Part shown: piece by piece, positions 1 through 44,168 of the stretch | Layout of the letters: every line of letters starts with the position of its first letter | How positions within the stretch are numbered: the first letter of the stretch is position 1 | DNA from: Verrucomicrobiota bacterium | Lineage (GTDB): Bacteria; Verrucomicrobiota; Verrucomicrobiia; Palsa-1439 | Assembly (NCBI GenBank): GCA_003152315.1 | Contig: PLZV01000055.1 | Location: forward strand, 1-44,168 | Direction: 5' to 3' | DNA length: 44,168 bases | The notes under the pieces: model-generated | The model's database searches: none | What the model saw: the letters and a program-made list of their open reading frames with translations, nothing else | Told to the model about the DNA's origin: nothing | Position numbers and translations under genes: made by a program

Positions 1-1407
1 TGCTATTGGTTAAACGGCGCGACGCAAGCTAATTACTTCACACCCGGCACTAATGTATTCTTGTACGCCTGGCAGCTACCCAACAACACTTCCGTTGTTT
101 TTGCCTGGGCTGCGGAAGGACAAACCGTGTCGCTGATCAACACCACCCTCGCCGCGACGGATCTCTACGGCCACAGCATTCCCGTGAGTACCTTGACGGA
201 AATGCCGGTGCTCTTCCAGTCAAGCAGCCTGAGCGCCGCGGCATTTCTGACCAATGTCCTGGCGGCCCTGCCGCCGAACCTGAACCTTCCGCCGGTATTC
301 TCACCTACCGGCAGCCAATCCGTTTCGGCGGGACAAACGCTGCAGTTCGCCGTCTCGGCGACAGACCCCAACCATTATTCACTGACATACTCTGCCGCAC
401 CGTTGCCCGTTGGCGCGTCGTTCGATCCCGTCACGGGACTGTTCTCGTGGACGCCCGCCGCCGGCCAGTTGGGAGGTTACCCCATCACGTTTACGGCCAC
501 GGATAATGCGGCAACGAGCGCCTCGATTTCGGTCACGGTCAGTGTCGTCGGGAATCTATTGGACAAGCTGGCCAACTATTGGAAGTTCGGCGAGGATGCG
601 GGAACAATCGCGGCCGACTCCGCCGGGTTGGCCAGCGGGACGTTGTCAAACATCCCTCCCTCGGGATGGGTCACGGGCAGGTACGGCTCGGCCTTGAGTT
701 TTAACGGCACAAATTCGTCGGTGGTACTGCCCAGCAGTGCACTCTTCTTTACCAACAATTTCACCGTGGCCGCCTGGCTCTACCCGCGCAACGCCGCGGG
801 ATCAGGCGCCTTCATCTCCGTGCGATCCGTCTATCAAGCAAGCGGATTCCGGTTCTTCATCTACAACAACAGCCTGTTCATACAAGGGCAAACCACCGCT
901 GGCTGGCAGTGGACAATCTTTGATAGTGGCGCCATCCAAGATGGCAACTGGTATCATGTGGTGGTCGTCGACGACAATTCCACCATTCTGGTCTATGTAA
1001 ACGGCGCCTATGTGGGAAGCGCCTATTGGGGCGGGAACATGGTCATGAACCCCGCCACCGCCAGTCGGATCGGAACCGAAGGGAGCTATTACTTTAACGG
1101 GCTTATTGACGACGTGATGCACTTCAACCGCACCCTGGGCCCTAGCGAGATCGCACTCTTGTATCAAGGAGTCTATCAGCTGGCCACCCCCATTACGTCC
1201 CTGAAATTGACGGGTTCAAATGCGGTGGTCAGTTTCACGACGGTGACGAGCGCAACGTACGAAGTGGATTACCGCAACGACATGATCACCGGCACCTGGT
1301 TGATTTTGACGAATGGTGTTTCCGGCACCGGTGGCATTCTTTCGAACACCGATGTTGGAGCGGTGAGTCAGGGCGAGCGATTCTATCGCATCGTCGCGCA
1401 TTACTAA
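1..1407 (+). CDS. Secreted Ig/LamG-domain protein, 3' part only
   Basis: The reading frame is open from base 1, so the true start lies outside the window; 468 residues are visible. Residues about 1-95 look like the beta-sandwich end of a larger enzyme (a W-A-E-G-Q stretch, then D-L-Y-G-H and L-T-E-M-P-V-L-F), as often follows a glycosidase barrel; that is inference. Residues about 97-180 form a putative Ig/cadherin-like domain (PPVF start, F-S-W-T-P motif). Residues about 185-395 form a LamG/concanavalin-like domain (YWKFGEDAG start, L-I-D-D-V-M-H-F-N-R-T end), a typical carbohydrate-binding fold. The last 70 residues resemble the tails of the GH2 and GH16 proteins downstream, ending in a RFYRI motif. 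It is probably an exported carbohydrate-active protein; the enzymatic class cannot be read from the fragment. Confidence 0.8.
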   Translation, partial: CYWLNGATQANYFTPGTNVFLYAWQLPNNTSVVFAWAAEGQTVSLINTTLAATDLYGHSIPVSTLTEMPVLFQSSSLSAAAFLTNVLAALPPNLNLPPVFSPTGSQSVSAGQTLQFAVSATDPNHYSLTYSAAPLPVGASFDPVTGLFSWTPAAGQLGGYPITFTATDNAATSASISVTVSVVGNLLDKLANYWKFGEDAGTIAADSAGLASGTLSNIPPSGWVTGRYGSALSFNGTNSSVVLPSSALFFTNNFTVAAWLYPRNAAGSGAFISVRSVYQASGFRFFIYNNSLFIQGQTTAGWQWTIFDSGAIQDGNWYHVVVVDDNSTILVYVNGAYVGSAYWGGNMVMNPATASRIGTEGSYYFNGLIDDVMHFNRTLGPSEIALLYQGVYQLATPITSLKLTGSNAVVSFTTVTSATYEVDYRNDMITGTWLILTNGVSGTGGILSNTDVGAVSQGERFYRIVAHY

Positions 1408-1589
1408 GCAGCGCATAGGACTGACAGTCCCACGCCGGCTTGGCCACTCGCCGTATTGCGGGGCTCCCCTGAATGGGAAACCGACCGGCTCGCAAATCGT
1501 TCGACTCGGGGAAGGATTCGCCCGGGGAACTCGTGGCCGAACACCGGCAATGTGGCTTGCGGGTGCGATGCGTGTCCCGCCCTATCGAT

Positions 1590-1763
1590 TTAGGGCAGGT
1601 TCGCGTTAACGGACGACAGCGTGTTGTTGACCTTGTTGCCGAGCCCTTGGAGAACCAGGATCGCGACGACCGCGATCAATGCCAGAATCAGCGCGTACTC
1701 GACCAAACTCTGACCCGATTGCTTCCGGACCCCGCGAACAAGTTTCTGCAGACGCCTTTTCAT
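1590..1763 (-). CDS. Flp-family type IVb pilin (copy 1)
   Basis: A 57-residue prepilin. It has a 17-residue basic leader ending in Gly, then a mature start QSLVEYALIL with Glu at position 5, and one hydrophobic helix to about residue 44. This is the hallmark of Flp/class IVb pilins, which are cleaved by a TadV/PilD-type peptidase and assembled by Tad machinery. The ATG at 1763 is preferred over an upstream ATG (1832) because it leaves the canonical short leader and has a GAGGAG ribosome site 5-6 bases upstream. The mature part matches the second copy at 12957-13130 at 36 of 40 positions, while the leaders differ. No tad assembly genes are in the window, so the assembly system must be elsewhere or absent. 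Confidence 0.9.
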   Translation of the reverse strand: MKRRLQKLVRGVRKQSGQSLVEYALILALIAVVAILVLQGLGNKVNNTLSSVNANLP

Positions 1764-1986
1764 ATGCTTCTCCTCACGCGATTGGTTATCCCTCACCCGT
1801 CGTGATGCTGCCATAGAAGGTAGGAAAAGCAAGGTTGTTCGGGGTGATCAGCCTGTCGGAAGGCGAGTTGGAATTCGACATTCTGGGGTACGTAAAACCC
1901 AGAGGGCTTATGCTGTTTTGTGGTGGGTTACGTCACTGTTTGAATCACGTTTGATCCCACAGAAAACCAACTTTGAATATCTGTAA

Positions 1987-2033
1987 CCAGTTCCTACTTG
2001 GCTGGTTGCATGGCCTATCTGGCCAAGAACTGG
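1987..2033. repeat. Imperfect inverted repeat
   Basis: The outer arms CCAGTTC (1987-1993) and GAACTGG (2027-2033) are perfectly complementary. Inner arms TTGGC (1998-2002) and GCCAA (2022-2026) also pair, with a four-base bulge on the left side only. No T-run follows, so it does not look like an intrinsic terminator. It could be a regulator site or an RNA structure. Confidence 0.45.
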
Positions 2034-2151
2034 AATTGCACAGATCTACGAATGCCGCGGCTGGTAGCTTTGGTTAAAGCCTGTGACGCGGTCGGCACAG
2101 GGAGTAACGGGTAGCGACGACCCAAAAAGTGCAATCCCCAAAAGAAAACGC

Positions 2152-2179
2152 TTGCATTTGGCTTTCGGATTTGTATGAT
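2152..2179 (+). promoter_or_regulatory. Sigma-70-type promoter of the PEP-CTERM gene
   Basis: A -35-like TTGCAT (2152-2157) and a -10-like TATGAT (2174-2179) are separated by 16 bases. The start codon lies about 60-75 bases downstream. The assignment assumes a housekeeping-sigma consensus like that of Escherichia coli. Confidence 0.6.
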
Positions 2180-2241
2180 AGGCGGCGGAGACGCGAAAGG
2201 CTTATCGACGCGGTGAGTTTAAGCTCAAATTTAGAAAGGCG

Positions 2242-2940
2242 ATGGATGGGATTATGCAAACGTTCACATTGAAGCGTGTTTTGTTTATTGGGGGTGTCTC
2301 GGCACTGGTTTGTCTCACTTCCACTTTTTCAGCATCGGCCCAAACCAATTTCGTAACCGACCCTGGTTTCGAACTTGGTACAGCGCACGCCAGCGGCGGT
2401 TGGAGCGCTTTCAACAATGCGGTTCTTAATTCGACTGCTCACCCTCGCACCGGTACAAAGTCTGTGAGACTGCCGGGGGGAAATGGCGTCGGAGCCTTCG
2501 AGACCATCAGTAACGTGGCCTTTACGGCTGGCACGCAGTTTGACCTGACGGCTTGGGGTTTTATCACCAACACCATGACCACCGGCTATATTGGCATCCA
2601 AGCCACTTTCTTCAACGTCACGGGCACCACTACGCAGAATTTGGGCACGGTGGAGTCAGGTCCAGGCGCTGCCTTATTCTCGAACCACATTGACTCCAAC
2701 AGCGTCCTGAACACGTGGATTCCGTTGGATACGGGCGTGTTCACGGCGCCTTCGACTCTCCCGATATCATACATACAGGTGTTTCCGATCAGCGTTAACA
2801 TCACCCCCACCGGTAACGGTAATAGTTCTTGGATTGATGACTTTAGTTTGGTCATCGTTCCTGAGCCCTCAACGATTGCTCTTGGGGTGATGGGCATTGG
2901 TTTGCTGCCACTGTTGATGCGTCGTCGTCGCAGTCGCTAG
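2242..2940 (+). CDS. PEP-CTERM sorting domain protein
   Basis: A 232-residue exported protein. An N-terminal signal peptide spans about residues 5-34 (ends SASAQ). The body has a jelly-roll-like start (FVTDPGFELGT), common in PEP-CTERM proteins of unknown function. The C-terminus is a textbook PEP-CTERM signal: VPEPST at about 206-211, a hydrophobic helix, then a final RRRRSR cluster. Such tails are recognised and cut by an exosortase, usually in bacteria that make exopolysaccharide; no exosortase gene is present here. Two in-frame ATGs are possible (2242 and 2254). The second has a purine-rich stretch before it and still keeps the whole signal peptide. With its own promoter upstream and a strong terminator 36 bases after the stop, the gene is probably monocistronic. 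Confidence 0.9.
   Translation: MDGIMQTFTLKRVLFIGGVSALVCLTSTFSASAQTNFVTDPGFELGTAHASGGWSAFNNAVLNSTAHPRTGTKSVRLPGGNGVGAFETISNVAFTAGTQFDLTAWGFITNTMTTGYIGIQATFFNVTGTTTQNLGTVESGPGAALFSNHIDSNSVLNTWIPLDTGVFTAPSTLPISYIQVFPISVNITPTGNGNSSWIDDFSLVIVPEPSTIALGVMGIGLLPLLMRRRRSR
2255..2268. promoter_or_regulatory. Possible CG-centred operator at the PEP-CTERM start codon
   Basis: The 14-mer TGCAAACGTTCACA fits the degenerate catabolite-responsive-element pattern and matches the palindrome at 7414-7427 in 11 of 14 positions. It overlaps the second possible start codon and lies inside coding sequence, so it may be chance. No regulator gene is nearby. Confidence 0.25.
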
Positions 2941-2975
2941 GGTTGAGTTATTTTGCCGGGGTCGAACCCCGAATC

Positions 2976-3014
2976 CTCACACACGTCGCGACTGCGGCGT
3001 GTGTGAGTTTTTTT
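2976..3014 (+). terminator. Rho-independent terminator after the PEP-CTERM gene
   Basis: The arms 2976-2989 and 2994-3007 form a 14-bp stem (one G-T pair) around a four-base GACT loop, followed directly by seven T residues (3008-3014). A smaller six-bp hairpin (2957-2971) precedes it. This is the clearest intrinsic terminator in the window. It separates the PEP-CTERM gene from the GH2 gene, whose start is only about 30 bases further on. Confidence 0.9.
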
Positions 3015-3042
3015 GTAGCTCCGAATGACAAGGAAGGTTTCG

Positions 3043-6000
3043 ATGAATCCGAAGAAATTAATCTCTCCTAAGGCGCTCTGGACTGGCTGTGTGGTTGGCG
3101 TTTCGTGCTGGTTGCTCAGTGGTTATGGAAGTGGGGCCCATGCCGACCCGTACACTCCGCCGACCAGCAACCGATCCGACCTCATTCTGGACGACAGTTG
3201 GAAATTTACTCTCGGGGATGTCCCCGGCGCGATGAACGTCGTGTTTGACGATTCCTCCTGGACAGCGATCACGCTCCCGCACACATGGAACAACCTTGAC
3301 GGTCAGGATGGCGGGGGAAACTACTTCCGGGGGATTGGCTGGTACCGGCGGCATTATACGGTTGATGGATCCTACACCAACCGGCAGATCTTCCTGAAGT
3401 TCGATGGCGCGAACATCGTCGCCGACGTGTACGTGAACGGCGCGTTTATCGGTGAGCACCAGGGCGGGTTTTCGGCCTTCGTGTTTGACGTCACTCCCTA
3501 CGTCAACTTCGGCGCCGACAACGTCATCGCGGTCAAGATGAATAACGCCTCCAATGCCGATATCCCGCCACTGAACGCCGACTTCACTTTTTTCGGGGGA
3601 ATTTATCGTGATGTTCATTTGCTCGTGACGGATAAGTTGCACATCACGCCGCTCGACTACGGCTCGCCGGGCGTTTACCTCAAGCAGACCAGTGTGAGCA
3701 GCAACTCCGCCAACCTTCAGGTCACGGCCAAACTCCGCAATGACACCGCCGGCAGTTCCAACGTGACAATCACCACCGTCATCGTGGACGCAACGAATAA
3801 CGTCGTGGCCACGTTAACTACCAATCAAGTGGTTAACGCGGGCAGCGATCTGGCCGTTGTCCAGTCCACGACCCTTGCCAATCCCCACCTGTGGAACGGG
3901 CGAATAGATCCCTATCTCTATCAGGCGTATGTTCGGGTCAGCGACGGCACGACCAACAATGACCTCGTCCAGCAGCCGCTCGGGTTTCGCTATTTCAGTG
4001 TCGATATGAACACGGGTTTCCACGTCAACGGCCAGCATCTCGATCTCCACGGGGTTAATTTTCATCAGGATCGGCTGAACGAAGGTTGGGCCATTAGTCA
4101 GGCCGACATGACGCAGGATGTTGGCTTGGTGTCGGAAATGGGTTGCACGGTCGTTCGCCTCGGTCATTATCAACATCCCCAGACCGAATACAATCTGCTG
4201 GACCAAGACGGGATCGTCGTTTGGAGCGAGATTCCCCTGATCGATAACATCACATCGAGCGTAAACTTCTCCAATAACGCGAGCCAACAGTTGATCGAGA
4301 CCATCCGCCAGAACTACAACCATCCATCCATCTGCTTCTGGGGAGTCTACAACGAAATCATACTGAACAGCGGCCCGGATCCGCGCCCGCTGGTGCAGTC
4401 CTTGAATCAACTGGCTCACGCCGAGGACCCGACGCGACTCACGACGGCCGCCTCTTGTTGCGCGGACAACGGTGATCCTCTCAACTGGTACACCGACGTC
4501 ATCGGATTCAACGAGTATTACGGGTGGTACACCGGTTTCTACACGGATTTCGGCGGGGCGATGGATACCAAGTTTCAGGGCGCCCAGCGACCGATGGGTA
4601 TCAGCGAGTACGGCGCTGGGGCCAGCATTAACCAGCACATGGAGAATCCGTCGGAACCGGCCAATATCAGCAGCCCGGGCACTCCGCATTACGAGGAGTA
4701 CCAGAACCTCCTTCACGAATCCACCTGGCAGCAAATGCAGGCGCGACCGTATTTGTGGCTCAAGACAGTCTGGAACATGTTTGATTTTGCCTCGGACGGG
4801 CGCAATGAAGGCGATACCTCCGGCCGCAACGACAAGGGACTCGTGACCTACGATCGCCAAACACGGAAAGATTCCTTCTATTGGTACAAGGCAAATTGGA
4901 CGACCAATGGTTTTGTCTACATCTCCAGCCGGCGCTTCACGCCGCGCATCAGCACCACCGTGGAGGTCAAGGCGTACGCTAATGGCGATAGCGTCAAGCT
5001 CCGGGTCAACGGTGTCTCACAAGGGTCGCTCACCAGCACGAATCACATCTACAAATGGACCGGTCGGACCTTGGGGGGTGGCACCAATACGCTGGTCGCC
5101 ATTGGCACGCAGGGCAGCCAGACCTACACCGACACGGTTATCTGGGTCGTGGCCACCGCGGTCAACTCCGGCGGCGGCGCTGTCGGTCAATTCGCTCCCG
5201 ACGCCTACTTTACGGCAGGCGCGACCTCCTCAAGCACGAACACGATTGACGTCAGCGGTGTGATCAACCCCGCGCCACAAGCGGTCTACCAAACCTCGCG
5301 CTTTGGCAACTTCTCGTACGTGTTTCCCGGACTTGCGCTCAGTTCGAACTACCTCGTGCGTCTGCATTTCGCGGACTACTTTTGGACCACCACGAACCAG
5401 CGCACCTTCAGCGTAACCATCAACGGCACACAGGTCCTGTCGAACTTTGACATCATTGCTGCTGCCGGTGCCCCGAACCGGGCGAACATCCAGCAGTTCT
5501 TTGCCACCCCCGACAACAGCGGGCAGGTCACGATCCAGTACACGACCCTCCGGGACAACGCGTTATCGAGCGGGATCGAGATGATACCCAATTCCGCTGT
5601 CTCCAACCGGCCTCCGGTGATCGTGATCAACTCACCGGTTGGCGCCCTCGCCACGCTCAACAATACCAATTCCGCGCTTGTTCTCAACGCCACCGTGACC
5701 GATGACGGAAACCCGCAGCCATCCAATCTCACCATGACGTGGACGCAGGTCGCGGGTCCCGGCACGGTGACTTTCGGTTCATCCAACGCCCCGGTCACCA
5801 CCGCCATCTTCCCGCAATCCGGTGCGTACATTCTCCGTCTCACGGCCAGCGACGGGGAACTGCAAACCATCCAGAATTTAAACGTCACCGTCGATCCCGC
5901 CACGGTCTATGCGTCGGGCCTCATTGCGTACTGGAAATTCGACGAGACCACCGGCACCACCGCGTTCGACTCGTCCGGCAACGGCTTGAACGCCACGGCT

Positions 6001-7263
6001 TCCAGCGCCGCGCTGTGGACAGCCAACGGCTATGTGAATGGGGCCGTGAACATCAACAACACGAGTGCCAACTACGTCAATGCCGGTCATCCGACGGCGT
6101 TGAACAACCTGTTTACCACGGGCGCTACCGTAAGCGCGTACATTAATACTGCGAGCCTCGGTGGAGGCAGCCTTGGTCGAATCATGGACAAGAGCGGGAC
6201 GGGCTGGATTCTGTACACGCAGAATTCCTTTATCAGCGGCCAGTACCAACTGCAATTCGAACAAACGTTCAGTAACAATCGTACAAACAAGTGGCAGACA
6301 GGACACATCATCACCACCAGCACCTGGGCGCATGTGGCGATTTCCTACAGCAGCAGTTCACAGTCGAACATCCCCGGTTTTTACATCAACGGCGTGGCCC
6401 AAAGCGTCACCGACGTGAGCACCGGGCCGGGCGGCCTGGGTGAGACACCCTTGAATGATTCCGCGAGCAACCTGATGATCGGTAACCGCGCCGACGCCGT
6501 ACGGCCTTTTGGCGGCCGGATCGATGATGTGCGGATCTACAATCGCCCCTTCTCGGCCGCCGAAGTCTTCGGCCTCGCGACGTTGCCAACGGGCGACCGC
6601 GCGCCGTCGGTGAACGCCGGCATCAACCAGATTACCTACGTCGGTGCGCCTGTCTCTTTGACCGGGACGGCAACTGATGACGGGCTGCCCAACCCGCCGG
6701 GGGTATTGACGACAACCTGGAGCAAGGTGAGCGGCCCCGGGAGCGCGGCTTTTGGAAACGCGAGCGCCACGAACGCGACCGTCACCTTCGACGCGGCGGG
6801 CACGTACGTCCTGCATTTGACGGCGGATGATAGCCAGGCGCAATCAGCGAGCGATGTGACGATCACCGTCATGACACCGACCCTGTTCCAATCGTGGCAA
6901 TTGCAGTATTTCATGTGTGTCGATTGTGCGCAGGCTGCGGCCAATCTTGATTCTGATGGCGATGGTATGAACAACTTCCAGGAGTTTCAGGCGGGCACGG
7001 ATCCAACGAACAGTAAATCCGTATTCCACATCACTGCCGTGACAGCCCAAGGCAGCGATGTGCAGGTAACTTGGACAACGGTTGGCGGTATGAGCTACGT
7101 GGTTCAGGATGCCAGCAACTACGCCACCAACACTTTTGTGGACCTCAGCCCGCTGATCTTCGTGCCCGGCAATGGCGAGTCTACGACGAACTACCTCGAC
7201 GGGGGTGCGGTCACCAATGGCCCCAGTCGGTACTACCGCGTTCGCCTTGCTCCGGGACAGTGA
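3043..7263 (+). CDS. Secreted multidomain GH2 glycosidase
   Basis: A 1406-residue exported enzyme of the beta-galactosidase/beta-glucuronidase family. Order: signal peptide (about 1-37), GH2 sugar-binding sandwich (47-200), Ig-like linker (210-316), TIM barrel (318-620), a DUF4982-like sandwich (622-703), malectin domain (707-850), Ig/PKD domain (853-955), LamG domain (957-1180), second Ig/PKD domain (1187-1277), and a C-terminal module (1281-1406) with a calcium-loop-like DSDGDGMNN stretch. The acid/base is Glu438 in HPSICFWGVYNE and the nucleophile is Glu522 in GISEYG, both in canonical GH2 contexts. ATG 3043 has AAGGAAGG five bases upstream and is preferred over ATG 3025. Exact substrate specificity cannot be read. 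The added binding modules suggest an insoluble or complex glycan. Confidence 0.92.
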   Translation: MNPKKLISPKALWTGCVVGVSCWLLSGYGSGAHADPYTPPTSNRSDLILDDSWKFTLGDVPGAMNVVFDDSSWTAITLPHTWNNLDGQDGGGNYFRGIGWYRRHYTVDGSYTNRQIFLKFDGANIVADVYVNGAFIGEHQGGFSAFVFDVTPYVNFGADNVIAVKMNNASNADIPPLNADFTFFGGIYRDVHLLVTDKLHITPLDYGSPGVYLKQTSVSSNSANLQVTAKLRNDTAGSSNVTITTVIVDATNNVVATLTTNQVVNAGSDLAVVQSTTLANPHLWNGRIDPYLYQAYVRVSDGTTNNDLVQQPLGFRYFSVDMNTGFHVNGQHLDLHGVNFHQDRLNEGWAISQADMTQDVGLVSEMGCTVVRLGHYQHPQTEYNLLDQDGIVVWSEIPLIDNITSSVNFSNNASQQLIETIRQNYNHPSICFWGVYNEIILNSGPDPRPLVQSLNQLAHAEDPTRLTTAASCCADNGDPLNWYTDVIGFNEYYGWYTGFYTDFGGAMDTKFQGAQRPMGISEYGAGASINQHMENPSEPANISSPGTPHYEEYQNLLHESTWQQMQARPYLWLKTVWNMFDFASDGRNEGDTSGRNDKGLVTYDRQTRKDSFYWYKANWTTNGFVYISSRRFTPRISTTVEVKAYANGDSVKLRVNGVSQGSLTSTNHIYKWTGRTLGGGTNTLVAIGTQGSQTYTDTVIWVVATAVNSGGGAVGQFAPDAYFTAGATSSSTNTIDVSGVINPAPQAVYQTSRFGNFSYVFPGLALSSNYLVRLHFADYFWTTTNQRTFSVTINGTQVLSNFDIIAAAGAPNRANIQQFFATPDNSGQVTIQYTTLRDNALSSGIEMIPNSAVSNRPPVIVINSPVGALATLNNTNSALVLNATVTDDGNPQPSNLTMTWTQVAGPGTVTFGSSNAPVTTAIFPQSGAYILRLTASDGELQTIQNLNVTVDPATVYASGLIAYWKFDETTGTTAFDSSGNGLNATASSAALWTANGYVNGAVNINNTSANYVNAGHPTALNNLFTTGATVSAYINTASLGGGSLGRIMDKSGTGWILYTQNSFISGQYQLQFEQTFSNNRTNKWQTGHIITTSTWAHVAISYSSSSQSNIPGFYINGVAQSVTDVSTGPGGLGETPLNDSASNLMIGNRADAVRPFGGRIDDVRIYNRPFSAAEVFGLATLPTGDRAPSVNAGINQITYVGAPVSLTGTATDDGLPNPPGVLTTTWSKVSGPGSAAFGNASATNATVTFDAAGTYVLHLTADDSQAQSASDVTITVMTPTLFQSWQLQYFMCVDCAQAAANLDSDGDGMNNFQEFQAGTDPTNSKSVFHITAVTAQGSDVQVTWTTVGGMSYVVQDASNYATNTFVDLSPLIFVPGNGESTTNYLDGGAVTNGPSRYYRVRLAPGQ

Positions 7264-7411
7264 AGGCAGCGTAACGCCCCCCATTTATAACGGGCATATT
7301 GGGCATTGGGTGCAGCACTCTGCAAACGAAATCTCAGTTGATCTTTTTAGCTGTAATATCCTGATGTATCCCTATTTTTCCGTTGTATCCCATTCTGGCA
7401 GTATAGCCTGT

Positions 7412-7429
7412 AATGAAAACGTTATCATT
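7412..7429. promoter_or_regulatory. LacI/GalR-type operator-like palindrome upstream of the GH16 gene
   Basis: AATGAAAAC and GTTATCATT are inverted repeats matching at 8 of 9 positions, with a central CG. The inner 14-mer (7414-7427) fits the degenerate pattern of catabolite-responsive elements and other LacI-family operators. It sits about 40 bases before a perfect TATAAT (7468-7473), where a regulator could act on initiation. No LacI-family gene is in the window. Confidence 0.5.
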
Positions 7430-7467
7430 CGTCTTTACGATTGCACTTTGGGGGCAAGTCGGCGTAC

Positions 7468-7473
7468 TATAAT
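7468..7473 (+). promoter_or_regulatory. Possible -10 element of the GH16 gene
   Basis: A perfect TATAAT lies 22 bases before the preferred start codon. The best -35-like hexamer (TTGCAC, 7441-7446) is 21 bases away, too far for a standard promoter, so only the -10 element is offered. Confidence 0.35.
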
Positions 7474-7495
7474 AAGCGGCATACGGGAACAGTTC

Positions 7496-9754
7496 ATGAT
7501 GACTGCATTACGGGTTTTCGTCTCTTCTTCACTTCGAACCAAGCGCATGTTTTTGTTTCTGGCTGCCAACGGCCTGTTGCTCCTCGGATCACTCGGCGGC
7601 GGAGTGCCCACGGCGAATGGCCAAACCTTGTCACTCATCTGGAGCGACGAGTTCAACAGCGCCACCAGTTCCAATGTCGATAACACCAAGTGGGTGTTCG
7701 AAAGCGGTAACAACGGCGGCTGGGGCAACGGCGAACAGGAGTTTTATACCGACCGCACCAATAACGCTTGCGTCGCGAATGGTTTACTCCACATGCGAGC
7801 CCTGAACGAGAATACCAATGGATTCCATTTCACGTCCGTCCGCATGAAGACCGAGACCAAGTTCTGGTTTACGTATGGGCGCGTCGAGTGGCGCGCCAAA
7901 CTACCCTCCGGCGTGGGCATGTGGCCGGCGCTATGGATGATGGGAACGAACATTGACAATATAGGCTGGCCGGGATGCGGGGAAATCGATGTGGTGGAGA
8001 ATAATGGCACACCCACTTTCAACCAGGGAAGCATCCACAACGGAGGGACCCTCGGTGATCAGACCGCAGTATTCACGAGTTTCGTCGGAGGTAATATCAC
8101 CAACTTTCATGTCTATGATCTCGATTGGTCGTCCAACTCGATCGCGTGGTCTGTCGATGGCGTGGTTTTTGAAACCCGAAACAATTGGACCAGTTCCACA
8201 GGGAACCCTTATCCATTCCCCTATAACCGGCCGTTTTTTCTGCTCATGAACTTCGCTACTGGCGGTAGTTACGCTGGCAATCCGTCTACCAACGCCATCG
8301 CTGCCACATTGCCCCAGGAAATGCAGATCGATTACGTCCGTGTCTATAGCATCCTTCCGCCTTCGGTGCCGCCGTCAACGCCCACGGGATTGACGGCGAC
8401 CCCGGGTGGCACGTCCATCTCGCTGAATTGGAACGCAGCGAACAATGCCACCAGCTACTACGTGGAGCGGTCGCTGGTCAGCGGCGGACCTTATACCACC
8501 AACAGTAATCCCACGGCGACCAGCTATTCCGACACTGGGCTCACCAACTGTACGACGTACTACTATGTGGTCTCTGCCGTGAATAACATTGGCGAGAGCA
8601 CGAATTCCAGTGAGGCCGCTGCTACGGTGGTGGGTTCCAACTATCTTGCGGTGAACTCAGGTGGCGGCGCGGTCGGTCAGTTCGTCGCCGATACGAACTT
8701 CTCTGGTGGGACCGTAGCTTCGCCGTCGGTTGCGACGATCAACACCTCCGGTGTGACAAATCCCGCGCCGCAGGGGGTTTACCAAACAGAGCGCTATGGT
8801 CCCATGACGTATACCTTCGGTGGCCTCACCCCGGGCGTCGCCTACAAGGTACGGTTGCACTGGGCAGAGATCTACTTTAATGCCGCCAATAGCCGGAAGT
8901 TCAACGTCACCATCAACGGCACACAGGTCCTGACCAATTTTGATATTTTCTCGGCGTCGGGCGGGATGAACATTGCGACGATTCGGGAATACACAGTCAC
9001 ACCGGTCGCCAACCAGATCATCATTGTCTACTCGAACGGCAATGCGGACCAGGCTAAAATCGACGGTACGGAAATCATCCTACTGCCGCCTGCGGCGCCG
9101 ACCGGTTTGACCGCAACTGGAGGAACCGCACAAGTGGCCTTGAACTGGGCACCTGTACCCTCCGTCACCGGCTACAACGTCAAACAGTCGTTGAGCAACG
9201 TTGGACCCTATACGAACGTGATCAGCGGGATAGCGACCACTAACTACACGGATACGGGCCTGGCGAGCGGGACAACGTATTATTACGTGGTCTCGGCTGT
9301 CGCAGTCGGATGCAATGAAAGCACCAACTCCGCCCAGGCCAGCGCGACGACGGCGACATCCGCCCTGTCATACTCCCAGTGGCAACTCCAATACTTCACC
9401 TGTACCAACTGCCCACAAGCTGACCCGGCGTTTGATGCCGATGGTACCGGACAGAATAACCAATTTAAGTTTGTCACCGGTCTCGATCCGACGAACCCGT
9501 CCTCGGTGTTCGCGCTGACGATCGCGAGCGTGACCGGGCAACCGACCCACGTCAACCTGATGTTCAATCCGGTGGCCAGTGGGCGGACCTACACGCCGCA
9601 ATTCAAAACCGACATGGTCAGTGGCGTTTGGACGCAACTGACGGGTTACGCCGGACCGGTGATCATCGGCAATCAGGGCACGATTACCGACCTGAATGCG
9701 GTGCTGTCGAATGAGTTTTACCGTATCGACATCAGCGCGCCAACCGCACCGTAA
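7496..9754 (+). CDS. Secreted GH16 endo-glucanase-like protein
   Basis: A 752-residue exported enzyme of glycoside hydrolase family 16, most like laminarinase-type endo-beta-1,3(4)-glucanases. Order: signal peptide (about 13-43, ends ANGQ), GH16 jelly roll (46-285), FN3 (288-378), malectin domain (about 385-528), FN3 (530-618), and a C-terminal module (620-752) shared with the GH2 protein. The catalytic motif EIDVVE gives nucleophile Glu163, Asp165 and acid/base Glu168; WPALWMMG precedes it. The frame is open back to 7172, but that part overlaps the GH2 gene and is not protein-like. ATG 7496, or 7499 next to it, gives a basic n-region and a normal signal peptide. Laminarin or mixed-linkage glucan is the family default; a galactan substrate is not excluded. 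Confidence 0.9.
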   Translation: MMTALRVFVSSSLRTKRMFLFLAANGLLLLGSLGGGVPTANGQTLSLIWSDEFNSATSSNVDNTKWVFESGNNGGWGNGEQEFYTDRTNNACVANGLLHMRALNENTNGFHFTSVRMKTETKFWFTYGRVEWRAKLPSGVGMWPALWMMGTNIDNIGWPGCGEIDVVENNGTPTFNQGSIHNGGTLGDQTAVFTSFVGGNITNFHVYDLDWSSNSIAWSVDGVVFETRNNWTSSTGNPYPFPYNRPFFLLMNFATGGSYAGNPSTNAIAATLPQEMQIDYVRVYSILPPSVPPSTPTGLTATPGGTSISLNWNAANNATSYYVERSLVSGGPYTTNSNPTATSYSDTGLTNCTTYYYVVSAVNNIGESTNSSEAAATVVGSNYLAVNSGGGAVGQFVADTNFSGGTVASPSVATINTSGVTNPAPQGVYQTERYGPMTYTFGGLTPGVAYKVRLHWAEIYFNAANSRKFNVTINGTQVLTNFDIFSASGGMNIATIREYTVTPVANQIIIVYSNGNADQAKIDGTEIILLPPAAPTGLTATGGTAQVALNWAPVPSVTGYNVKQSLSNVGPYTNVISGIATTNYTDTGLASGTTYYYVVSAVAVGCNESTNSAQASATTATSALSYSQWQLQYFTCTNCPQADPAFDADGTGQNNQFKFVTGLDPTNPSSVFALTIASVTGQPTHVNLMFNPVASGRTYTPQFKTDMVSGVWTQLTGYAGPVIIGNQGTITDLNAVLSNEFYRIDISAPTAP

Positions 9755-9844
9755 CGAAACATCGATTTCCTGTTAACGGGGGAAGAGGATGTGGTGGAAG
9801 GCTCGGACGAGGATCGGACCGGGCGCAAACATCCGGAGAAAGAT

Positions 9845-10606
9845 TCAGGAGCCTTGACGGACGCTACCCATCGTCGACGCAAGGATGTGCCGCAGGGTCT
9901 TTTCGTACGGCGTCAGGTTGTCGGCGTGTGCCAATCGATCAAACTGCGATTCGAGTTCTGCAAGGGTAGCCAGTTTCTGTTCCACATAGGACATATAGTC
10001 GGTGTCTGCTGACCCGTCTCTGACTCGCGAGGGCAGGCGCTCGCGGATCTCTTGATCAAGTTCGTCGCTGAGTTGCTGAACCGTCTTCGGATGCTGCGCC
10101 TCCCGGATCAGGTCCTGCAAATTTCCGCGGTGCTGGGAAATAAAAGCACGCACGTAAGGCGGCACTTCAGCTTCCAGCCTGAGTGGATTGCCGTTTACAG
10201 AGGGGTTGATCTCCGTAAGTGAACCTTCTGGATTCCCGACCGATTTTGTCACGAGACTGCTGGAAATCGGGGCAGCTGATTCACGCGGCTGTTCGCCAAC
10301 GTTTGCTGGTGGTGCCTGGCCATCCGGCGCGGCGAATCTGGAGAAATAGTAGGCGGCTATTTCGGCAGCGGCCTCGGGGCGGAGAAGGTGGTTCCGGATG
10401 GTGATGGTCACGAAGCTCATGTAGCCCAGAATCAGGAGCATGGCGATGAGGCAAAAAGTGCGGGTTCGGCGCAGAGATCGCCGGGCTTTCTCGAGCTGCT
10501 CGTCAATGTAATCAATGGCAACCTGCTCCGCGGGGAAAGAGAGCGTGTCCTCTTCGCCTCGGTCGGCTCCGCATCCGGTTTCGGGGCGAGCGCGGGATGA
10601 AATCAT
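9845..10606 (-). CDS. Single-TM protein of unknown function (second of pair)
   Basis: 253 residues. A charged cytoplasmic segment with a predicted helix (about 25-48, rich in Glu, Arg and Leu) leads to RRSLRRTRT, one membrane helix (about 50-70), then an extracytoplasmic part. The latter has a Pro/Ser/Asn linker (90-150) and a helical, acidic end (about 160-250). I do not recognise a family. The start overlaps the upstream gene's stop by four bases (ATGA), so the two are translationally coupled. Both share the plan of an N-terminal helix, an Arg cluster, one TM and a T-(V/I)-R-N motif just after the membrane, suggesting paralogs or complex partners. Confidence 0.75.
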   Translation of the reverse strand: MISSRARPETGCGADRGEEDTLSFPAEQVAIDYIDEQLEKARRSLRRTRTFCLIAMLLILGYMSFVTITIRNHLLRPEAAAEIAAYYFSRFAAPDGQAPPANVGEQPRESAAPISSSLVTKSVGNPEGSLTEINPSVNGNPLRLEAEVPPYVRAFISQHRGNLQDLIREAQHPKTVQQLSDELDQEIRERLPSRVRDGSADTDYMSYVEQKLATLAELESQFDRLAHADNLTPYEKTLRHILASTMGSVRQGS

Positions 10607-11319
10607 CGGGCGTCTTTCGAAGGGTTCAGGTCAGCTTGCGGGCTGTAATCCTCAAGGGGTGGCTTCGGCAGTCCTTCTTGTACGCGACTGACAAACAGAC
10701 AGGCCACCGCGCCGGCGGACAATCCGGCATGGGTGTCATTTCCCTCCCTGCCACGAATAGCGGCGAGGTCGTTGACAATCTTGTTCACGGTAGTTTGGTA
10801 CTCCGACACCGACTGCTCGCGAAAACGCCCCAGGGGCTTCTGCGGATCGTCCGCAGCACCGCAAATCTCCACGTTTGGTTTCTCCCGACCCATCATGGAG
10901 AGTGGTTCCTGCATCCGGGACGACGGCCCATGAACTTCGTCCGCTCCACCTCCGGGACGAGAGGTGTGATGGTGGGGGGCGATCGGCGCAGCCGGATCCG
11001 ATAACGGAAGCGGTCCGCAAGACGCCTGAATTCCATATTCGTCCATCTGCGGCAAGATCTGCTTGGTAATTTGGCGGGTGAGATCGGCAACAAATTCATC
11101 GTGCGTAGGGCCATCCTGGAGCAAACTTACGGCGGCATTCCTGACGGTGAGAAGGCAAACGGTCATGATGCCGATGGCACAGAGGCTTGCAACCGCGAGC
11201 CATTTGCGCCGTCGCGATCGCACCGAATTTAATTCCTCGATCTTCTTTCTAGTTTCCTGAACGCTCAAGTTGAACCGGCTCCATTCTGACACCGGAACAG
11301 CTGTCGGTGCCTCGGACAT
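10603..11319 (-). CDS. Single-TM protein of unknown function (first of pair)
   Basis: 238 residues. N-terminal helix (about 17-35), basic SRRRK, one membrane helix (about 40-60), then LLTVRN and an extracytoplasmic tail. A short helix (about 72-95) is followed by a Pro/His/Gly-rich low-complexity stretch containing HHH (about 105-150) and a helical segment (about 165-190). It is the first gene of a two-gene unit and shares its architecture with the downstream gene. No family is recognised. No good ribosome site is seen before the ATG at 11319, so the start is moderately certain. The product could anchor an envelope complex, but there is no direct evidence for any role. Confidence 0.7.
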   Translation of the reverse strand: MSEAPTAVPVSEWSRFNLSVQETRKKIEELNSVRSRRRKWLAVASLCAIGIMTVCLLTVRNAAVSLLQDGPTHDEFVADLTRQITKQILPQMDEYGIQASCGPLPLSDPAAPIAPHHHTSRPGGGADEVHGPSSRMQEPLSMMGREKPNVEICGAADDPQKPLGRFREQSVSEYQTTVNKIVNDLAAIRGREGNDTHAGLSAGAVACLFVSRVQEGLPKPPLEDYSPQADLNPSKDAR

Positions 11320-11509
11320 CCAAAAATGAGCAGCAATCTTGCCAAGCTAGCGGCTTGTGTATCTCCTTTACAGACAGAGGGTTCTCATCATGGGCCTCAT
11401 TTGGAAAGCGTGAGACGCGGGAGCTGGTCCGTCAGGGCTTCCCTCTCGTAACCGAATTGTTACCTGGTTGCCGGCAAATCCGCACAGATTGGGGCTCTTA
11501 CTACTCATC

Positions 11510-12241
11510 ATGCGATCTTCTCCAACAAAGCGCTGCGTTCGTGCGATCCTCTGTTCCTGTTTACTCCCCGTCTCGGTAGCGCTGGCAGCGGGTGACGTTT
11601 CCTTTGACTCCACTCTGCCCGCACACACTCGGTGCACCGTGGAGATAGCGATCCTTCGTCCCACCCAGTCGGCCGTGGGGATGAAGGAAGTGGAAATCCG
11701 CGCTGAAAAGATCGGCAAGATGACCGCGAAAGAACTGGAACACTACCTGCGCAAACACGTGGCGCCGATCGTGATTGGTCCGGGCGGCATACCCTACCTG
11801 TTGGATCATCAACATCTGGCGCGCGCTCTCCTGCAAGCACACGCCGGCAAGGCCCTGTATGCGGAAGTGAAGGAGAATTGGTCGAAACTTTCCGAGCTGG
11901 AGTTTTGGGCCAGGATGAAGGAGCACGATTGGGTCTACCTGCGTGATGAAACGGGGAGGCCCCTGCTCGATCCAACCGGCCTCCCGCGGACCATCGGAAC
12001 TATGCGCGACGATCCCTATCGGAGTCTGGCCTGGCTCGCGCGAGAAAAGGACGGTTATTCGCAGACCGAGAGTCCCTACGCGGATTTCCATTGGGCGGAT
12101 TTTTTTCGCGCGCGCGTCAATCTGGGAGATGGCACGAATGCCTTCGACGAGGCCACGCTGGAGGCCGTGAAGGTCGCGCATTCTCCCGAAGCGAAAGGCC
12201 TGCCCGGATACATCGCTCCCACCGACCGAACCAGCCGCTGA
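11510..12241 (+). CDS. Secreted ParB-like nuclease-fold protein (ParBc_2 type)
   Basis: 243 residues starting at ATG 11510, with a basic n-region and a signal peptide to about residue 27 (ends VALAAG). The body starts with LRPTQSAVGMKEVEIRAEKI, continues with PIVIGPGGIPYLLDHQHLARAL and ends with an FFRARV-containing region. This order matches the putative ParB-like nuclease family (ParBc_2), where the DHHH-like motif is best conserved; here it reads DHQH. The family has an unproven catalytic role and is often exported, unlike partition ParB proteins. An earlier TTG (11468) is possible but would disrupt the signal peptide. The downstream PPC gene lies on the same strand after about 100 bases. 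The family assignment rests on motif recall and was not searched. Confidence 0.75.
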   Translation: MRSSPTKRCVRAILCSCLLPVSVALAAGDVSFDSTLPAHTRCTVEIAILRPTQSAVGMKEVEIRAEKIGKMTAKELEHYLRKHVAPIVIGPGGIPYLLDHQHLARALLQAHAGKALYAEVKENWSKLSELEFWARMKEHDWVYLRDETGRPLLDPTGLPRTIGTMRDDPYRSLAWLAREKDGYSQTESPYADFHWADFFRARVNLGDGTNAFDEATLEAVKVAHSPEAKGLPGYIAPTDRTSR

Positions 12242-12344
12242 CCACCGGTAGCGAACCGTTGCTGCCAGGCGGGACAACTACTGTCTGGTTGTTTGATTGG
12301 CGCTCGGTTATTATCCGGCTTCCATCGGTATAAGGAGACATCCC

Positions 12345-12893
12345 ATGCGTCCACTGGTTCAAATCCTGGTTTTTCTGGCGATGGTGACCGTGACCACGGC
12401 CCAATCAACCCGCACGGAACTGACCAACGCCACCACGCCGGCGGAAGATTCGAAAACCAACAGCAGCGCCGTGCCGGACGTGTACGCACTGAGCGGGCAA
12501 TTTGACCGGGTTCTGGTGCTGCGGTTCAAATATCAGACCGACCTGCTGGCCGGTCTTGAGCGCATGGTGAAGGAACAAAAGATCCACAACGCCGTGATCC
12601 TGGCAGGCATTGGGTCGGTTCGCGGCTATCACTTCCACACCGTCAGCAATGGAACCTTTCCTTCCAAGAACATCTACGTGAAGAACCCGACAGGCCCCGC
12701 TGACATCGTGAGCATGAACGGCTATGTGATCGACGGCCGTGTTCACGCCCACCTCACCCTGGCCGACCCGGACAAGGCCTTCGGCGGGCACCTGGAACCT
12801 GGGACCACCGTGTTCACGTTTGCGGTTGTGACGGTTGGGATTTTCAAGGACGGGATCGATCTTAGCCGCGTCGACGACAAGAGCTACCGGTAG
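12345..12893 (+). CDS. Secreted PPC (DUF296) domain protein
   Basis: 182 residues. The signal peptide is MRPLVQILVFLAMVTVTTAQ. The PPC domain (about 45-180) carries its signature: GIGSVRGYHFH, then VHAHLTLAD, then GGHLEPGTTV. The conserved histidines in these three motifs bind a metal in bacterial members of known structure. The start is set by an AAGGAGA ribosome site seven to eight bases before ATG 12345; an upstream ATG in the same frame lacks one. PPC domains occur alone in bacteria and with AT-hooks in plants; the bacterial function is unknown. An exported version is less usual, as most stand-alone bacterial PPC proteins lack a signal peptide (family knowledge, unchecked). Confidence 0.85.
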   Translation: MRPLVQILVFLAMVTVTTAQSTRTELTNATTPAEDSKTNSSAVPDVYALSGQFDRVLVLRFKYQTDLLAGLERMVKEQKIHNAVILAGIGSVRGYHFHTVSNGTFPSKNIYVKNPTGPADIVSMNGYVIDGRVHAHLTLADPDKAFGGHLEPGTTVFTFAVVTVGIFKDGIDLSRVDDKSYR

Positions 12894-12956
12894 CCAGAAT
12901 GCGGAGATGAGGCTTGTCCTCGAAAGGCCCGGAACGGAGGCTTGGCGCCTATCGGT

Positions 12957-13130
12957 CTAGGGCAGGTTCGCGTTGACGGACGAGAGCGTGTTATTGACCT
13001 TCTTGCCAAGCCCTTTGAGAACCATGATCGCCACAACAGCGATCAAAGCCAGGATTAGGGAGTATTCCACGAGACTCTGACCGGAAGGTTTCTTTAGCCT
13101 GCGCAGGAACCTACGATACGTCTTCTTCAT
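12957..13130 (-). CDS. Flp-family type IVb pilin (copy 2)
   Basis: A 57-residue prepilin with a basic 17-residue leader (MKKTYRRFLRRLKKPSG), Gln at mature position 1, Glu at position 5 and one hydrophobic helix. It ends in the same SSVNANLP as copy 1. The mature segments agree at 36 of 40 positions; leaders differ at about ten of 17. The similarity continues for about 15 bases past the stop, as expected for a duplication. The ATG at 13130 gives the same leader length as copy 1, although no strong ribosome site precedes it. It converges with the PPC gene, 63 bases away. No tad genes are nearby. Confidence 0.9.
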   Translation of the reverse strand: MKKTYRRFLRRLKKPSGQSLVEYSLILALIAVVAIMVLKGLGKKVNNTLSSVNANLP

Positions 13131-13231
13131 TGACGTTCTAATGCAGCATCGCATGTGCCCAAGTCGTCGGTGTTGAAATTTCGCGGCGCCGAACAGGGAG
13201 AGCTTGTATCTTCGCAATAATAAGGCGAGCC

Positions 13232-13250
13232 CCATCCCGCACGGGGATGG
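13232..13250. repeat. Short perfect hairpin downstream of the pentose operon
   Basis: CCATCCC and GGGATGG form a seven-bp stem around a five-base loop, about 130 bases after the eda stop codon. No T-run follows on either strand, so it is at most a weak terminator or an RNA-end stabiliser for the pentose operon. Confidence 0.35.
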
Positions 13251-13375
13251 ATTTCTCGCAAAACTGCAGGACACTCGCTCTCACCGGCTGGCAGATTCCT
13301 TTCCAAAGTGGCAAGCCATTTGCCTCAAAGTCGGGTGAGGCGCGGAGTAACCGTTGCGGGGAGGCTGGATCCGGC

Positions 13376-14014
13376 TCAGACGCCGACGGAGGCCGCGAGC
13401 TGCACGGCTCCGGCGGTCAGGGCGCGGATGGTTGACCAATTCTTCTCCGCGATCAGTTTCCGCTCGACCATCCAGGAACCGCCGATGGCTGCGACAATCG
13501 ACAGGGTGAGATACGCGCGGGCATTGCCGGCATTGACGCCGCCCAGCGGGATGAATTTTATCCCGGTGTGCGCATACGGTCCGGCCAGCGCCTGGAGCAT
13601 CTTCACGCCACCGGCCGCTTCGGCGGGGAAGAACTTCTGGAGCTTGCAGCCCAGCGCCAGCCCGTGCTCGACGTCGGAGGGCGTCATGACACCTGGCACG
13701 AACGGCAGTTTCAATGCGAGGGATTTCTTTACGACCACCTCATTCAATCCCGGCGCGACGGCGAATTGTGCGCCGGCATCGATGGCGCGCTGTAATTGGT
13801 CCGTGTCCAGGATCGTGCCGGCGCCCACCAGCATTTTGGGAAACGCTTTGCGAACGTTGCGGATGGACTGCTCGGCGGCGGGCGTGCGGAAGGTGATCTC
13901 CATGACGTTGAGGCCGCCCGCGAGGAGCGCCTCGGCGAGCGGGACGGCGTCTTCCGCGCGGTCAATGACCACGACGGGCACGACTCGCACTTTTGAAATG
14001 CGTTCCATCGTCAC
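13376..14014 (-). CDS. eda: KDPG/KHG-type aldolase
   Basis: 212 residues, the usual length of class I 2-dehydro-3-deoxy-phosphogluconate aldolases (Entner-Doudoroff; also 4-hydroxy-2-oxoglutarate aldolase). Key residues are in place: Glu39 and Arg43 in MEITFRT and the Schiff-base Lys127 in LQKFFPAE, with GAGT and PLGG phosphate-binding loops. It splits KDPG into pyruvate and glyceraldehyde 3-phosphate. Its ATG overlaps the stop of araD (ATGA), so it is translationally coupled as the last gene of the pentose operon. That place is unexpected, since arabinose isomerase-pathway intermediates are not its substrates. It may serve a second sugar or sugar acid handled by the neighbouring dehydrogenase. 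A second ATG (14008) is a possible start. Confidence 0.9.
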   Translation of the reverse strand: MTMERISKVRVVPVVVIDRAEDAVPLAEALLAGGLNVMEITFRTPAAEQSIRNVRKAFPKMLVGAGTILDTDQLQRAIDAGAQFAVAPGLNEVVVKKSLALKLPFVPGVMTPSDVEHGLALGCKLQKFFPAEAAGGVKMLQALAGPYAHTGIKFIPLGGVNAGNARAYLTLSIVAAIGGSWMVERKLIAEKNWSTIRALTAGAVQLAASVGV

Positions 14015-14709
14015 TCTTTCTTCTGGCCATAGTATGCGCGCGGACCGTGTTTGCGCAGAAAATGTTTATCGAGCAGCGCGTCGGGCATTGGTTTGGTCGA
14101 CGATTTCGCGCGCAACGTCTCGGACGCCAGGCGCGCCAGATGTTCGAGGACGACGGCGTTTTCGACCGCTTTCTCAACCGTCGCGCCCCACGCAAACGGC
14201 GCGTGGCAGGCCACCAACGTGCCGGGAAAATGCAACGGATTGCGCTTTTTGAACTGCTCGACGATGACATGCCCGGTGTTCGCTTCGTAGTCGCTTTTGA
14301 TTTCTTGCGTGGTCAGCAAGCGGGTGCAGGGGACCGGCCCGTGGAAATAATCCGCGTGCGTCGTGCCGAACGCCGGGATTTCGCGTCTGGCCTGCGCCCA
14401 GGCGGTGGCGTAGAGACTGTGGGTATGCGCGATGCCGCCGATTTCCTGGAACGCGCGATACAGGATCAAATGCGTCGGGGTGTCGGAACTCGGTTTGAGA
14501 TCGCCTGCCACGACCTCGCCGGTGGTCAGCGACACCACCACCATGTGCTCCGGCCGCATTCCGTCGTAGGGCACCCCGGACGGCTTGATCACGAGGTTGC
14601 CGCTGGCACGGTCCACGCCGCTGACGTTGCCCCAGGTCTGGATGACCAGACCGGCGGCGACCAGTTGCAGGTTAGCCTCGCAAACTTGCTTTTTCAATTC
14701 TTCGAGCAT
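14011..14709 (-). CDS. araD: L-ribulose-5-phosphate 4-epimerase
   Basis: 232 residues, a class II aldolase/AraD fold protein converting L-ribulose 5-phosphate to D-xylulose 5-phosphate. Zinc ligands are recognisable at His95 and His97 (GGIAHTHSLY) and His169 (VACHAPFAWG), with Asp76 in the position of the catalytic aspartate of the Escherichia coli enzyme. The ATG at 14709 is chosen because AAGGA lies about eight bases upstream and the alignment begins there. The longer reading frame to 14778 runs into araB. It starts two bases after the araB stop and overlaps eda by four bases. It is the convergence point of the arabinose branch with xylose catabolism. Confidence 0.95.
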   Translation of the reverse strand: MLEELKKQVCEANLQLVAAGLVIQTWGNVSGVDRASGNLVIKPSGVPYDGMRPEHMVVVSLTTGEVVAGDLKPSSDTPTHLILYRAFQEIGGIAHTHSLYATAWAQARREIPAFGTTHADYFHGPVPCTRLLTTQEIKSDYEANTGHVIVEQFKKRNPLHFPGTLVACHAPFAWGATVEKAVENAVVLEHLARLASETLRAKSSTKPMPDALLDKHFLRKHGPRAYYGQKKE

Positions 14710-14711
14710 TA

Positions 14712-16373
14712 TCAAGTCCTTGCCTTGCCGCGAACTTCGAGCAACCGCTTCATCACATCGTACAGGTTGCCATTCCATTCCATGGTGCCAAAGGCATCAT
14801 GCAGTTTGCGGTAGAGCGCGTAAAGCTCCTTGTAGACGGCATGCGCACGCGGATTGGGAGTGAACACGCGCTTTTTTACGCCGGTCATGGACTTTTGAGC
14901 GGCTGCGTAATTCGGATACGCTCCGGCCACGACCGCGCCCGCGATAGCCGCGCCGAGCGCGCAAGTTTGGGCGGACCGTGAGATTTTCATTGGACGACCC
15001 GTCACGTCCGCGTAGATTTGCATCGCCACCGGATTTTTCTCAACAATGCCACCGCAATTGACGATCTGTTCGACCTTCACGCCGTATTCCTCGAAGCGGT
15101 TGATGATCGTCAGCGCTCCAAAGGCTGTCGACTCAATCAACGCGCGATAAATCTCGGCGAGGGTCGTGTAGAGCGTCTGGCCCAGCAGCAAACCCGTGAG
15201 CCGCTGGTCCACGAGGATTGTGCGGTTGCCGTTATTCCAATCGAGCGCGAGCAGACCGCTCTCGCCCGGCTTCAGCCTGGCGGCGGCTTTTGTAAGATCC
15301 TCGTGGCTGCCGGCGTGGAGATAGTTGACGAACCAGTTGAAAATGTCTCCGACAGCGGACTGTCCCGCTTCCAATCCGTAATAGCCAGGCAAGACGCTGC
15401 CGTTGACGATGCCGCAGAGGCCGGGGATGTCGGCCAATTCCTCACCGACCGGCGCGATTGCGATATCGCACGTGCTCGTGCCGATGATTTTGACGAGCGT
15501 ACCCGGCGCGATGCCGCAGCCCACGCCGCCGAGATGCGCATCGAACGCGCCCACGGCGACGAGAATGCCGGCCGGTAAGCCGGTGCGCTTCGCCCAATCC
15601 GCTGTCAGCCCGCCCACGGCGCGATCGATCATGCGGGCTTGTGGGCGAAGCCGCGCACGAAGTTCCCCGAGTTTCGGGTGAAGCTGACCGAGAAATTCAG
15701 CGTCGGGATAGCCGCCCCAGGCGTCGTTATACATGGCCTTGTGGCCGGCGGCGCAGATGCCGACGGTAAGCTTGTCCGGCGCTTCCGTGCCGGTAAGCAT
15801 GGCGGGAATCCAGTCGGCGATCTCGACCCAAGTGTAGGCGGCATTGAACACCTCGGGAGCTACGCGCAAGCAACGCAGAATTTTGCTGAAGAACCATTCG
15901 CTGGAATAGGTTCCGCCACATTTGGTGAGATAGGGCTTGCGAATCTGTTTTGCCAAGAACGTGATCTCGGCGGCCTCGGCCACGCCGGTATGGTCTTTCC
16001 AGAGCCACGCCATCGCGGCGGGGTTCTTGGCAAAGCGTTTGTCGAAGGCGAGCGCCCGGCCGTTGGCATCGACTGGCATGGGCGTGCTGCCGGTCGTGTC
16101 CACGCCGATGCCGATGACCTGTTCCGGGTGGAAACCGCGCACCGCGCGCTTCGTCTGGGCCAGAGCTTTCTTGATCGTGGCCTCCGCGCCGGTGAGATAA
16201 TCGGCGGGATGTTGGCGGGCCAAATTGGGGTCGCGGGAGAGAATCACGCCATGCGTTCCGTGTGCGTAATTCCAAACGGCAGTGCCGACCTCCTTGCCGT
16301 TGGCGACGTTGACGATGAGGGCGCGAACAGAGTTCGTGCCGTAGTCCAAACCGATGCTGTAACGAGGGCTCAT
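14712..16373 (-). CDS. araB: Ribulokinase
   Basis: 553 residues, FGGY carbohydrate kinase family, close to the usual ribulokinase length (about 560). The N-terminal phosphate-binding motif is SIGLDYGTNSVRALIV. GVDTTGSTP follows at about residues 90-100 and the second lobe carries the ATP-binding GGIVEKNP and GAAIAG motifs. It phosphorylates L-ribulose for AraD. The ATG at 16373 has AGGA seven bases upstream. Its neighbours araA and araD support ribulokinase over xylulokinase. No separate xylulokinase is present for the xylA product, so xylulose phosphorylation is either encoded elsewhere or done by this enzyme (inference). Confidence 0.93.
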   Translation of the reverse strand: MSPRYSIGLDYGTNSVRALIVNVANGKEVGTAVWNYAHGTHGVILSRDPNLARQHPADYLTGAEATIKKALAQTKRAVRGFHPEQVIGIGVDTTGSTPMPVDANGRALAFDKRFAKNPAAMAWLWKDHTGVAEAAEITFLAKQIRKPYLTKCGGTYSSEWFFSKILRCLRVAPEVFNAAYTWVEIADWIPAMLTGTEAPDKLTVGICAAGHKAMYNDAWGGYPDAEFLGQLHPKLGELRARLRPQARMIDRAVGGLTADWAKRTGLPAGILVAVGAFDAHLGGVGCGIAPGTLVKIIGTSTCDIAIAPVGEELADIPGLCGIVNGSVLPGYYGLEAGQSAVGDIFNWFVNYLHAGSHEDLTKAAARLKPGESGLLALDWNNGNRTILVDQRLTGLLLGQTLYTTLAEIYRALIESTAFGALTIINRFEEYGVKVEQIVNCGGIVEKNPVAMQIYADVTGRPMKISRSAQTCALGAAIAGAVVAGAYPNYAAAQKSMTGVKKRVFTPNPRAHAVYKELYALYRKLHDAFGTMEWNGNLYDVMKRLLEVRGKART

Positions 16374-16385
16374 GTGTCGTTCCTG

Positions 16386-17393
16386 TTAATATGTGATGAC
16401 CGCTTTCACAACCTTGTCCTGATAATCCGCGCACAGCGCCAATGCCTCGGCGGCGCGGCGCAACGGAAACCGGTGCGTCACCAGCGACGACAAATCCACG
16501 CGGCCGGAGGTCACCAGTTGGATGGCTCGCGGGTACGTATGTTTCATGCGCCGACTGAAGAGAACCGTCAAACCTTTTCGGCGCGCGGTCGAGTGCTTGA
16601 AGGCGCAGCGGTCCTCGGAGGGGATGCCGACCAGCACGACGCGGCCGGCGGGCCGCACGATCTCGATTGATTGCTCAATAGCTTCCGCGCCCCACGCGGC
16701 TTCGAGGACGACGTCCACTTCGGTTTTGTCCACCAGAGGTCGCGCGCCGAACCTGCGGGCCAGTTTCACGCGCCATGCGAGCGGATCGCTCACGAAGACC
16801 TCGCCCGCCCCAGCCAGTTTGGCAGTCTGGATGAGCAACAAGCCGATGGGACCGGCCCCGAGAACGGCGACGCGGTCACCGTCGCGAATCTTGGCGAGAG
16901 TGGTGGCGTGCAGTGCCACACCGAGCGGTTCCAGCAACGCTGCTGAAGCATCATCAATCGTTTTGGGGACGGGGAAACAGGTCTTGGCGGGCACGCGAAT
17001 GAACTCGGCGAGGCTGCCGTCGTCCGGGTATAAACCGCAAAAGTGCAGGCGGCGACAGAGATGAGGATGACCGCGCTCACAGAGGTCGCAGCAATGACAG
17101 GGTTGTGCGGGATCGACTGCTACTCGCATGCCGGGGCGCAGGTTCTTCACGTTCTTGCCGACAGCTTCGACGACGCCGGCAAACTCATGTCCGAGAATCA
17201 GCGGCGCTTTGAGGACGGTGTCGCCAATGCGACCATCGAGATATGTATGAAGATCGCTGCCGCAGATGCCGGTCGCAGTGATGCGAATCAATACTTCGCC
17301 CGGGCCAGGTTTGCCGGGGCAGGGGACGCACTCGATGCGGATGTCGCGCGGACCGTGAAGACGGGCGGCGAGCATGGTTGGTCGCGCCTTCAT
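16386..17393 (-). CDS. Zinc-dependent medium-chain dehydrogenase
   Basis: 335 residues of the MDR polyol/sorbitol-threonine dehydrogenase type. The catalytic zinc site is seen in [10 protein letters not shown] and GHEFAGVV. The structural zinc lobe has four cysteines in a C-x2-C-x2-C-x7-C pattern ([15 protein letters not shown]). The Rossmann motif is [12 protein letters not shown]. Likely substrates are sugars or sugar alcohols such as L-arabinitol, xylitol, L-iditol or galactitol derivatives; the sequence does not decide. It sits inside the operon, 24 bases after araA and 12 before araB, so a role in pentose or pentitol metabolism is likely. A second ATG (17375) could be the true start. With eda it could make up a side branch for another sugar. 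Confidence 0.88.
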
Positions 17394-17417
17394 TTCATTT
17401 AGTCGCGATCGCGTCTG

Positions 17418-18932
17418 TCACAGTCGTCCCAAGCCGGGGGCGAGGTGGTGGTAGAGTTCGTTGGCGCGGAGTTGCTGCTGGAAGGGGCGCAATTTCGTGT
17501 CGCGATCGATGATGGCCAACTCGACACCGGCGATTTCGGCGAAGTCTTCCATGTGCTCGGTGGTGACGGCGTAACTGAAGCCGGTGTGGTGCGCGCCACC
17601 GGCGTGAATCCACGCGGCGCAGGCGGTCTTGAAGTCGGGTCGGCATTTCCAGATGGCGCGGGCGGCGGGGAGTTTTGGCAACGGTTGCGGCGGCTTGATC
17701 ACGTCCACTTCGTTGACGATGAGGCGGAAACGGTTGCCGAGATCGATGATGGAAGCGTTGATCGCGGGGCCGGCGGGCGCGTTGAACACGAGACGCACCG
17801 GATCTTCCTTGCCGCCGATGCCGAGCGGATGAATTTCGAGGGACGGTTTGCTGGCGGCGATGGATTCGCAGATTTCGAGCATGTGCGCGCCAAGGACGAG
17901 ATGGCCGTCGGGGTGGAGGTGGTAGGTGTAATCCTCCATGAACGACGTGCCGCCTTTGAGGTCGGCGGCCATGATCTTCATCGCACGGAGCAGCGCGCAA
18001 GTTTTCCAGTCGCCTTCCGCGCCGAAACCGTAGCCGTCGGCCATCAGGCGCTGAACGGCGAGGCCGGGCAGTTGTTTCAAGCCGTGCAGATCTTCGAACG
18101 TGGTGGTGAACCCCTTGAAGCCGCCGGCTTTCAGGAAAGCGCGCAGGCCGAGTTCGATGCGCGCGCCATCGCGGAGTGATTCGTGACGCGCCTCACCTTT
18201 TTGGAGTTCCTTCGCGACGGTGTAGAGTTGTTCGTACTCGTCGCACAGGCGGTCGACAGCTTTATCGCCGACAGCATTAATGGACTTCACCAGATCGCCG
18301 ACACCGTAGCCGTTGACCGCGTAGCCCAGCTTCGCCTCGGCGGCGACTTTGTCGCCTTCGGTGACGCTGACCTGGCGCATGTTATCGCCGAAACGGCAGA
18401 ACTTCGCGCCCTGCCAATCGTGCCACGCGCGCGCCGCGCCCATCCACGTGGCGAGCCGCTCTTGAACCTCGGGATCGGACCAATGGCCGATGACGACTTT
18501 GCGATTCAGGCGCAGGCGCGTGTGCAGGAAACCGGCTTCGCGGTCGCCATGGGCGGACTGGTTGAGATTCATGAAATCCATGTCGATCTCGGCCCAGGGC
18601 AGGTCACGATTGAATTGCGTGTGCAGATGCAGGAACGGCTTTTTCAGGGCGGTCAGGCCGCCGATCCACATCTTGGACGGCGAAAACGTGTGCATCCAGA
18701 GAATCAGGCCCGCGCATTTCGGCGCGCTGTTCGCTTCCAGGCAAAGCTGGCGGACCTGATCGGGCGTGGTGAGCACCGGTTTGAAGACGAGCTTAAGCGG
18801 CAGGCGTTTCGAGGCGTTTAACGCCTCAACAATCTTGCGGGAATTCGTCGCCACTTGTTTCAGTGCGGCCTCGCCGTAGAGGTGCTGACTGCCGGTGATG
18901 TACCAGATTTCGGAGGAATCGAGGTTCTTCAT
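17418..18932 (-). CDS. araA: L-arabinose isomerase
   Basis: 504 residues (family usual about 500). It interconverts L-arabinose and L-ribulose with a Mn-type metal. Recognisable blocks are [19 protein letters not shown] at the N-terminus, [17 protein letters not shown], the [16 protein letters not shown] region, and the metal/active-site segment [14 protein letters not shown]. The frame is open far upstream (to 19328) only because it runs through xylA in another frame. The real start, ATG 18932, overlaps the xylA stop by four bases (ATGA), which shows coupling. No Shine-Dalgarno is visible, consistent with reinitiation. Confidence 0.96.
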
Positions 18933-20245
18933 AGGAATTCGTTGATGAGGTTTTCCAGCATTTCCTGACGCCCGCTTGTGTTGGCATCGGCCTCGCCTTT
19001 CTTGAGCATGTACGCTTCCAATTCCTTGAGGCCGAGCTTGCCCTTTTCGATATCTTTGCCGAGACCGCGATCCCACGAGGCATAGCGGTCCTTCATGAAT
19101 GCCGCGAGACGACCGTCTTTGCGGATTGCCGTGGCGATCTTCAGGCCACGCGCGAACGCGTCCATGCCGCCGATGTGCGCGTGGAACAAATCCACCGGTT
19201 CGAAGCTTTCGCGGCGGACTTTGGCGTCGAAGTTGAGCCCGCCCGCCTTGAAGCCGCCCATGCCGAGCACGACGAGCATGACTTGCGTCGCCAGATAAAT
19301 GTCGGTCGGGAACTGGTCGGTGTCCCACCCGAGCAGTTCGTCACCGCGATTGGCATCGATCGAGCCGAGTCGGCCAGCGGCTGCCGCGACGGTGAGTTCG
19401 TGCTGCATCGTGTGGCCGGCCAGCGTCGCATGATTGGTTTCGATATTGAGCTGAAAATCATCGAGCAGGTCGAATTCGCGCAGGAAGTTCAGGCAGGCCG
19501 CGGCGTCGGAATCGTATTGGTGTTTCGTCGGCTCTTTCGGCTTCGGCTCAATGAAAAACTGGCCTTTGAAGCCGATGGCTTTCTTGTAGTCCACGGCAAG
19601 GTGCAGGAATTTCGCGAGATGTTCTTGTTCCCGCTTGAGGTCGGTATTGAGGAGGGTCGAGTAGCCTTCGCGACCGCCCCAGAAGACGTAGCCCGCGCCG
19701 CCGAGTTCGTGCGTGACCTCGAGGGCCTTTTTCACCTGCGCGGCGGCGAACGCGAACGCGTCGGCGTTGCAGCTCGTCGCCGCGCCGTGGACGTAGCGCG
19801 GGTTGGAGAAGAGGTTGGCGGTGCCCCAAAGCAGCTTGATGCCGGTGCGCTGTTGCTCTTCTTTGAGTATCTTGGCGACGGCATCCAGGTTCTGGTTGGT
19901 TTCGCGAAGGTCCTTGCCCTCGGGCGCCACGTCGCGGTCATGAAAACAATAGAACGGCGCACCGAGTTTTTCGATGAACTCGAAGGCCGCGCGGACGCGG
20001 CGCTGGGCGTTCGCGACGGAGTTTGAGCCGTCGTCCCACGGGCGGAGGGCGGTGCCGGGCCCGAACGGGTCGCTCAACGGGTTGCGAAACGTGTGCCAGT
20101 AACAGACCGCGAAACGCAGGTGGTCGCGGAGCGTTTTGCCATCGAGTTTCTCGGTCGCGTGGTAATGCTTGAACGCGAGCGGATTCTTCGATTTCGGGCC
20201 CTCGTATTCGATTCGCGTGATGTCGGGGAAAGCCGGTGTTGCCAT
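18929..20245 (-). CDS. xylA: Xylose isomerase
   Basis: 438 residues, class II xylose isomerase, converting D-xylose to D-xylulose. Catalytic and metal motifs are present: FHDRD (His/Asp proton shuttle), WGGREGY, the metal-binding [32 protein letters not shown] and DTDQFP. The ATG at 20245 has AAGGGA eight bases upstream and begins a normal MATPAFPDI terminus; the ATG at 20305 is upstream noise. As first gene of the operon its promoter should lie in the 160-base gap 20246-20405. I find no convincing -35/-10 there, and a -24/-12-like stretch has one base too many. It precedes araA with a four-base overlap. Confidence 0.96.
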
Positions 20246-20405
20246 AAATGATCCCTTCGTGTCGTCAAGCTTCGCGGACGGTGTGACTCGCACCGATTTG
20301 ACCATTCCTTAGTGCCACAGCCATGGCCCGGAGGGCAACAGGATTTTTGAGGTGAAGACAGGCTGCAAAACAAATTGCCAAGGCCGCAAATCAGATTATC
20401 TGTCA

Positions 20406-20969
20406 TCAACTAGAAAAAACCAAAAAGAAGAACACGAGTAACGGTGAAAGGGCGAGGGCAATAGCGCTGACGTACAGCAGCGAGAACCGATCCCGATAGA
20501 TTTTGAGCGCAAAGTGTAGTGCCAGCACTACCTGAATAGGGCCGACGATGAAAAACAACAATATACCCACATTCATCGCGTCCTTGGATACAGGGTTCCG
20601 CACGACTTCAAGCAAGAAACAAAGCAACCACCAAAACAGACTCAAAACGATAAGAGTGATCGCTTGCGACCGCTTTGTTAGCGTGGAAGCTGGTTGACGA
20701 CGCAAGCGGGCTCGCCAAGCGTACACCGCAGCGGGCAACCCCAAAACGCCGCATGCCAGCTCGACCCAATGACCCTGTGGCGGATACTGAGGGGTGAAGA
20801 CAGCGATGAGGAGCAGCAGGAATGACAAACCAAACCAGACAATGAAGGAAATGAAGACGGCAGAGATGTACCTGCCCATGGTCTTGGCATCGCTCATCCT
20901 AGTCGTGGCGGTTGCCATAAAAGGAGAGAATAGCGATTTCTCAGCCGCTTGTAAATTCTGGTTTTGCAT
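20406..20969 (-). CDS. Multi-spanning membrane protein of unknown function
   Basis: Up to 187 residues with about five hydrophobic helices: roughly residues 37-58, 68-85, 103-121, 130-155 and 162-187. Basic RARLRRQP follows the second. It ends in a very hydrophobic stretch (LLVFFFLVFSS). No motif is recognised. Start candidates are ATG 20969, 20918 and 20897, none with a good ribosome site; 20897 gives the most compact protein. It is on the same strand as the pentose operon, 160 bases upstream, but there is nothing to show a sugar-transport function, and it is too small for a major facilitator permease. Confidence 0.65.
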   Translation of the reverse strand: MQNQNLQAAEKSLFSPFMATATTRMSDAKTMGRYISAVFISFIVWFGLSFLLLLIAVFTPQYPPQGHWVELACGVLGLPAAVYAWRARLRRQPASTLTKRSQAITLIVLSLFWWLLCFLLEVVRNPVSKDAMNVGILLFFIVGPIQVVLALHFALKIYRDRFSLLYVSAIALALSPLLVFFFLVFSS

Positions 20970-21060
20970 TGCAATTCGGACTGGACATCGTATTCCGATA
21001 GTGGTAAGGTCTGGGGTGTGAGTTTAAGGAATCGAGCAACCGATGTGCAGCGGCAGAACC

Positions 21061-21075
21061 GCGCTCACCGAGCGC
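21061..21075. repeat. REP-like hairpin unit 1
   Basis: GCGCTC-ACC-GAGCGC, a perfect six-bp stem with a three-base loop, followed after two bases by CTACA. Unit 2 at 21137-21153 has the same layout. Confidence 0.5.
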
Positions 21076-21136
21076 GGCTACAAAAGCGGGAATGTTGTGG
21101 GGATCCGTCGTCGCTAAGGCTATGGCGCGGCAAGAC

Positions 21137-21153
21137 GGCGGTCATAGACCGCC
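21137..21153. repeat. REP-like hairpin unit 2
   Basis: GGCGGTC-ATA-GACCGCC, a perfect seven-bp stem with a three-base loop, again followed by a CTACA pentamer (21155-21159). The arms differ from unit 1 but the geometry is alike. Confidence 0.5.
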
Positions 21154-21222
21154 ACTACAGGGGCGATAAGTCGGTGAGGAAATTCAGTGGGAGAGAAGGG
21201 CGCGAAAACATGCGTTTCTGCG

Positions 21223-21321
21223 AAACGAACCCGAATTTTTTGCGGGGAAAAACAGGGTTTAAGTGGCTCCAGCGTAGATGGAAGCGACAGAAAAACTGGG
21301 TTCAACAATTCGGGTTCGTTT
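21223..21321. repeat. 15-bp perfect inverted repeat with 69-base spacer
   Basis: AAACGAACCCGAATT (21223-21237) recurs as its reverse complement at 21307-21321. The spacer holds no gene. The layout resembles a small non-autonomous repeat unit bounded by inverted ends. Confidence 0.5.
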
Positions 21322-21384
21322 TTCATAAATCGGAGCTTATTTCCTTGAGGGACGGCGGGCGAACGCGGAAGGTCTGATTATGTT

Positions 21385-23034
21385 ATGCGATGGATACTAC
21401 TACCTCTGCGAACGGTGCTGGGAGCTTTGGCGTTGATGACGGCGAGTGTTTCATGCCAGACGGGTTCGCGCGATGGCGCTTCGACGACGAGCGTTGGACC
21501 GTGGGTGTCGGACAATGGAGACGGCACTTACAGGAATCCGGTGATCTTTGCGGACTACTCGGACCCGGATGTGGTGCGGGTGGGGGATGATTTCTATTTG
21601 GTGTCGTCGAGTTTCAACTGCGTGCCCGGATTGCCGGTCCTGCATTCGAAGGACCTGGTCAACTGGACGATCATCGGGCACGTGTTCGACAGGTTTCCCT
21701 ACGGACAGTTCGATGTGCCGCAACATGGCAATGGGGTCTGGGCGCCGAGCATTCGTTATCATAAGGGTGAGTTCTACGTGTACTACGGGGACCCCGATTA
21801 CGGAATCTTCATGGCCAAGACGAGGAATCCGGCCGGGCCGTGGGGGCCGCTGGTGCGCGTTCAGGAATCCAAAGGCTGGATCGATCCCTGTCCGTTTTGG
21901 GATGATGACGGGAAGGCCTATCTCGTGCATGCCCGGGCCCACAGCCGCGCGGGAATCAACAGCATCCTCACCATCAATCGGATGAGCGCGGACGGCACGA
22001 AACTTTTGGACGAAGGGAAACTGGTCGTCGACGGACGGAACGGGAAGTATCGCACGCTCGAAGGTCCGAAGATGTACAAGCGGAATGGTTATTACTACCT
22101 GTTGGCCCCGGCGGGCGGAGTGCCCCAAGGGTATCAACTGGCGTTCCGTTCTCGGAGTGTTTTCGGGCCGTATGAAGGGCGGATCGTCATGGACCAGGGG
22201 AAGACGGAGATCAACGGGCCGCACCAGGGCGGGTGGGTGGAGTTGAAGTCCGGGGAATCGTGGTTCGTTCATTTCCAGGATCGCGGAGCGTACGGGCGGG
22301 TGGTCCACCTGCAGCCGGTCAAATGGGTGGATGATTGGCCGGTAATGGGAATCGACAAGGATACACCTGGCAAAGGCGAACCGGTGCTGACCTGCAAGAA
22401 GCCGGATGTTGGCCGGAGCTATCCCACGCTGGTCCCGCAGACGAGCGACGAATTCGATTCGCGGCGGCCGGGGTTGCAGTGGCAGTGGGAGGGGAATTAT
22501 CGCGAGGGATGGATGTCGCTTACGGAACGGCCGGGATGGCTGCGGCTGTTCGCAACGCAGATTCCAAAGAAGGGCACCAATTTGCGGAGCGCGCCGAATT
22601 TGATTTTGCAGAAGCTTCCGGCTTCCGAGTTCACCGTCACCACGAAGCTTGAATTTGGCAAACTGGCGGTGGGGGGGAAGGCCGGGCTGATGATCATGGG
22701 AATGACCTACTCGTATCTCGCGGTGGAGCGGACAGCTGCCGGCGATCGGGTGGTCGAGGTCACTTGTCGGGACGCGGCCAAGGGCGGGAGGGAGATTGAG
22801 GAAGGGAGCGGCGGGTGCGCGGGCGATTCCCTGCTGCTGCGGGTCAAGGTGAGTCCCGGCGCCATCTGTCAATTCAGCTACAGCAACGATGGCAAAGGGT
22901 TCATTCCCGTGGGTGAATCTTTCCCGGCCAGCGTCGGTCGATGGATGGGCGCCAAGGTTGGCCTATTCTCGATGGCGAAAGATGGCGCGGAGCGGAGAGG
23001 TTATGCGGACTTTGATTGGTTTCGATTTGAGTAA
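21385..23034 (+). CDS. Exported GH43 beta-xylosidase/alpha-L-arabinofuranosidase
   Basis: 549 residues. The N-terminal export signal (about 1-23) ends before Cys24; the lipobox is imperfect (SVSC), so it may be a lipoprotein or simply secreted. A GH43 five-bladed propeller (about 45-340) carries the base Asp in FADYSDPDVV, the pKa-modulating Asp in WIDPCPFWDDDG and the acid Glu in RTLEGPKMYKR. A C-terminal beta-sandwich (about 355-549), starting SDEFDSRRPGLQWQW, is the xylosidase-type GH43 C-terminal domain. Together these fit an exo-acting xylosidase or arabinofuranosidase on arabinoxylan-type oligosaccharides. Its products would feed the xylA/ara operon just upstream. GGAAGG lies about 11 bases before the ATG. 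It converges with the response regulator gene, 16 bases apart, with no terminator seen. Confidence 0.92.
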   Translation: MRWILLPLRTVLGALALMTASVSCQTGSRDGASTTSVGPWVSDNGDGTYRNPVIFADYSDPDVVRVGDDFYLVSSSFNCVPGLPVLHSKDLVNWTIIGHVFDRFPYGQFDVPQHGNGVWAPSIRYHKGEFYVYYGDPDYGIFMAKTRNPAGPWGPLVRVQESKGWIDPCPFWDDDGKAYLVHARAHSRAGINSILTINRMSADGTKLLDEGKLVVDGRNGKYRTLEGPKMYKRNGYYYLLAPAGGVPQGYQLAFRSRSVFGPYEGRIVMDQGKTEINGPHQGGWVELKSGESWFVHFQDRGAYGRVVHLQPVKWVDDWPVMGIDKDTPGKGEPVLTCKKPDVGRSYPTLVPQTSDEFDSRRPGLQWQWEGNYREGWMSLTERPGWLRLFATQIPKKGTNLRSAPNLILQKLPASEFTVTTKLEFGKLAVGGKAGLMIMGMTYSYLAVERTAAGDRVVEVTCRDAAKGGREIEEGSGGCAGDSLLLRVKVSPGAICQFSYSNDGKGFIPVGESFPASVGRWMGAKVGLFSMAKDGAERRGYADFDWFRFE

Positions 23035-23050
23035 GGGCGATTCGCCCAAC

Positions 23051-24445
<1,395 letters not shown>

Positions 24446-24460
24446 GCCGCTTTCCGGTCC

Positions 24461-26020
24461 TCAACCAGCTTTGGAAGGGAGTTTCAGGCGACTGAGACGA
24501 AAAATCGCTCCCTTGGGTTCCTTGGGGATATATTGAATCTCCCACCCGTGTGCCAGAACAATTTGCTGGACCACCGCCAGCCCCAATCCCGTTCCCTTTG
24601 GATGGGTGGTGAAATACGGCTTGAAAATCTCGCTACGATTTTCGGGCGAAACGCCGGGGCCATTGTCCCGGACATCGAGCTGCGCCTCCGTGGCGCTGCT
24701 TTTCCGGGAAACAATTTGGATTTCCCCGTGGGTCGGGATGGCCTGGATGCTATTGATCAGCAGGTTAAAGAGAACCTGGCGCAGCAACTGCGCGTCCGCC
24801 TCTACGGTAAGGCCCTCTTCTTCGGTCGTCAGTTGGATGGCTTTGTCATCGATGTCGCTTTGGAGCGCGCGGACCACATCGCCAATCACCGTGCCCAGCG
24901 CGATTGTCGACCGGCGCACTTCTCGCGGTCGGGAATAATTGATGAATTCGTTCAGTTGGGCGGTTACGCGATCCACTTCGTCCGTGATCTGGAGCGACTT
25001 GCCCCGGATTTCCTCGGGTGTGCCGGGTTCTTTGGAAATCATTTGCGCCAGGCCGCGAACGATATTCAGCGGATTCCGCGTCTCATGGGCGAGCCCCGCT
25101 GCGGCCAGGTTCATCTCGCGCAAGTGGGAGTTCAGTTCGCTGGCGCGCAGCAGGTACACCTGCAATTCAGAGGTCTTGACGAGATTCTGCCAGGCCATCC
25201 CGATACCGACGACGGAAACCGTTGCCAGAAAGCCGATGACAAACCGCAGCCAGAGATCCCGCAGGGACGCCGTGCGGAAAGACTCAGTGGACATGGCGAC
25301 CGCCAAACCATGCAGCCCGCGTTTCTTGGTCAATTCCTGGTACTCCTTCTCATCCATCCAAAACGGTCGTCCGAACCGTGGCCGGCCTCCACGGTCCCTT
25401 GGGCCTTCGGCCCGTTCGGCTGTGTTCGTCGTCGCGCTGTTTGTGGCCACGCTGTCGGGAGGGCGTGGGAAACCCGGATCGTCCGGCCGGGGCTCGCCGC
25501 GTTCGAATCCTCTCTCGACATTGCGAACAACATTCGTCGTATCCCGTCGCGACAGAATGATTGTCGGGCGATTGGTCTCGCCTTCGGGTGTTACACTCGC
25601 ACCCAGATCGATCAGGTTCACCAGGGTGACACTCCGGTCATTCCACTGTTCACCCTGCTGTGTCGTATCCATTGTTTGGAGATCAAGGGGTTTGCCCGCA
25701 AAGGCCACCACATAGCCCGAGGCATTTAAGAGCGCGACCGAGATGAGTTCGCCGGATCTGACGAGTTCGTTTAACGCGGATTCCAGTCGTTCCTGGGAGA
25801 CAATCCCTCCGAAGCGCCGCTGGGATCGAATGACAACGCTGAGTGTTGCGGCGATGTCGCGGGATCGATTGACCAGTGTCGTCCGCGCCGATTCTTTGAC
25901 CCAGCGATACTCCAGGACCTGCCAGATGATGATCGTTGCCCAGGTCGCCAGCAATAGCCCGTAAACGAGCGGAGTCCGCCGTCGGATGCGCGAGGTAAAG
26001 GTCGATTCTGATTCGGCCAT
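24461..26020 (-). CDS. Membrane sensor histidine kinase (NtrB/PAS-less type)
   Basis: 519 residues. TM1 (about 19-36), an extracytoplasmic sensor region (about 40-255) and TM2 (about 258-278). Then come a short coiled linker, the HisKA domain with phospho-His312 in GLAHETRNPLN, and an HATPase domain with N box LLINSIQA, G1 DNGPGV and G2 GTGLGLAVV. The sensor region includes an unusual Arg/Gly/Pro/Thr-rich low-complexity segment (about 170-220). The ATG follows the stop of the secretin gene with no spacing, so kinase and secretion genes share a transcript. The likely partner is the sigma-54 activator downstream. The signal is unknown; envelope or secretion status is a natural guess. Confidence 0.93.
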   Translation of the reverse strand: MAESESTFTSRIRRRTPLVYGLLLATWATIIIWQVLEYRWVKESARTTLVNRSRDIAATLSVVIRSQRRFGGIVSQERLESALNELVRSGELISVALLNASGYVVAFAGKPLDLQTMDTTQQGEQWNDRSVTLVNLIDLGASVTPEGETNRPTIILSRRDTTNVVRNVERGFERGEPRPDDPGFPRPPDSVATNSATTNTAERAEGPRDRGGRPRFGRPFWMDEKEYQELTKKRGLHGLAVAMSTESFRTASLRDLWLRFVIGFLATVSVVGIGMAWQNLVKTSELQVYLLRASELNSHLREMNLAAAGLAHETRNPLNIVRGLAQMISKEPGTPEEIRGKSLQITDEVDRVTAQLNEFINYSRPREVRRSTIALGTVIGDVVRALQSDIDDKAIQLTTEEEGLTVEADAQLLRQVLFNLLINSIQAIPTHGEIQIVSRKSSATEAQLDVRDNGPGVSPENRSEIFKPYFTTHPKGTGLGLAVVQQIVLAHGWEIQYIPKEPKGAIFRLSRLKLPSKAG

Positions 26021-27187
26021 CTACTTCGGGCTCTTTGTGGGTTGGTTACCGGCCTTGTTGCTCTTCACCGGCAGGGTGTCGAGGAAGCGATCCAGTTCCT
26101 GTTCCGTGAACGCCTTGGGCAGCAACTGTGAGTTGGCCTTTTCGCCCGCTGACAAGGCCGCCAGTTGCGAAGGTTGTGTGACGATGTGCGGGGTCAGGAA
26201 GATGATCAGCTCGGATTTTGTGTAACTCTTCGTTTGACGTTTGAAGGCATTGCCGATGAACGGAATATCGCCCAGGATGGGGATTTTGCTGTCCGTGCTC
26301 GTCTTGTCGGTTTCCATCAAACCGCCGATGATAACCGTTTGCGCATCGGGTACGACCACCACAGTATCGGCGGAGCGAGAATTGATGACCGGGGCGCTGA
26401 CCGAGCCGCTCGGCCCGCTGGAGATGGGAACCCACTGGCTGCGATCGGCGAGTTCCGAGATCTGAGGTGACACGATCATTTCCACCAGGCCCTCAGGAGT
26501 GATGAACGGAGTTACCTGCAAGATCACCCCAACAGGTTGGTAGGTGACGGTGTTGATCTGGTTGCCCAGCGTGTCAAAGCGCGTGCTGGTGATGAGGGGA
26601 ACCTGCTGGCCCAGGTTGATGGTGGCCTGCTGGTTGTTCCGGGCGAGGATCGACGGACGTGACAGGATTTCCGTCTTTCCCGCTTGCGCAATCAATCTCA
26701 AGGTGGCCGAAAAATCATTCCCCAAGATGGTGTAAAGTCCGGCACCGGGCGGCACGGGAGCGGCCCCCGATGAAAGGAGCCCGAAGATATTCGAGGCCGT
26801 ACCCGTCATCGGGCCGCGGAGCTTGCCGGTGATGTTGCCTTCAATGCCAATATCCGAAGCGTTATTATAAGTGACTTCCAAGAATACGACCTTGATCAGC
26901 ACCTGGGGCTTCGGGCGATCCAGACCGCGGATCACTTGCTTGATATACTGGGCCGTCTCATCGTCGGCGATCACGGTGATTTGTTTCGTGTCGGGGTCGC
27001 TGGAAATGATCGCGTCCCCGATCGTGCCGTTTGGGACATAAGGTCGGCTGGTCGCCGTGCTCGAAGCCGCTGCCGCTGGTCGCGGCGCTTGCCCCTGTCC
27101 TTGCGCGTGCGCCTGCAGCATGGCGCACAGGCAGATACCCAGGCCACCAGCCAGAATCTTTATGAACCGCGAATAATCGGTCATCAT
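26021..27187 (-). CDS. gspD: Secretin, C-terminal half (half N3 plus beta-barrel)
   Basis: 388 residues. It has its own signal peptide (about 1-28, ends QAHAQ) and a Gln/Ala/Pro-rich linker. Residues 60-92 (IISSDPDTKQITVIADDE, then IKQVIRGLDRP) match only the second half of a secretin N3 domain. KPQVLIKVVFLEVT leads into the secretin barrel (about 95-345), with the barrel-core stretches LSRPSILARNNQQATINLGQ and IGGLMETDKTSTDSKIPILGD. The end (346-388) is short and polar. No N0, N1 or N2 domain is present. It starts 43 bases after the gene for those domains, with a GAGG ribosome site. The protein should form the outer-membrane pore of the type II system, with the periplasmic rings supplied by the upstream gene. 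Confidence 0.9.
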   Translation of the reverse strand: MMTDYSRFIKILAGGLGICLCAMLQAHAQGQGQAPRPAAAASSTATSRPYVPNGTIGDAIISSDPDTKQITVIADDETAQYIKQVIRGLDRPKPQVLIKVVFLEVTYNNASDIGIEGNITGKLRGPMTGTASNIFGLLSSGAAPVPPGAGLYTILGNDFSATLRLIAQAGKTEILSRPSILARNNQQATINLGQQVPLITSTRFDTLGNQINTVTYQPVGVILQVTPFITPEGLVEMIVSPQISELADRSQWVPISSGPSGSVSAPVINSRSADTVVVVPDAQTVIIGGLMETDKTSTDSKIPILGDIPFIGNAFKRQTKSYTKSELIIFLTPHIVTQPSQLAALSAGEKANSQLLPKAFTEQELDRFLDTLPVKSNKAGNQPTKSPK

Positions 27188-27230
27188 GTTTGCCTCGTCA
27201 TTTCTTGTTCTTCAGATGGCTTGCGTCTTC

Positions 27231-28853
27231 CTAGTTTCCCCCAAATCCACCGCCACCGCCTCCAACGCCCGTCCCGCGTCCCATGCCGCTGGTCGTTGTG
27301 CCCTGATTATTTCGTGTCGTGCGACTAGTGAGGGCATCGTTCTGTCCATTCTGCGTCGAAGAATTATTCCGCTGTGTCGTCGTGTCCTTGTTGAACATGT
27401 CCTTCAATACCGGCAGCACATCCGTCACTTCGGCGTTCTCCAGCGGGATGACATAGACGCTTTGTTTCCTGGAGGAATTGCCGTCGAGCTGCTCGATCAT
27501 GGCGGCGATTTGGGGCATCAAATCACCTGCGGCGCTGATGATGACCGAGGAAGTGCGTTGGTCCGGCACCGCGATGACCTGGCCTTTCTTCTTCATCCGG
27601 TCACTTGTCGGCGTCTGCGCATTCTGGGCGTTTCCCTGGTTGAAGAAGCCTCCCAATCCTCCGCGAAAACGGACGGCGGCCTGGTTCTGGTCGGCTGTGC
27701 GACTGTCATCCGGAAACAACTGCGAAAAAAGCGCCGCGGTCTCCACCGGATCGGCGTTGGCCAAATGAAACACCCGCAATTCCGTGACGTCCGTAACGCT
27801 GACGTCGATTTCCCGGACCAATTGCTCAATCGTGGGAATATATTCGTCTGGTGCGCTGACGACCAGAGAGTTACTGCGGTCATCCGCCACCGCTGAGACG
27901 TGGGGGACCACTCGTTGCGCCGCCGCATTGTCTGCGGCACCACCTTGGCCGCCTGCTTGACCGCCACCACCACCGCCGAAGCCACGGAAGAACTGGCGAG
28001 GATTGTTGCCTTGCTGCTGGTTGGTAGTGGGCGACGTGAACAACTCCTTGACCGCGGCTGCCAAATCCTTCGCATCCGCGTATTTCAACGGGAACACGCG
28101 CACGGTCGAAACGCTGGAGACGGAAGTATCCAGCGCGTTGACGATTTCCACCATGCGGCGCACGTTGGCCCGCGTATCGGTCAAGACCAGCGCATTGGCG
28201 CTGTCGTTCGCGGTCAACGTGGCGTAAGCGGGTTTGAGTGGTTCCAGGTCTTTAAGTAACTGGGAGACGTTGGCATAACGGACCGGGATGATTTGCGTGA
28301 CCATTTCATCGGTCTTGGGGATGGCCTCAGGATTGCTGCCGGGCATGACCGGGATGTTCCGTTTCTTCGCGTCGTCACGGCTCATGATCGTCAATGTCCG
28401 GCCGTTGCGAATTGCCGCATACCCATTGCGATTCAGCGCGGAATCCAGCACCGCGACTGCTTCATCCTTGGTGAGCGGGTGGTTGTTCCAGACATCCACC
28501 TTGCCTTTCACTTCCGTCTCCAAAACGATGGTGAAGCCGGCGGCCTTGCTCAGGTAATCCAACACCATTTCCAGCGGCGCACCCCGGAAGTTCAGGCGCA
28601 ATTCGTCATCGCCTGCGGGCGCCTCCGCTGCAGCCACGGTGTCCGTCGTTGCGGTTTCACTGGGTTTCTCGGCCACAGCGATCTCGTTTGTCGACGGCTG
28701 ATCAGCAGCCGCTGATGGAGCATCGGGTTGCTCGACGGACGGGCTGTTGGTCGAGGCCGTCACCTGAGACGTATCAGTCGTCTGGCCGATTGACACGACG
28801 ACGATCCCCCAGATGAAACCGAGCATTAGTATGGAAGTTTTCATGGCGTTCAT
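27231..28853 (-). CDS. gspD: Secretin, N-terminal half (N0-N1-N2 repeats and half N3)
   Basis: 540 residues with a signal peptide (about 4-24) and an acidic Ser/Thr/Ala-rich linker (25-82). N0 (85-157, LNFRGAPLEMVLDYLSKAAG), N1 (184-246), a second ring domain (250-353) with a Gly-rich loop at 293-306, and a third (357-460) follow. The last recognisable piece, 464-488 (SVYVIPLENAEVTDVLPVLKDMF), is the first half of an N3-type domain. It is followed by a 50-residue Asn/Thr/Gly tail and a TAG stop. The barrel is missing and sits in the next gene. Loss by a sequencing frameshift is unlikely because the next gene has a ribosome site and a full signal peptide. The start overlaps the gspC-like stop (ATGA). 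Confidence 0.9.
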   Translation of the reverse strand: MNAMKTSILMLGFIWGIVVVSIGQTTDTSQVTASTNSPSVEQPDAPSAAADQPSTNEIAVAEKPSETATTDTVAAAEAPAGDDELRLNFRGAPLEMVLDYLSKAAGFTIVLETEVKGKVDVWNNHPLTKDEAVAVLDSALNRNGYAAIRNGRTLTIMSRDDAKKRNIPVMPGSNPEAIPKTDEMVTQIIPVRYANVSQLLKDLEPLKPAYATLTANDSANALVLTDTRANVRRMVEIVNALDTSVSSVSTVRVFPLKYADAKDLAAAVKELFTSPTTNQQQGNNPRQFFRGFGGGGGGQAGGQGGAADNAAAQRVVPHVSAVADDRSNSLVVSAPDEYIPTIEQLVREIDVSVTDVTELRVFHLANADPVETAALFSQLFPDDSRTADQNQAAVRFRGGLGGFFNQGNAQNAQTPTSDRMKKKGQVIAVPDQRTSSVIISAAGDLMPQIAAMIEQLDGNSSRKQSVYVIPLENAEVTDVLPVLKDMFNKDTTTQRNNSSTQNGQNDALTSRTTRNNQGTTTSGMGRGTGVGGGGGGFGGN

Positions 28854-29476
28854 TTGTTCAACTCCTTTTCCCGCTGTTGCATCAATCTCTTAAGAACCGC
28901 GTCGGCACTGCTGCCGGTACTGGGTCCGTCATCGGAAGTCTCTGTATCTTTCGTTTCGGAAGTGGCAGTCTCCGATACTTTGGCGAGCGCCACGGTGCCA
29001 TCCACCAGTTGCCACTCTCCCGCATCAAGTTTTTTCATCTGCATTCCCACGGTCATTTTGATCTGGTTGCCGTTGGTCTCCAGCTCGACATAGTCGGGGG
29101 CGACTTCCGTGACCTTGTAGTCGGCGATGGTGCCGGCAACTTTCAGGACCTTCTTGTATTTCGAATCGCTGCCGCTGAAAAAAGCGAACTCTCCCCGCTT
29201 GTCAATCAATGTGCCCACGAGGGAGAAACCCTCCGCGCGCGCCAGGCGATTGGGGTCGATCCGCCGGCCCCGTTCACCCGATCCCGCCCGACGGTTGGGG
29301 TCGAAAATGTTCCGTTGCGTGATGATCTTGAAATTTTGGAGAGACACAGCCGACGAGGCGTTGTTCGTATCACCGGCGTAGCCTGCGGCGGGAAGGCAGG
29401 ACAACACGGTGGCGAGGGCGAGCCGGGCCCACGTCAGGCCGTCGATTCGTTGTCGTTGTTTCCCGGAATGCTTCAT
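28850..29476 (-). CDS. GspC-like inner-membrane/periplasmic protein
   Basis: 208 residues. An N-terminal hydrophobic helix (about 16-34) is followed by a homology-region-like domain (about 45-150): FKIITQRNIFDPNRR, then EGFSLVGTLIDKRGEFAFF and VELETNGNQIKMTVGMQMKK. That order matches the GspC HR domain, which binds the secretin N0 domain. It ends with a Ser/Thr/Asp-rich linker and a short basic helix, with no PDZ domain. Position between gspM and the secretin gene, with four-base overlaps on both sides, supports the call. A true GspC has an uncleaved anchor; here the helix ends in an AAGYAG-like site and may be cleaved. It could also be called PilP-like. Confidence 0.75.
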   Translation of the reverse strand: MKHSGKQRQRIDGLTWARLALATVLSCLPAAGYAGDTNNASSAVSLQNFKIITQRNIFDPNRRAGSGERGRRIDPNRLARAEGFSLVGTLIDKRGEFAFFSGSDSKYKKVLKVAGTIADYKVTEVAPDYVELETNGNQIKMTVGMQMKKLDAGEWQLVDGTVALAKVSETATSETKDTETSDDGPSTGSSADAVLKRLMQQREKELNK

Positions 29477-30015
29477 GGTTGTTCCGCCGGTTCTCCGGTG
29501 AGGACCAATCCGGTAAAACGTACTCCGAGTGAAAGCTGTTGACCATCGTTATCCCGCGAGGAGATTTCGACGTCCTCCACTCGCAACGCCAGCGGTTCCC
29601 GCTCCAAATCATAGAGAAAGCGCATGAGGGATGACATGTCTCCGAAGGCATCGGCCCGGCATTCCAGTGTCACGTAGTCATCCGCGTTCTGCTTCCATTG
29701 GGGCTTGATGGAGGTGAAGCTGATCCCGCTGTCCTGTGTCCAGGTATCCACGGACTTCAAGACTTTGCTTTCCGCCATCGACAGGTTAACGGGCAGGGTG
29801 TTGCTGGCCATGTTTGACCATCGTTTCCGAATCTCCTTCTCCCGGTCGAGTAGGAGTTTGCCCTGGGTGAGGTCTTTCGACAGTTCCACAATTCGCTCGG
29901 AGCGTTTTCCCCAGACGTGACCCAACGGCGTGAGAATCAGCCGATCAAGGGCCAACAGCGCCACCGCGCTGATCGCCACGACCGTCAGCAGCTTTTGGCG
30001 ATTCTCAATTTTCAT
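29473..30015 (-). CDS. GspM/PilO-like assembly protein
   Basis: 180 residues. A short cytoplasmic start (MKIENRQK) is followed by a TM helix (about 9-27), a periplasmic coiled coil (about 35-65), and a ferredoxin-like domain (about 75-170) with ECRADAFGDMSSLMRFLYDLE and ALRVEDVEIS. This is the plan of GspM/PilO inner-membrane proteins, which pair with GspL. ATG 30015 has GGAG six bases upstream; an ATG at 30027 is less likely. It overlaps the gspL-like gene by 11 bases and the gspC-like gene by four. The call rests on topology and position, as sequence is poorly conserved in this family. Confidence 0.78.
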   Translation of the reverse strand: MKIENRQKLLTVVAISAVALLALDRLILTPLGHVWGKRSERIVELSKDLTQGKLLLDREKEIRKRWSNMASNTLPVNLSMAESKVLKSVDTWTQDSGISFTSIKPQWKQNADDYVTLECRADAFGDMSSLMRFLYDLEREPLALRVEDVEISSRDNDGQQLSLGVRFTGLVLTGEPAEQP

Positions 30016-31456
30016 GGGTGGCTCCATCCGACCAATGAAAGTCGAAGGTGAATTGCAGGGGCGACTTGCCGCGGACTGACTGGACCTTTACATCTTCGAC
30101 GTGGTTCGCTGCCCGCAGCCGGTCCAGCAGCTTCAACAGGGCCTGGTTGTCATCCGCCACGCCCGAGCAGGAGACTTCCGAGAGGTCCTTGATTTCGAAT
30201 GTCTTCACCGAAACCACGCCGTCTTCTGGAAAGGCCTGGGTGAGGTTTTTGAGAATGGTCAAGGTGCGCGCTGAATTGTCGAACCACGGCCGAAACTTGC
30301 GGACGTTTTGTTGCATCCCATCGATTTCCGTGACTCGGGGTTCGATGGCGTGCCAACGCGATTCCAGAATCGAAAGCCACGTATATTGCACCAGGAAGGC
30401 CAGCAAAACCAGAAGGACGGCGGCTCCCGCCGTCACGCTCGACCAAAGGATCCGGCGTGAGGAGAACCGCGCCGCGAGTTCCATCCACGGGCTGACCTTC
30501 GGAGGTAGAAACTCGAAACCGGTGGGATTGCCTTCCAGGGAGCGGAGCGCCATCACCAGTGCCGGCGGAGCATTTTCCGGAAGGGAAGCCAGCGCGTCAA
30601 CCCCGTCCACCTGGGCGACGAGGCGCACTTCCACCGGCAGCCCCATGCGCCCCGCGATTGCGGCGATTTCGTCAGCCAGCGGTTGCGTCCATTCGGTGCG
30701 TCCGAAGACCCTGATCCTGGTGACCGCTTCCCGGAATCCAGCGGGCAATTGTCCCAGCGTCAGCCGGATTTCCCTCGTCAGCAAATCCGTGTCGATCTGG
30801 CGATGACCGTTGTCGGTCTCGATGGCCCCTTCCAGGGAACGCAGCGCGACGACACCGCCACCACACGTAATTTGCAGATCAACCCTGCTCTCGCCAACCA
30901 CCAGGGTCAGGATGCCTTCCGATTCCGCGGCAGACGGCAACTGCAAGGCGGCAACCAGCAGCGAAAAACTGACCGGCTTGAGCCGGGCGGCGACGAGAAC
31001 CTGTTCGAGGCGCGCCAAATAATCCCGGGGTATCGCCACAAGGGTGGCATACGGCCCATCCTTGGCGGAGCGGCAGCGTGAAGTCGCCGTGCGCAAGTCT
31101 TCAGGGCCATAGGGAAAGCCTCTTTCGGACTGGATGCTGAGAAAACTGGTGACATCCTCCTCGGGGATTTCGGGCAATTTTACCGGCAGTGTCAACGCCC
31201 AATTGAGGGGAACGCCGACCGCGCACCGGCTTTCATGCACCCCGGCTTCATCGAGTCGATTGCGAATCTCCTGCCCAACCAGCTCTGGATCGTTCGTCAA
31301 CGGATCCAGCGAGAGCAGGGCTTCAAAAGGTTGGCCCGCTTCCAGCGAACCTTTGCCGCGTGAAAGAATGATCCCTTCGAGTCGCCGCCCCTCGATGGTC
31401 AAGCCCATCAGGGACGACCCACGCGGCGTCAGGAGTTTTAGGAAATCCAGCGTCAT
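30005..31456 (-). CDS. GspL/PilM-like assembly protein
   Basis: 483 residues. An actin-like cytoplasmic domain (about 1-325) with SLMGLTIEGRRLEG at the start and CAVGVPLNWALTLPVKLPEI is followed by one TM (about 345-366) and a periplasmic part (about 370-480). The latter holds a coiled coil and a ferredoxin-like fold (VVSVKTFEIKDLSEV). This fits GspL, which recruits the ATPase GspE to the inner membrane. The start ATG (31456) overlaps the gspK stop (TGATG); a GTG at 31459 is also possible. Family members share little sequence outside the fold, so domain order and operon place carry the call. Confidence 0.82.
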   Translation of the reverse strand: MTLDFLKLLTPRGSSLMGLTIEGRRLEGIILSRGKGSLEAGQPFEALLSLDPLTNDPELVGQEIRNRLDEAGVHESRCAVGVPLNWALTLPVKLPEIPEEDVTSFLSIQSERGFPYGPEDLRTATSRCRSAKDGPYATLVAIPRDYLARLEQVLVAARLKPVSFSLLVAALQLPSAAESEGILTLVVGESRVDLQITCGGGVVALRSLEGAIETDNGHRQIDTDLLTREIRLTLGQLPAGFREAVTRIRVFGRTEWTQPLADEIAAIAGRMGLPVEVRLVAQVDGVDALASLPENAPPALVMALRSLEGNPTGFEFLPPKVSPWMELAARFSSRRILWSSVTAGAAVLLVLLAFLVQYTWLSILESRWHAIEPRVTEIDGMQQNVRKFRPWFDNSARTLTILKNLTQAFPEDGVVSVKTFEIKDLSEVSCSGVADDNQALLKLLDRLRAANHVEDVKVQSVRGKSPLQFTFDFHWSDGATHEN

Positions 31457-32892
31457 CACATGTTCCCGGTCAGTTGCCAGCTTTGTCGGGCGGCACCGAG
31501 CGCCCGAGTCATTTGATTCAGATCTCGCCGATAAATGATGTGCGGTGTTCCGCCACTTGTGTCGAACACGAACAGGGCTCGCCGGTACCCGCGCCCATGA
31601 TGGCCGACCGCGGCAACGTCAGCAGTGAGTTGGTAGCTCTTGGCGGTGATATACGGGCCGGCTTGGGTGGCTCCGTCGTTTCCCAGAGCTTGCGCCACCC
31701 AGCCCACGGTGGCCAATTGGTCGGGATGGGTCTGTCGATAGGTGACAAGCGTCTGTGCGTTGTTTACCCCAATGCCGGGCAGACAGGCCAGGACCGTGGC
31801 GGAAGCGGTATTCACGTTGACCAAGCCCTGGATATACGGGTCGGCGCTCACGGTCAACGCGTCCGCAACCTTAGCGAACTCATCGGCGGTCATCCCACTG
31901 CTGATGTAGAATTGGAGAACACTGGTAAACGTCGCGTTTCTTCCAAGCTGTTGCAGGATCTGGGTCGCGCGGTCCGCGCTCAGGGCATTCTGCAGCACGG
32001 TCCGCAAGCCGGCTTGGCCGCGGGCGCTGATATTGATGCGGGGTGTACCGTCGATTTGTGTATTGGGTTCGCGGCTGTAGACAGTGACATATTCAAGAAT
32101 TCCTGCGTTCAACCCACCGTCGAGATTGGCGACGGTCTGCAAAGTATTCTGATTGTTCTCATTGGCATCGAGGATGCCGTTCAGATTGATGTCCACGCCA
32201 TACAAGATGTCCGTTGTCGCACCGATCACGAGTTTCAATTCATCAATCGTCTCGAACGGGGCGTTCTTGCAATGGTATGGCGGGTTGAGCATCCCGTATT
32301 CCAATTCCGCGCCCCCGGCGGTGATGGTGGTGGCGGCGTTTCGCCAGTTCAGGATCGAAGCGGCCAAATCGGGCGTCATGAACGGCAAGGCTTCCAGCAT
32401 GTCCAATGTCGCCGTATTGAGATTCAGCTTTGACGCTTCATCGACGAGGGCGAAAACCGGAACGCCGCTATTGACGTTCGAGGTTCCGCCGGTATCCCGT
32501 CCAATCAGCCAGAAGTGCGCGTTCCCCACGGACACATCCTGGCCCTGATACGTTTGGGTGAACGGCGTCTGTCCCGATTGCGGAGTGTACGCCTGAATGA
32601 CACCCGGCAGGATCAGGACGCCGGGCATGTTCGTGCCCTGCGACAGGATCTGCTGTTGAAGATTGGTGAGGACGGCGCTGATGTAGCGGGCGGCGCCCTC
32701 GATGGCCTGATCGGCCTCGACGCTGGCCTCATAATTGTCGGTCGCCTGGAGATTGAACAGCATCGACTGCCCGAAATACAGGGCAATGCTCACCAGGCCA
32801 AAAGCGATCCAAAGGACAATCACCAGCACCGCCGCATTTGGCGATGACGCGCTCCATCCAACACGCTGCTGTATGGAATTCCCGGTCTTCAT
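31456..32892 (-). CDS. gspK: GspK-like minor pseudopilin
   Basis: 478 residues, longer than the usual 300-330. The N-terminal pseudopilin helix (about 19-41, AAVLVIVLWIAFGLVSIALYF) has no Glu5, as is normal for GspK. The alpha-domain holds LVDEASKLNLNTATLDML, a calcium-loop-like DINLNGILDANE (about 235-246), and a helix-hairpin-helix near the end (VNVNTASATVLACLPGIG). GspK of enterotoxigenic Escherichia coli binds calcium, so the loop is consistent. It caps the pseudopilus tip with GspI and GspJ. It overlaps gspJ by four bases and the gspL-like gene by one. The extra length lies mainly after the first alpha-domain. Confidence 0.88.
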   Translation of the reverse strand: MKTGNSIQQRVGWSASSPNAAVLVIVLWIAFGLVSIALYFGQSMLFNLQATDNYEASVEADQAIEGAARYISAVLTNLQQQILSQGTNMPGVLILPGVIQAYTPQSGQTPFTQTYQGQDVSVGNAHFWLIGRDTGGTSNVNSGVPVFALVDEASKLNLNTATLDMLEALPFMTPDLAASILNWRNAATTITAGGAELEYGMLNPPYHCKNAPFETIDELKLVIGATTDILYGVDINLNGILDANENNQNTLQTVANLDGGLNAGILEYVTVYSREPNTQIDGTPRINISARGQAGLRTVLQNALSADRATQILQQLGRNATFTSVLQFYISSGMTADEFAKVADALTVSADPYIQGLVNVNTASATVLACLPGIGVNNAQTLVTYRQTHPDQLATVGWVAQALGNDGATQAGPYITAKSYQLTADVAAVGHHGRGYRRALFVFDTSGGTPHIIYRRDLNQMTRALGAARQSWQLTGNM

Positions 32893-33599
32893 CCGCCGAT
32901 TACGCTCCCCGCCGTGGCGACGCTATTACTGGGGACTTGTCCGTCCACCGGAACCAGGACCTCCAGCGGCAGGCGGCCCTGCCCGGTGGAATTCCCGTTG
33001 GCAAATTCGATATGGACCTTGATCGCTTGCGGCGCGGGCGTTACTGCCGACGTCGAATCCCAGGTGGTCTGCCAGTTCGCGCCGTCGAAAAATGAAAACT
33101 GCACAGAGCTGACGCCGCTCAAGAGCGGCTGCTCGGCGAGGTCCGGTTGCGTGGACGCCAGCAGGTTACGCGTGACGGCACGGATCAGGTCCTTGCCCAC
33201 TGGATGCGAGGCATTGGCCGAATCCTTCAACAAGTAGGAAACTTTTTGAACGTCCCCCCACGGCTGGTTGTCGCGGAGCACGCCGGTCGTCGTATATATG
33301 TCCAGGTCTGTGGGCTGGTTGTTGCCGCTTTCCGTGCCGGGGCTTTCGATGGAAATCGCCATTGTCCCGCCCGTAATCAACGTGCCCCGCAAGTCGGCCT
33401 TGAGGATCGAGGCGGCATGACCCTGCGGGACGCTGTTTTCGACCAGGTCGGTGGTGACCGACCGCAAATGCAACGCGGCATAGAAAGCGGCGTTCATGGC
33501 CGCCAGAACGATCGCGGCGATCAGCGTAGCGACCAGCACCTCCAAGAGGGTGAAGGCGCTGGCGTCTGAAAGCTTACGTTGGTTGCCTCGACGCGTCAT
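32889..33599 (-). CDS. gspJ: GspJ-like minor pseudopilin
   Basis: 236 residues. The prepilin leader (about 1-15, MTRRGNQRKLSDASA) is followed by FTLLEVLVATLIAAIVLAA, with Glu at mature position 5. Ala, not the usual Gly, stands before the cleavage site. The globular part is long and beta-rich, ending in RLPLEVLVPVD, which fits GspJ size and position between gspI and gspK. It forms the tip complex with GspK and GspI. Four-base ATGA overlaps on both sides. Confidence 0.82.
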   Translation of the reverse strand: MTRRGNQRKLSDASAFTLLEVLVATLIAAIVLAAMNAAFYAALHLRSVTTDLVENSVPQGHAASILKADLRGTLITGGTMAISIESPGTESGNNQPTDLDIYTTTGVLRDNQPWGDVQKVSYLLKDSANASHPVGKDLIRAVTRNLLASTQPDLAEQPLLSGVSSVQFSFFDGANWQTTWDSTSAVTPAPQAIKVHIEFANGNSTGQGRLPLEVLVPVDGQVPSNSVATAGSVIGG

Positions 33600-34024
33600 G
33601 GGGCTGTGTCCGGCAATACGGTGCTCAAGTGCACGTTGTAATTCTGGCCTTGTACCGGGTATATGACCTCGACGGTTGCGAGCCGCAGGTTGTTGAGGCT
33701 GGCGTCACCGCCCCACGGTTCGTTCTTCACAGTCCATTGATAGCCCGGCCACTGCGGGCCGCAGGCGCCGCCCTGGCCGGAGTTGTGCCATTGGCCGGTG
33801 ACGATCAGTTCGTTCAATTTGCTTTCCGCCAATTGCACGGCCACGCCCTTGCGCGCGGCGACCGCGCCGGCGCGGCTGGCGATCCGCAAGCCCTGCAAGG
33901 CCACTGGGATGACAATGGCCATGAAAAGCATGGCAGCCAGCATCTCGACCAGCGTGAAGCCGTCTTGTAAACTCCGGCTACCACGAGATCGTTGCCCGCG
34001 CATTTGTTTTCTGAACCGTGACAT
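33596..34024 (-). CDS. gspI: GspI-like minor pseudopilin
   Basis: 142 residues. A basic leader (about 1-22) ends in Gly, then FTLVEMLAAMLFMAIVIPVAL with Glu5. The helix runs into a small domain containing AESKLNELIVTGQW, a stretch typical of GspI. The start is uncertain: ATG 34024 and ATG 34003 both lack a strong ribosome site. The gene overlaps the gspH-like gene by 26-47 bases and gspJ by four. It is expected to nucleate the pseudopilus with GspJ and GspK. Confidence 0.82.
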   Translation of the reverse strand: MSRFRKQMRGQRSRGSRSLQDGFTLVEMLAAMLFMAIVIPVALQGLRIASRAGAVAARKGVAVQLAESKLNELIVTGQWHNSGQGGACGPQWPGYQWTVKNEPWGGDASLNNLRLATVEVIYPVQGQNYNVHLSTVLPDTAP

Positions 34025-34547
34025 AATTCAATTGATTCTGTGATTCCACGATGGCCGACCAATCGCCATCGTCCTGCACGATTACCACCCGGCGCAAACT
34101 GCTTTCTTCAATGGAGCCATCGGGCGCAAACAGGATGCTGGCTCCTTGCTTCGGGAGCGCCACTCCTTGCTCGAACTGAAACCGCAGCCCGTCCCCCAGC
34201 TTGTAGCTCACATCCTTCCTGGTTCCCGCCGGTGCCGTCGCTCCCCCGGCACTAAACCCGTCCTGCACCCGCAGGCCGTACGTCCCGTTCGCGGGATTCA
34301 TCCACAAAATCATCGGCAACCCTTCCGAGGCGGCGCGGCTCTGGCCATAGCGTGTCAGGGCCAGCAGTCTCTGGCCTTCTTCCGCGACCGTTTGCCCATG
34401 AAAAAACCTCGCCAGACGGGGCGCGCCGATGGCGATCACGATCGAGAGCAGGGCCATCACCACGATCAATTCAATCAGCGTAAACGCACCGCGCCGCGGC
34501 GGCCTAACGCTTCTGTCGTGATTGGTCCCAGCTCGTGATGTCATCAT
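33978..34547 (-). CDS. gspH: GspH-like minor pseudopilin
   Basis: 189 residues from ATG 34547 (an ATG at 34544 is equally possible). Basic leader MMTSRAGTNHDRSVRPPRRGA, then FTLIELIVVMALLSIVIAIG with Glu5 and Ala at -1. The rest is a beta-rich domain (LLALTRYGQSRAASEG, ILFAPDGSIEESSLRRVV) typical of GspH/FimT. The frame is open to 34682, but that part overlaps gspG and is not prepilin-like. The start overlaps the end of gspG by about 44 bases, unusual but compatible with coupled translation. Confidence 0.82.
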   Translation of the reverse strand: MMTSRAGTNHDRSVRPPRRGAFTLIELIVVMALLSIVIAIGAPRLARFFHGQTVAEEGQRLLALTRYGQSRAASEGLPMILWMNPANGTYGLRVQDGFSAGGATAPAGTRKDVSYKLGDGLRFQFEQGVALPKQGASILFAPDGSIEESSLRRVVIVQDDGDWSAIVESQNQLNYVTVQKTNARATISW

Positions 34548-34968
34548 CGCCACCCGCGCGTCCATCGGGTCCCATGGACATGATGTCGTACGTGCTTGCA
34601 TTGTGTTTCCCCGGACAATCGTAAATGTAGGCCTGTCCCCACGGGTCATTGGGAATGCTTTCCTGCTTGAGGTAGGGTCCATGCCAATTGGGCGCGTCCT
34701 TGGGCTGGGCGACGAGGTCGGTCAGGCCGTTCTTGCCCTTGGGATAATACCCGTTGTCCACCTCAAAGGCATCGAGAGCGGTTTCGAAATTGGAGATTTG
34801 CGTTTTCGCGGCGGTGTTCCGCGCCTGTTCGGTTCGTCCCGCAAATTTCGGCACGACGATGGCGGCGAGCACCCCGAGAATCACGAGCACGAGAAGCAAT
34901 TCGATCAACGTAAACGCCTCGGCGCTGGTGCCGCGAGACTGATTTCTGATTGATTGGTGTCGTTCCAT
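34504..34968 (-). CDS. gspG: Major pseudopilin GspG
   Basis: 154 residues. Leader MERHQSIRNQSRGTSAEA, then FTLIELLLVLVILGVLAAIV with Glu5, and the conserved FETALDAFEVDNGYYP. WGQAYIYDCPGKHN and the calcium-binding C-terminal loop follow (MSMGPDGRAGGDDDITSWD), all diagnostic of GspG. The ATG at 34968 has AAAGGAG eight to nine bases upstream; the frame upstream of it overlaps gspF and is noise. Position -1 is Ala. It forms the main shaft of the pseudopilus. Confidence 0.96.
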   Translation of the reverse strand: MERHQSIRNQSRGTSAEAFTLIELLLVLVILGVLAAIVVPKFAGRTEQARNTAAKTQISNFETALDAFEVDNGYYPKGKNGLTDLVAQPKDAPNWHGPYLKQESIPNDPWGQAYIYDCPGKHNASTYDIMSMGPDGRAGGDDDITSWDQSRQKR

Positions 34969-34988
34969 AATGGCAGCTCCTTTGCAGT

Positions 34989-36230
34989 TTATTTGATGTA
35001 ATCCTGAAGCGAGAAGATCGGGAGGGCCATCCCGATGAAAATTGTGCCGATGAATCCGGCAATGAAAAACAACATCAACGGCTCGGCGAGGGACACGGCC
35101 ATCTTCAACTCGCGGTCCAGATCCCGCTCGGTGACGTCCGCCAGGCGAATCAACTCCTGGTCGAGGCGGCCACTTTCCTCCGCCACGGAAATCATTTCCA
35201 GGACGGAGCCGGTGAAAAGTTCCCGGCAACTGGCCAGGCTCGGCCCCAACGCCGCGCCTTCCTTCACGCGTTCGATGGAGTTGGCGACGGCATCCACCAG
35301 AATCTGGTTCCCGATGGACTTGCGGGCAACGGTCAATCCATTGATCAGTGGCACACCGGCGGTCAGCAAGGTCCCAAGCATTCGACAGAAACGGGCCATG
35401 GCGAACTGTGCGATGAGTTTTCCCACAACCGGGGCGCGCAGGAGGAAACGCTCCCAAATACGTCTTCCTTGTTGGGACCGCATCCAGTTGCGAATGAAAT
35501 AGCCGCCCAACGCCAGTCCCAGCGCCACGAAGAAACCGTAGGACCGGACGACGGTGCTCGTGGCGATGATCATCCGCGTTAGCAGCGGCAGGGTTCCACC
35601 GAACTCAGTGAAAAGAGGCTGTAACCTCGGTATGAAGAACACCAGTAGAAAAACAAGGACGGACAGGGCCACTGCCAACAGGATCGTCGGATAGAGCAGG
35701 GCGGCCATTACCTTCGAACGCAATTCCTTTTCCCGCGCTTGAAAATCGGCGATCTGCGCGAGCACCAAGTCCAGAAACCCGCCGGTTTCGCCGGCCTCGA
35801 CCATCGCCACGTAAACGCGCGGAAACGTCTCCGGCCACCGCGCCATCGTATCGGCGAGTGTTGCACCGTCCACGACCGAATCGTGGATCTCTTTCCACTT
35901 TGTCCGGGCCAGGGGTGTGGAGGCTTCGCGATGAAGGATTACCAGGGCCCGGCTGAGGGGGACACCCGCCGCCAGGAGGCTGGAAAGCAACCGTGTAAAA
36001 TTCTCCAGCGTGCGACTGGAAATTTTCCTGGAAGCCCAGGGTGACGCCACCATTTCTTTTTTCGATTCGACGTTCCTGGCGGCCTGGCCATTGGCGCCAG
36101 CCGACAAGCTGATGGCGGTCAGGCCAAGTCCTTCAATTTGACGAAAAGCTTCTTGTCGGCCCTCGGCGTCGATGTTGCCTTGCGTGAGGGTTCCGTCGGT
36201 CTGTAGTGCTTTGTAAAGGAAGAGTGGCAT
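34989..36230 (-). CDS. gspF: Inner-membrane platform protein GspF
   Basis: 413 residues (family usual about 400). Two T2SSF domains are seen: the first with FTRLLSSLLAAGVPLSRAL and MVEAGETGGFLDLVL, the second with FCRMLGTLLTAGVPLINGL and MISVAEESGRLDQELIRLA. Membrane helices lie at about 170-195, 220-240 and 375-398. The preferred start is ATG 36230, two bases after the gspE stop; a TTG at 36236 is less likely. It links GspE to the growing pseudopilus. Confidence 0.96.
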   Translation of the reverse strand: MPLFLYKALQTDGTLTQGNIDAEGRQEAFRQIEGLGLTAISLSAGANGQAARNVESKKEMVASPWASRKISSRTLENFTRLLSSLLAAGVPLSRALVILHREASTPLARTKWKEIHDSVVDGATLADTMARWPETFPRVYVAMVEAGETGGFLDLVLAQIADFQAREKELRSKVMAALLYPTILLAVALSVLVFLLVFFIPRLQPLFTEFGGTLPLLTRMIIATSTVVRSYGFFVALGLALGGYFIRNWMRSQQGRRIWERFLLRAPVVGKLIAQFAMARFCRMLGTLLTAGVPLINGLTVARKSIGNQILVDAVANSIERVKEGAALGPSLASCRELFTGSVLEMISVAEESGRLDQELIRLADVTERDLDRELKMAVSLAEPLMLFFIAGFIGTIFIGMALPIFSLQDYIK

Positions 36231-36232
36231 CG

Positions 36233-37951
36233 TCAAGCTTTCCCGGGTGCCGCTGTGGGAGCAGTGACAGGCTCAGTTTTGTTGGTGCGCGCCACTTCCT
36301 TGGCGGTCGTCACGCTTAGCACTTCTTCGACAGTGGTGATGCCCAGACGCACGAGGCGCCAGCCGTCTTCCGCCAGGGTGCGCAGGCCCGCACGGCGGGC
36401 CGCTTCCCGGATGACGTCGCTGGAAGAATTCTTCAGGATCAACTGCCGAATTTCGTCGTCGGAGTCCATCCACTCGAAAATGGCGTGGCGACCGAAGAAG
36501 CCGGTTTGCCGGCATTCCCGGCAACCAACCGAACGGTAGATCGTGGTATTGGCGGGAATGCCCACTTGCACCTTGAACGCCCGGGCCGCGGGAGATTCAT
36601 CCACTTGTTTGCAATGCGGGCAGAGCACGCGCACGAGGCGTTGGGCCAGCACGGCTTCGAGTGACGACGCGACGAGATAAGGTTCGACGCCCATATCGAC
36701 CAGGCGAGTCAGGGCACCGGGGGCGTCATTGGTGTGGAGCGTGGAAAAGACCAGGTGACCCGTGAGGGAGGCTTGCACGGCAATTTGTGCCGTTTCCTGG
36801 TCACGAATTTCGCCGATGAGAATGACATCGGGGTCATGGCGCAGAATGGAGCGCAGGCCCCGGGCAAAAGTTAAGCCGGCTTTTTCGGACACCTGAATCT
36901 GGTTGACACCCTTGAGTTGATACTCGATCGGGTCTTCAATCGTGACGATCTTGCGGACGGCATCGTTGATTTCGTTGAGGGCGGTGTAGAGCGTGGACGT
37001 CTTACCGCTGCCGGTCGGCCCAGTCACCAAAATGATGCCGTGGGGCAATTGAAGGACGCGACGGAAGCGATCCAGTTCGGGTGTATCCATGCCCAGTTCG
37101 CCCAAGCCGCGCAACGTGGCGTTCTGGCGGAGCAAACGCATTACCACCGCTTCGCCGTGGAGCATGGGGATGACAGAAACGCGGATGTCCACTTCGCCGT
37201 CATCGATACGGATCTTGATACGGCCGTCCTGCGGCAGGCGTTTCTCGGCGATGTTGAGATGGCTGAGAATCTTGATGCGCGAAACGATGGCCGGTTGAAA
37301 CCGCTTGAGTTGGGAGGGGACCGGGACTTCCTGGAGCACGCCATCTATCCGGTAGCGAATGCGAAACTCGTGTTCGAACGGTTCGAGGTGAATATCCGAC
37401 GCCCGCAATTCGATGGCGTCGCGCAGCACCTGGTTGACGAAGCGGATGATGGACGCGTCTTCCGCCGCGGCGTCCAGATCGGTATCTTCCTCGGAGCCAT
37501 CCTCGTTGACCACCTGCAGAGGCGTTTCCTCTTCCAGCGTGCCGATGGTGTCCGCGCCGACGCCCAGTCGTTTTTTCATTTCCCGCTGGATCGCCTCGCT
37601 CGGGGCGAGGATGGGCTTGAGTTTCAAGCCCGTCATCGCCTTGAGGGTATCCAGCCCCTGCGTGGCAAACAGGCGGCTCGTGGCCACTTCCACAGAGCCG
37701 TTGACACGCTTCAAGGGGAGGAGTTCTTCCTTCAACAGGATGCGCGGGGGAAACAGCGATAAGAGTTCACGATCCAACTCGACGTTTTCCAGGTCGGTGT
37801 AGGCCAGTCCATACTCCCCGGCCAGCCAGCGGAGCACGTCCTCTTCGGAGCGAACGGCTTTTGGGCCGTCTCCGGGGCGCTGGGCCAGGGTTGCGGCATC
37901 CGCGACCGACAGTTGCCGCGCCTGCACCATTTTGTCGAGTAGCTCTTTCAC
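36233..37951 (-). CDS. gspE: Type II secretion ATPase GspE
   Basis: 572 residues. An N-terminal T2SSE_N domain (about 30-140) precedes the ATPase (about 165-545), with SDIHLEP, Walker A GPTGSGKT (311-318), Asp box TIEDPIEYQ, Walker B DVILIGE (375-381) and a His box around HTNDAPGA. Four zinc cysteines, 444, 447, 477 and 480 (CPHC, CREC), show the GspE/PilB type and not PilT. It starts with GTG, with GGGGA about eight bases upstream. It powers pseudopilus assembly. It follows the Gly-rich leader gene by 31 bases. Confidence 0.96.
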   Translation of the reverse strand: MKELLDKMVQARQLSVADAATLAQRPGDGPKAVRSEEDVLRWLAGEYGLAYTDLENVELDRELLSLFPPRILLKEELLPLKRVNGSVEVATSRLFATQGLDTLKAMTGLKLKPILAPSEAIQREMKKRLGVGADTIGTLEEETPLQVVNEDGSEEDTDLDAAAEDASIIRFVNQVLRDAIELRASDIHLEPFEHEFRIRYRIDGVLQEVPVPSQLKRFQPAIVSRIKILSHLNIAEKRLPQDGRIKIRIDDGEVDIRVSVIPMLHGEAVVMRLLRQNATLRGLGELGMDTPELDRFRRVLQLPHGIILVTGPTGSGKTSTLYTALNEINDAVRKIVTIEDPIEYQLKGVNQIQVSEKAGLTFARGLRSILRHDPDVILIGEIRDQETAQIAVQASLTGHLVFSTLHTNDAPGALTRLVDMGVEPYLVASSLEAVLAQRLVRVLCPHCKQVDESPAARAFKVQVGIPANTTIYRSVGCRECRQTGFFGRHAIFEWMDSDDEIRQLILKNSSSDVIREAARRAGLRTLAEDGWRLVRLGITTVEEVLSVTTAKEVARTNKTEPVTAPTAAPGKA

Positions 37952-37982
37952 GCTGTGTCCCCGCGAATCCTTGTTGGCTTTG

Positions 37983-38525
37983 TTATGGCAGAAGTCCCAT
38001 TGAGACTGCCGTGGCTTCCTGGCGAACCGTCAGCACCTTACGGAGGGCTTCCTGGGCCTTTGTCAGGGCCGCTTCTTTCGCCTTGCGAGCGTCGCGGAGC
38101 TTCCCGAGCTTGGCTTTCAATTCATCCGGGGAAGCCTTTGCATCCAATGCCTTTTGCAGATCCTCGGCTTCGGGACTTGGAGGGGCGTTGAAACCACCGC
38201 GACCGCCGTTGCGACCAGCGTTGTCACCACCGCCACCGCCGCCGTTATTACGGCGACCACCGAAACCCATTCCACTCATGGTTGCGCGTCGCGTATCCAT
38301 CACTTTTTGGATCAGGCCCTGGACGGCGACCCATTCGTCATCGTTGGTCATCTCCAGGCGTTCCTTGAAGCGATCCATCATCTGCTGTTGAAATTGTGCC
38401 GGGTCAAAATTTCCGCCCCGTCCGCCGCCGCCGCCGCCATTGTCCTGGGCCATTATGTTTCCCGCCCCGGCTACCAGGGCGGCCAATCCAACCGTCAACA
38501 ACCACGGTCTCATCATTCTTTTCAT
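37983..38525 (-). CDS. Gly-rich exported protein, first gene of the secretion operon
   Basis: 180 residues. The signal peptide MKRMMRPWLLTVGLAALVAG ends near NIMAQ at about 27. It is followed by a Gly/Arg/Asn stretch (28-40), a helical part (about 43-75, FQQQMMDRFKERLEMTNDDEW), a second Gly/Asn-rich linker (82-108), and a long charged helical end (about 115-172). The layout is similar to verrucomicrobial hypothetical proteins with Spy/CpxP-like helices; no function is established. GGAGGAGA lies eight bases before ATG 38525, the best ribosome site around; the frame upstream to 38747 is noise. It sits 31 bases before gspE under the sigma-54-type promoter at 38610-38625, so it may be an abundant substrate, chaperone or regulator of the system. 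Confidence 0.85.
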   Translation of the reverse strand: MKRMMRPWLLTVGLAALVAGAGNIMAQDNGGGGGGRGGNFDPAQFQQQMMDRFKERLEMTNDDEWVAVQGLIQKVMDTRRATMSGMGFGGRRNNGGGGGGDNAGRNGGRGGFNAPPSPEAEDLQKALDAKASPDELKAKLGKLRDARKAKEAALTKAQEALRKVLTVRQEATAVSMGLLP

Positions 38526-38576
38526 CGCGCGATCTCCTCCAACTTTGTTTGGTTGATACGTTCCTGTTACCACAGA

Positions 38577-38602
38577 GCAGGGTATACTGCAGATAACCCT
38601 GC
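38577..38602. promoter_or_regulatory. 26-base dyad at the predicted transcript start
   Basis: GCAGGGT (38577-38583) and ACCCTGC (38596-38602) are perfect inverted arms around ATA-CTGCAG-ATA, with a second palindrome in the middle; 20 of 26 positions are symmetric. It covers about +1 to +23 of the sigma-54-type transcript. It could be a repressor site or a 5' RNA hairpin. No T-run follows, so it is not a terminator. Confidence 0.45.
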
Positions 38603-38609
38603 TATCCTT

Positions 38610-38625
38610 AGCAAACGAGATGCCA
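38610..38625 (-). promoter_or_regulatory. Sigma-54 (-24/-12) promoter of the secretion operon
   Basis: On the minus strand the sequence reads TGGCATCTCGTTTGCT. The invariant GG (38624-38623) and GC (38612-38611) are separated by exactly ten bases. Ten of the twelve defined positions of TGGCACG-N4-TTGCW match. The predicted start is near 38599, leaving a leader of about 75 bases to ATG 38525. The operon it would drive ends with a GAFTGA-type sigma-54 activator. Confidence 0.75.
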
Positions 38626-38668
38626 CGTGTAGAAAACCCTTTGAAATCAAGCATTCTGCGAAGTCTGG

Positions 38669-38674
38669 TGCGCA
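38669..38674. promoter_or_regulatory. Extra TGCGCA motif, possible second activator half site
   Basis: This self-complementary hexamer also forms both arms of the dyad at 38702-38718. It starts exactly 33 bases before the first arm, about three helical turns. A TGCGAA (38657-38662) precedes it with a six-base gap, so a degenerate second site is possible. Confidence 0.4.
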
Positions 38675-38701
38675 TTGTCTTCACAGACACAGGGCTTCCG
38701 T

Positions 38702-38718
38702 TGCGCAAACGCTGCGCA
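38702..38718. promoter_or_regulatory. NtrC-like enhancer dyad (TGCGCA-N5-TGCGCA)
   Basis: Two TGCGCA hexamers (38702-38707 and 38713-38718) are separated by five bases. The Escherichia coli NtrC site is TGCACY-N5-GGTGCR, the same six-five-six geometry with similar TGC/GCA ends. The centre lies about 111 bases upstream of the predicted sigma-54 start, the classic range for an enhancer. Confidence 0.6.
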
Positions 38719-38882
38719 TGAATGTTTTTTCCCAGGCACGCAGACAAGGGGGCGCGCGGGAGAGGTGCTTAGGAGGATGAAGCGGTGGGAACCGCCCCGC
38801 GCAGCCGCAGCCAAGGAGGACTGGCAGCATTGTAAAGCTAGTGAACGGGCGCGACGATCCGATTTCGATGCGGTAACAATTT

Positions 38883-38897
38883 GGCAACGATGTTGCC
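38883..38897. repeat. Small perfect hairpin after the DUF1501 gene
   Basis: GGCAAC-GAT-GTTGCC, a six-bp stem with a three-base loop, 36 bases after the DUF1501 stop. On the transcribed strand AAATTGTT follows, a poor U-tract, so it is only a weak terminator candidate. Confidence 0.3.
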
Positions 38898-38933
38898 GGA
38901 GACCCGAAGACTTGAAAGGACGCATTTCCCTGC

Positions 38934-40232
38934 TTAGACCGCCAACAATCCAGGGTAGTTTCTGGCGTTTGGTTTGTGGTTGGGAAATATCTTGTTGACG
39001 TCGCGCGCGCCGAGATGTTTCTGGGACAATTCAGCGAAGACGTCGCGGTAGTCGGTGGTCAACATCAGATCGCGCCCTTCAAAAAGCTGTTCGCGGGCGA
39101 GGCCGGGCCACTTGCCGTAGACCTTGCCGCCGCGGACCGGGCCACCGAGCACCAGGAAACAGGTGGCGTGGCCGTGGTCCGTACCGCGGTTGCCGTTTTG
39201 ACGGACGGTACGACCAAACTCGCTCATCGTTAGGATCACCACGTCGTTCACGCGATCGCCGAGGTCCTGGTACAAGGCAGCGAGGCCGCCGGAGAATTCC
39301 GTAAACCGATTGGCCAACTGGCCCTGCGCGCCGCCCTGATTGACGTGGGTATCCCAGCCGCCGATCTCGGCAAAGGCGACTTCAACGCCGATGTTGGCCT
39401 TGATCATCTGGGCGATTTGCATGAGCGAACGGCCAAACGCGCCGTTCGGATACGAGGCGCCGTTTCGCGGCGAATACTTCGTCGGGTCGGCCGCCTTCAA
39501 CATTCCGATCGCGTCGAAGGCGTCCTTGCCGTTGCCGTGAAGCAGGTCGCCCACGGCGCTTTCGTACATGCCCTCGAATCCGCTCGCGGCGGAGGCGGTG
39601 GTGCTGTTCGGGTTAAAACCGGCGTCGCCCACCCCGAATGATTTTAAATCAGGAATGGCCAGCGCCTCCTGGTCGCCTTGCAACGTGCGCGGCAGGATTG
39701 ACGTCATGGAGACGGCGCGAAAAGGAGTAAGCTTGGCGCGATCCTCGGGACAGTCCAGCAGGGCGCGGTTGAGCCAACCGGTACGGATCGATTTGTCATC
39801 CGCCACGCCGCACTCCATGAAGTCCTGGGCGTCGAAATGCGAGCGGTTTGAACTTGGCGAGCCGCACGCGTGAATCAGAGCCAGATGACCGCTTTTGTAG
39901 ATCGGCAGCAGGGCGGCCATGTTCGGATGAAGGCCGAAGAACCCGTTGAGGTCGAGCACACCTTGCGGACCGGCCTTTTGGGCGGGCTGGGCGATCGCGA
40001 TTTCGGAACGGGCCTGGTAATAGGCTGGGTCGCCGAACGGCACGAGCATGGAAAGTCCGTCCACCGCACCGCGCTGGAAGATGCAGATGAGAATCTTCTT
40101 GCCGCCCGCACGCATCGGGTCGGCCGCGAAGACGAGTTGCTGGAGGAAGGAGGGGCCCCACAGCGGCATCGTGCCGACGGATACCAGGGCCAGACCACCG
40201 CGTTTAAGGAATGCCCGACGGGTGAGTGTCAT
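38934..40232 (-). CDS. DUF1501 protein, Tat-exported
   Basis: 432 residues. The N-terminus carries a twin-arginine signal (LTRRAFLKRGGLALVSVGTM). The body belongs to the DUF1501 family of the alkaline phosphatase/sulfatase-like superfamily: ILICIFQRGAVDGLSMLVP, GGWDTHVNQGG, VVILTMSEFGRTVRQN, GTDHGHATCFLVLGG. The GWDTH and DHGHA motifs correspond to metal-binding positions of the superfamily. No substrate is known. AAGGAGA precedes the ATG at the right distance. It is cotranscribed with the DUF1800 gene (16-base gap). The pair is a recurring unit in Planctomycetes and Verrucomicrobia, and its function is not established. Confidence 0.92.
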   Translation of the reverse strand: MTLTRRAFLKRGGLALVSVGTMPLWGPSFLQQLVFAADPMRAGGKKILICIFQRGAVDGLSMLVPFGDPAYYQARSEIAIAQPAQKAGPQGVLDLNGFFGLHPNMAALLPIYKSGHLALIHACGSPSSNRSHFDAQDFMECGVADDKSIRTGWLNRALLDCPEDRAKLTPFRAVSMTSILPRTLQGDQEALAIPDLKSFGVGDAGFNPNSTTASAASGFEGMYESAVGDLLHGNGKDAFDAIGMLKAADPTKYSPRNGASYPNGAFGRSLMQIAQMIKANIGVEVAFAEIGGWDTHVNQGGAQGQLANRFTEFSGGLAALYQDLGDRVNDVVILTMSEFGRTVRQNGNRGTDHGHATCFLVLGGPVRGGKVYGKWPGLAREQLFEGRDLMLTTDYRDVFAELSQKHLGARDVNKIFPNHKPNARNYPGLLAV

Positions 40233-40248
40233 GATGGATCTCCTTGCA

Positions 40249-42087
40249 TTAGTGGCGTTGAAATTCCGGTGAACCGAGAACGAGGGCGGTGAGTTCGGGG
40301 ACGTTGACGGTGCTGGCATCGTCCGCGTCCTTGCTACCCTTATTAGAAATCTGCTTCTCCAATGTGGCACGCGTGGCGGGCGCCATCTCGCCCTGGAGCA
40401 AGACATGGTTCAACTGATCGAGGACGAGGTCGGGTTTGTCGGCGTCCACGCCGCGCATCAAATCCGCCGAAGGGGCGGAGACATTGACGACCTTATGTTC
40501 CGACAGTGAGAGCGCGAAGTTCATGCGGGCGATCAACGCGCCGGCGTTGACCCATTTGCGCGAATCTTCCGTATAGCCGGTCGGCGCCTGGTAGGCAAAC
40601 AAGGGTTGGCCCATCTCGATCACGGCGAGGTCCAGAGACCGGCGCGGGGCGTTGGCGATCCGATCCAGGTTGCGTCCGAACGTGGCGCCCGCTTCCATGG
40701 CGAGGCGCCGGTTCATCGGCACGAGATCATCCGGCACAATGGTTCGGCCGGTCGCGCGAACGGCGGACACGGCGAACTCGAAGGGCGATTTAATTTTCGC
40801 GCGATAGGCCTGCGGGGAGAAAAACTCAGGGCTGTAGATGATCGTCTGGACGACCTGGCGCAAATCGCCGTCTGACGTGCGGAAGACAGCAGCCGCGCGG
40901 TCCACCAACGCGGGTGGTGGATCGTCGGCCACGAGGCGGCGGCAGAGTTCCGTGCAGATGAATTTGGCGGTCGAGGGATGCGACGCGAGGATGTCGAGAA
41001 CGGTTTCGCCGTCCTTAATGCCGCCATTCGGCAGGATGTCGTGGCCGAGAACCGTTTTCGGTCCGTTGTCGTGGCGGCGTGGCGCGAACACGAACTCGCC
41101 GGTTTGCGGGTCGACTGTCCAACCGGTGAAGCAGCGCGCCACTTCCTGCACGTCTTTCTGCGTGTAGCCGCCGTCCACGCCCAACGTGTGGAGTTCCATG
41201 ATTTCGCGCGCGTAGTTCTCATTGAGACCACCGACCTGCTTCGGCTTGTTGTCGACGGTCTCCACGGGCGCGCCGGGGATTTGCTGCGCGAATTGCTGGC
41301 GGCGGCGCTGTTCTTTCGGGGACACTTCGCGCGGGGCTGAGTTCTGGAAGTTGTCGAGATAATGGAGCATCGCGGGACTCTTGGCGGACGCCCCGAGCAG
41401 GTCGCGGAATTTGCCGAAGACATGTGGGCGGATGACGTCGCGTTCGTCGGCGACCTTGAGGACGCGGCACGGGCCTTTGCGGACATCGATATTGAAATGG
41501 TTGCTCCAGAAATCGACGAGCACCTCATAGAGCTGGCGGGGCGAGTCGATGGCGCTGATGATCTTGGCGTCCTGCAGTTCCGCGACGGCGATCTGCGCAC
41601 GGCGCGGGGGTTCACCGCCACCGGCGCGTTTAACCTGACCCCCGCGAATAATCTCGGGAGTGGCTGAATTGGTTGAGGCGCCTGTCATAGTGGCCGCAGC
41701 TTTTTCGGCATTTGCCTTTTCGATCTGCCGTTGCTTATTCGCCTCTTGCTCGTCGCGGAAATCGCGAAACAGCTCCGTCGCGCCCATGGTGAGGACATCG
41801 AATTTGGCGAGTTCAGCCCGGAGCGCGGAATCGTCGATTGTCTCGGGGTGCAATTGCTGGCGCATATACGCCGGCAGGCCCATTTTCTCGACCCGCTCCA
41901 CGTCGCCGGGACGCGGACCGTAGCCGAGCCGATTGAGGGTATGGATGATCATTTGCCGCCCTGTAAGCGGTTGCGGTTGGTCATCGGCGGCTCGCACCGT
42001 CATGCCTGACAGTGCAACGAGCGCACCCAGCGCCAACACCGCGACCGGCTGCCAGCAACTCCGCCCGTGAACAAATAGATTCAGCAT
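40249..42087 (-). CDS. DUF1800 protein, exported
   Basis: 612 residues. Signal peptide about 1-33 (ends TVRAA). DUF1800 motifs run in order: IIHTLNRLGYGPRPGDVERV, LVDFWSNHFNID, NENYAREIMELHTLGVDGGYTQKDVQEVARCFTGW (split here into shorter blocks), HPSTAKFICTELCRRLVADD and FRTSDGDLRQVVQTIIYSPEFF. A Lys/Glu/Ala-rich charged insert lies at about 110-150. GGAGGG lies ten bases before ATG 42087; the longer frame to 42132 lacks a signal-peptide-like start. It is the first gene of the DUF1800-DUF1501 pair. Function unknown; family members are exported and typically encoded next to DUF1501. Confidence 0.92.
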   Translation of the reverse strand: MLNLFVHGRSCWQPVAVLALGALVALSGMTVRAADDQPQPLTGRQMIIHTLNRLGYGPRPGDVERVEKMGLPAYMRQQLHPETIDDSALRAELAKFDVLTMGATELFRDFRDEQEANKQRQIEKANAEKAAATMTGASTNSATPEIIRGGQVKRAGGGEPPRRAQIAVAELQDAKIISAIDSPRQLYEVLVDFWSNHFNIDVRKGPCRVLKVADERDVIRPHVFGKFRDLLGASAKSPAMLHYLDNFQNSAPREVSPKEQRRRQQFAQQIPGAPVETVDNKPKQVGGLNENYAREIMELHTLGVDGGYTQKDVQEVARCFTGWTVDPQTGEFVFAPRRHDNGPKTVLGHDILPNGGIKDGETVLDILASHPSTAKFICTELCRRLVADDPPPALVDRAAAVFRTSDGDLRQVVQTIIYSPEFFSPQAYRAKIKSPFEFAVSAVRATGRTIVPDDLVPMNRRLAMEAGATFGRNLDRIANAPRRSLDLAVIEMGQPLFAYQAPTGYTEDSRKWVNAGALIARMNFALSLSEHKVVNVSAPSADLMRGVDADKPDLVLDQLNHVLLQGEMAPATRATLEKQISNKGSKDADDASTVNVPELTALVLGSPEFQRH

Positions 42088-42415
42088 TTCCGTCGTCCCT
42101 CCGCGAAAGCGAAACCATGGTTCGTCGGCCAAACACGCATTTAGTCACCTACATCTGTACAACACCGCGGCAGGGCGGTTGGTTGTGCCGGAAACACAAT
42201 GTTTTCACTATCACAGACCGAGGAAATGCGCGATAGGTTTCGGATTACTTGTGGGCTGGAACGGCAGACCATCACGGTGACGCCCCGGTTTCTCTCTCGG
42301 ACTCTTTCCATCTCCCGGTGCACGGCCACGCAGGACGACGGATCGGAAATCTTCAATTACTTCGACATCCGGTGCTTGTTCTGTTCTAATGACTCTTCAG
42401 AAAGCGTTACGAGTT
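42088..42415. other. Divergent intergenic region
   Basis: A 328-base gap between the DUF1800 gene (leftward) and the solenoid gene (rightward). I see no convincing promoter pair. A 77-codon ORF at 42199-42432 overlaps the solenoid start and has no recognisable features. Confidence 0.5.
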
Positions 42416-44168
42416 ATGTCCACAAGCAGTAGCCGGGCATGCCGCCGATTTGGTTCCGCACTCATATTTTTTGTTTCGCTTACGGTAATGGGTGTCACCC
42501 ACTCTCAAACCACCAACAGTTGGATCGGTCGGTCCGACGGCAAGTGGGAGAGAGAAAGACACTGGGATGACGGATTGCCCTCCATCACCCAATCAGCCGT
42601 CATCATCAGCAACGCCAACAGCAAGGTAGTGACAATCGACAAGCACACCGCCCGTAAATTCCCAGATTCGCTTACGATCAGCAATCTTACTGTGAGCGCT
42701 CAGGGCGGTGACACCAACACCCTCTTTCTTGAAAATACCGGCACCGTCGCACTACATATTCTGAACGATCTCACTATTGGCATCGGGCTTAACAATTTCG
42801 GCGATCCATTTACTAGAGAAGGAGCATTGATCAGCACCAATTCCACGCTGATCGTTGACGGTTTGCTAGACGGCCAACTCGAAGATAACGGCACGATTGT
42901 CATCACGGGTGGCTCCCTGATCACGACCAACTGCAGCCTTCAGGTTGCCGTTCCGACGGACAACCCCGCCGTAGGGCTCCTGATTATCTCCAATACTATT
43001 GTGCAAGCACGCGATGTCACTGTTGCTGCCTCGTACTCGGAATCTAGTGGAACCATGGAAGTCATTAGTGGAATAATGACCCTGTCTTCTTCTCTGACCG
43101 TTGGTAATAGCGATGGCCGAGGAGACGGAGGGTACGGCAGCCTGCTTGTGGCTAATGGATGTATGCTTGTGGTCACGAATGAGGATACTGGCATTATTAA
43201 TGGAACTATGACGGTGGCGAACGCTAGTTTCCTCGGAGCCGGTGTCTTTCTGGGAGGAGGGAAGAGTTTTGGCGAATTGGCGATCAATAATGGCACCGTC
43301 ACCTTGAGCGGAGGGATTGAAGTTGCCCTCGGCGACCGGTCCTCCGGGAACGTGTCTTTGAATGGCGGCATGCTCATCGTCACGAACAATGCAATAAACA
43401 TGGGCGCCGTTCCGGGTGTCGGCAACTTCGCCGTTTCAGATGGCATCTTTCTTGGCCAAGCAATGTTCCTTCTTGAGAGCACACTCTCAATTCAAGGAGG
43501 TACATCGATTCTAAGTTCTAACTTGGTGCTCTATTTCGGCAGCGCCTTTTACATAAATGGTGGACAACTGTTTGTCACAAACGCACCTATAATAATAAGG
43601 TCCGGCCGCGCATCTATCGTTTCCGGCGGCTTGTTAGCAGCGAACTATATCGATTTTGCAGATGGCCAGCTCTTGATCAACGGCGGCTCCGTCACTGTCT
43701 CCACAGGGATTACACTAGGGAACTGCGATGGCACCGCTGTAGGCTACGCCTCGGTGGATGGCGGTCAGTTGACCGTGACCAATGCCGCTCACACGGGATT
43801 CATTGATGTGCGCAGTGGAGAGGTGACTCTCGATGGTGGAACCTTGCAGGTCGACAAGCTGGTTATGACGAATAGTTGCGGATCGTTCATTCACACCGGC
43901 GGCACGCTGATAGTCGGGAGCGTGGTACTTGACCCCAACGCCTTCCGCATCACCTCAGTTGCTCGGGAAGGGAACAACCTGCGTGTCACGTGGCTGATGG
44001 GCCCAGGCCAGACCAACGCCCTGCAGGTTTCGTCTGGCGGAATCCACGGCAGCTATAACACGAACAGCTTCACCGACATCTTCGTCGTGACGAATAATAC
44101 TTTTCCCGGCACGCTCACCAACTACCTCGACATCGGTGCCGCCACGAACAAGCCCTCCCGTTTCTACC
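42416..44168 (+). CDS. Secreted beta-solenoid protein, 5' part (open at right edge)
   Basis: The frame is open from ATG 42416 to the last base, 584 codons with no stop, so the gene continues beyond the window. The signal peptide spans about 1-31 (FGSALIFFVSLTVMGVTHSQ). A W-I-G-R-S-D-G-K-W-E start is followed by many short imperfect repeats of the form (N/D)-G-G-x-L-x-V-T-N: NGGMLIVTN, NGGQLFVTN, NGGSVTVST, DGGQLTVTN, DGGTLQVDK. These are typical of strand-loop-strand beta-helices of autotransporter-like and PEP-CTERM-associated proteins. The last visible residues (IGAATNKPSRFY) match the end of the GH2 protein (GAVTNGPSRYYRVR), so only a few codons are probably missing. Likely a surface or secreted protein; any enzymatic role is unknown. 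Confidence 0.85.
   Translation, partial: MSTSSSRACRRFGSALIFFVSLTVMGVTHSQTTNSWIGRSDGKWERERHWDDGLPSITQSAVIISNANSKVVTIDKHTARKFPDSLTISNLTVSAQGGDTNTLFLENTGTVALHILNDLTIGIGLNNFGDPFTREGALISTNSTLIVDGLLDGQLEDNGTIVITGGSLITTNCSLQVAVPTDNPAVGLLIISNTIVQARDVTVAASYSESSGTMEVISGIMTLSSSLTVGNSDGRGDGGYGSLLVANGCMLVVTNEDTGIINGTMTVANASFLGAGVFLGGGKSFGELAINNGTVTLSGGIEVALGDRSSGNVSLNGGMLIVTNNAINMGAVPGVGNFAVSDGIFLGQAMFLLESTLSIQGGTSILSSNLVLYFGSAFYINGGQLFVTNAPIIIRSGRASIVSGGLLAANYIDFADGQLLINGGSVTVSTGITLGNCDGTAVGYASVDGGQLTVTNAAHTGFIDVRSGEVTLDGGTLQVDKLVMTNSCGSFIHTGGTLIVGSVVLDPNAFRITSVAREGNNLRVTWLMGPGQTNALQVSSGGIHGSYNTNSFTDIFVVTNNTFPGTLTNYLDIGAATNKPSRFY

Follow-up and report, generated by a model that had tools for sequence, protein, structure and literature searches.

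A Verrucomicrobiota type II secretion operon with predicted sigma-54 promoter and predicted paired enhancer sites, and with its own kinase/activator pair

The NtrC enhancer of glnA has two palindromic sites in tandem, spaced by about three turns of the helix and placed upstream of a -24/-12 promoter, and PilS-PilR is a kinase/activator pair that acts with a sigma-54 promoter on the type IV pilin gene of a machine related to the type II secretion system (T2SS). Activators of the VasH type, in turn, are not known to have a receiver domain. Type VI secretion (T6SS) clusters encode their own sigma-54 activator, such as VasH in Vibrio cholerae and Sfa2 in Pseudomonas aeruginosa (PMC10482370), and in Escherichia coli and Salmonella ZraR controls zraSR and zraP via divergent sigma-54 promoters (PMC4987338). 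For type II secretion, the accessible text of one report describes the T2SS-2 of Plesiomonas shigelloides as RpoN-dependent and as the first such case (PMC9743648), and that of a 2025 survey predicts an enrichment of sigma-54 among T2SS genes, chiefly in Myxococcia and to a lesser extent in Polyangia and Planctomycetia, Verrucomicrobiota not being named for T2SS in the same text (PMC12316311). In the openly accessible literature, outside of which most subscription papers lie, we found no such report from Verrucomicrobiota and no T2SS operon with its own kinase/activator pair and enhancer sites.

In this work we analyzed a T2SS operon in a stretch of 44,168 bp (contig PLZV01000055.1 of assembly GCA_003152315.1, referred to as the window), which we consider very probably to contain a sigma-54 control unit dedicated to a single T2SS, judging from sequence comparison. 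As in the T6SS clusters with VasH or Sfa2, a secretion cluster encodes the sigma-54 activator predicted to control it; unlike those, the system is of type II, it comes with a histidine kinase, and its activator has a receiver domain. Like ZraP/ZraSR, the locus has a kinase plus NtrC-type activator and, as predicted, sigma-54 control of both this pair and a small exported protein (periplasmic in the Zra system), and the Zra models give best or near-best scores, whereas ZraP/ZraSR has no secretion system and uses divergent promoters. While PilR drives a pilin gene, the pair is here contained in a complete 13-gene assembly operon. Predicted sigma-54 control is held in common with the Plesiomonas T2SS-2 and the surveyed T2SS genes, for which the accessible parts of the two sources describe neither a dedicated operon-encoded kinase/activator pair nor enhancer sites. 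Paired tandem sites upstream of a -24/-12 promoter recall the glnA enhancer, but those found here are nearer to the promoter and their distance from it is almost constant across families, a near-fixed spacing which is unusual among sigma-54 systems. Sigma-54 control of T2SS has thus already been predicted elsewhere, and what this operon adds is its own pair and its enhancer sites.

The first-pass annotation had proposed an apparent operon of 15 genes, and the gene map bears this out: 15 contiguous minus-strand genes run from 38525 to 23051, neighbors never being more than about 45 bp apart, in the order small exported protein, gspEFGHIJKL, an M-like and a C-like gene, two secretin genes, histidine kinase and NtrC-type activator (Table 1). 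GspE, F, G and K and a secretin occur together in this one cluster, as in a type II secretion system; GspE and GspF score slightly below their NCBIfam equivalog cut-offs and GspK above its Pfam cut-off. In the inner-membrane platform L and M were recognised by PilN/PilO domains alone and C by position, the C-like protein giving no Pfam match. Instead of a single-protein GspD, there are two neighboring genes that each encode one part of the secretin. It is split in the same way in all 39 loci in which both parts could be read, and the system with its split secretin is a variant that we file as T2SS-like. The pore-half gene was seen to have its own signal-peptide-like start.

Table 1. Features of the predicted control region and of the operon in the window.
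Feature	Position	Strand	Remarks
Distal predicted enhancer dyad TGCGCAGCGTTTGCGCA (TGCGCA-GCGTT-TGCGCA)	38702..38718	-	76 bp upstream of -24; at 71-76 bp in most relatives
Proximal predicted enhancer dyad TGTGAAGACAATGCGCA	38669..38685	-	degenerate, 2 mismatches; 43 bp upstream of -24, where the proximal dyad is conserved
Sigma-54 -24/-12 element TGGCATCTCGTTTGCT	38610..38625	-	predicted from sequence; kept in relatives
Expected transcription start	38599	-	about 12 bp past the -12 GC, from sigma-54 promoter geometry
Ribosome binding site ggagga	38535..38540	-	predicted from sequence
First gene, exported helical protein of 180 aa, rich in Gly and Arg	37983..38525	-	possibly Spy/CpxP/ZraP-like
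gspE ATPase	36233..37951	-	PF00437; TIGR02533 607.9 bits vs cut-off 630.25
gspF	34989..36236	-	TIGR02120 350 bits vs cut-off 424
gspG major pseudopilin	34504..34968	-	prepilin N-terminus FTLIELLLVLVILGV; orthologue conserved
gspH-like pseudopilin	33978..34682	-	weak TIGR01708; open frame begins within gspG, true start uncertain
gspI-like pseudopilin	33596..34024	-	weak TIGR01707
gspJ-like pseudopilin	32889..33599	-	weak TIGR01711
gspK	31456..32892	-	PF03934 and PF21687 above cut-off
gspL/PilN-like	30005..31459	-	PF05137
gspM/PilO-like	29473..30027	-	PF04350
gspC-like	28850..29476	-	by position only; orthologue at same place in relatives
Secretin N-domain half	27231..28853	-	N0 domain, Secretin_N domain in three copies; covers TIGR02517 1-277
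Secretin pore half, separate gene	26021..27187	-	PF00263; TIGR02517 positions 278-599
Membrane histidine kinase	24461..26020	-	HisKA, HATPase_c
NtrC-type sigma-54 activator	23051..24445	-	receiver, AAA+ sigma-54, Fis-type HTH, GAFTGA

A -24/-12 sequence with exact GG-N10-GC spacing had been placed by the same annotation about 85 bases before the first gene, and it was located at 38625-38610, with the GG at 38624-38623 and the GC at 38612-38611 (minus strand) and 85 bp between the end of TGGCATCTCGTTTGCT and the ATG at 38525. Its reading as a promoter had been made to depend in part on rpoN being present and on conservation of the motif; rpoN is encoded in the genome (E 1.1e-60), and in relatives the element is kept at the same place with the enhancer dyads at near-fixed distance. 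When the 44 kb window was scanned with TGGCAYN5TTGCW, TGGCATCTCGTTTGCT was the sole match without mismatch. In the 4.89 Mb genome there were 11 exact matches against five for the reversed control, so that the motif alone is about two-fold above chance and weak evidence, and it is conservation rather than this single match which makes TGGCATCTCGTTTGCT convincing. An inverted repeat of 28 bp, AGCAGGGT-N12-ACCCTGCT (38576-38603), lies directly past the expected start; a role as operator or 5' hairpin was considered and dropped because G010, the closest relative, does not preserve the repeat.

Upstream of the -24 element there are two tandem dyads with the consensus TGCGCA-N5-TGCGCA, the distal of which is the only match to TGCGCAN5TGCRCA in the whole genome. 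Of 30 loci, 25 have a proximal dyad that ends 39-44 bp upstream of -24, and 21 have a distal dyad that ends 70-77 bp upstream; several of the exceptions are displaced by roughly a turn of the helix (51/81, 61/92), and in a few loci the dyads are found 140-240 bp upstream instead of 40-77. Shuffled upstream DNA gave a proximal dyad at the conserved position once in 2000. In a TGG-anchored alignment with one locus per family the -24/-12 letters alone rise above a flat background, it being noted that these letters were partly selected by the search and the dyad positions were not. That the -24/-12 match arose by chance and has no function, as an excess of only about two-fold over the reversed control might suggest, appears extremely improbable in view of its conserved position, the flat flanks around TGGCAC-N5-TTGC in relatives, the near-fixed spacing of the dyads, and the loss of promoter and dyads together.

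The candidate regulators agree with what had been claimed for them: the activator (23051-24445) has a receiver, an AAA+ domain with intact GAFTGA loop and a Fis-type HTH, which are the domains of a group I bEBP (NtrC-type response regulator), and its neighbor (24461-26020) has the HisKA and HATPase domains of a histidine kinase. The best NCBIfam scores of the kinase are to ZraS and AtoS, far under cut-off (ZraS 177.6 vs 479 bits), and ZraR and AtoC are among the best models for the activator (ZraR 404.6 bits vs cut-off 760), so that the pair falls short of ZraS plus ZraR at the equivalog level that defines ZraPSR. The activator orthologues examined carry GAFTGA, GSFTGA or GAFSGA and a conserved receiver Asp region, and the recognition-helix region of the window protein is on average 81% identical to its orthologues.

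A class-wide search returned 44 GspE orthologues, to which G009 with its split gspE was added to give 45 loci for comparison. In G009 gspE matches in two segments (query 2-189 and 255-570) while the remaining operon and the promoter are intact; an assembly fault or a damaged gene is possible. The GG-N10-GC promoter was present in most of the 45 loci, mostly 65-140 bp before the first-gene match, and missing in the others. In an independent search an activator orthologue, with at least 62% identity to the window protein, was found in 32 genomes and none was found in 13. Upstream DNA could be read at 44 loci, G157 being left out where its contig ends. Dyads were present in all 31 readable loci of activator-bearing genomes, paired with a GG-N10-GC promoter in 30; the exception, G163, has activator and dyads and a promoter with GG-N11-GC only. 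At the 13 loci from genomes without the activator orthologue neither dyads nor the dyad-promoter pair occurred (0/13). All 13 of these genomes retain rpoN, which excludes rpoN loss as the cause of promoter loss and indicates that it is the specific activator, and not sigma-54, which tracks the sites. The sole genome without an rpoN match, G095, has activator, dyads and promoter, for which reason the missing gene is probably an assembly gap.

The dynamics of these gains and losses were followed on a GspE+GspF tree, on which the activator, dyad and promoter traits were measured separately. Presence of the activator changes five times; among independent pairs, of which there are five, the dyads change with it in every one and the dyad-promoter pair in four, the fifth being G163. 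With five pairs a sign test cannot fall below p 0.0625, and the number of events thus limits the argument from the tree. It could be supposed that a different activator binds the dyads and was lost by coincidence together with this kinase/activator pair, the genome having about 12 sigma-54 activator genes and the phyletic pattern having been compared for the 23051-24445 orthologue alone. We hold this to be improbable, since the operon retains the kinase and, over 44/44 readable loci, the presence of the dyads goes with that of the activator, even where the activator is unlinked. Predicted sigma-54 control of the T2SS by this two-component pair is, on these comparisons, well supported.

The arrangement was also searched for in a second set of 80 named Verrucomicrobiota loci, many of them from subdivision 3, Pedosphaera, Limisphaerales or Limisphaera and some otherwise named, using limits taken from the first set and 1.5 kb upstream of gspE. 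It was present in 49 of 79 loci, compared with 2 of 1356 control windows from the same loci, and in about 42 of 68 once 11 contigs sized like contigs of the first set were removed. A strict distal-dyad-plus-promoter pattern gave 12 matches in 45 whole genomes, every one of them directly upstream of this operon, and none with the reversed control. At the stringency of this pattern a single predicted target is found for the activator, and weaker ones are possible.

Two other perfect -24/-12 matches in the genome were recorded. One (TGGCATTAGCATTGCT, C11:194221-194236) ends 47 bp before a dnaK-like reading (MAKVLGIDLGTTNSCMAV) with a ribosome site, and sigma-54 control of this heat-shock chaperone is possible. 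The other (C20:10533-10548) lies 61 bp before a gene for a 406-aa signal-peptide protein and about 0.7 kb past another sigma-54 activator domain (C20:9334-9834).

The first-pass annotation had further read the locus as a closed circuit, which holds as gene order in this genome and does not hold as a conserved property: in 18 of 30 placeable genomes the activator is at the end of the operon, and in the other 12 it is elsewhere, the kinase remaining in the operon. None of the 12 unlinked activator genes has dyads or a good -24/-12 site close upstream, and direct autoregulation of the unlinked gene via the same dyads was therefore rejected. This could mean that the promoter is real, sigma-54 dependent and activator-driven, that the activator level is set mainly by other promoters, and that the end position is a convenient gene order with no meaningful feedback. 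In favor of this reading, the tree shows at least eight changes of linkage, and in some linked relatives a gap of 0.5-1.2 kb precedes the activator; in the window, however, kinase and activator are separated by 15 bp, and a consensus scan of the operon gave neither an internal sigma-70 promoter nor a terminator that was convincing. We give such an uncoupled activator a serious chance, though somewhat less than an even one. Feedback is in any case not general, since the activator is unlinked and dyad-free in 12 genomes; from the gene orders compared, feedback through the activator is a variable feature and the predicted control of the operon by the activator the constant one. As the activator here lies within its own operon, activation should reinforce itself, and positive feedback in this genome is plausible.

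A homologue of the first gene was found upstream of gspE at every locus with sufficient upstream DNA. AlphaFold predicts a helical hairpin with good confidence, the Gly/Arg-rich parts being of low confidence; a profile search gave a weak match to Spy (E 0.25), and fold comparison gave Spy, CpxP and CnrX at Z of about 5, within the noise of helical bundles. In family, profile and fold comparisons the resemblance to Spy/ZraP-like proteins never rose above background, and the protein is possibly Spy/CpxP/ZraP-like, a reading made attractive by the kinase scoring best against ZraS and the activator among its best against ZraR/AtoC. If so, the operon might form a secretion-coupled envelope-stress circuit, in which a Spy/ZraP-like first protein would restrain the kinase until substrates or misfolded proteins occupy it, and the T2SS would be made on demand via a private sigma-54 activator without other targets. 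We regard this extension as unlikely.

Promoter and dyad conservation, their near-fixed geometry and their co-occurrence with the activator have been computed, and around them the following mode of action is proposed for the dedicated control unit. Sigma-54 RNA polymerase would sit at the -24/-12 element awaiting activation. The membrane kinase would sense a signal, probably on the envelope side, and presumably phosphorylate the NtrC-type activator, dimers of which may then bind both dyads (at about 43 and 76 bp upstream) and come together as an ATPase ring that opens the promoter. Transcription would then run through all genes from that of the exported protein to those of kinase and activator, a predicted co-transcript of 15 kb, and activation would be self-reinforcing until the signal ends.

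To our knowledge, how Verrucomicrobiota time the building of their type II secretion machine has not been studied. The operon offers a concrete and testable candidate switch. Its parts are a single promoter, a pair of enhancer sites, a kinase and an activator, and their gains and losses in nature allow comparison. Furthermore, cis sites and regulator occur together so strictly that the predicted binding site of an uncharacterised activator can be assigned from genomes alone.

Follow-up and report, generated by a model that had tools for sequence, protein, structure and literature searches.

Tandem TGCGCA dyads as a probable enhancer of a sigma-54 promoter heading a type II secretion operon in Verrucomicrobiota

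The window analysed here, a stretch of 44,168 nucleotides from a Verrucomicrobiota bacterium, contains an intergenic region (38526-38933), flanked by two minus-strand genes, in which a predicted promoter heads a type II secretion system (T2SS) operon ending at 23051 (Table 1). GspE, F, G, J and K lie in one cluster with a secretin distributed over two ORFs, a composition that identifies the system as a T2SS, and the operon closes with the genes of a histidine kinase and of a sigma-54 response regulator (RR), the latter having the full domain set of a bEBP. The separation of GspD (26021-28853) into one ORF for N0-N3 and another for the secretin domain recurs in 15/15 loci including the window. 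The product of the first gene, whose ATG at 38525 is preceded by the ribosome-binding-like sequence GGAGGAG, is predicted by AlphaFold to form five helices (mean pLDDT 76.5), and a fold search returned no significant match to it (CpxP only at E 5-8). The gene of unknown family at 28850..29476 has a match in place in 14 of 16 relative loci, the exceptions being L029, at a contig end, and L035.

Table 1. Promoter elements and operon genes in the window
Feature	Position	Strand	Remarks
Distal dyad TGCGCA-N5-TGCGCA	38702..38718	-	Centre ~-111 from predicted start; distal dyad in 61/80 loci
Proximal dyad TGTGAA-GACAA-TGCGCA, TGTGAAGACAATGCGCA	38669..38685	-	Centre ~-78; contains 38669 box
Linker, A/T tracts ~one helical turn apart	38633..38662	-	Near -35, -45, -55, -62
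Sigma-54 -24/-12 element TGGCATCTCGTTTGCT	38610..38625	-	10/11 scored consensus positions
Predicted transcription start	38599 (near)	-	12 bases past -12 C; position deduced from element
First gene, small helical protein, family unknown, glycine-rich loop	37983..38525	-	Signal-peptide-like start
gspE, assembly ATPase	36233..37951	-	Pfam T2SSE 4.6e-139
gspF	34989..36236	-	Pfam T2SSF
ORF with gspG	34504..35457	-	Pfam T2SSG, residues 206-310; true start inside ORF
Pseudopilin-like	33978..34682	-	Pfam N_methyl
Pseudopilin-like	33596..34024	-	Weak N_methyl; position conserved
gspJ-like	32889..33599	-	Pfam T2SSJ
gspK-like	31456..32892	-	Pfam T2SSK
PilN/GspL-like	30005..31459	-	Pfam PilN 1.7e-5
PilO/GspM-like	29473..30027	-	Pfam PilO 1.5e-5
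Operon gene, family unknown	28850..29476	-	Pfam: no match
gspD N-domains, own ORF (N0 plus Secretin_N)	27231..28853	-	
Secretin domain, own ORF	26021..27187	-	Pfam Secretin 5.6e-48; N-terminus signal-peptide-like
Sensor histidine kinase	24461..26020	-	HisKA, HATPase_c
Sigma-54 RR	23051..24445	-	Receiver, AAA+ with GAFTGA, Fis-type HTH; presumed dyad binder

Three TGCGCA boxes start at 38669, 38702 and 38713 (spacings of 33 and 11), exactly as described in the initial annotation of this DNA. The hexamer is more common than the one copy per 4 kb assumed there, since it occurs once per 2.5 kb and the window holds 18 copies for 20.3 expected. The clustering, which had been called notable, is indeed unusual: three copies within 50 bp were obtained in 1, 0 and 1 out of 400 windows simulated at Markov order 1, 2 and 3, respectively, and in 0/5000 simulations of the 405-bp intergenic region, and TGCGCA-N5-TGCGCA arose in 5, 3 and 3 of 400 windows. 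A genome-wide search for the latter motif, suggested at that stage, found a single exact copy in 4.89 Mb, the one described here. The last two boxes form the 6-5-6 dyad that had been proposed, with perfect half-sites, and the distance of ~111 bases between its centre and the predicted start agrees with the position of the -24/-12 element. The picture of a dyad plus a lone box has to be modified, as relatives display two 6-5-6 dyads and the 38669 box is one half of the proximal one rather than a third independent box. In the window, this proximal dyad is degenerate (2 mismatches of 12), and it is identical in the nearest relative (G002).

The -24 GG and -12 GC of the candidate promoter are ten bases apart and fit TGGCAY-N5-TTGCW. 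It is one of 11 strict -24/-12 matches in its own genome, which encodes one copy of rpoN (PF04552, E 1.1e-60). A plus-strand promoter was also considered, and the sequence near 38822 proved to be mis-spaced. In the nearest relative, the dyads, the A/T tracts and the -24/-12 element are kept and the intervening sequence drifts.

Using the protein of the first gene as query, we retrieved 18 places in 17 of 93 genomes (own included), and two upstream 6-5-6 dyads were found in 13 of them, the window included. The proximal dyad is located at -76 to -78 in 11 of these 13 and at -96 in L004, and in L008 (G087) the dyads are displaced and the promoter is poor. No upstream dyads were detected in L011, L012, L017, L018 and L019 (L018 by one scan only). 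A wider scan of the genome collection left 80 loci of 247 relatives (Verrucomicrobiota or bacterial MAGs), which were then judged by fixed rules, a promoter score of at least 8/11 and no more than 3/12 mismatches in each of the proximal and distal dyads. With these rules, 61/80 loci carry the upstream inverted repeats together with the promoter, which is the arrangement expected of a sigma-54 enhancer, and the boxes and the -24/-12 element proposed in the initial annotation are therefore conserved jointly. In the 61 passing loci, the proximal centre falls between -75 and -78 in 58, the distal centre between -106 and -111 in 57, and the dyad spacing is 29-34 in 59. The same rules applied elsewhere in these loci gave 11 matches in ~2.4 Mb (same strand, 5 in 1.19 Mb; opposite strand, 6 in 1.24 Mb), some of which sit on the same palindromic dyads, and 7/1600 shuffled controls passed. 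The GG and GC are invariant in 56 aligned promoters, rows that had been picked for a promoter score of at least 8/11, and the dyad consensus of this alignment is YGCGCAA-N3-YTGCGCR with centres at ~-77 and ~-108. The earlier placement of the boxes on one face of the helix also holds, as the dyad centres are on average 31.7 bp apart (66 canonical-position rows), or 3.02 turns at 10.5; the resultant length of 0.59 corresponds to the same face on average with a spread of at most about a quarter turn. The larger table behind these spacings has 97 rows with 7 loci present twice, i.e. ~90 distinct.

The 19 failing loci are heterogeneous. Both dyads lie ~20 bp farther out in L158 and L160, a single good dyad is present in L116 and L131, and the dyads are displaced in L114, L137, L140 and L171, the last of which has the RR and the dyads with no -24/-12 match. 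In L121, L145 and L166, no gspE is adjacent, and eight loci (L117, L134, L144, L152, L154, L159, L161 and L167) have gspE and lack the dyad pair. As side observations, L035 (G020), L121 and L166 are lone copies of the first-gene family with neither gspE nor boxes, and the dyads of L160, near 9737, also satisfy the rules in the other orientation, through a -24/-12-like match on the opposite strand that is a possible divergent promoter.

Between the dyads and the promoter, few letters are shared except for a rhythm in A/T content. Over 56 non-redundant promoters (62 less 6 near-copies), A/T peaks at ~-34 (0.89), -44 (0.88), -55 (0.73) and -62 (0.57), separated by troughs at ~-39, -49 and -59. 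The 10-bp A/T power is 0.53 against a circular-shift maximum of 0.129 (5000 shifts), 60 of 61 single promoters follow the rhythm, and held-out halves do so at 97.9% on average. The linker of the window itself correlates with the family A/T profile at only 0.20, and the A/T profile of the ten other -24/-12 matches of its genome, a small number, looks flat. This comparison shows that two dyads, a predicted -24/-12 element and helically phased A/T tracts are conserved as a unit.

How the tracts would act is less clear-cut. With a simple wedge model and hand-entered curvature values, the predicted bend exceeds that of own shuffles in 45/62 promoters (mean z 0.94), a weak signal, and no curvature is predicted for the window linker (10 degrees versus 23 ± 12 for shuffled sequences). 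Given this modest family bend and its absence from the window linker, the tracts might instead be a UP-like contact for the polymerase alpha subunit or a site for an HU/IHF-like protein, a reading that is compatible with an enhancer and to which we give a little less than an even chance. The tracts at ~-34, -44 and -54 stay with the -24 element where the dyads are displaced (L004, L158 and L160), and the genome encodes HU/IHF-like proteins, both of which fit such a contact; the family-wide excess of predicted bend over shuffles, weak as it is, speaks for intrinsic curvature.

The dyads occur with the RR. In the initial set, 12 of the 16 relatives encode an RR orthologue (E<=1e-150), and the four negatives are those in which all loci are box-less. 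In 50 genomes (E<=1e-130), it was present in 35 of 37 boxed genomes and in 5 of the 13 first scored box-less; these five are four genomes with displaced dyads and G103, whose other T2SS copy carries the site. The two boxed genomes without a full orthologue have contig-edge fragments (G118, 66% identical; G113, 54%). Orthologues are well separated from the next paralogues (at least 580 bits versus at most 375). Since the displaced dyads of L114, L137, L140 and L171 were found by a wider look made with RR status known, co-occurrence was instead evaluated by a profile search. The promoter profile used (R1) derives from 56 promoters, namely that of the window and those of 55 passing loci. The six other passing loci, L106, L107, L128, L130, L153 and L163, were omitted as off-position or near-copies, and R1 therefore favours the canonical layout. 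At E<=0.01, R1 matched 39/39 RR-positive versus 1/11 RR-negative genomes (Fisher p 1e-9, ignoring relatedness), the sole RR-negative match being partial (G104, E 0.007), and at E<=1e-4 it matched 38/39 versus 0/11. The genome of L137 is matched at only E 0.0099. Every one of the 39 sites is located upstream of the T2SS operon (25/25 loci, G103 and, by coordinate comparison, 12 relatives and the window). The sites are kept in G003, G082 and G068, where the RR gene is not adjacent to the operon, which is compatible with a regulator acting in trans. On a GspE tree, from which G103 was omitted because its locus L166 has no GspE and in which G113 was left without an RR state, both characters, RR and boxes, underwent 5 changes, which always coincided; well-supported branches carry 3 independent pairs, a number insufficient for significance in a sign test. 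Finally, the recognition-helix residues S436, R437, R438, L440, Y442 and K443 are invariant in 42 RR orthologues, and most of the own-genome activators compared differ at those positions.

The regulon appears to be narrow. In its own genome, R1 recovered the window site alone on both strands, and no dyad pair was found beside the 10 other strict -24/-12 matches. A wider regulon was sought by examining 14 of 15 own-genome one-mismatch dyads as loci L036-L049, which yielded no second target: in L036, a promoter-like match of 9/11 follows at 122 bp and a second dyad is lacking, and the others have no downstream promoter-like match above 8. The additional R1 sites of relatives (8 stretches) disclosed no conserved target; they comprise a second contig end of the same promoter, promoterless dyads and one-off candidates (G139 C107 and G120 C269). 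With one such place in the own genome, the regulon is probably the T2SS operon and little else. Separately, L235 (G120:C269, ~2014-2330) has two dyads separated by 33 bp, followed by a promoter-like match and an exported protein, PQQ-binding-like by eye, and is a possible second target in G120.

Taken together, the dyads very probably act as enhancer for a sigma-54 promoter from which a self-regulated T2SS operon is expressed. Activators of this class bind upstream dyads, loop the DNA and remodel the sigma-54 polymerase through ATP hydrolysis. In the operon described here, the histidine kinase would phosphorylate the RR, whose Fis-type domains would bind both dyads, ~three turns apart on one face, where an AAA+ ring could assemble; the phased linker may ease the tight loop, through which GAFTGA would contact sigma-54 for promoter opening upon ATP hydrolysis. 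As the kinase and RR genes end the operon, activation would feed back on itself, the RR presumably activating its own gene together with the others.

The sigma-54 enhancer could be bound by another activator, the operon RR having a different role: PF00158 has 20 matches in the own genome, 11 of them strong and (near) full-length with the RR among these, and at least ten strong activator domains other than the RR could bind the dyads. We regard this as improbable because the sites track the RR orthologue across the 50 genomes although RR-negative genomes retain several paralogous activators, because they persist where the RR gene has moved, and because the own genome has one site. Even less credible is a role independent of sigma-54, in which an ordinary dimeric regulator (repressor or activator) binds the boxes and the -24/-12 match is fortuitous. 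Each dyad alone does resemble an ordinary palindromic operator, and L171 has dyads without a -24/-12 element, but the spacing from dyads to -24/-12 element is conserved in 61/80 loci, and the GG and GC are invariant in the 56 promoters, even if these rows were chosen for their score. As for the fortuitous grouping of a frequent hexamer in a genome rich in G+C, TGCGCA does occur at its expected frequency in the window; the simulations, with at most one such cluster in 400 windows, and the conservation across Verrucomicrobiota leave it scarcely any likelihood.

Within the preferred reading of an RR-bound enhancer, we lean towards a geometry-locked arrangement in which the two dyads, three turns apart and at almost constant distances, the linker with its 10-bp A/T rhythm and the promoter would make up one helically phased assembly, maintained in a large bacterial group. 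This assembly would be dedicated to one self-activating T2SS operon and would disappear along with the regulator. Enhancers of sigma-54 promoters are generally considered distance-tolerant; the near-fixed geometry found here would then be, if this holds true, a natural case of selection on loop shape.

The NtrC enhancer of glnA and nif lies upstream of a -24/-12 promoter and is composed of 6-5-6 dyads with the half-site TGCACC, to which a sigma-54 response regulator binds through its Fis-type HTH. The element presented here shares the 6-5-6 dyads, their location upstream of such a promoter and a regulator with a Fis-type HTH (its binding being presumed), whereas its half-site is TGCGCA, its dyads are nearly fixed at -77 and -108, and its RR scores below the NCBIfam cut-off for NtrC (413.6 of 558.6 bits). 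The initial annotation had likened it to an NtrC-type enhancer: the enhancer part is supported by dyads conserved with the promoter and by a promoter profile tracking the RR, and the identity part is not, the consensus being YGCGCA rather than TGCACC and the regulator not being NtrC by that cut-off. The PrsK/PrsR (PEP-CTERM) and AtoSC pairs also combine a kinase and a sigma-54 RR and are among the nearest NCBIfam models; the RR is under both cut-offs (356.9 of 502.6 bits for PrsR, TIGR02915; 469 of 714 for AtoSC), and its identification as PrsR was rejected. A similar pairing exists in Chlamydia, a member of a phylum related to Verrucomicrobiota. Its CtcB/CtcC system consists of a kinase and a sigma-54 RR, and CtcC is described in PMC7482065 as devoid of a DNA-binding domain, unlike the RR here with its HTH. 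According to PMC3897727, A/T-rich stretches replace IHF at some sigma-54 promoters, Klebsiella nifLA being cited (Cheema 1999). NtrC-nifLA, with its reported A/T-tract curvature from activator site to promoter, resembles the present family in having A/T tracts rather than IHF in that interval; in the present family, phased tracts are kept over the 56 non-redundant promoters of a large group. In the sigma-54 regulons of Clostridiales, as summarised in PMC6615313, 170/263 activators have a single target operon, for the most part close to the activator gene, with multiple upstream sites and some activators distant from their target. Their sites are mostly 100-250 bp upstream of the promoter, whereas the proximal centre here is ~50 bp from -24, and the target here is a T2SS. 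The presumed sigma-54 control of a T2SS fits the over-representation of secretion genes near sigma-54 functions found in PMC3162934.

As judged from sequence, this is a known kind of control element in a strongly conserved new form, wider than the initial annotation had described. Searches of an open library listed no paper that, judged by title and abstract, describes such a motif, promoter or target for a Verrucomicrobiota sigma-54 regulator family, an absence that is not proof. The present analysis would give such a family its DNA motif, promoter and target, and points to a dedicated two-component loop as the switch for secretion in these bacteria of soil and water. Besides, with dozens of naturally occurring variants that share a near-fixed spacing and phased A/T tracts, the question of how loop geometry limits sigma-54 activation becomes directly testable.

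The surroundings of the operon and its RR-negative counterparts call for some additional observations. Beside the operon of the window, the segment 14712-23034 carries arabinose/xylose genes (ribulokinase, L-arabinose isomerase, xylose isomerase and an arabinanase-like gene), and a DUF1501 gene and a DUF1800 gene are found upstream on the same strand (38934-42132). RR-negative L028 (G078), L034 (G073) and nine other genomes keep the T2SS operon and lack both boxes and regulator; in these 11 genomes, control is lost or exchanged. In L028, a 969-aa ORF with weak similarity to kinases is present past the secretin.
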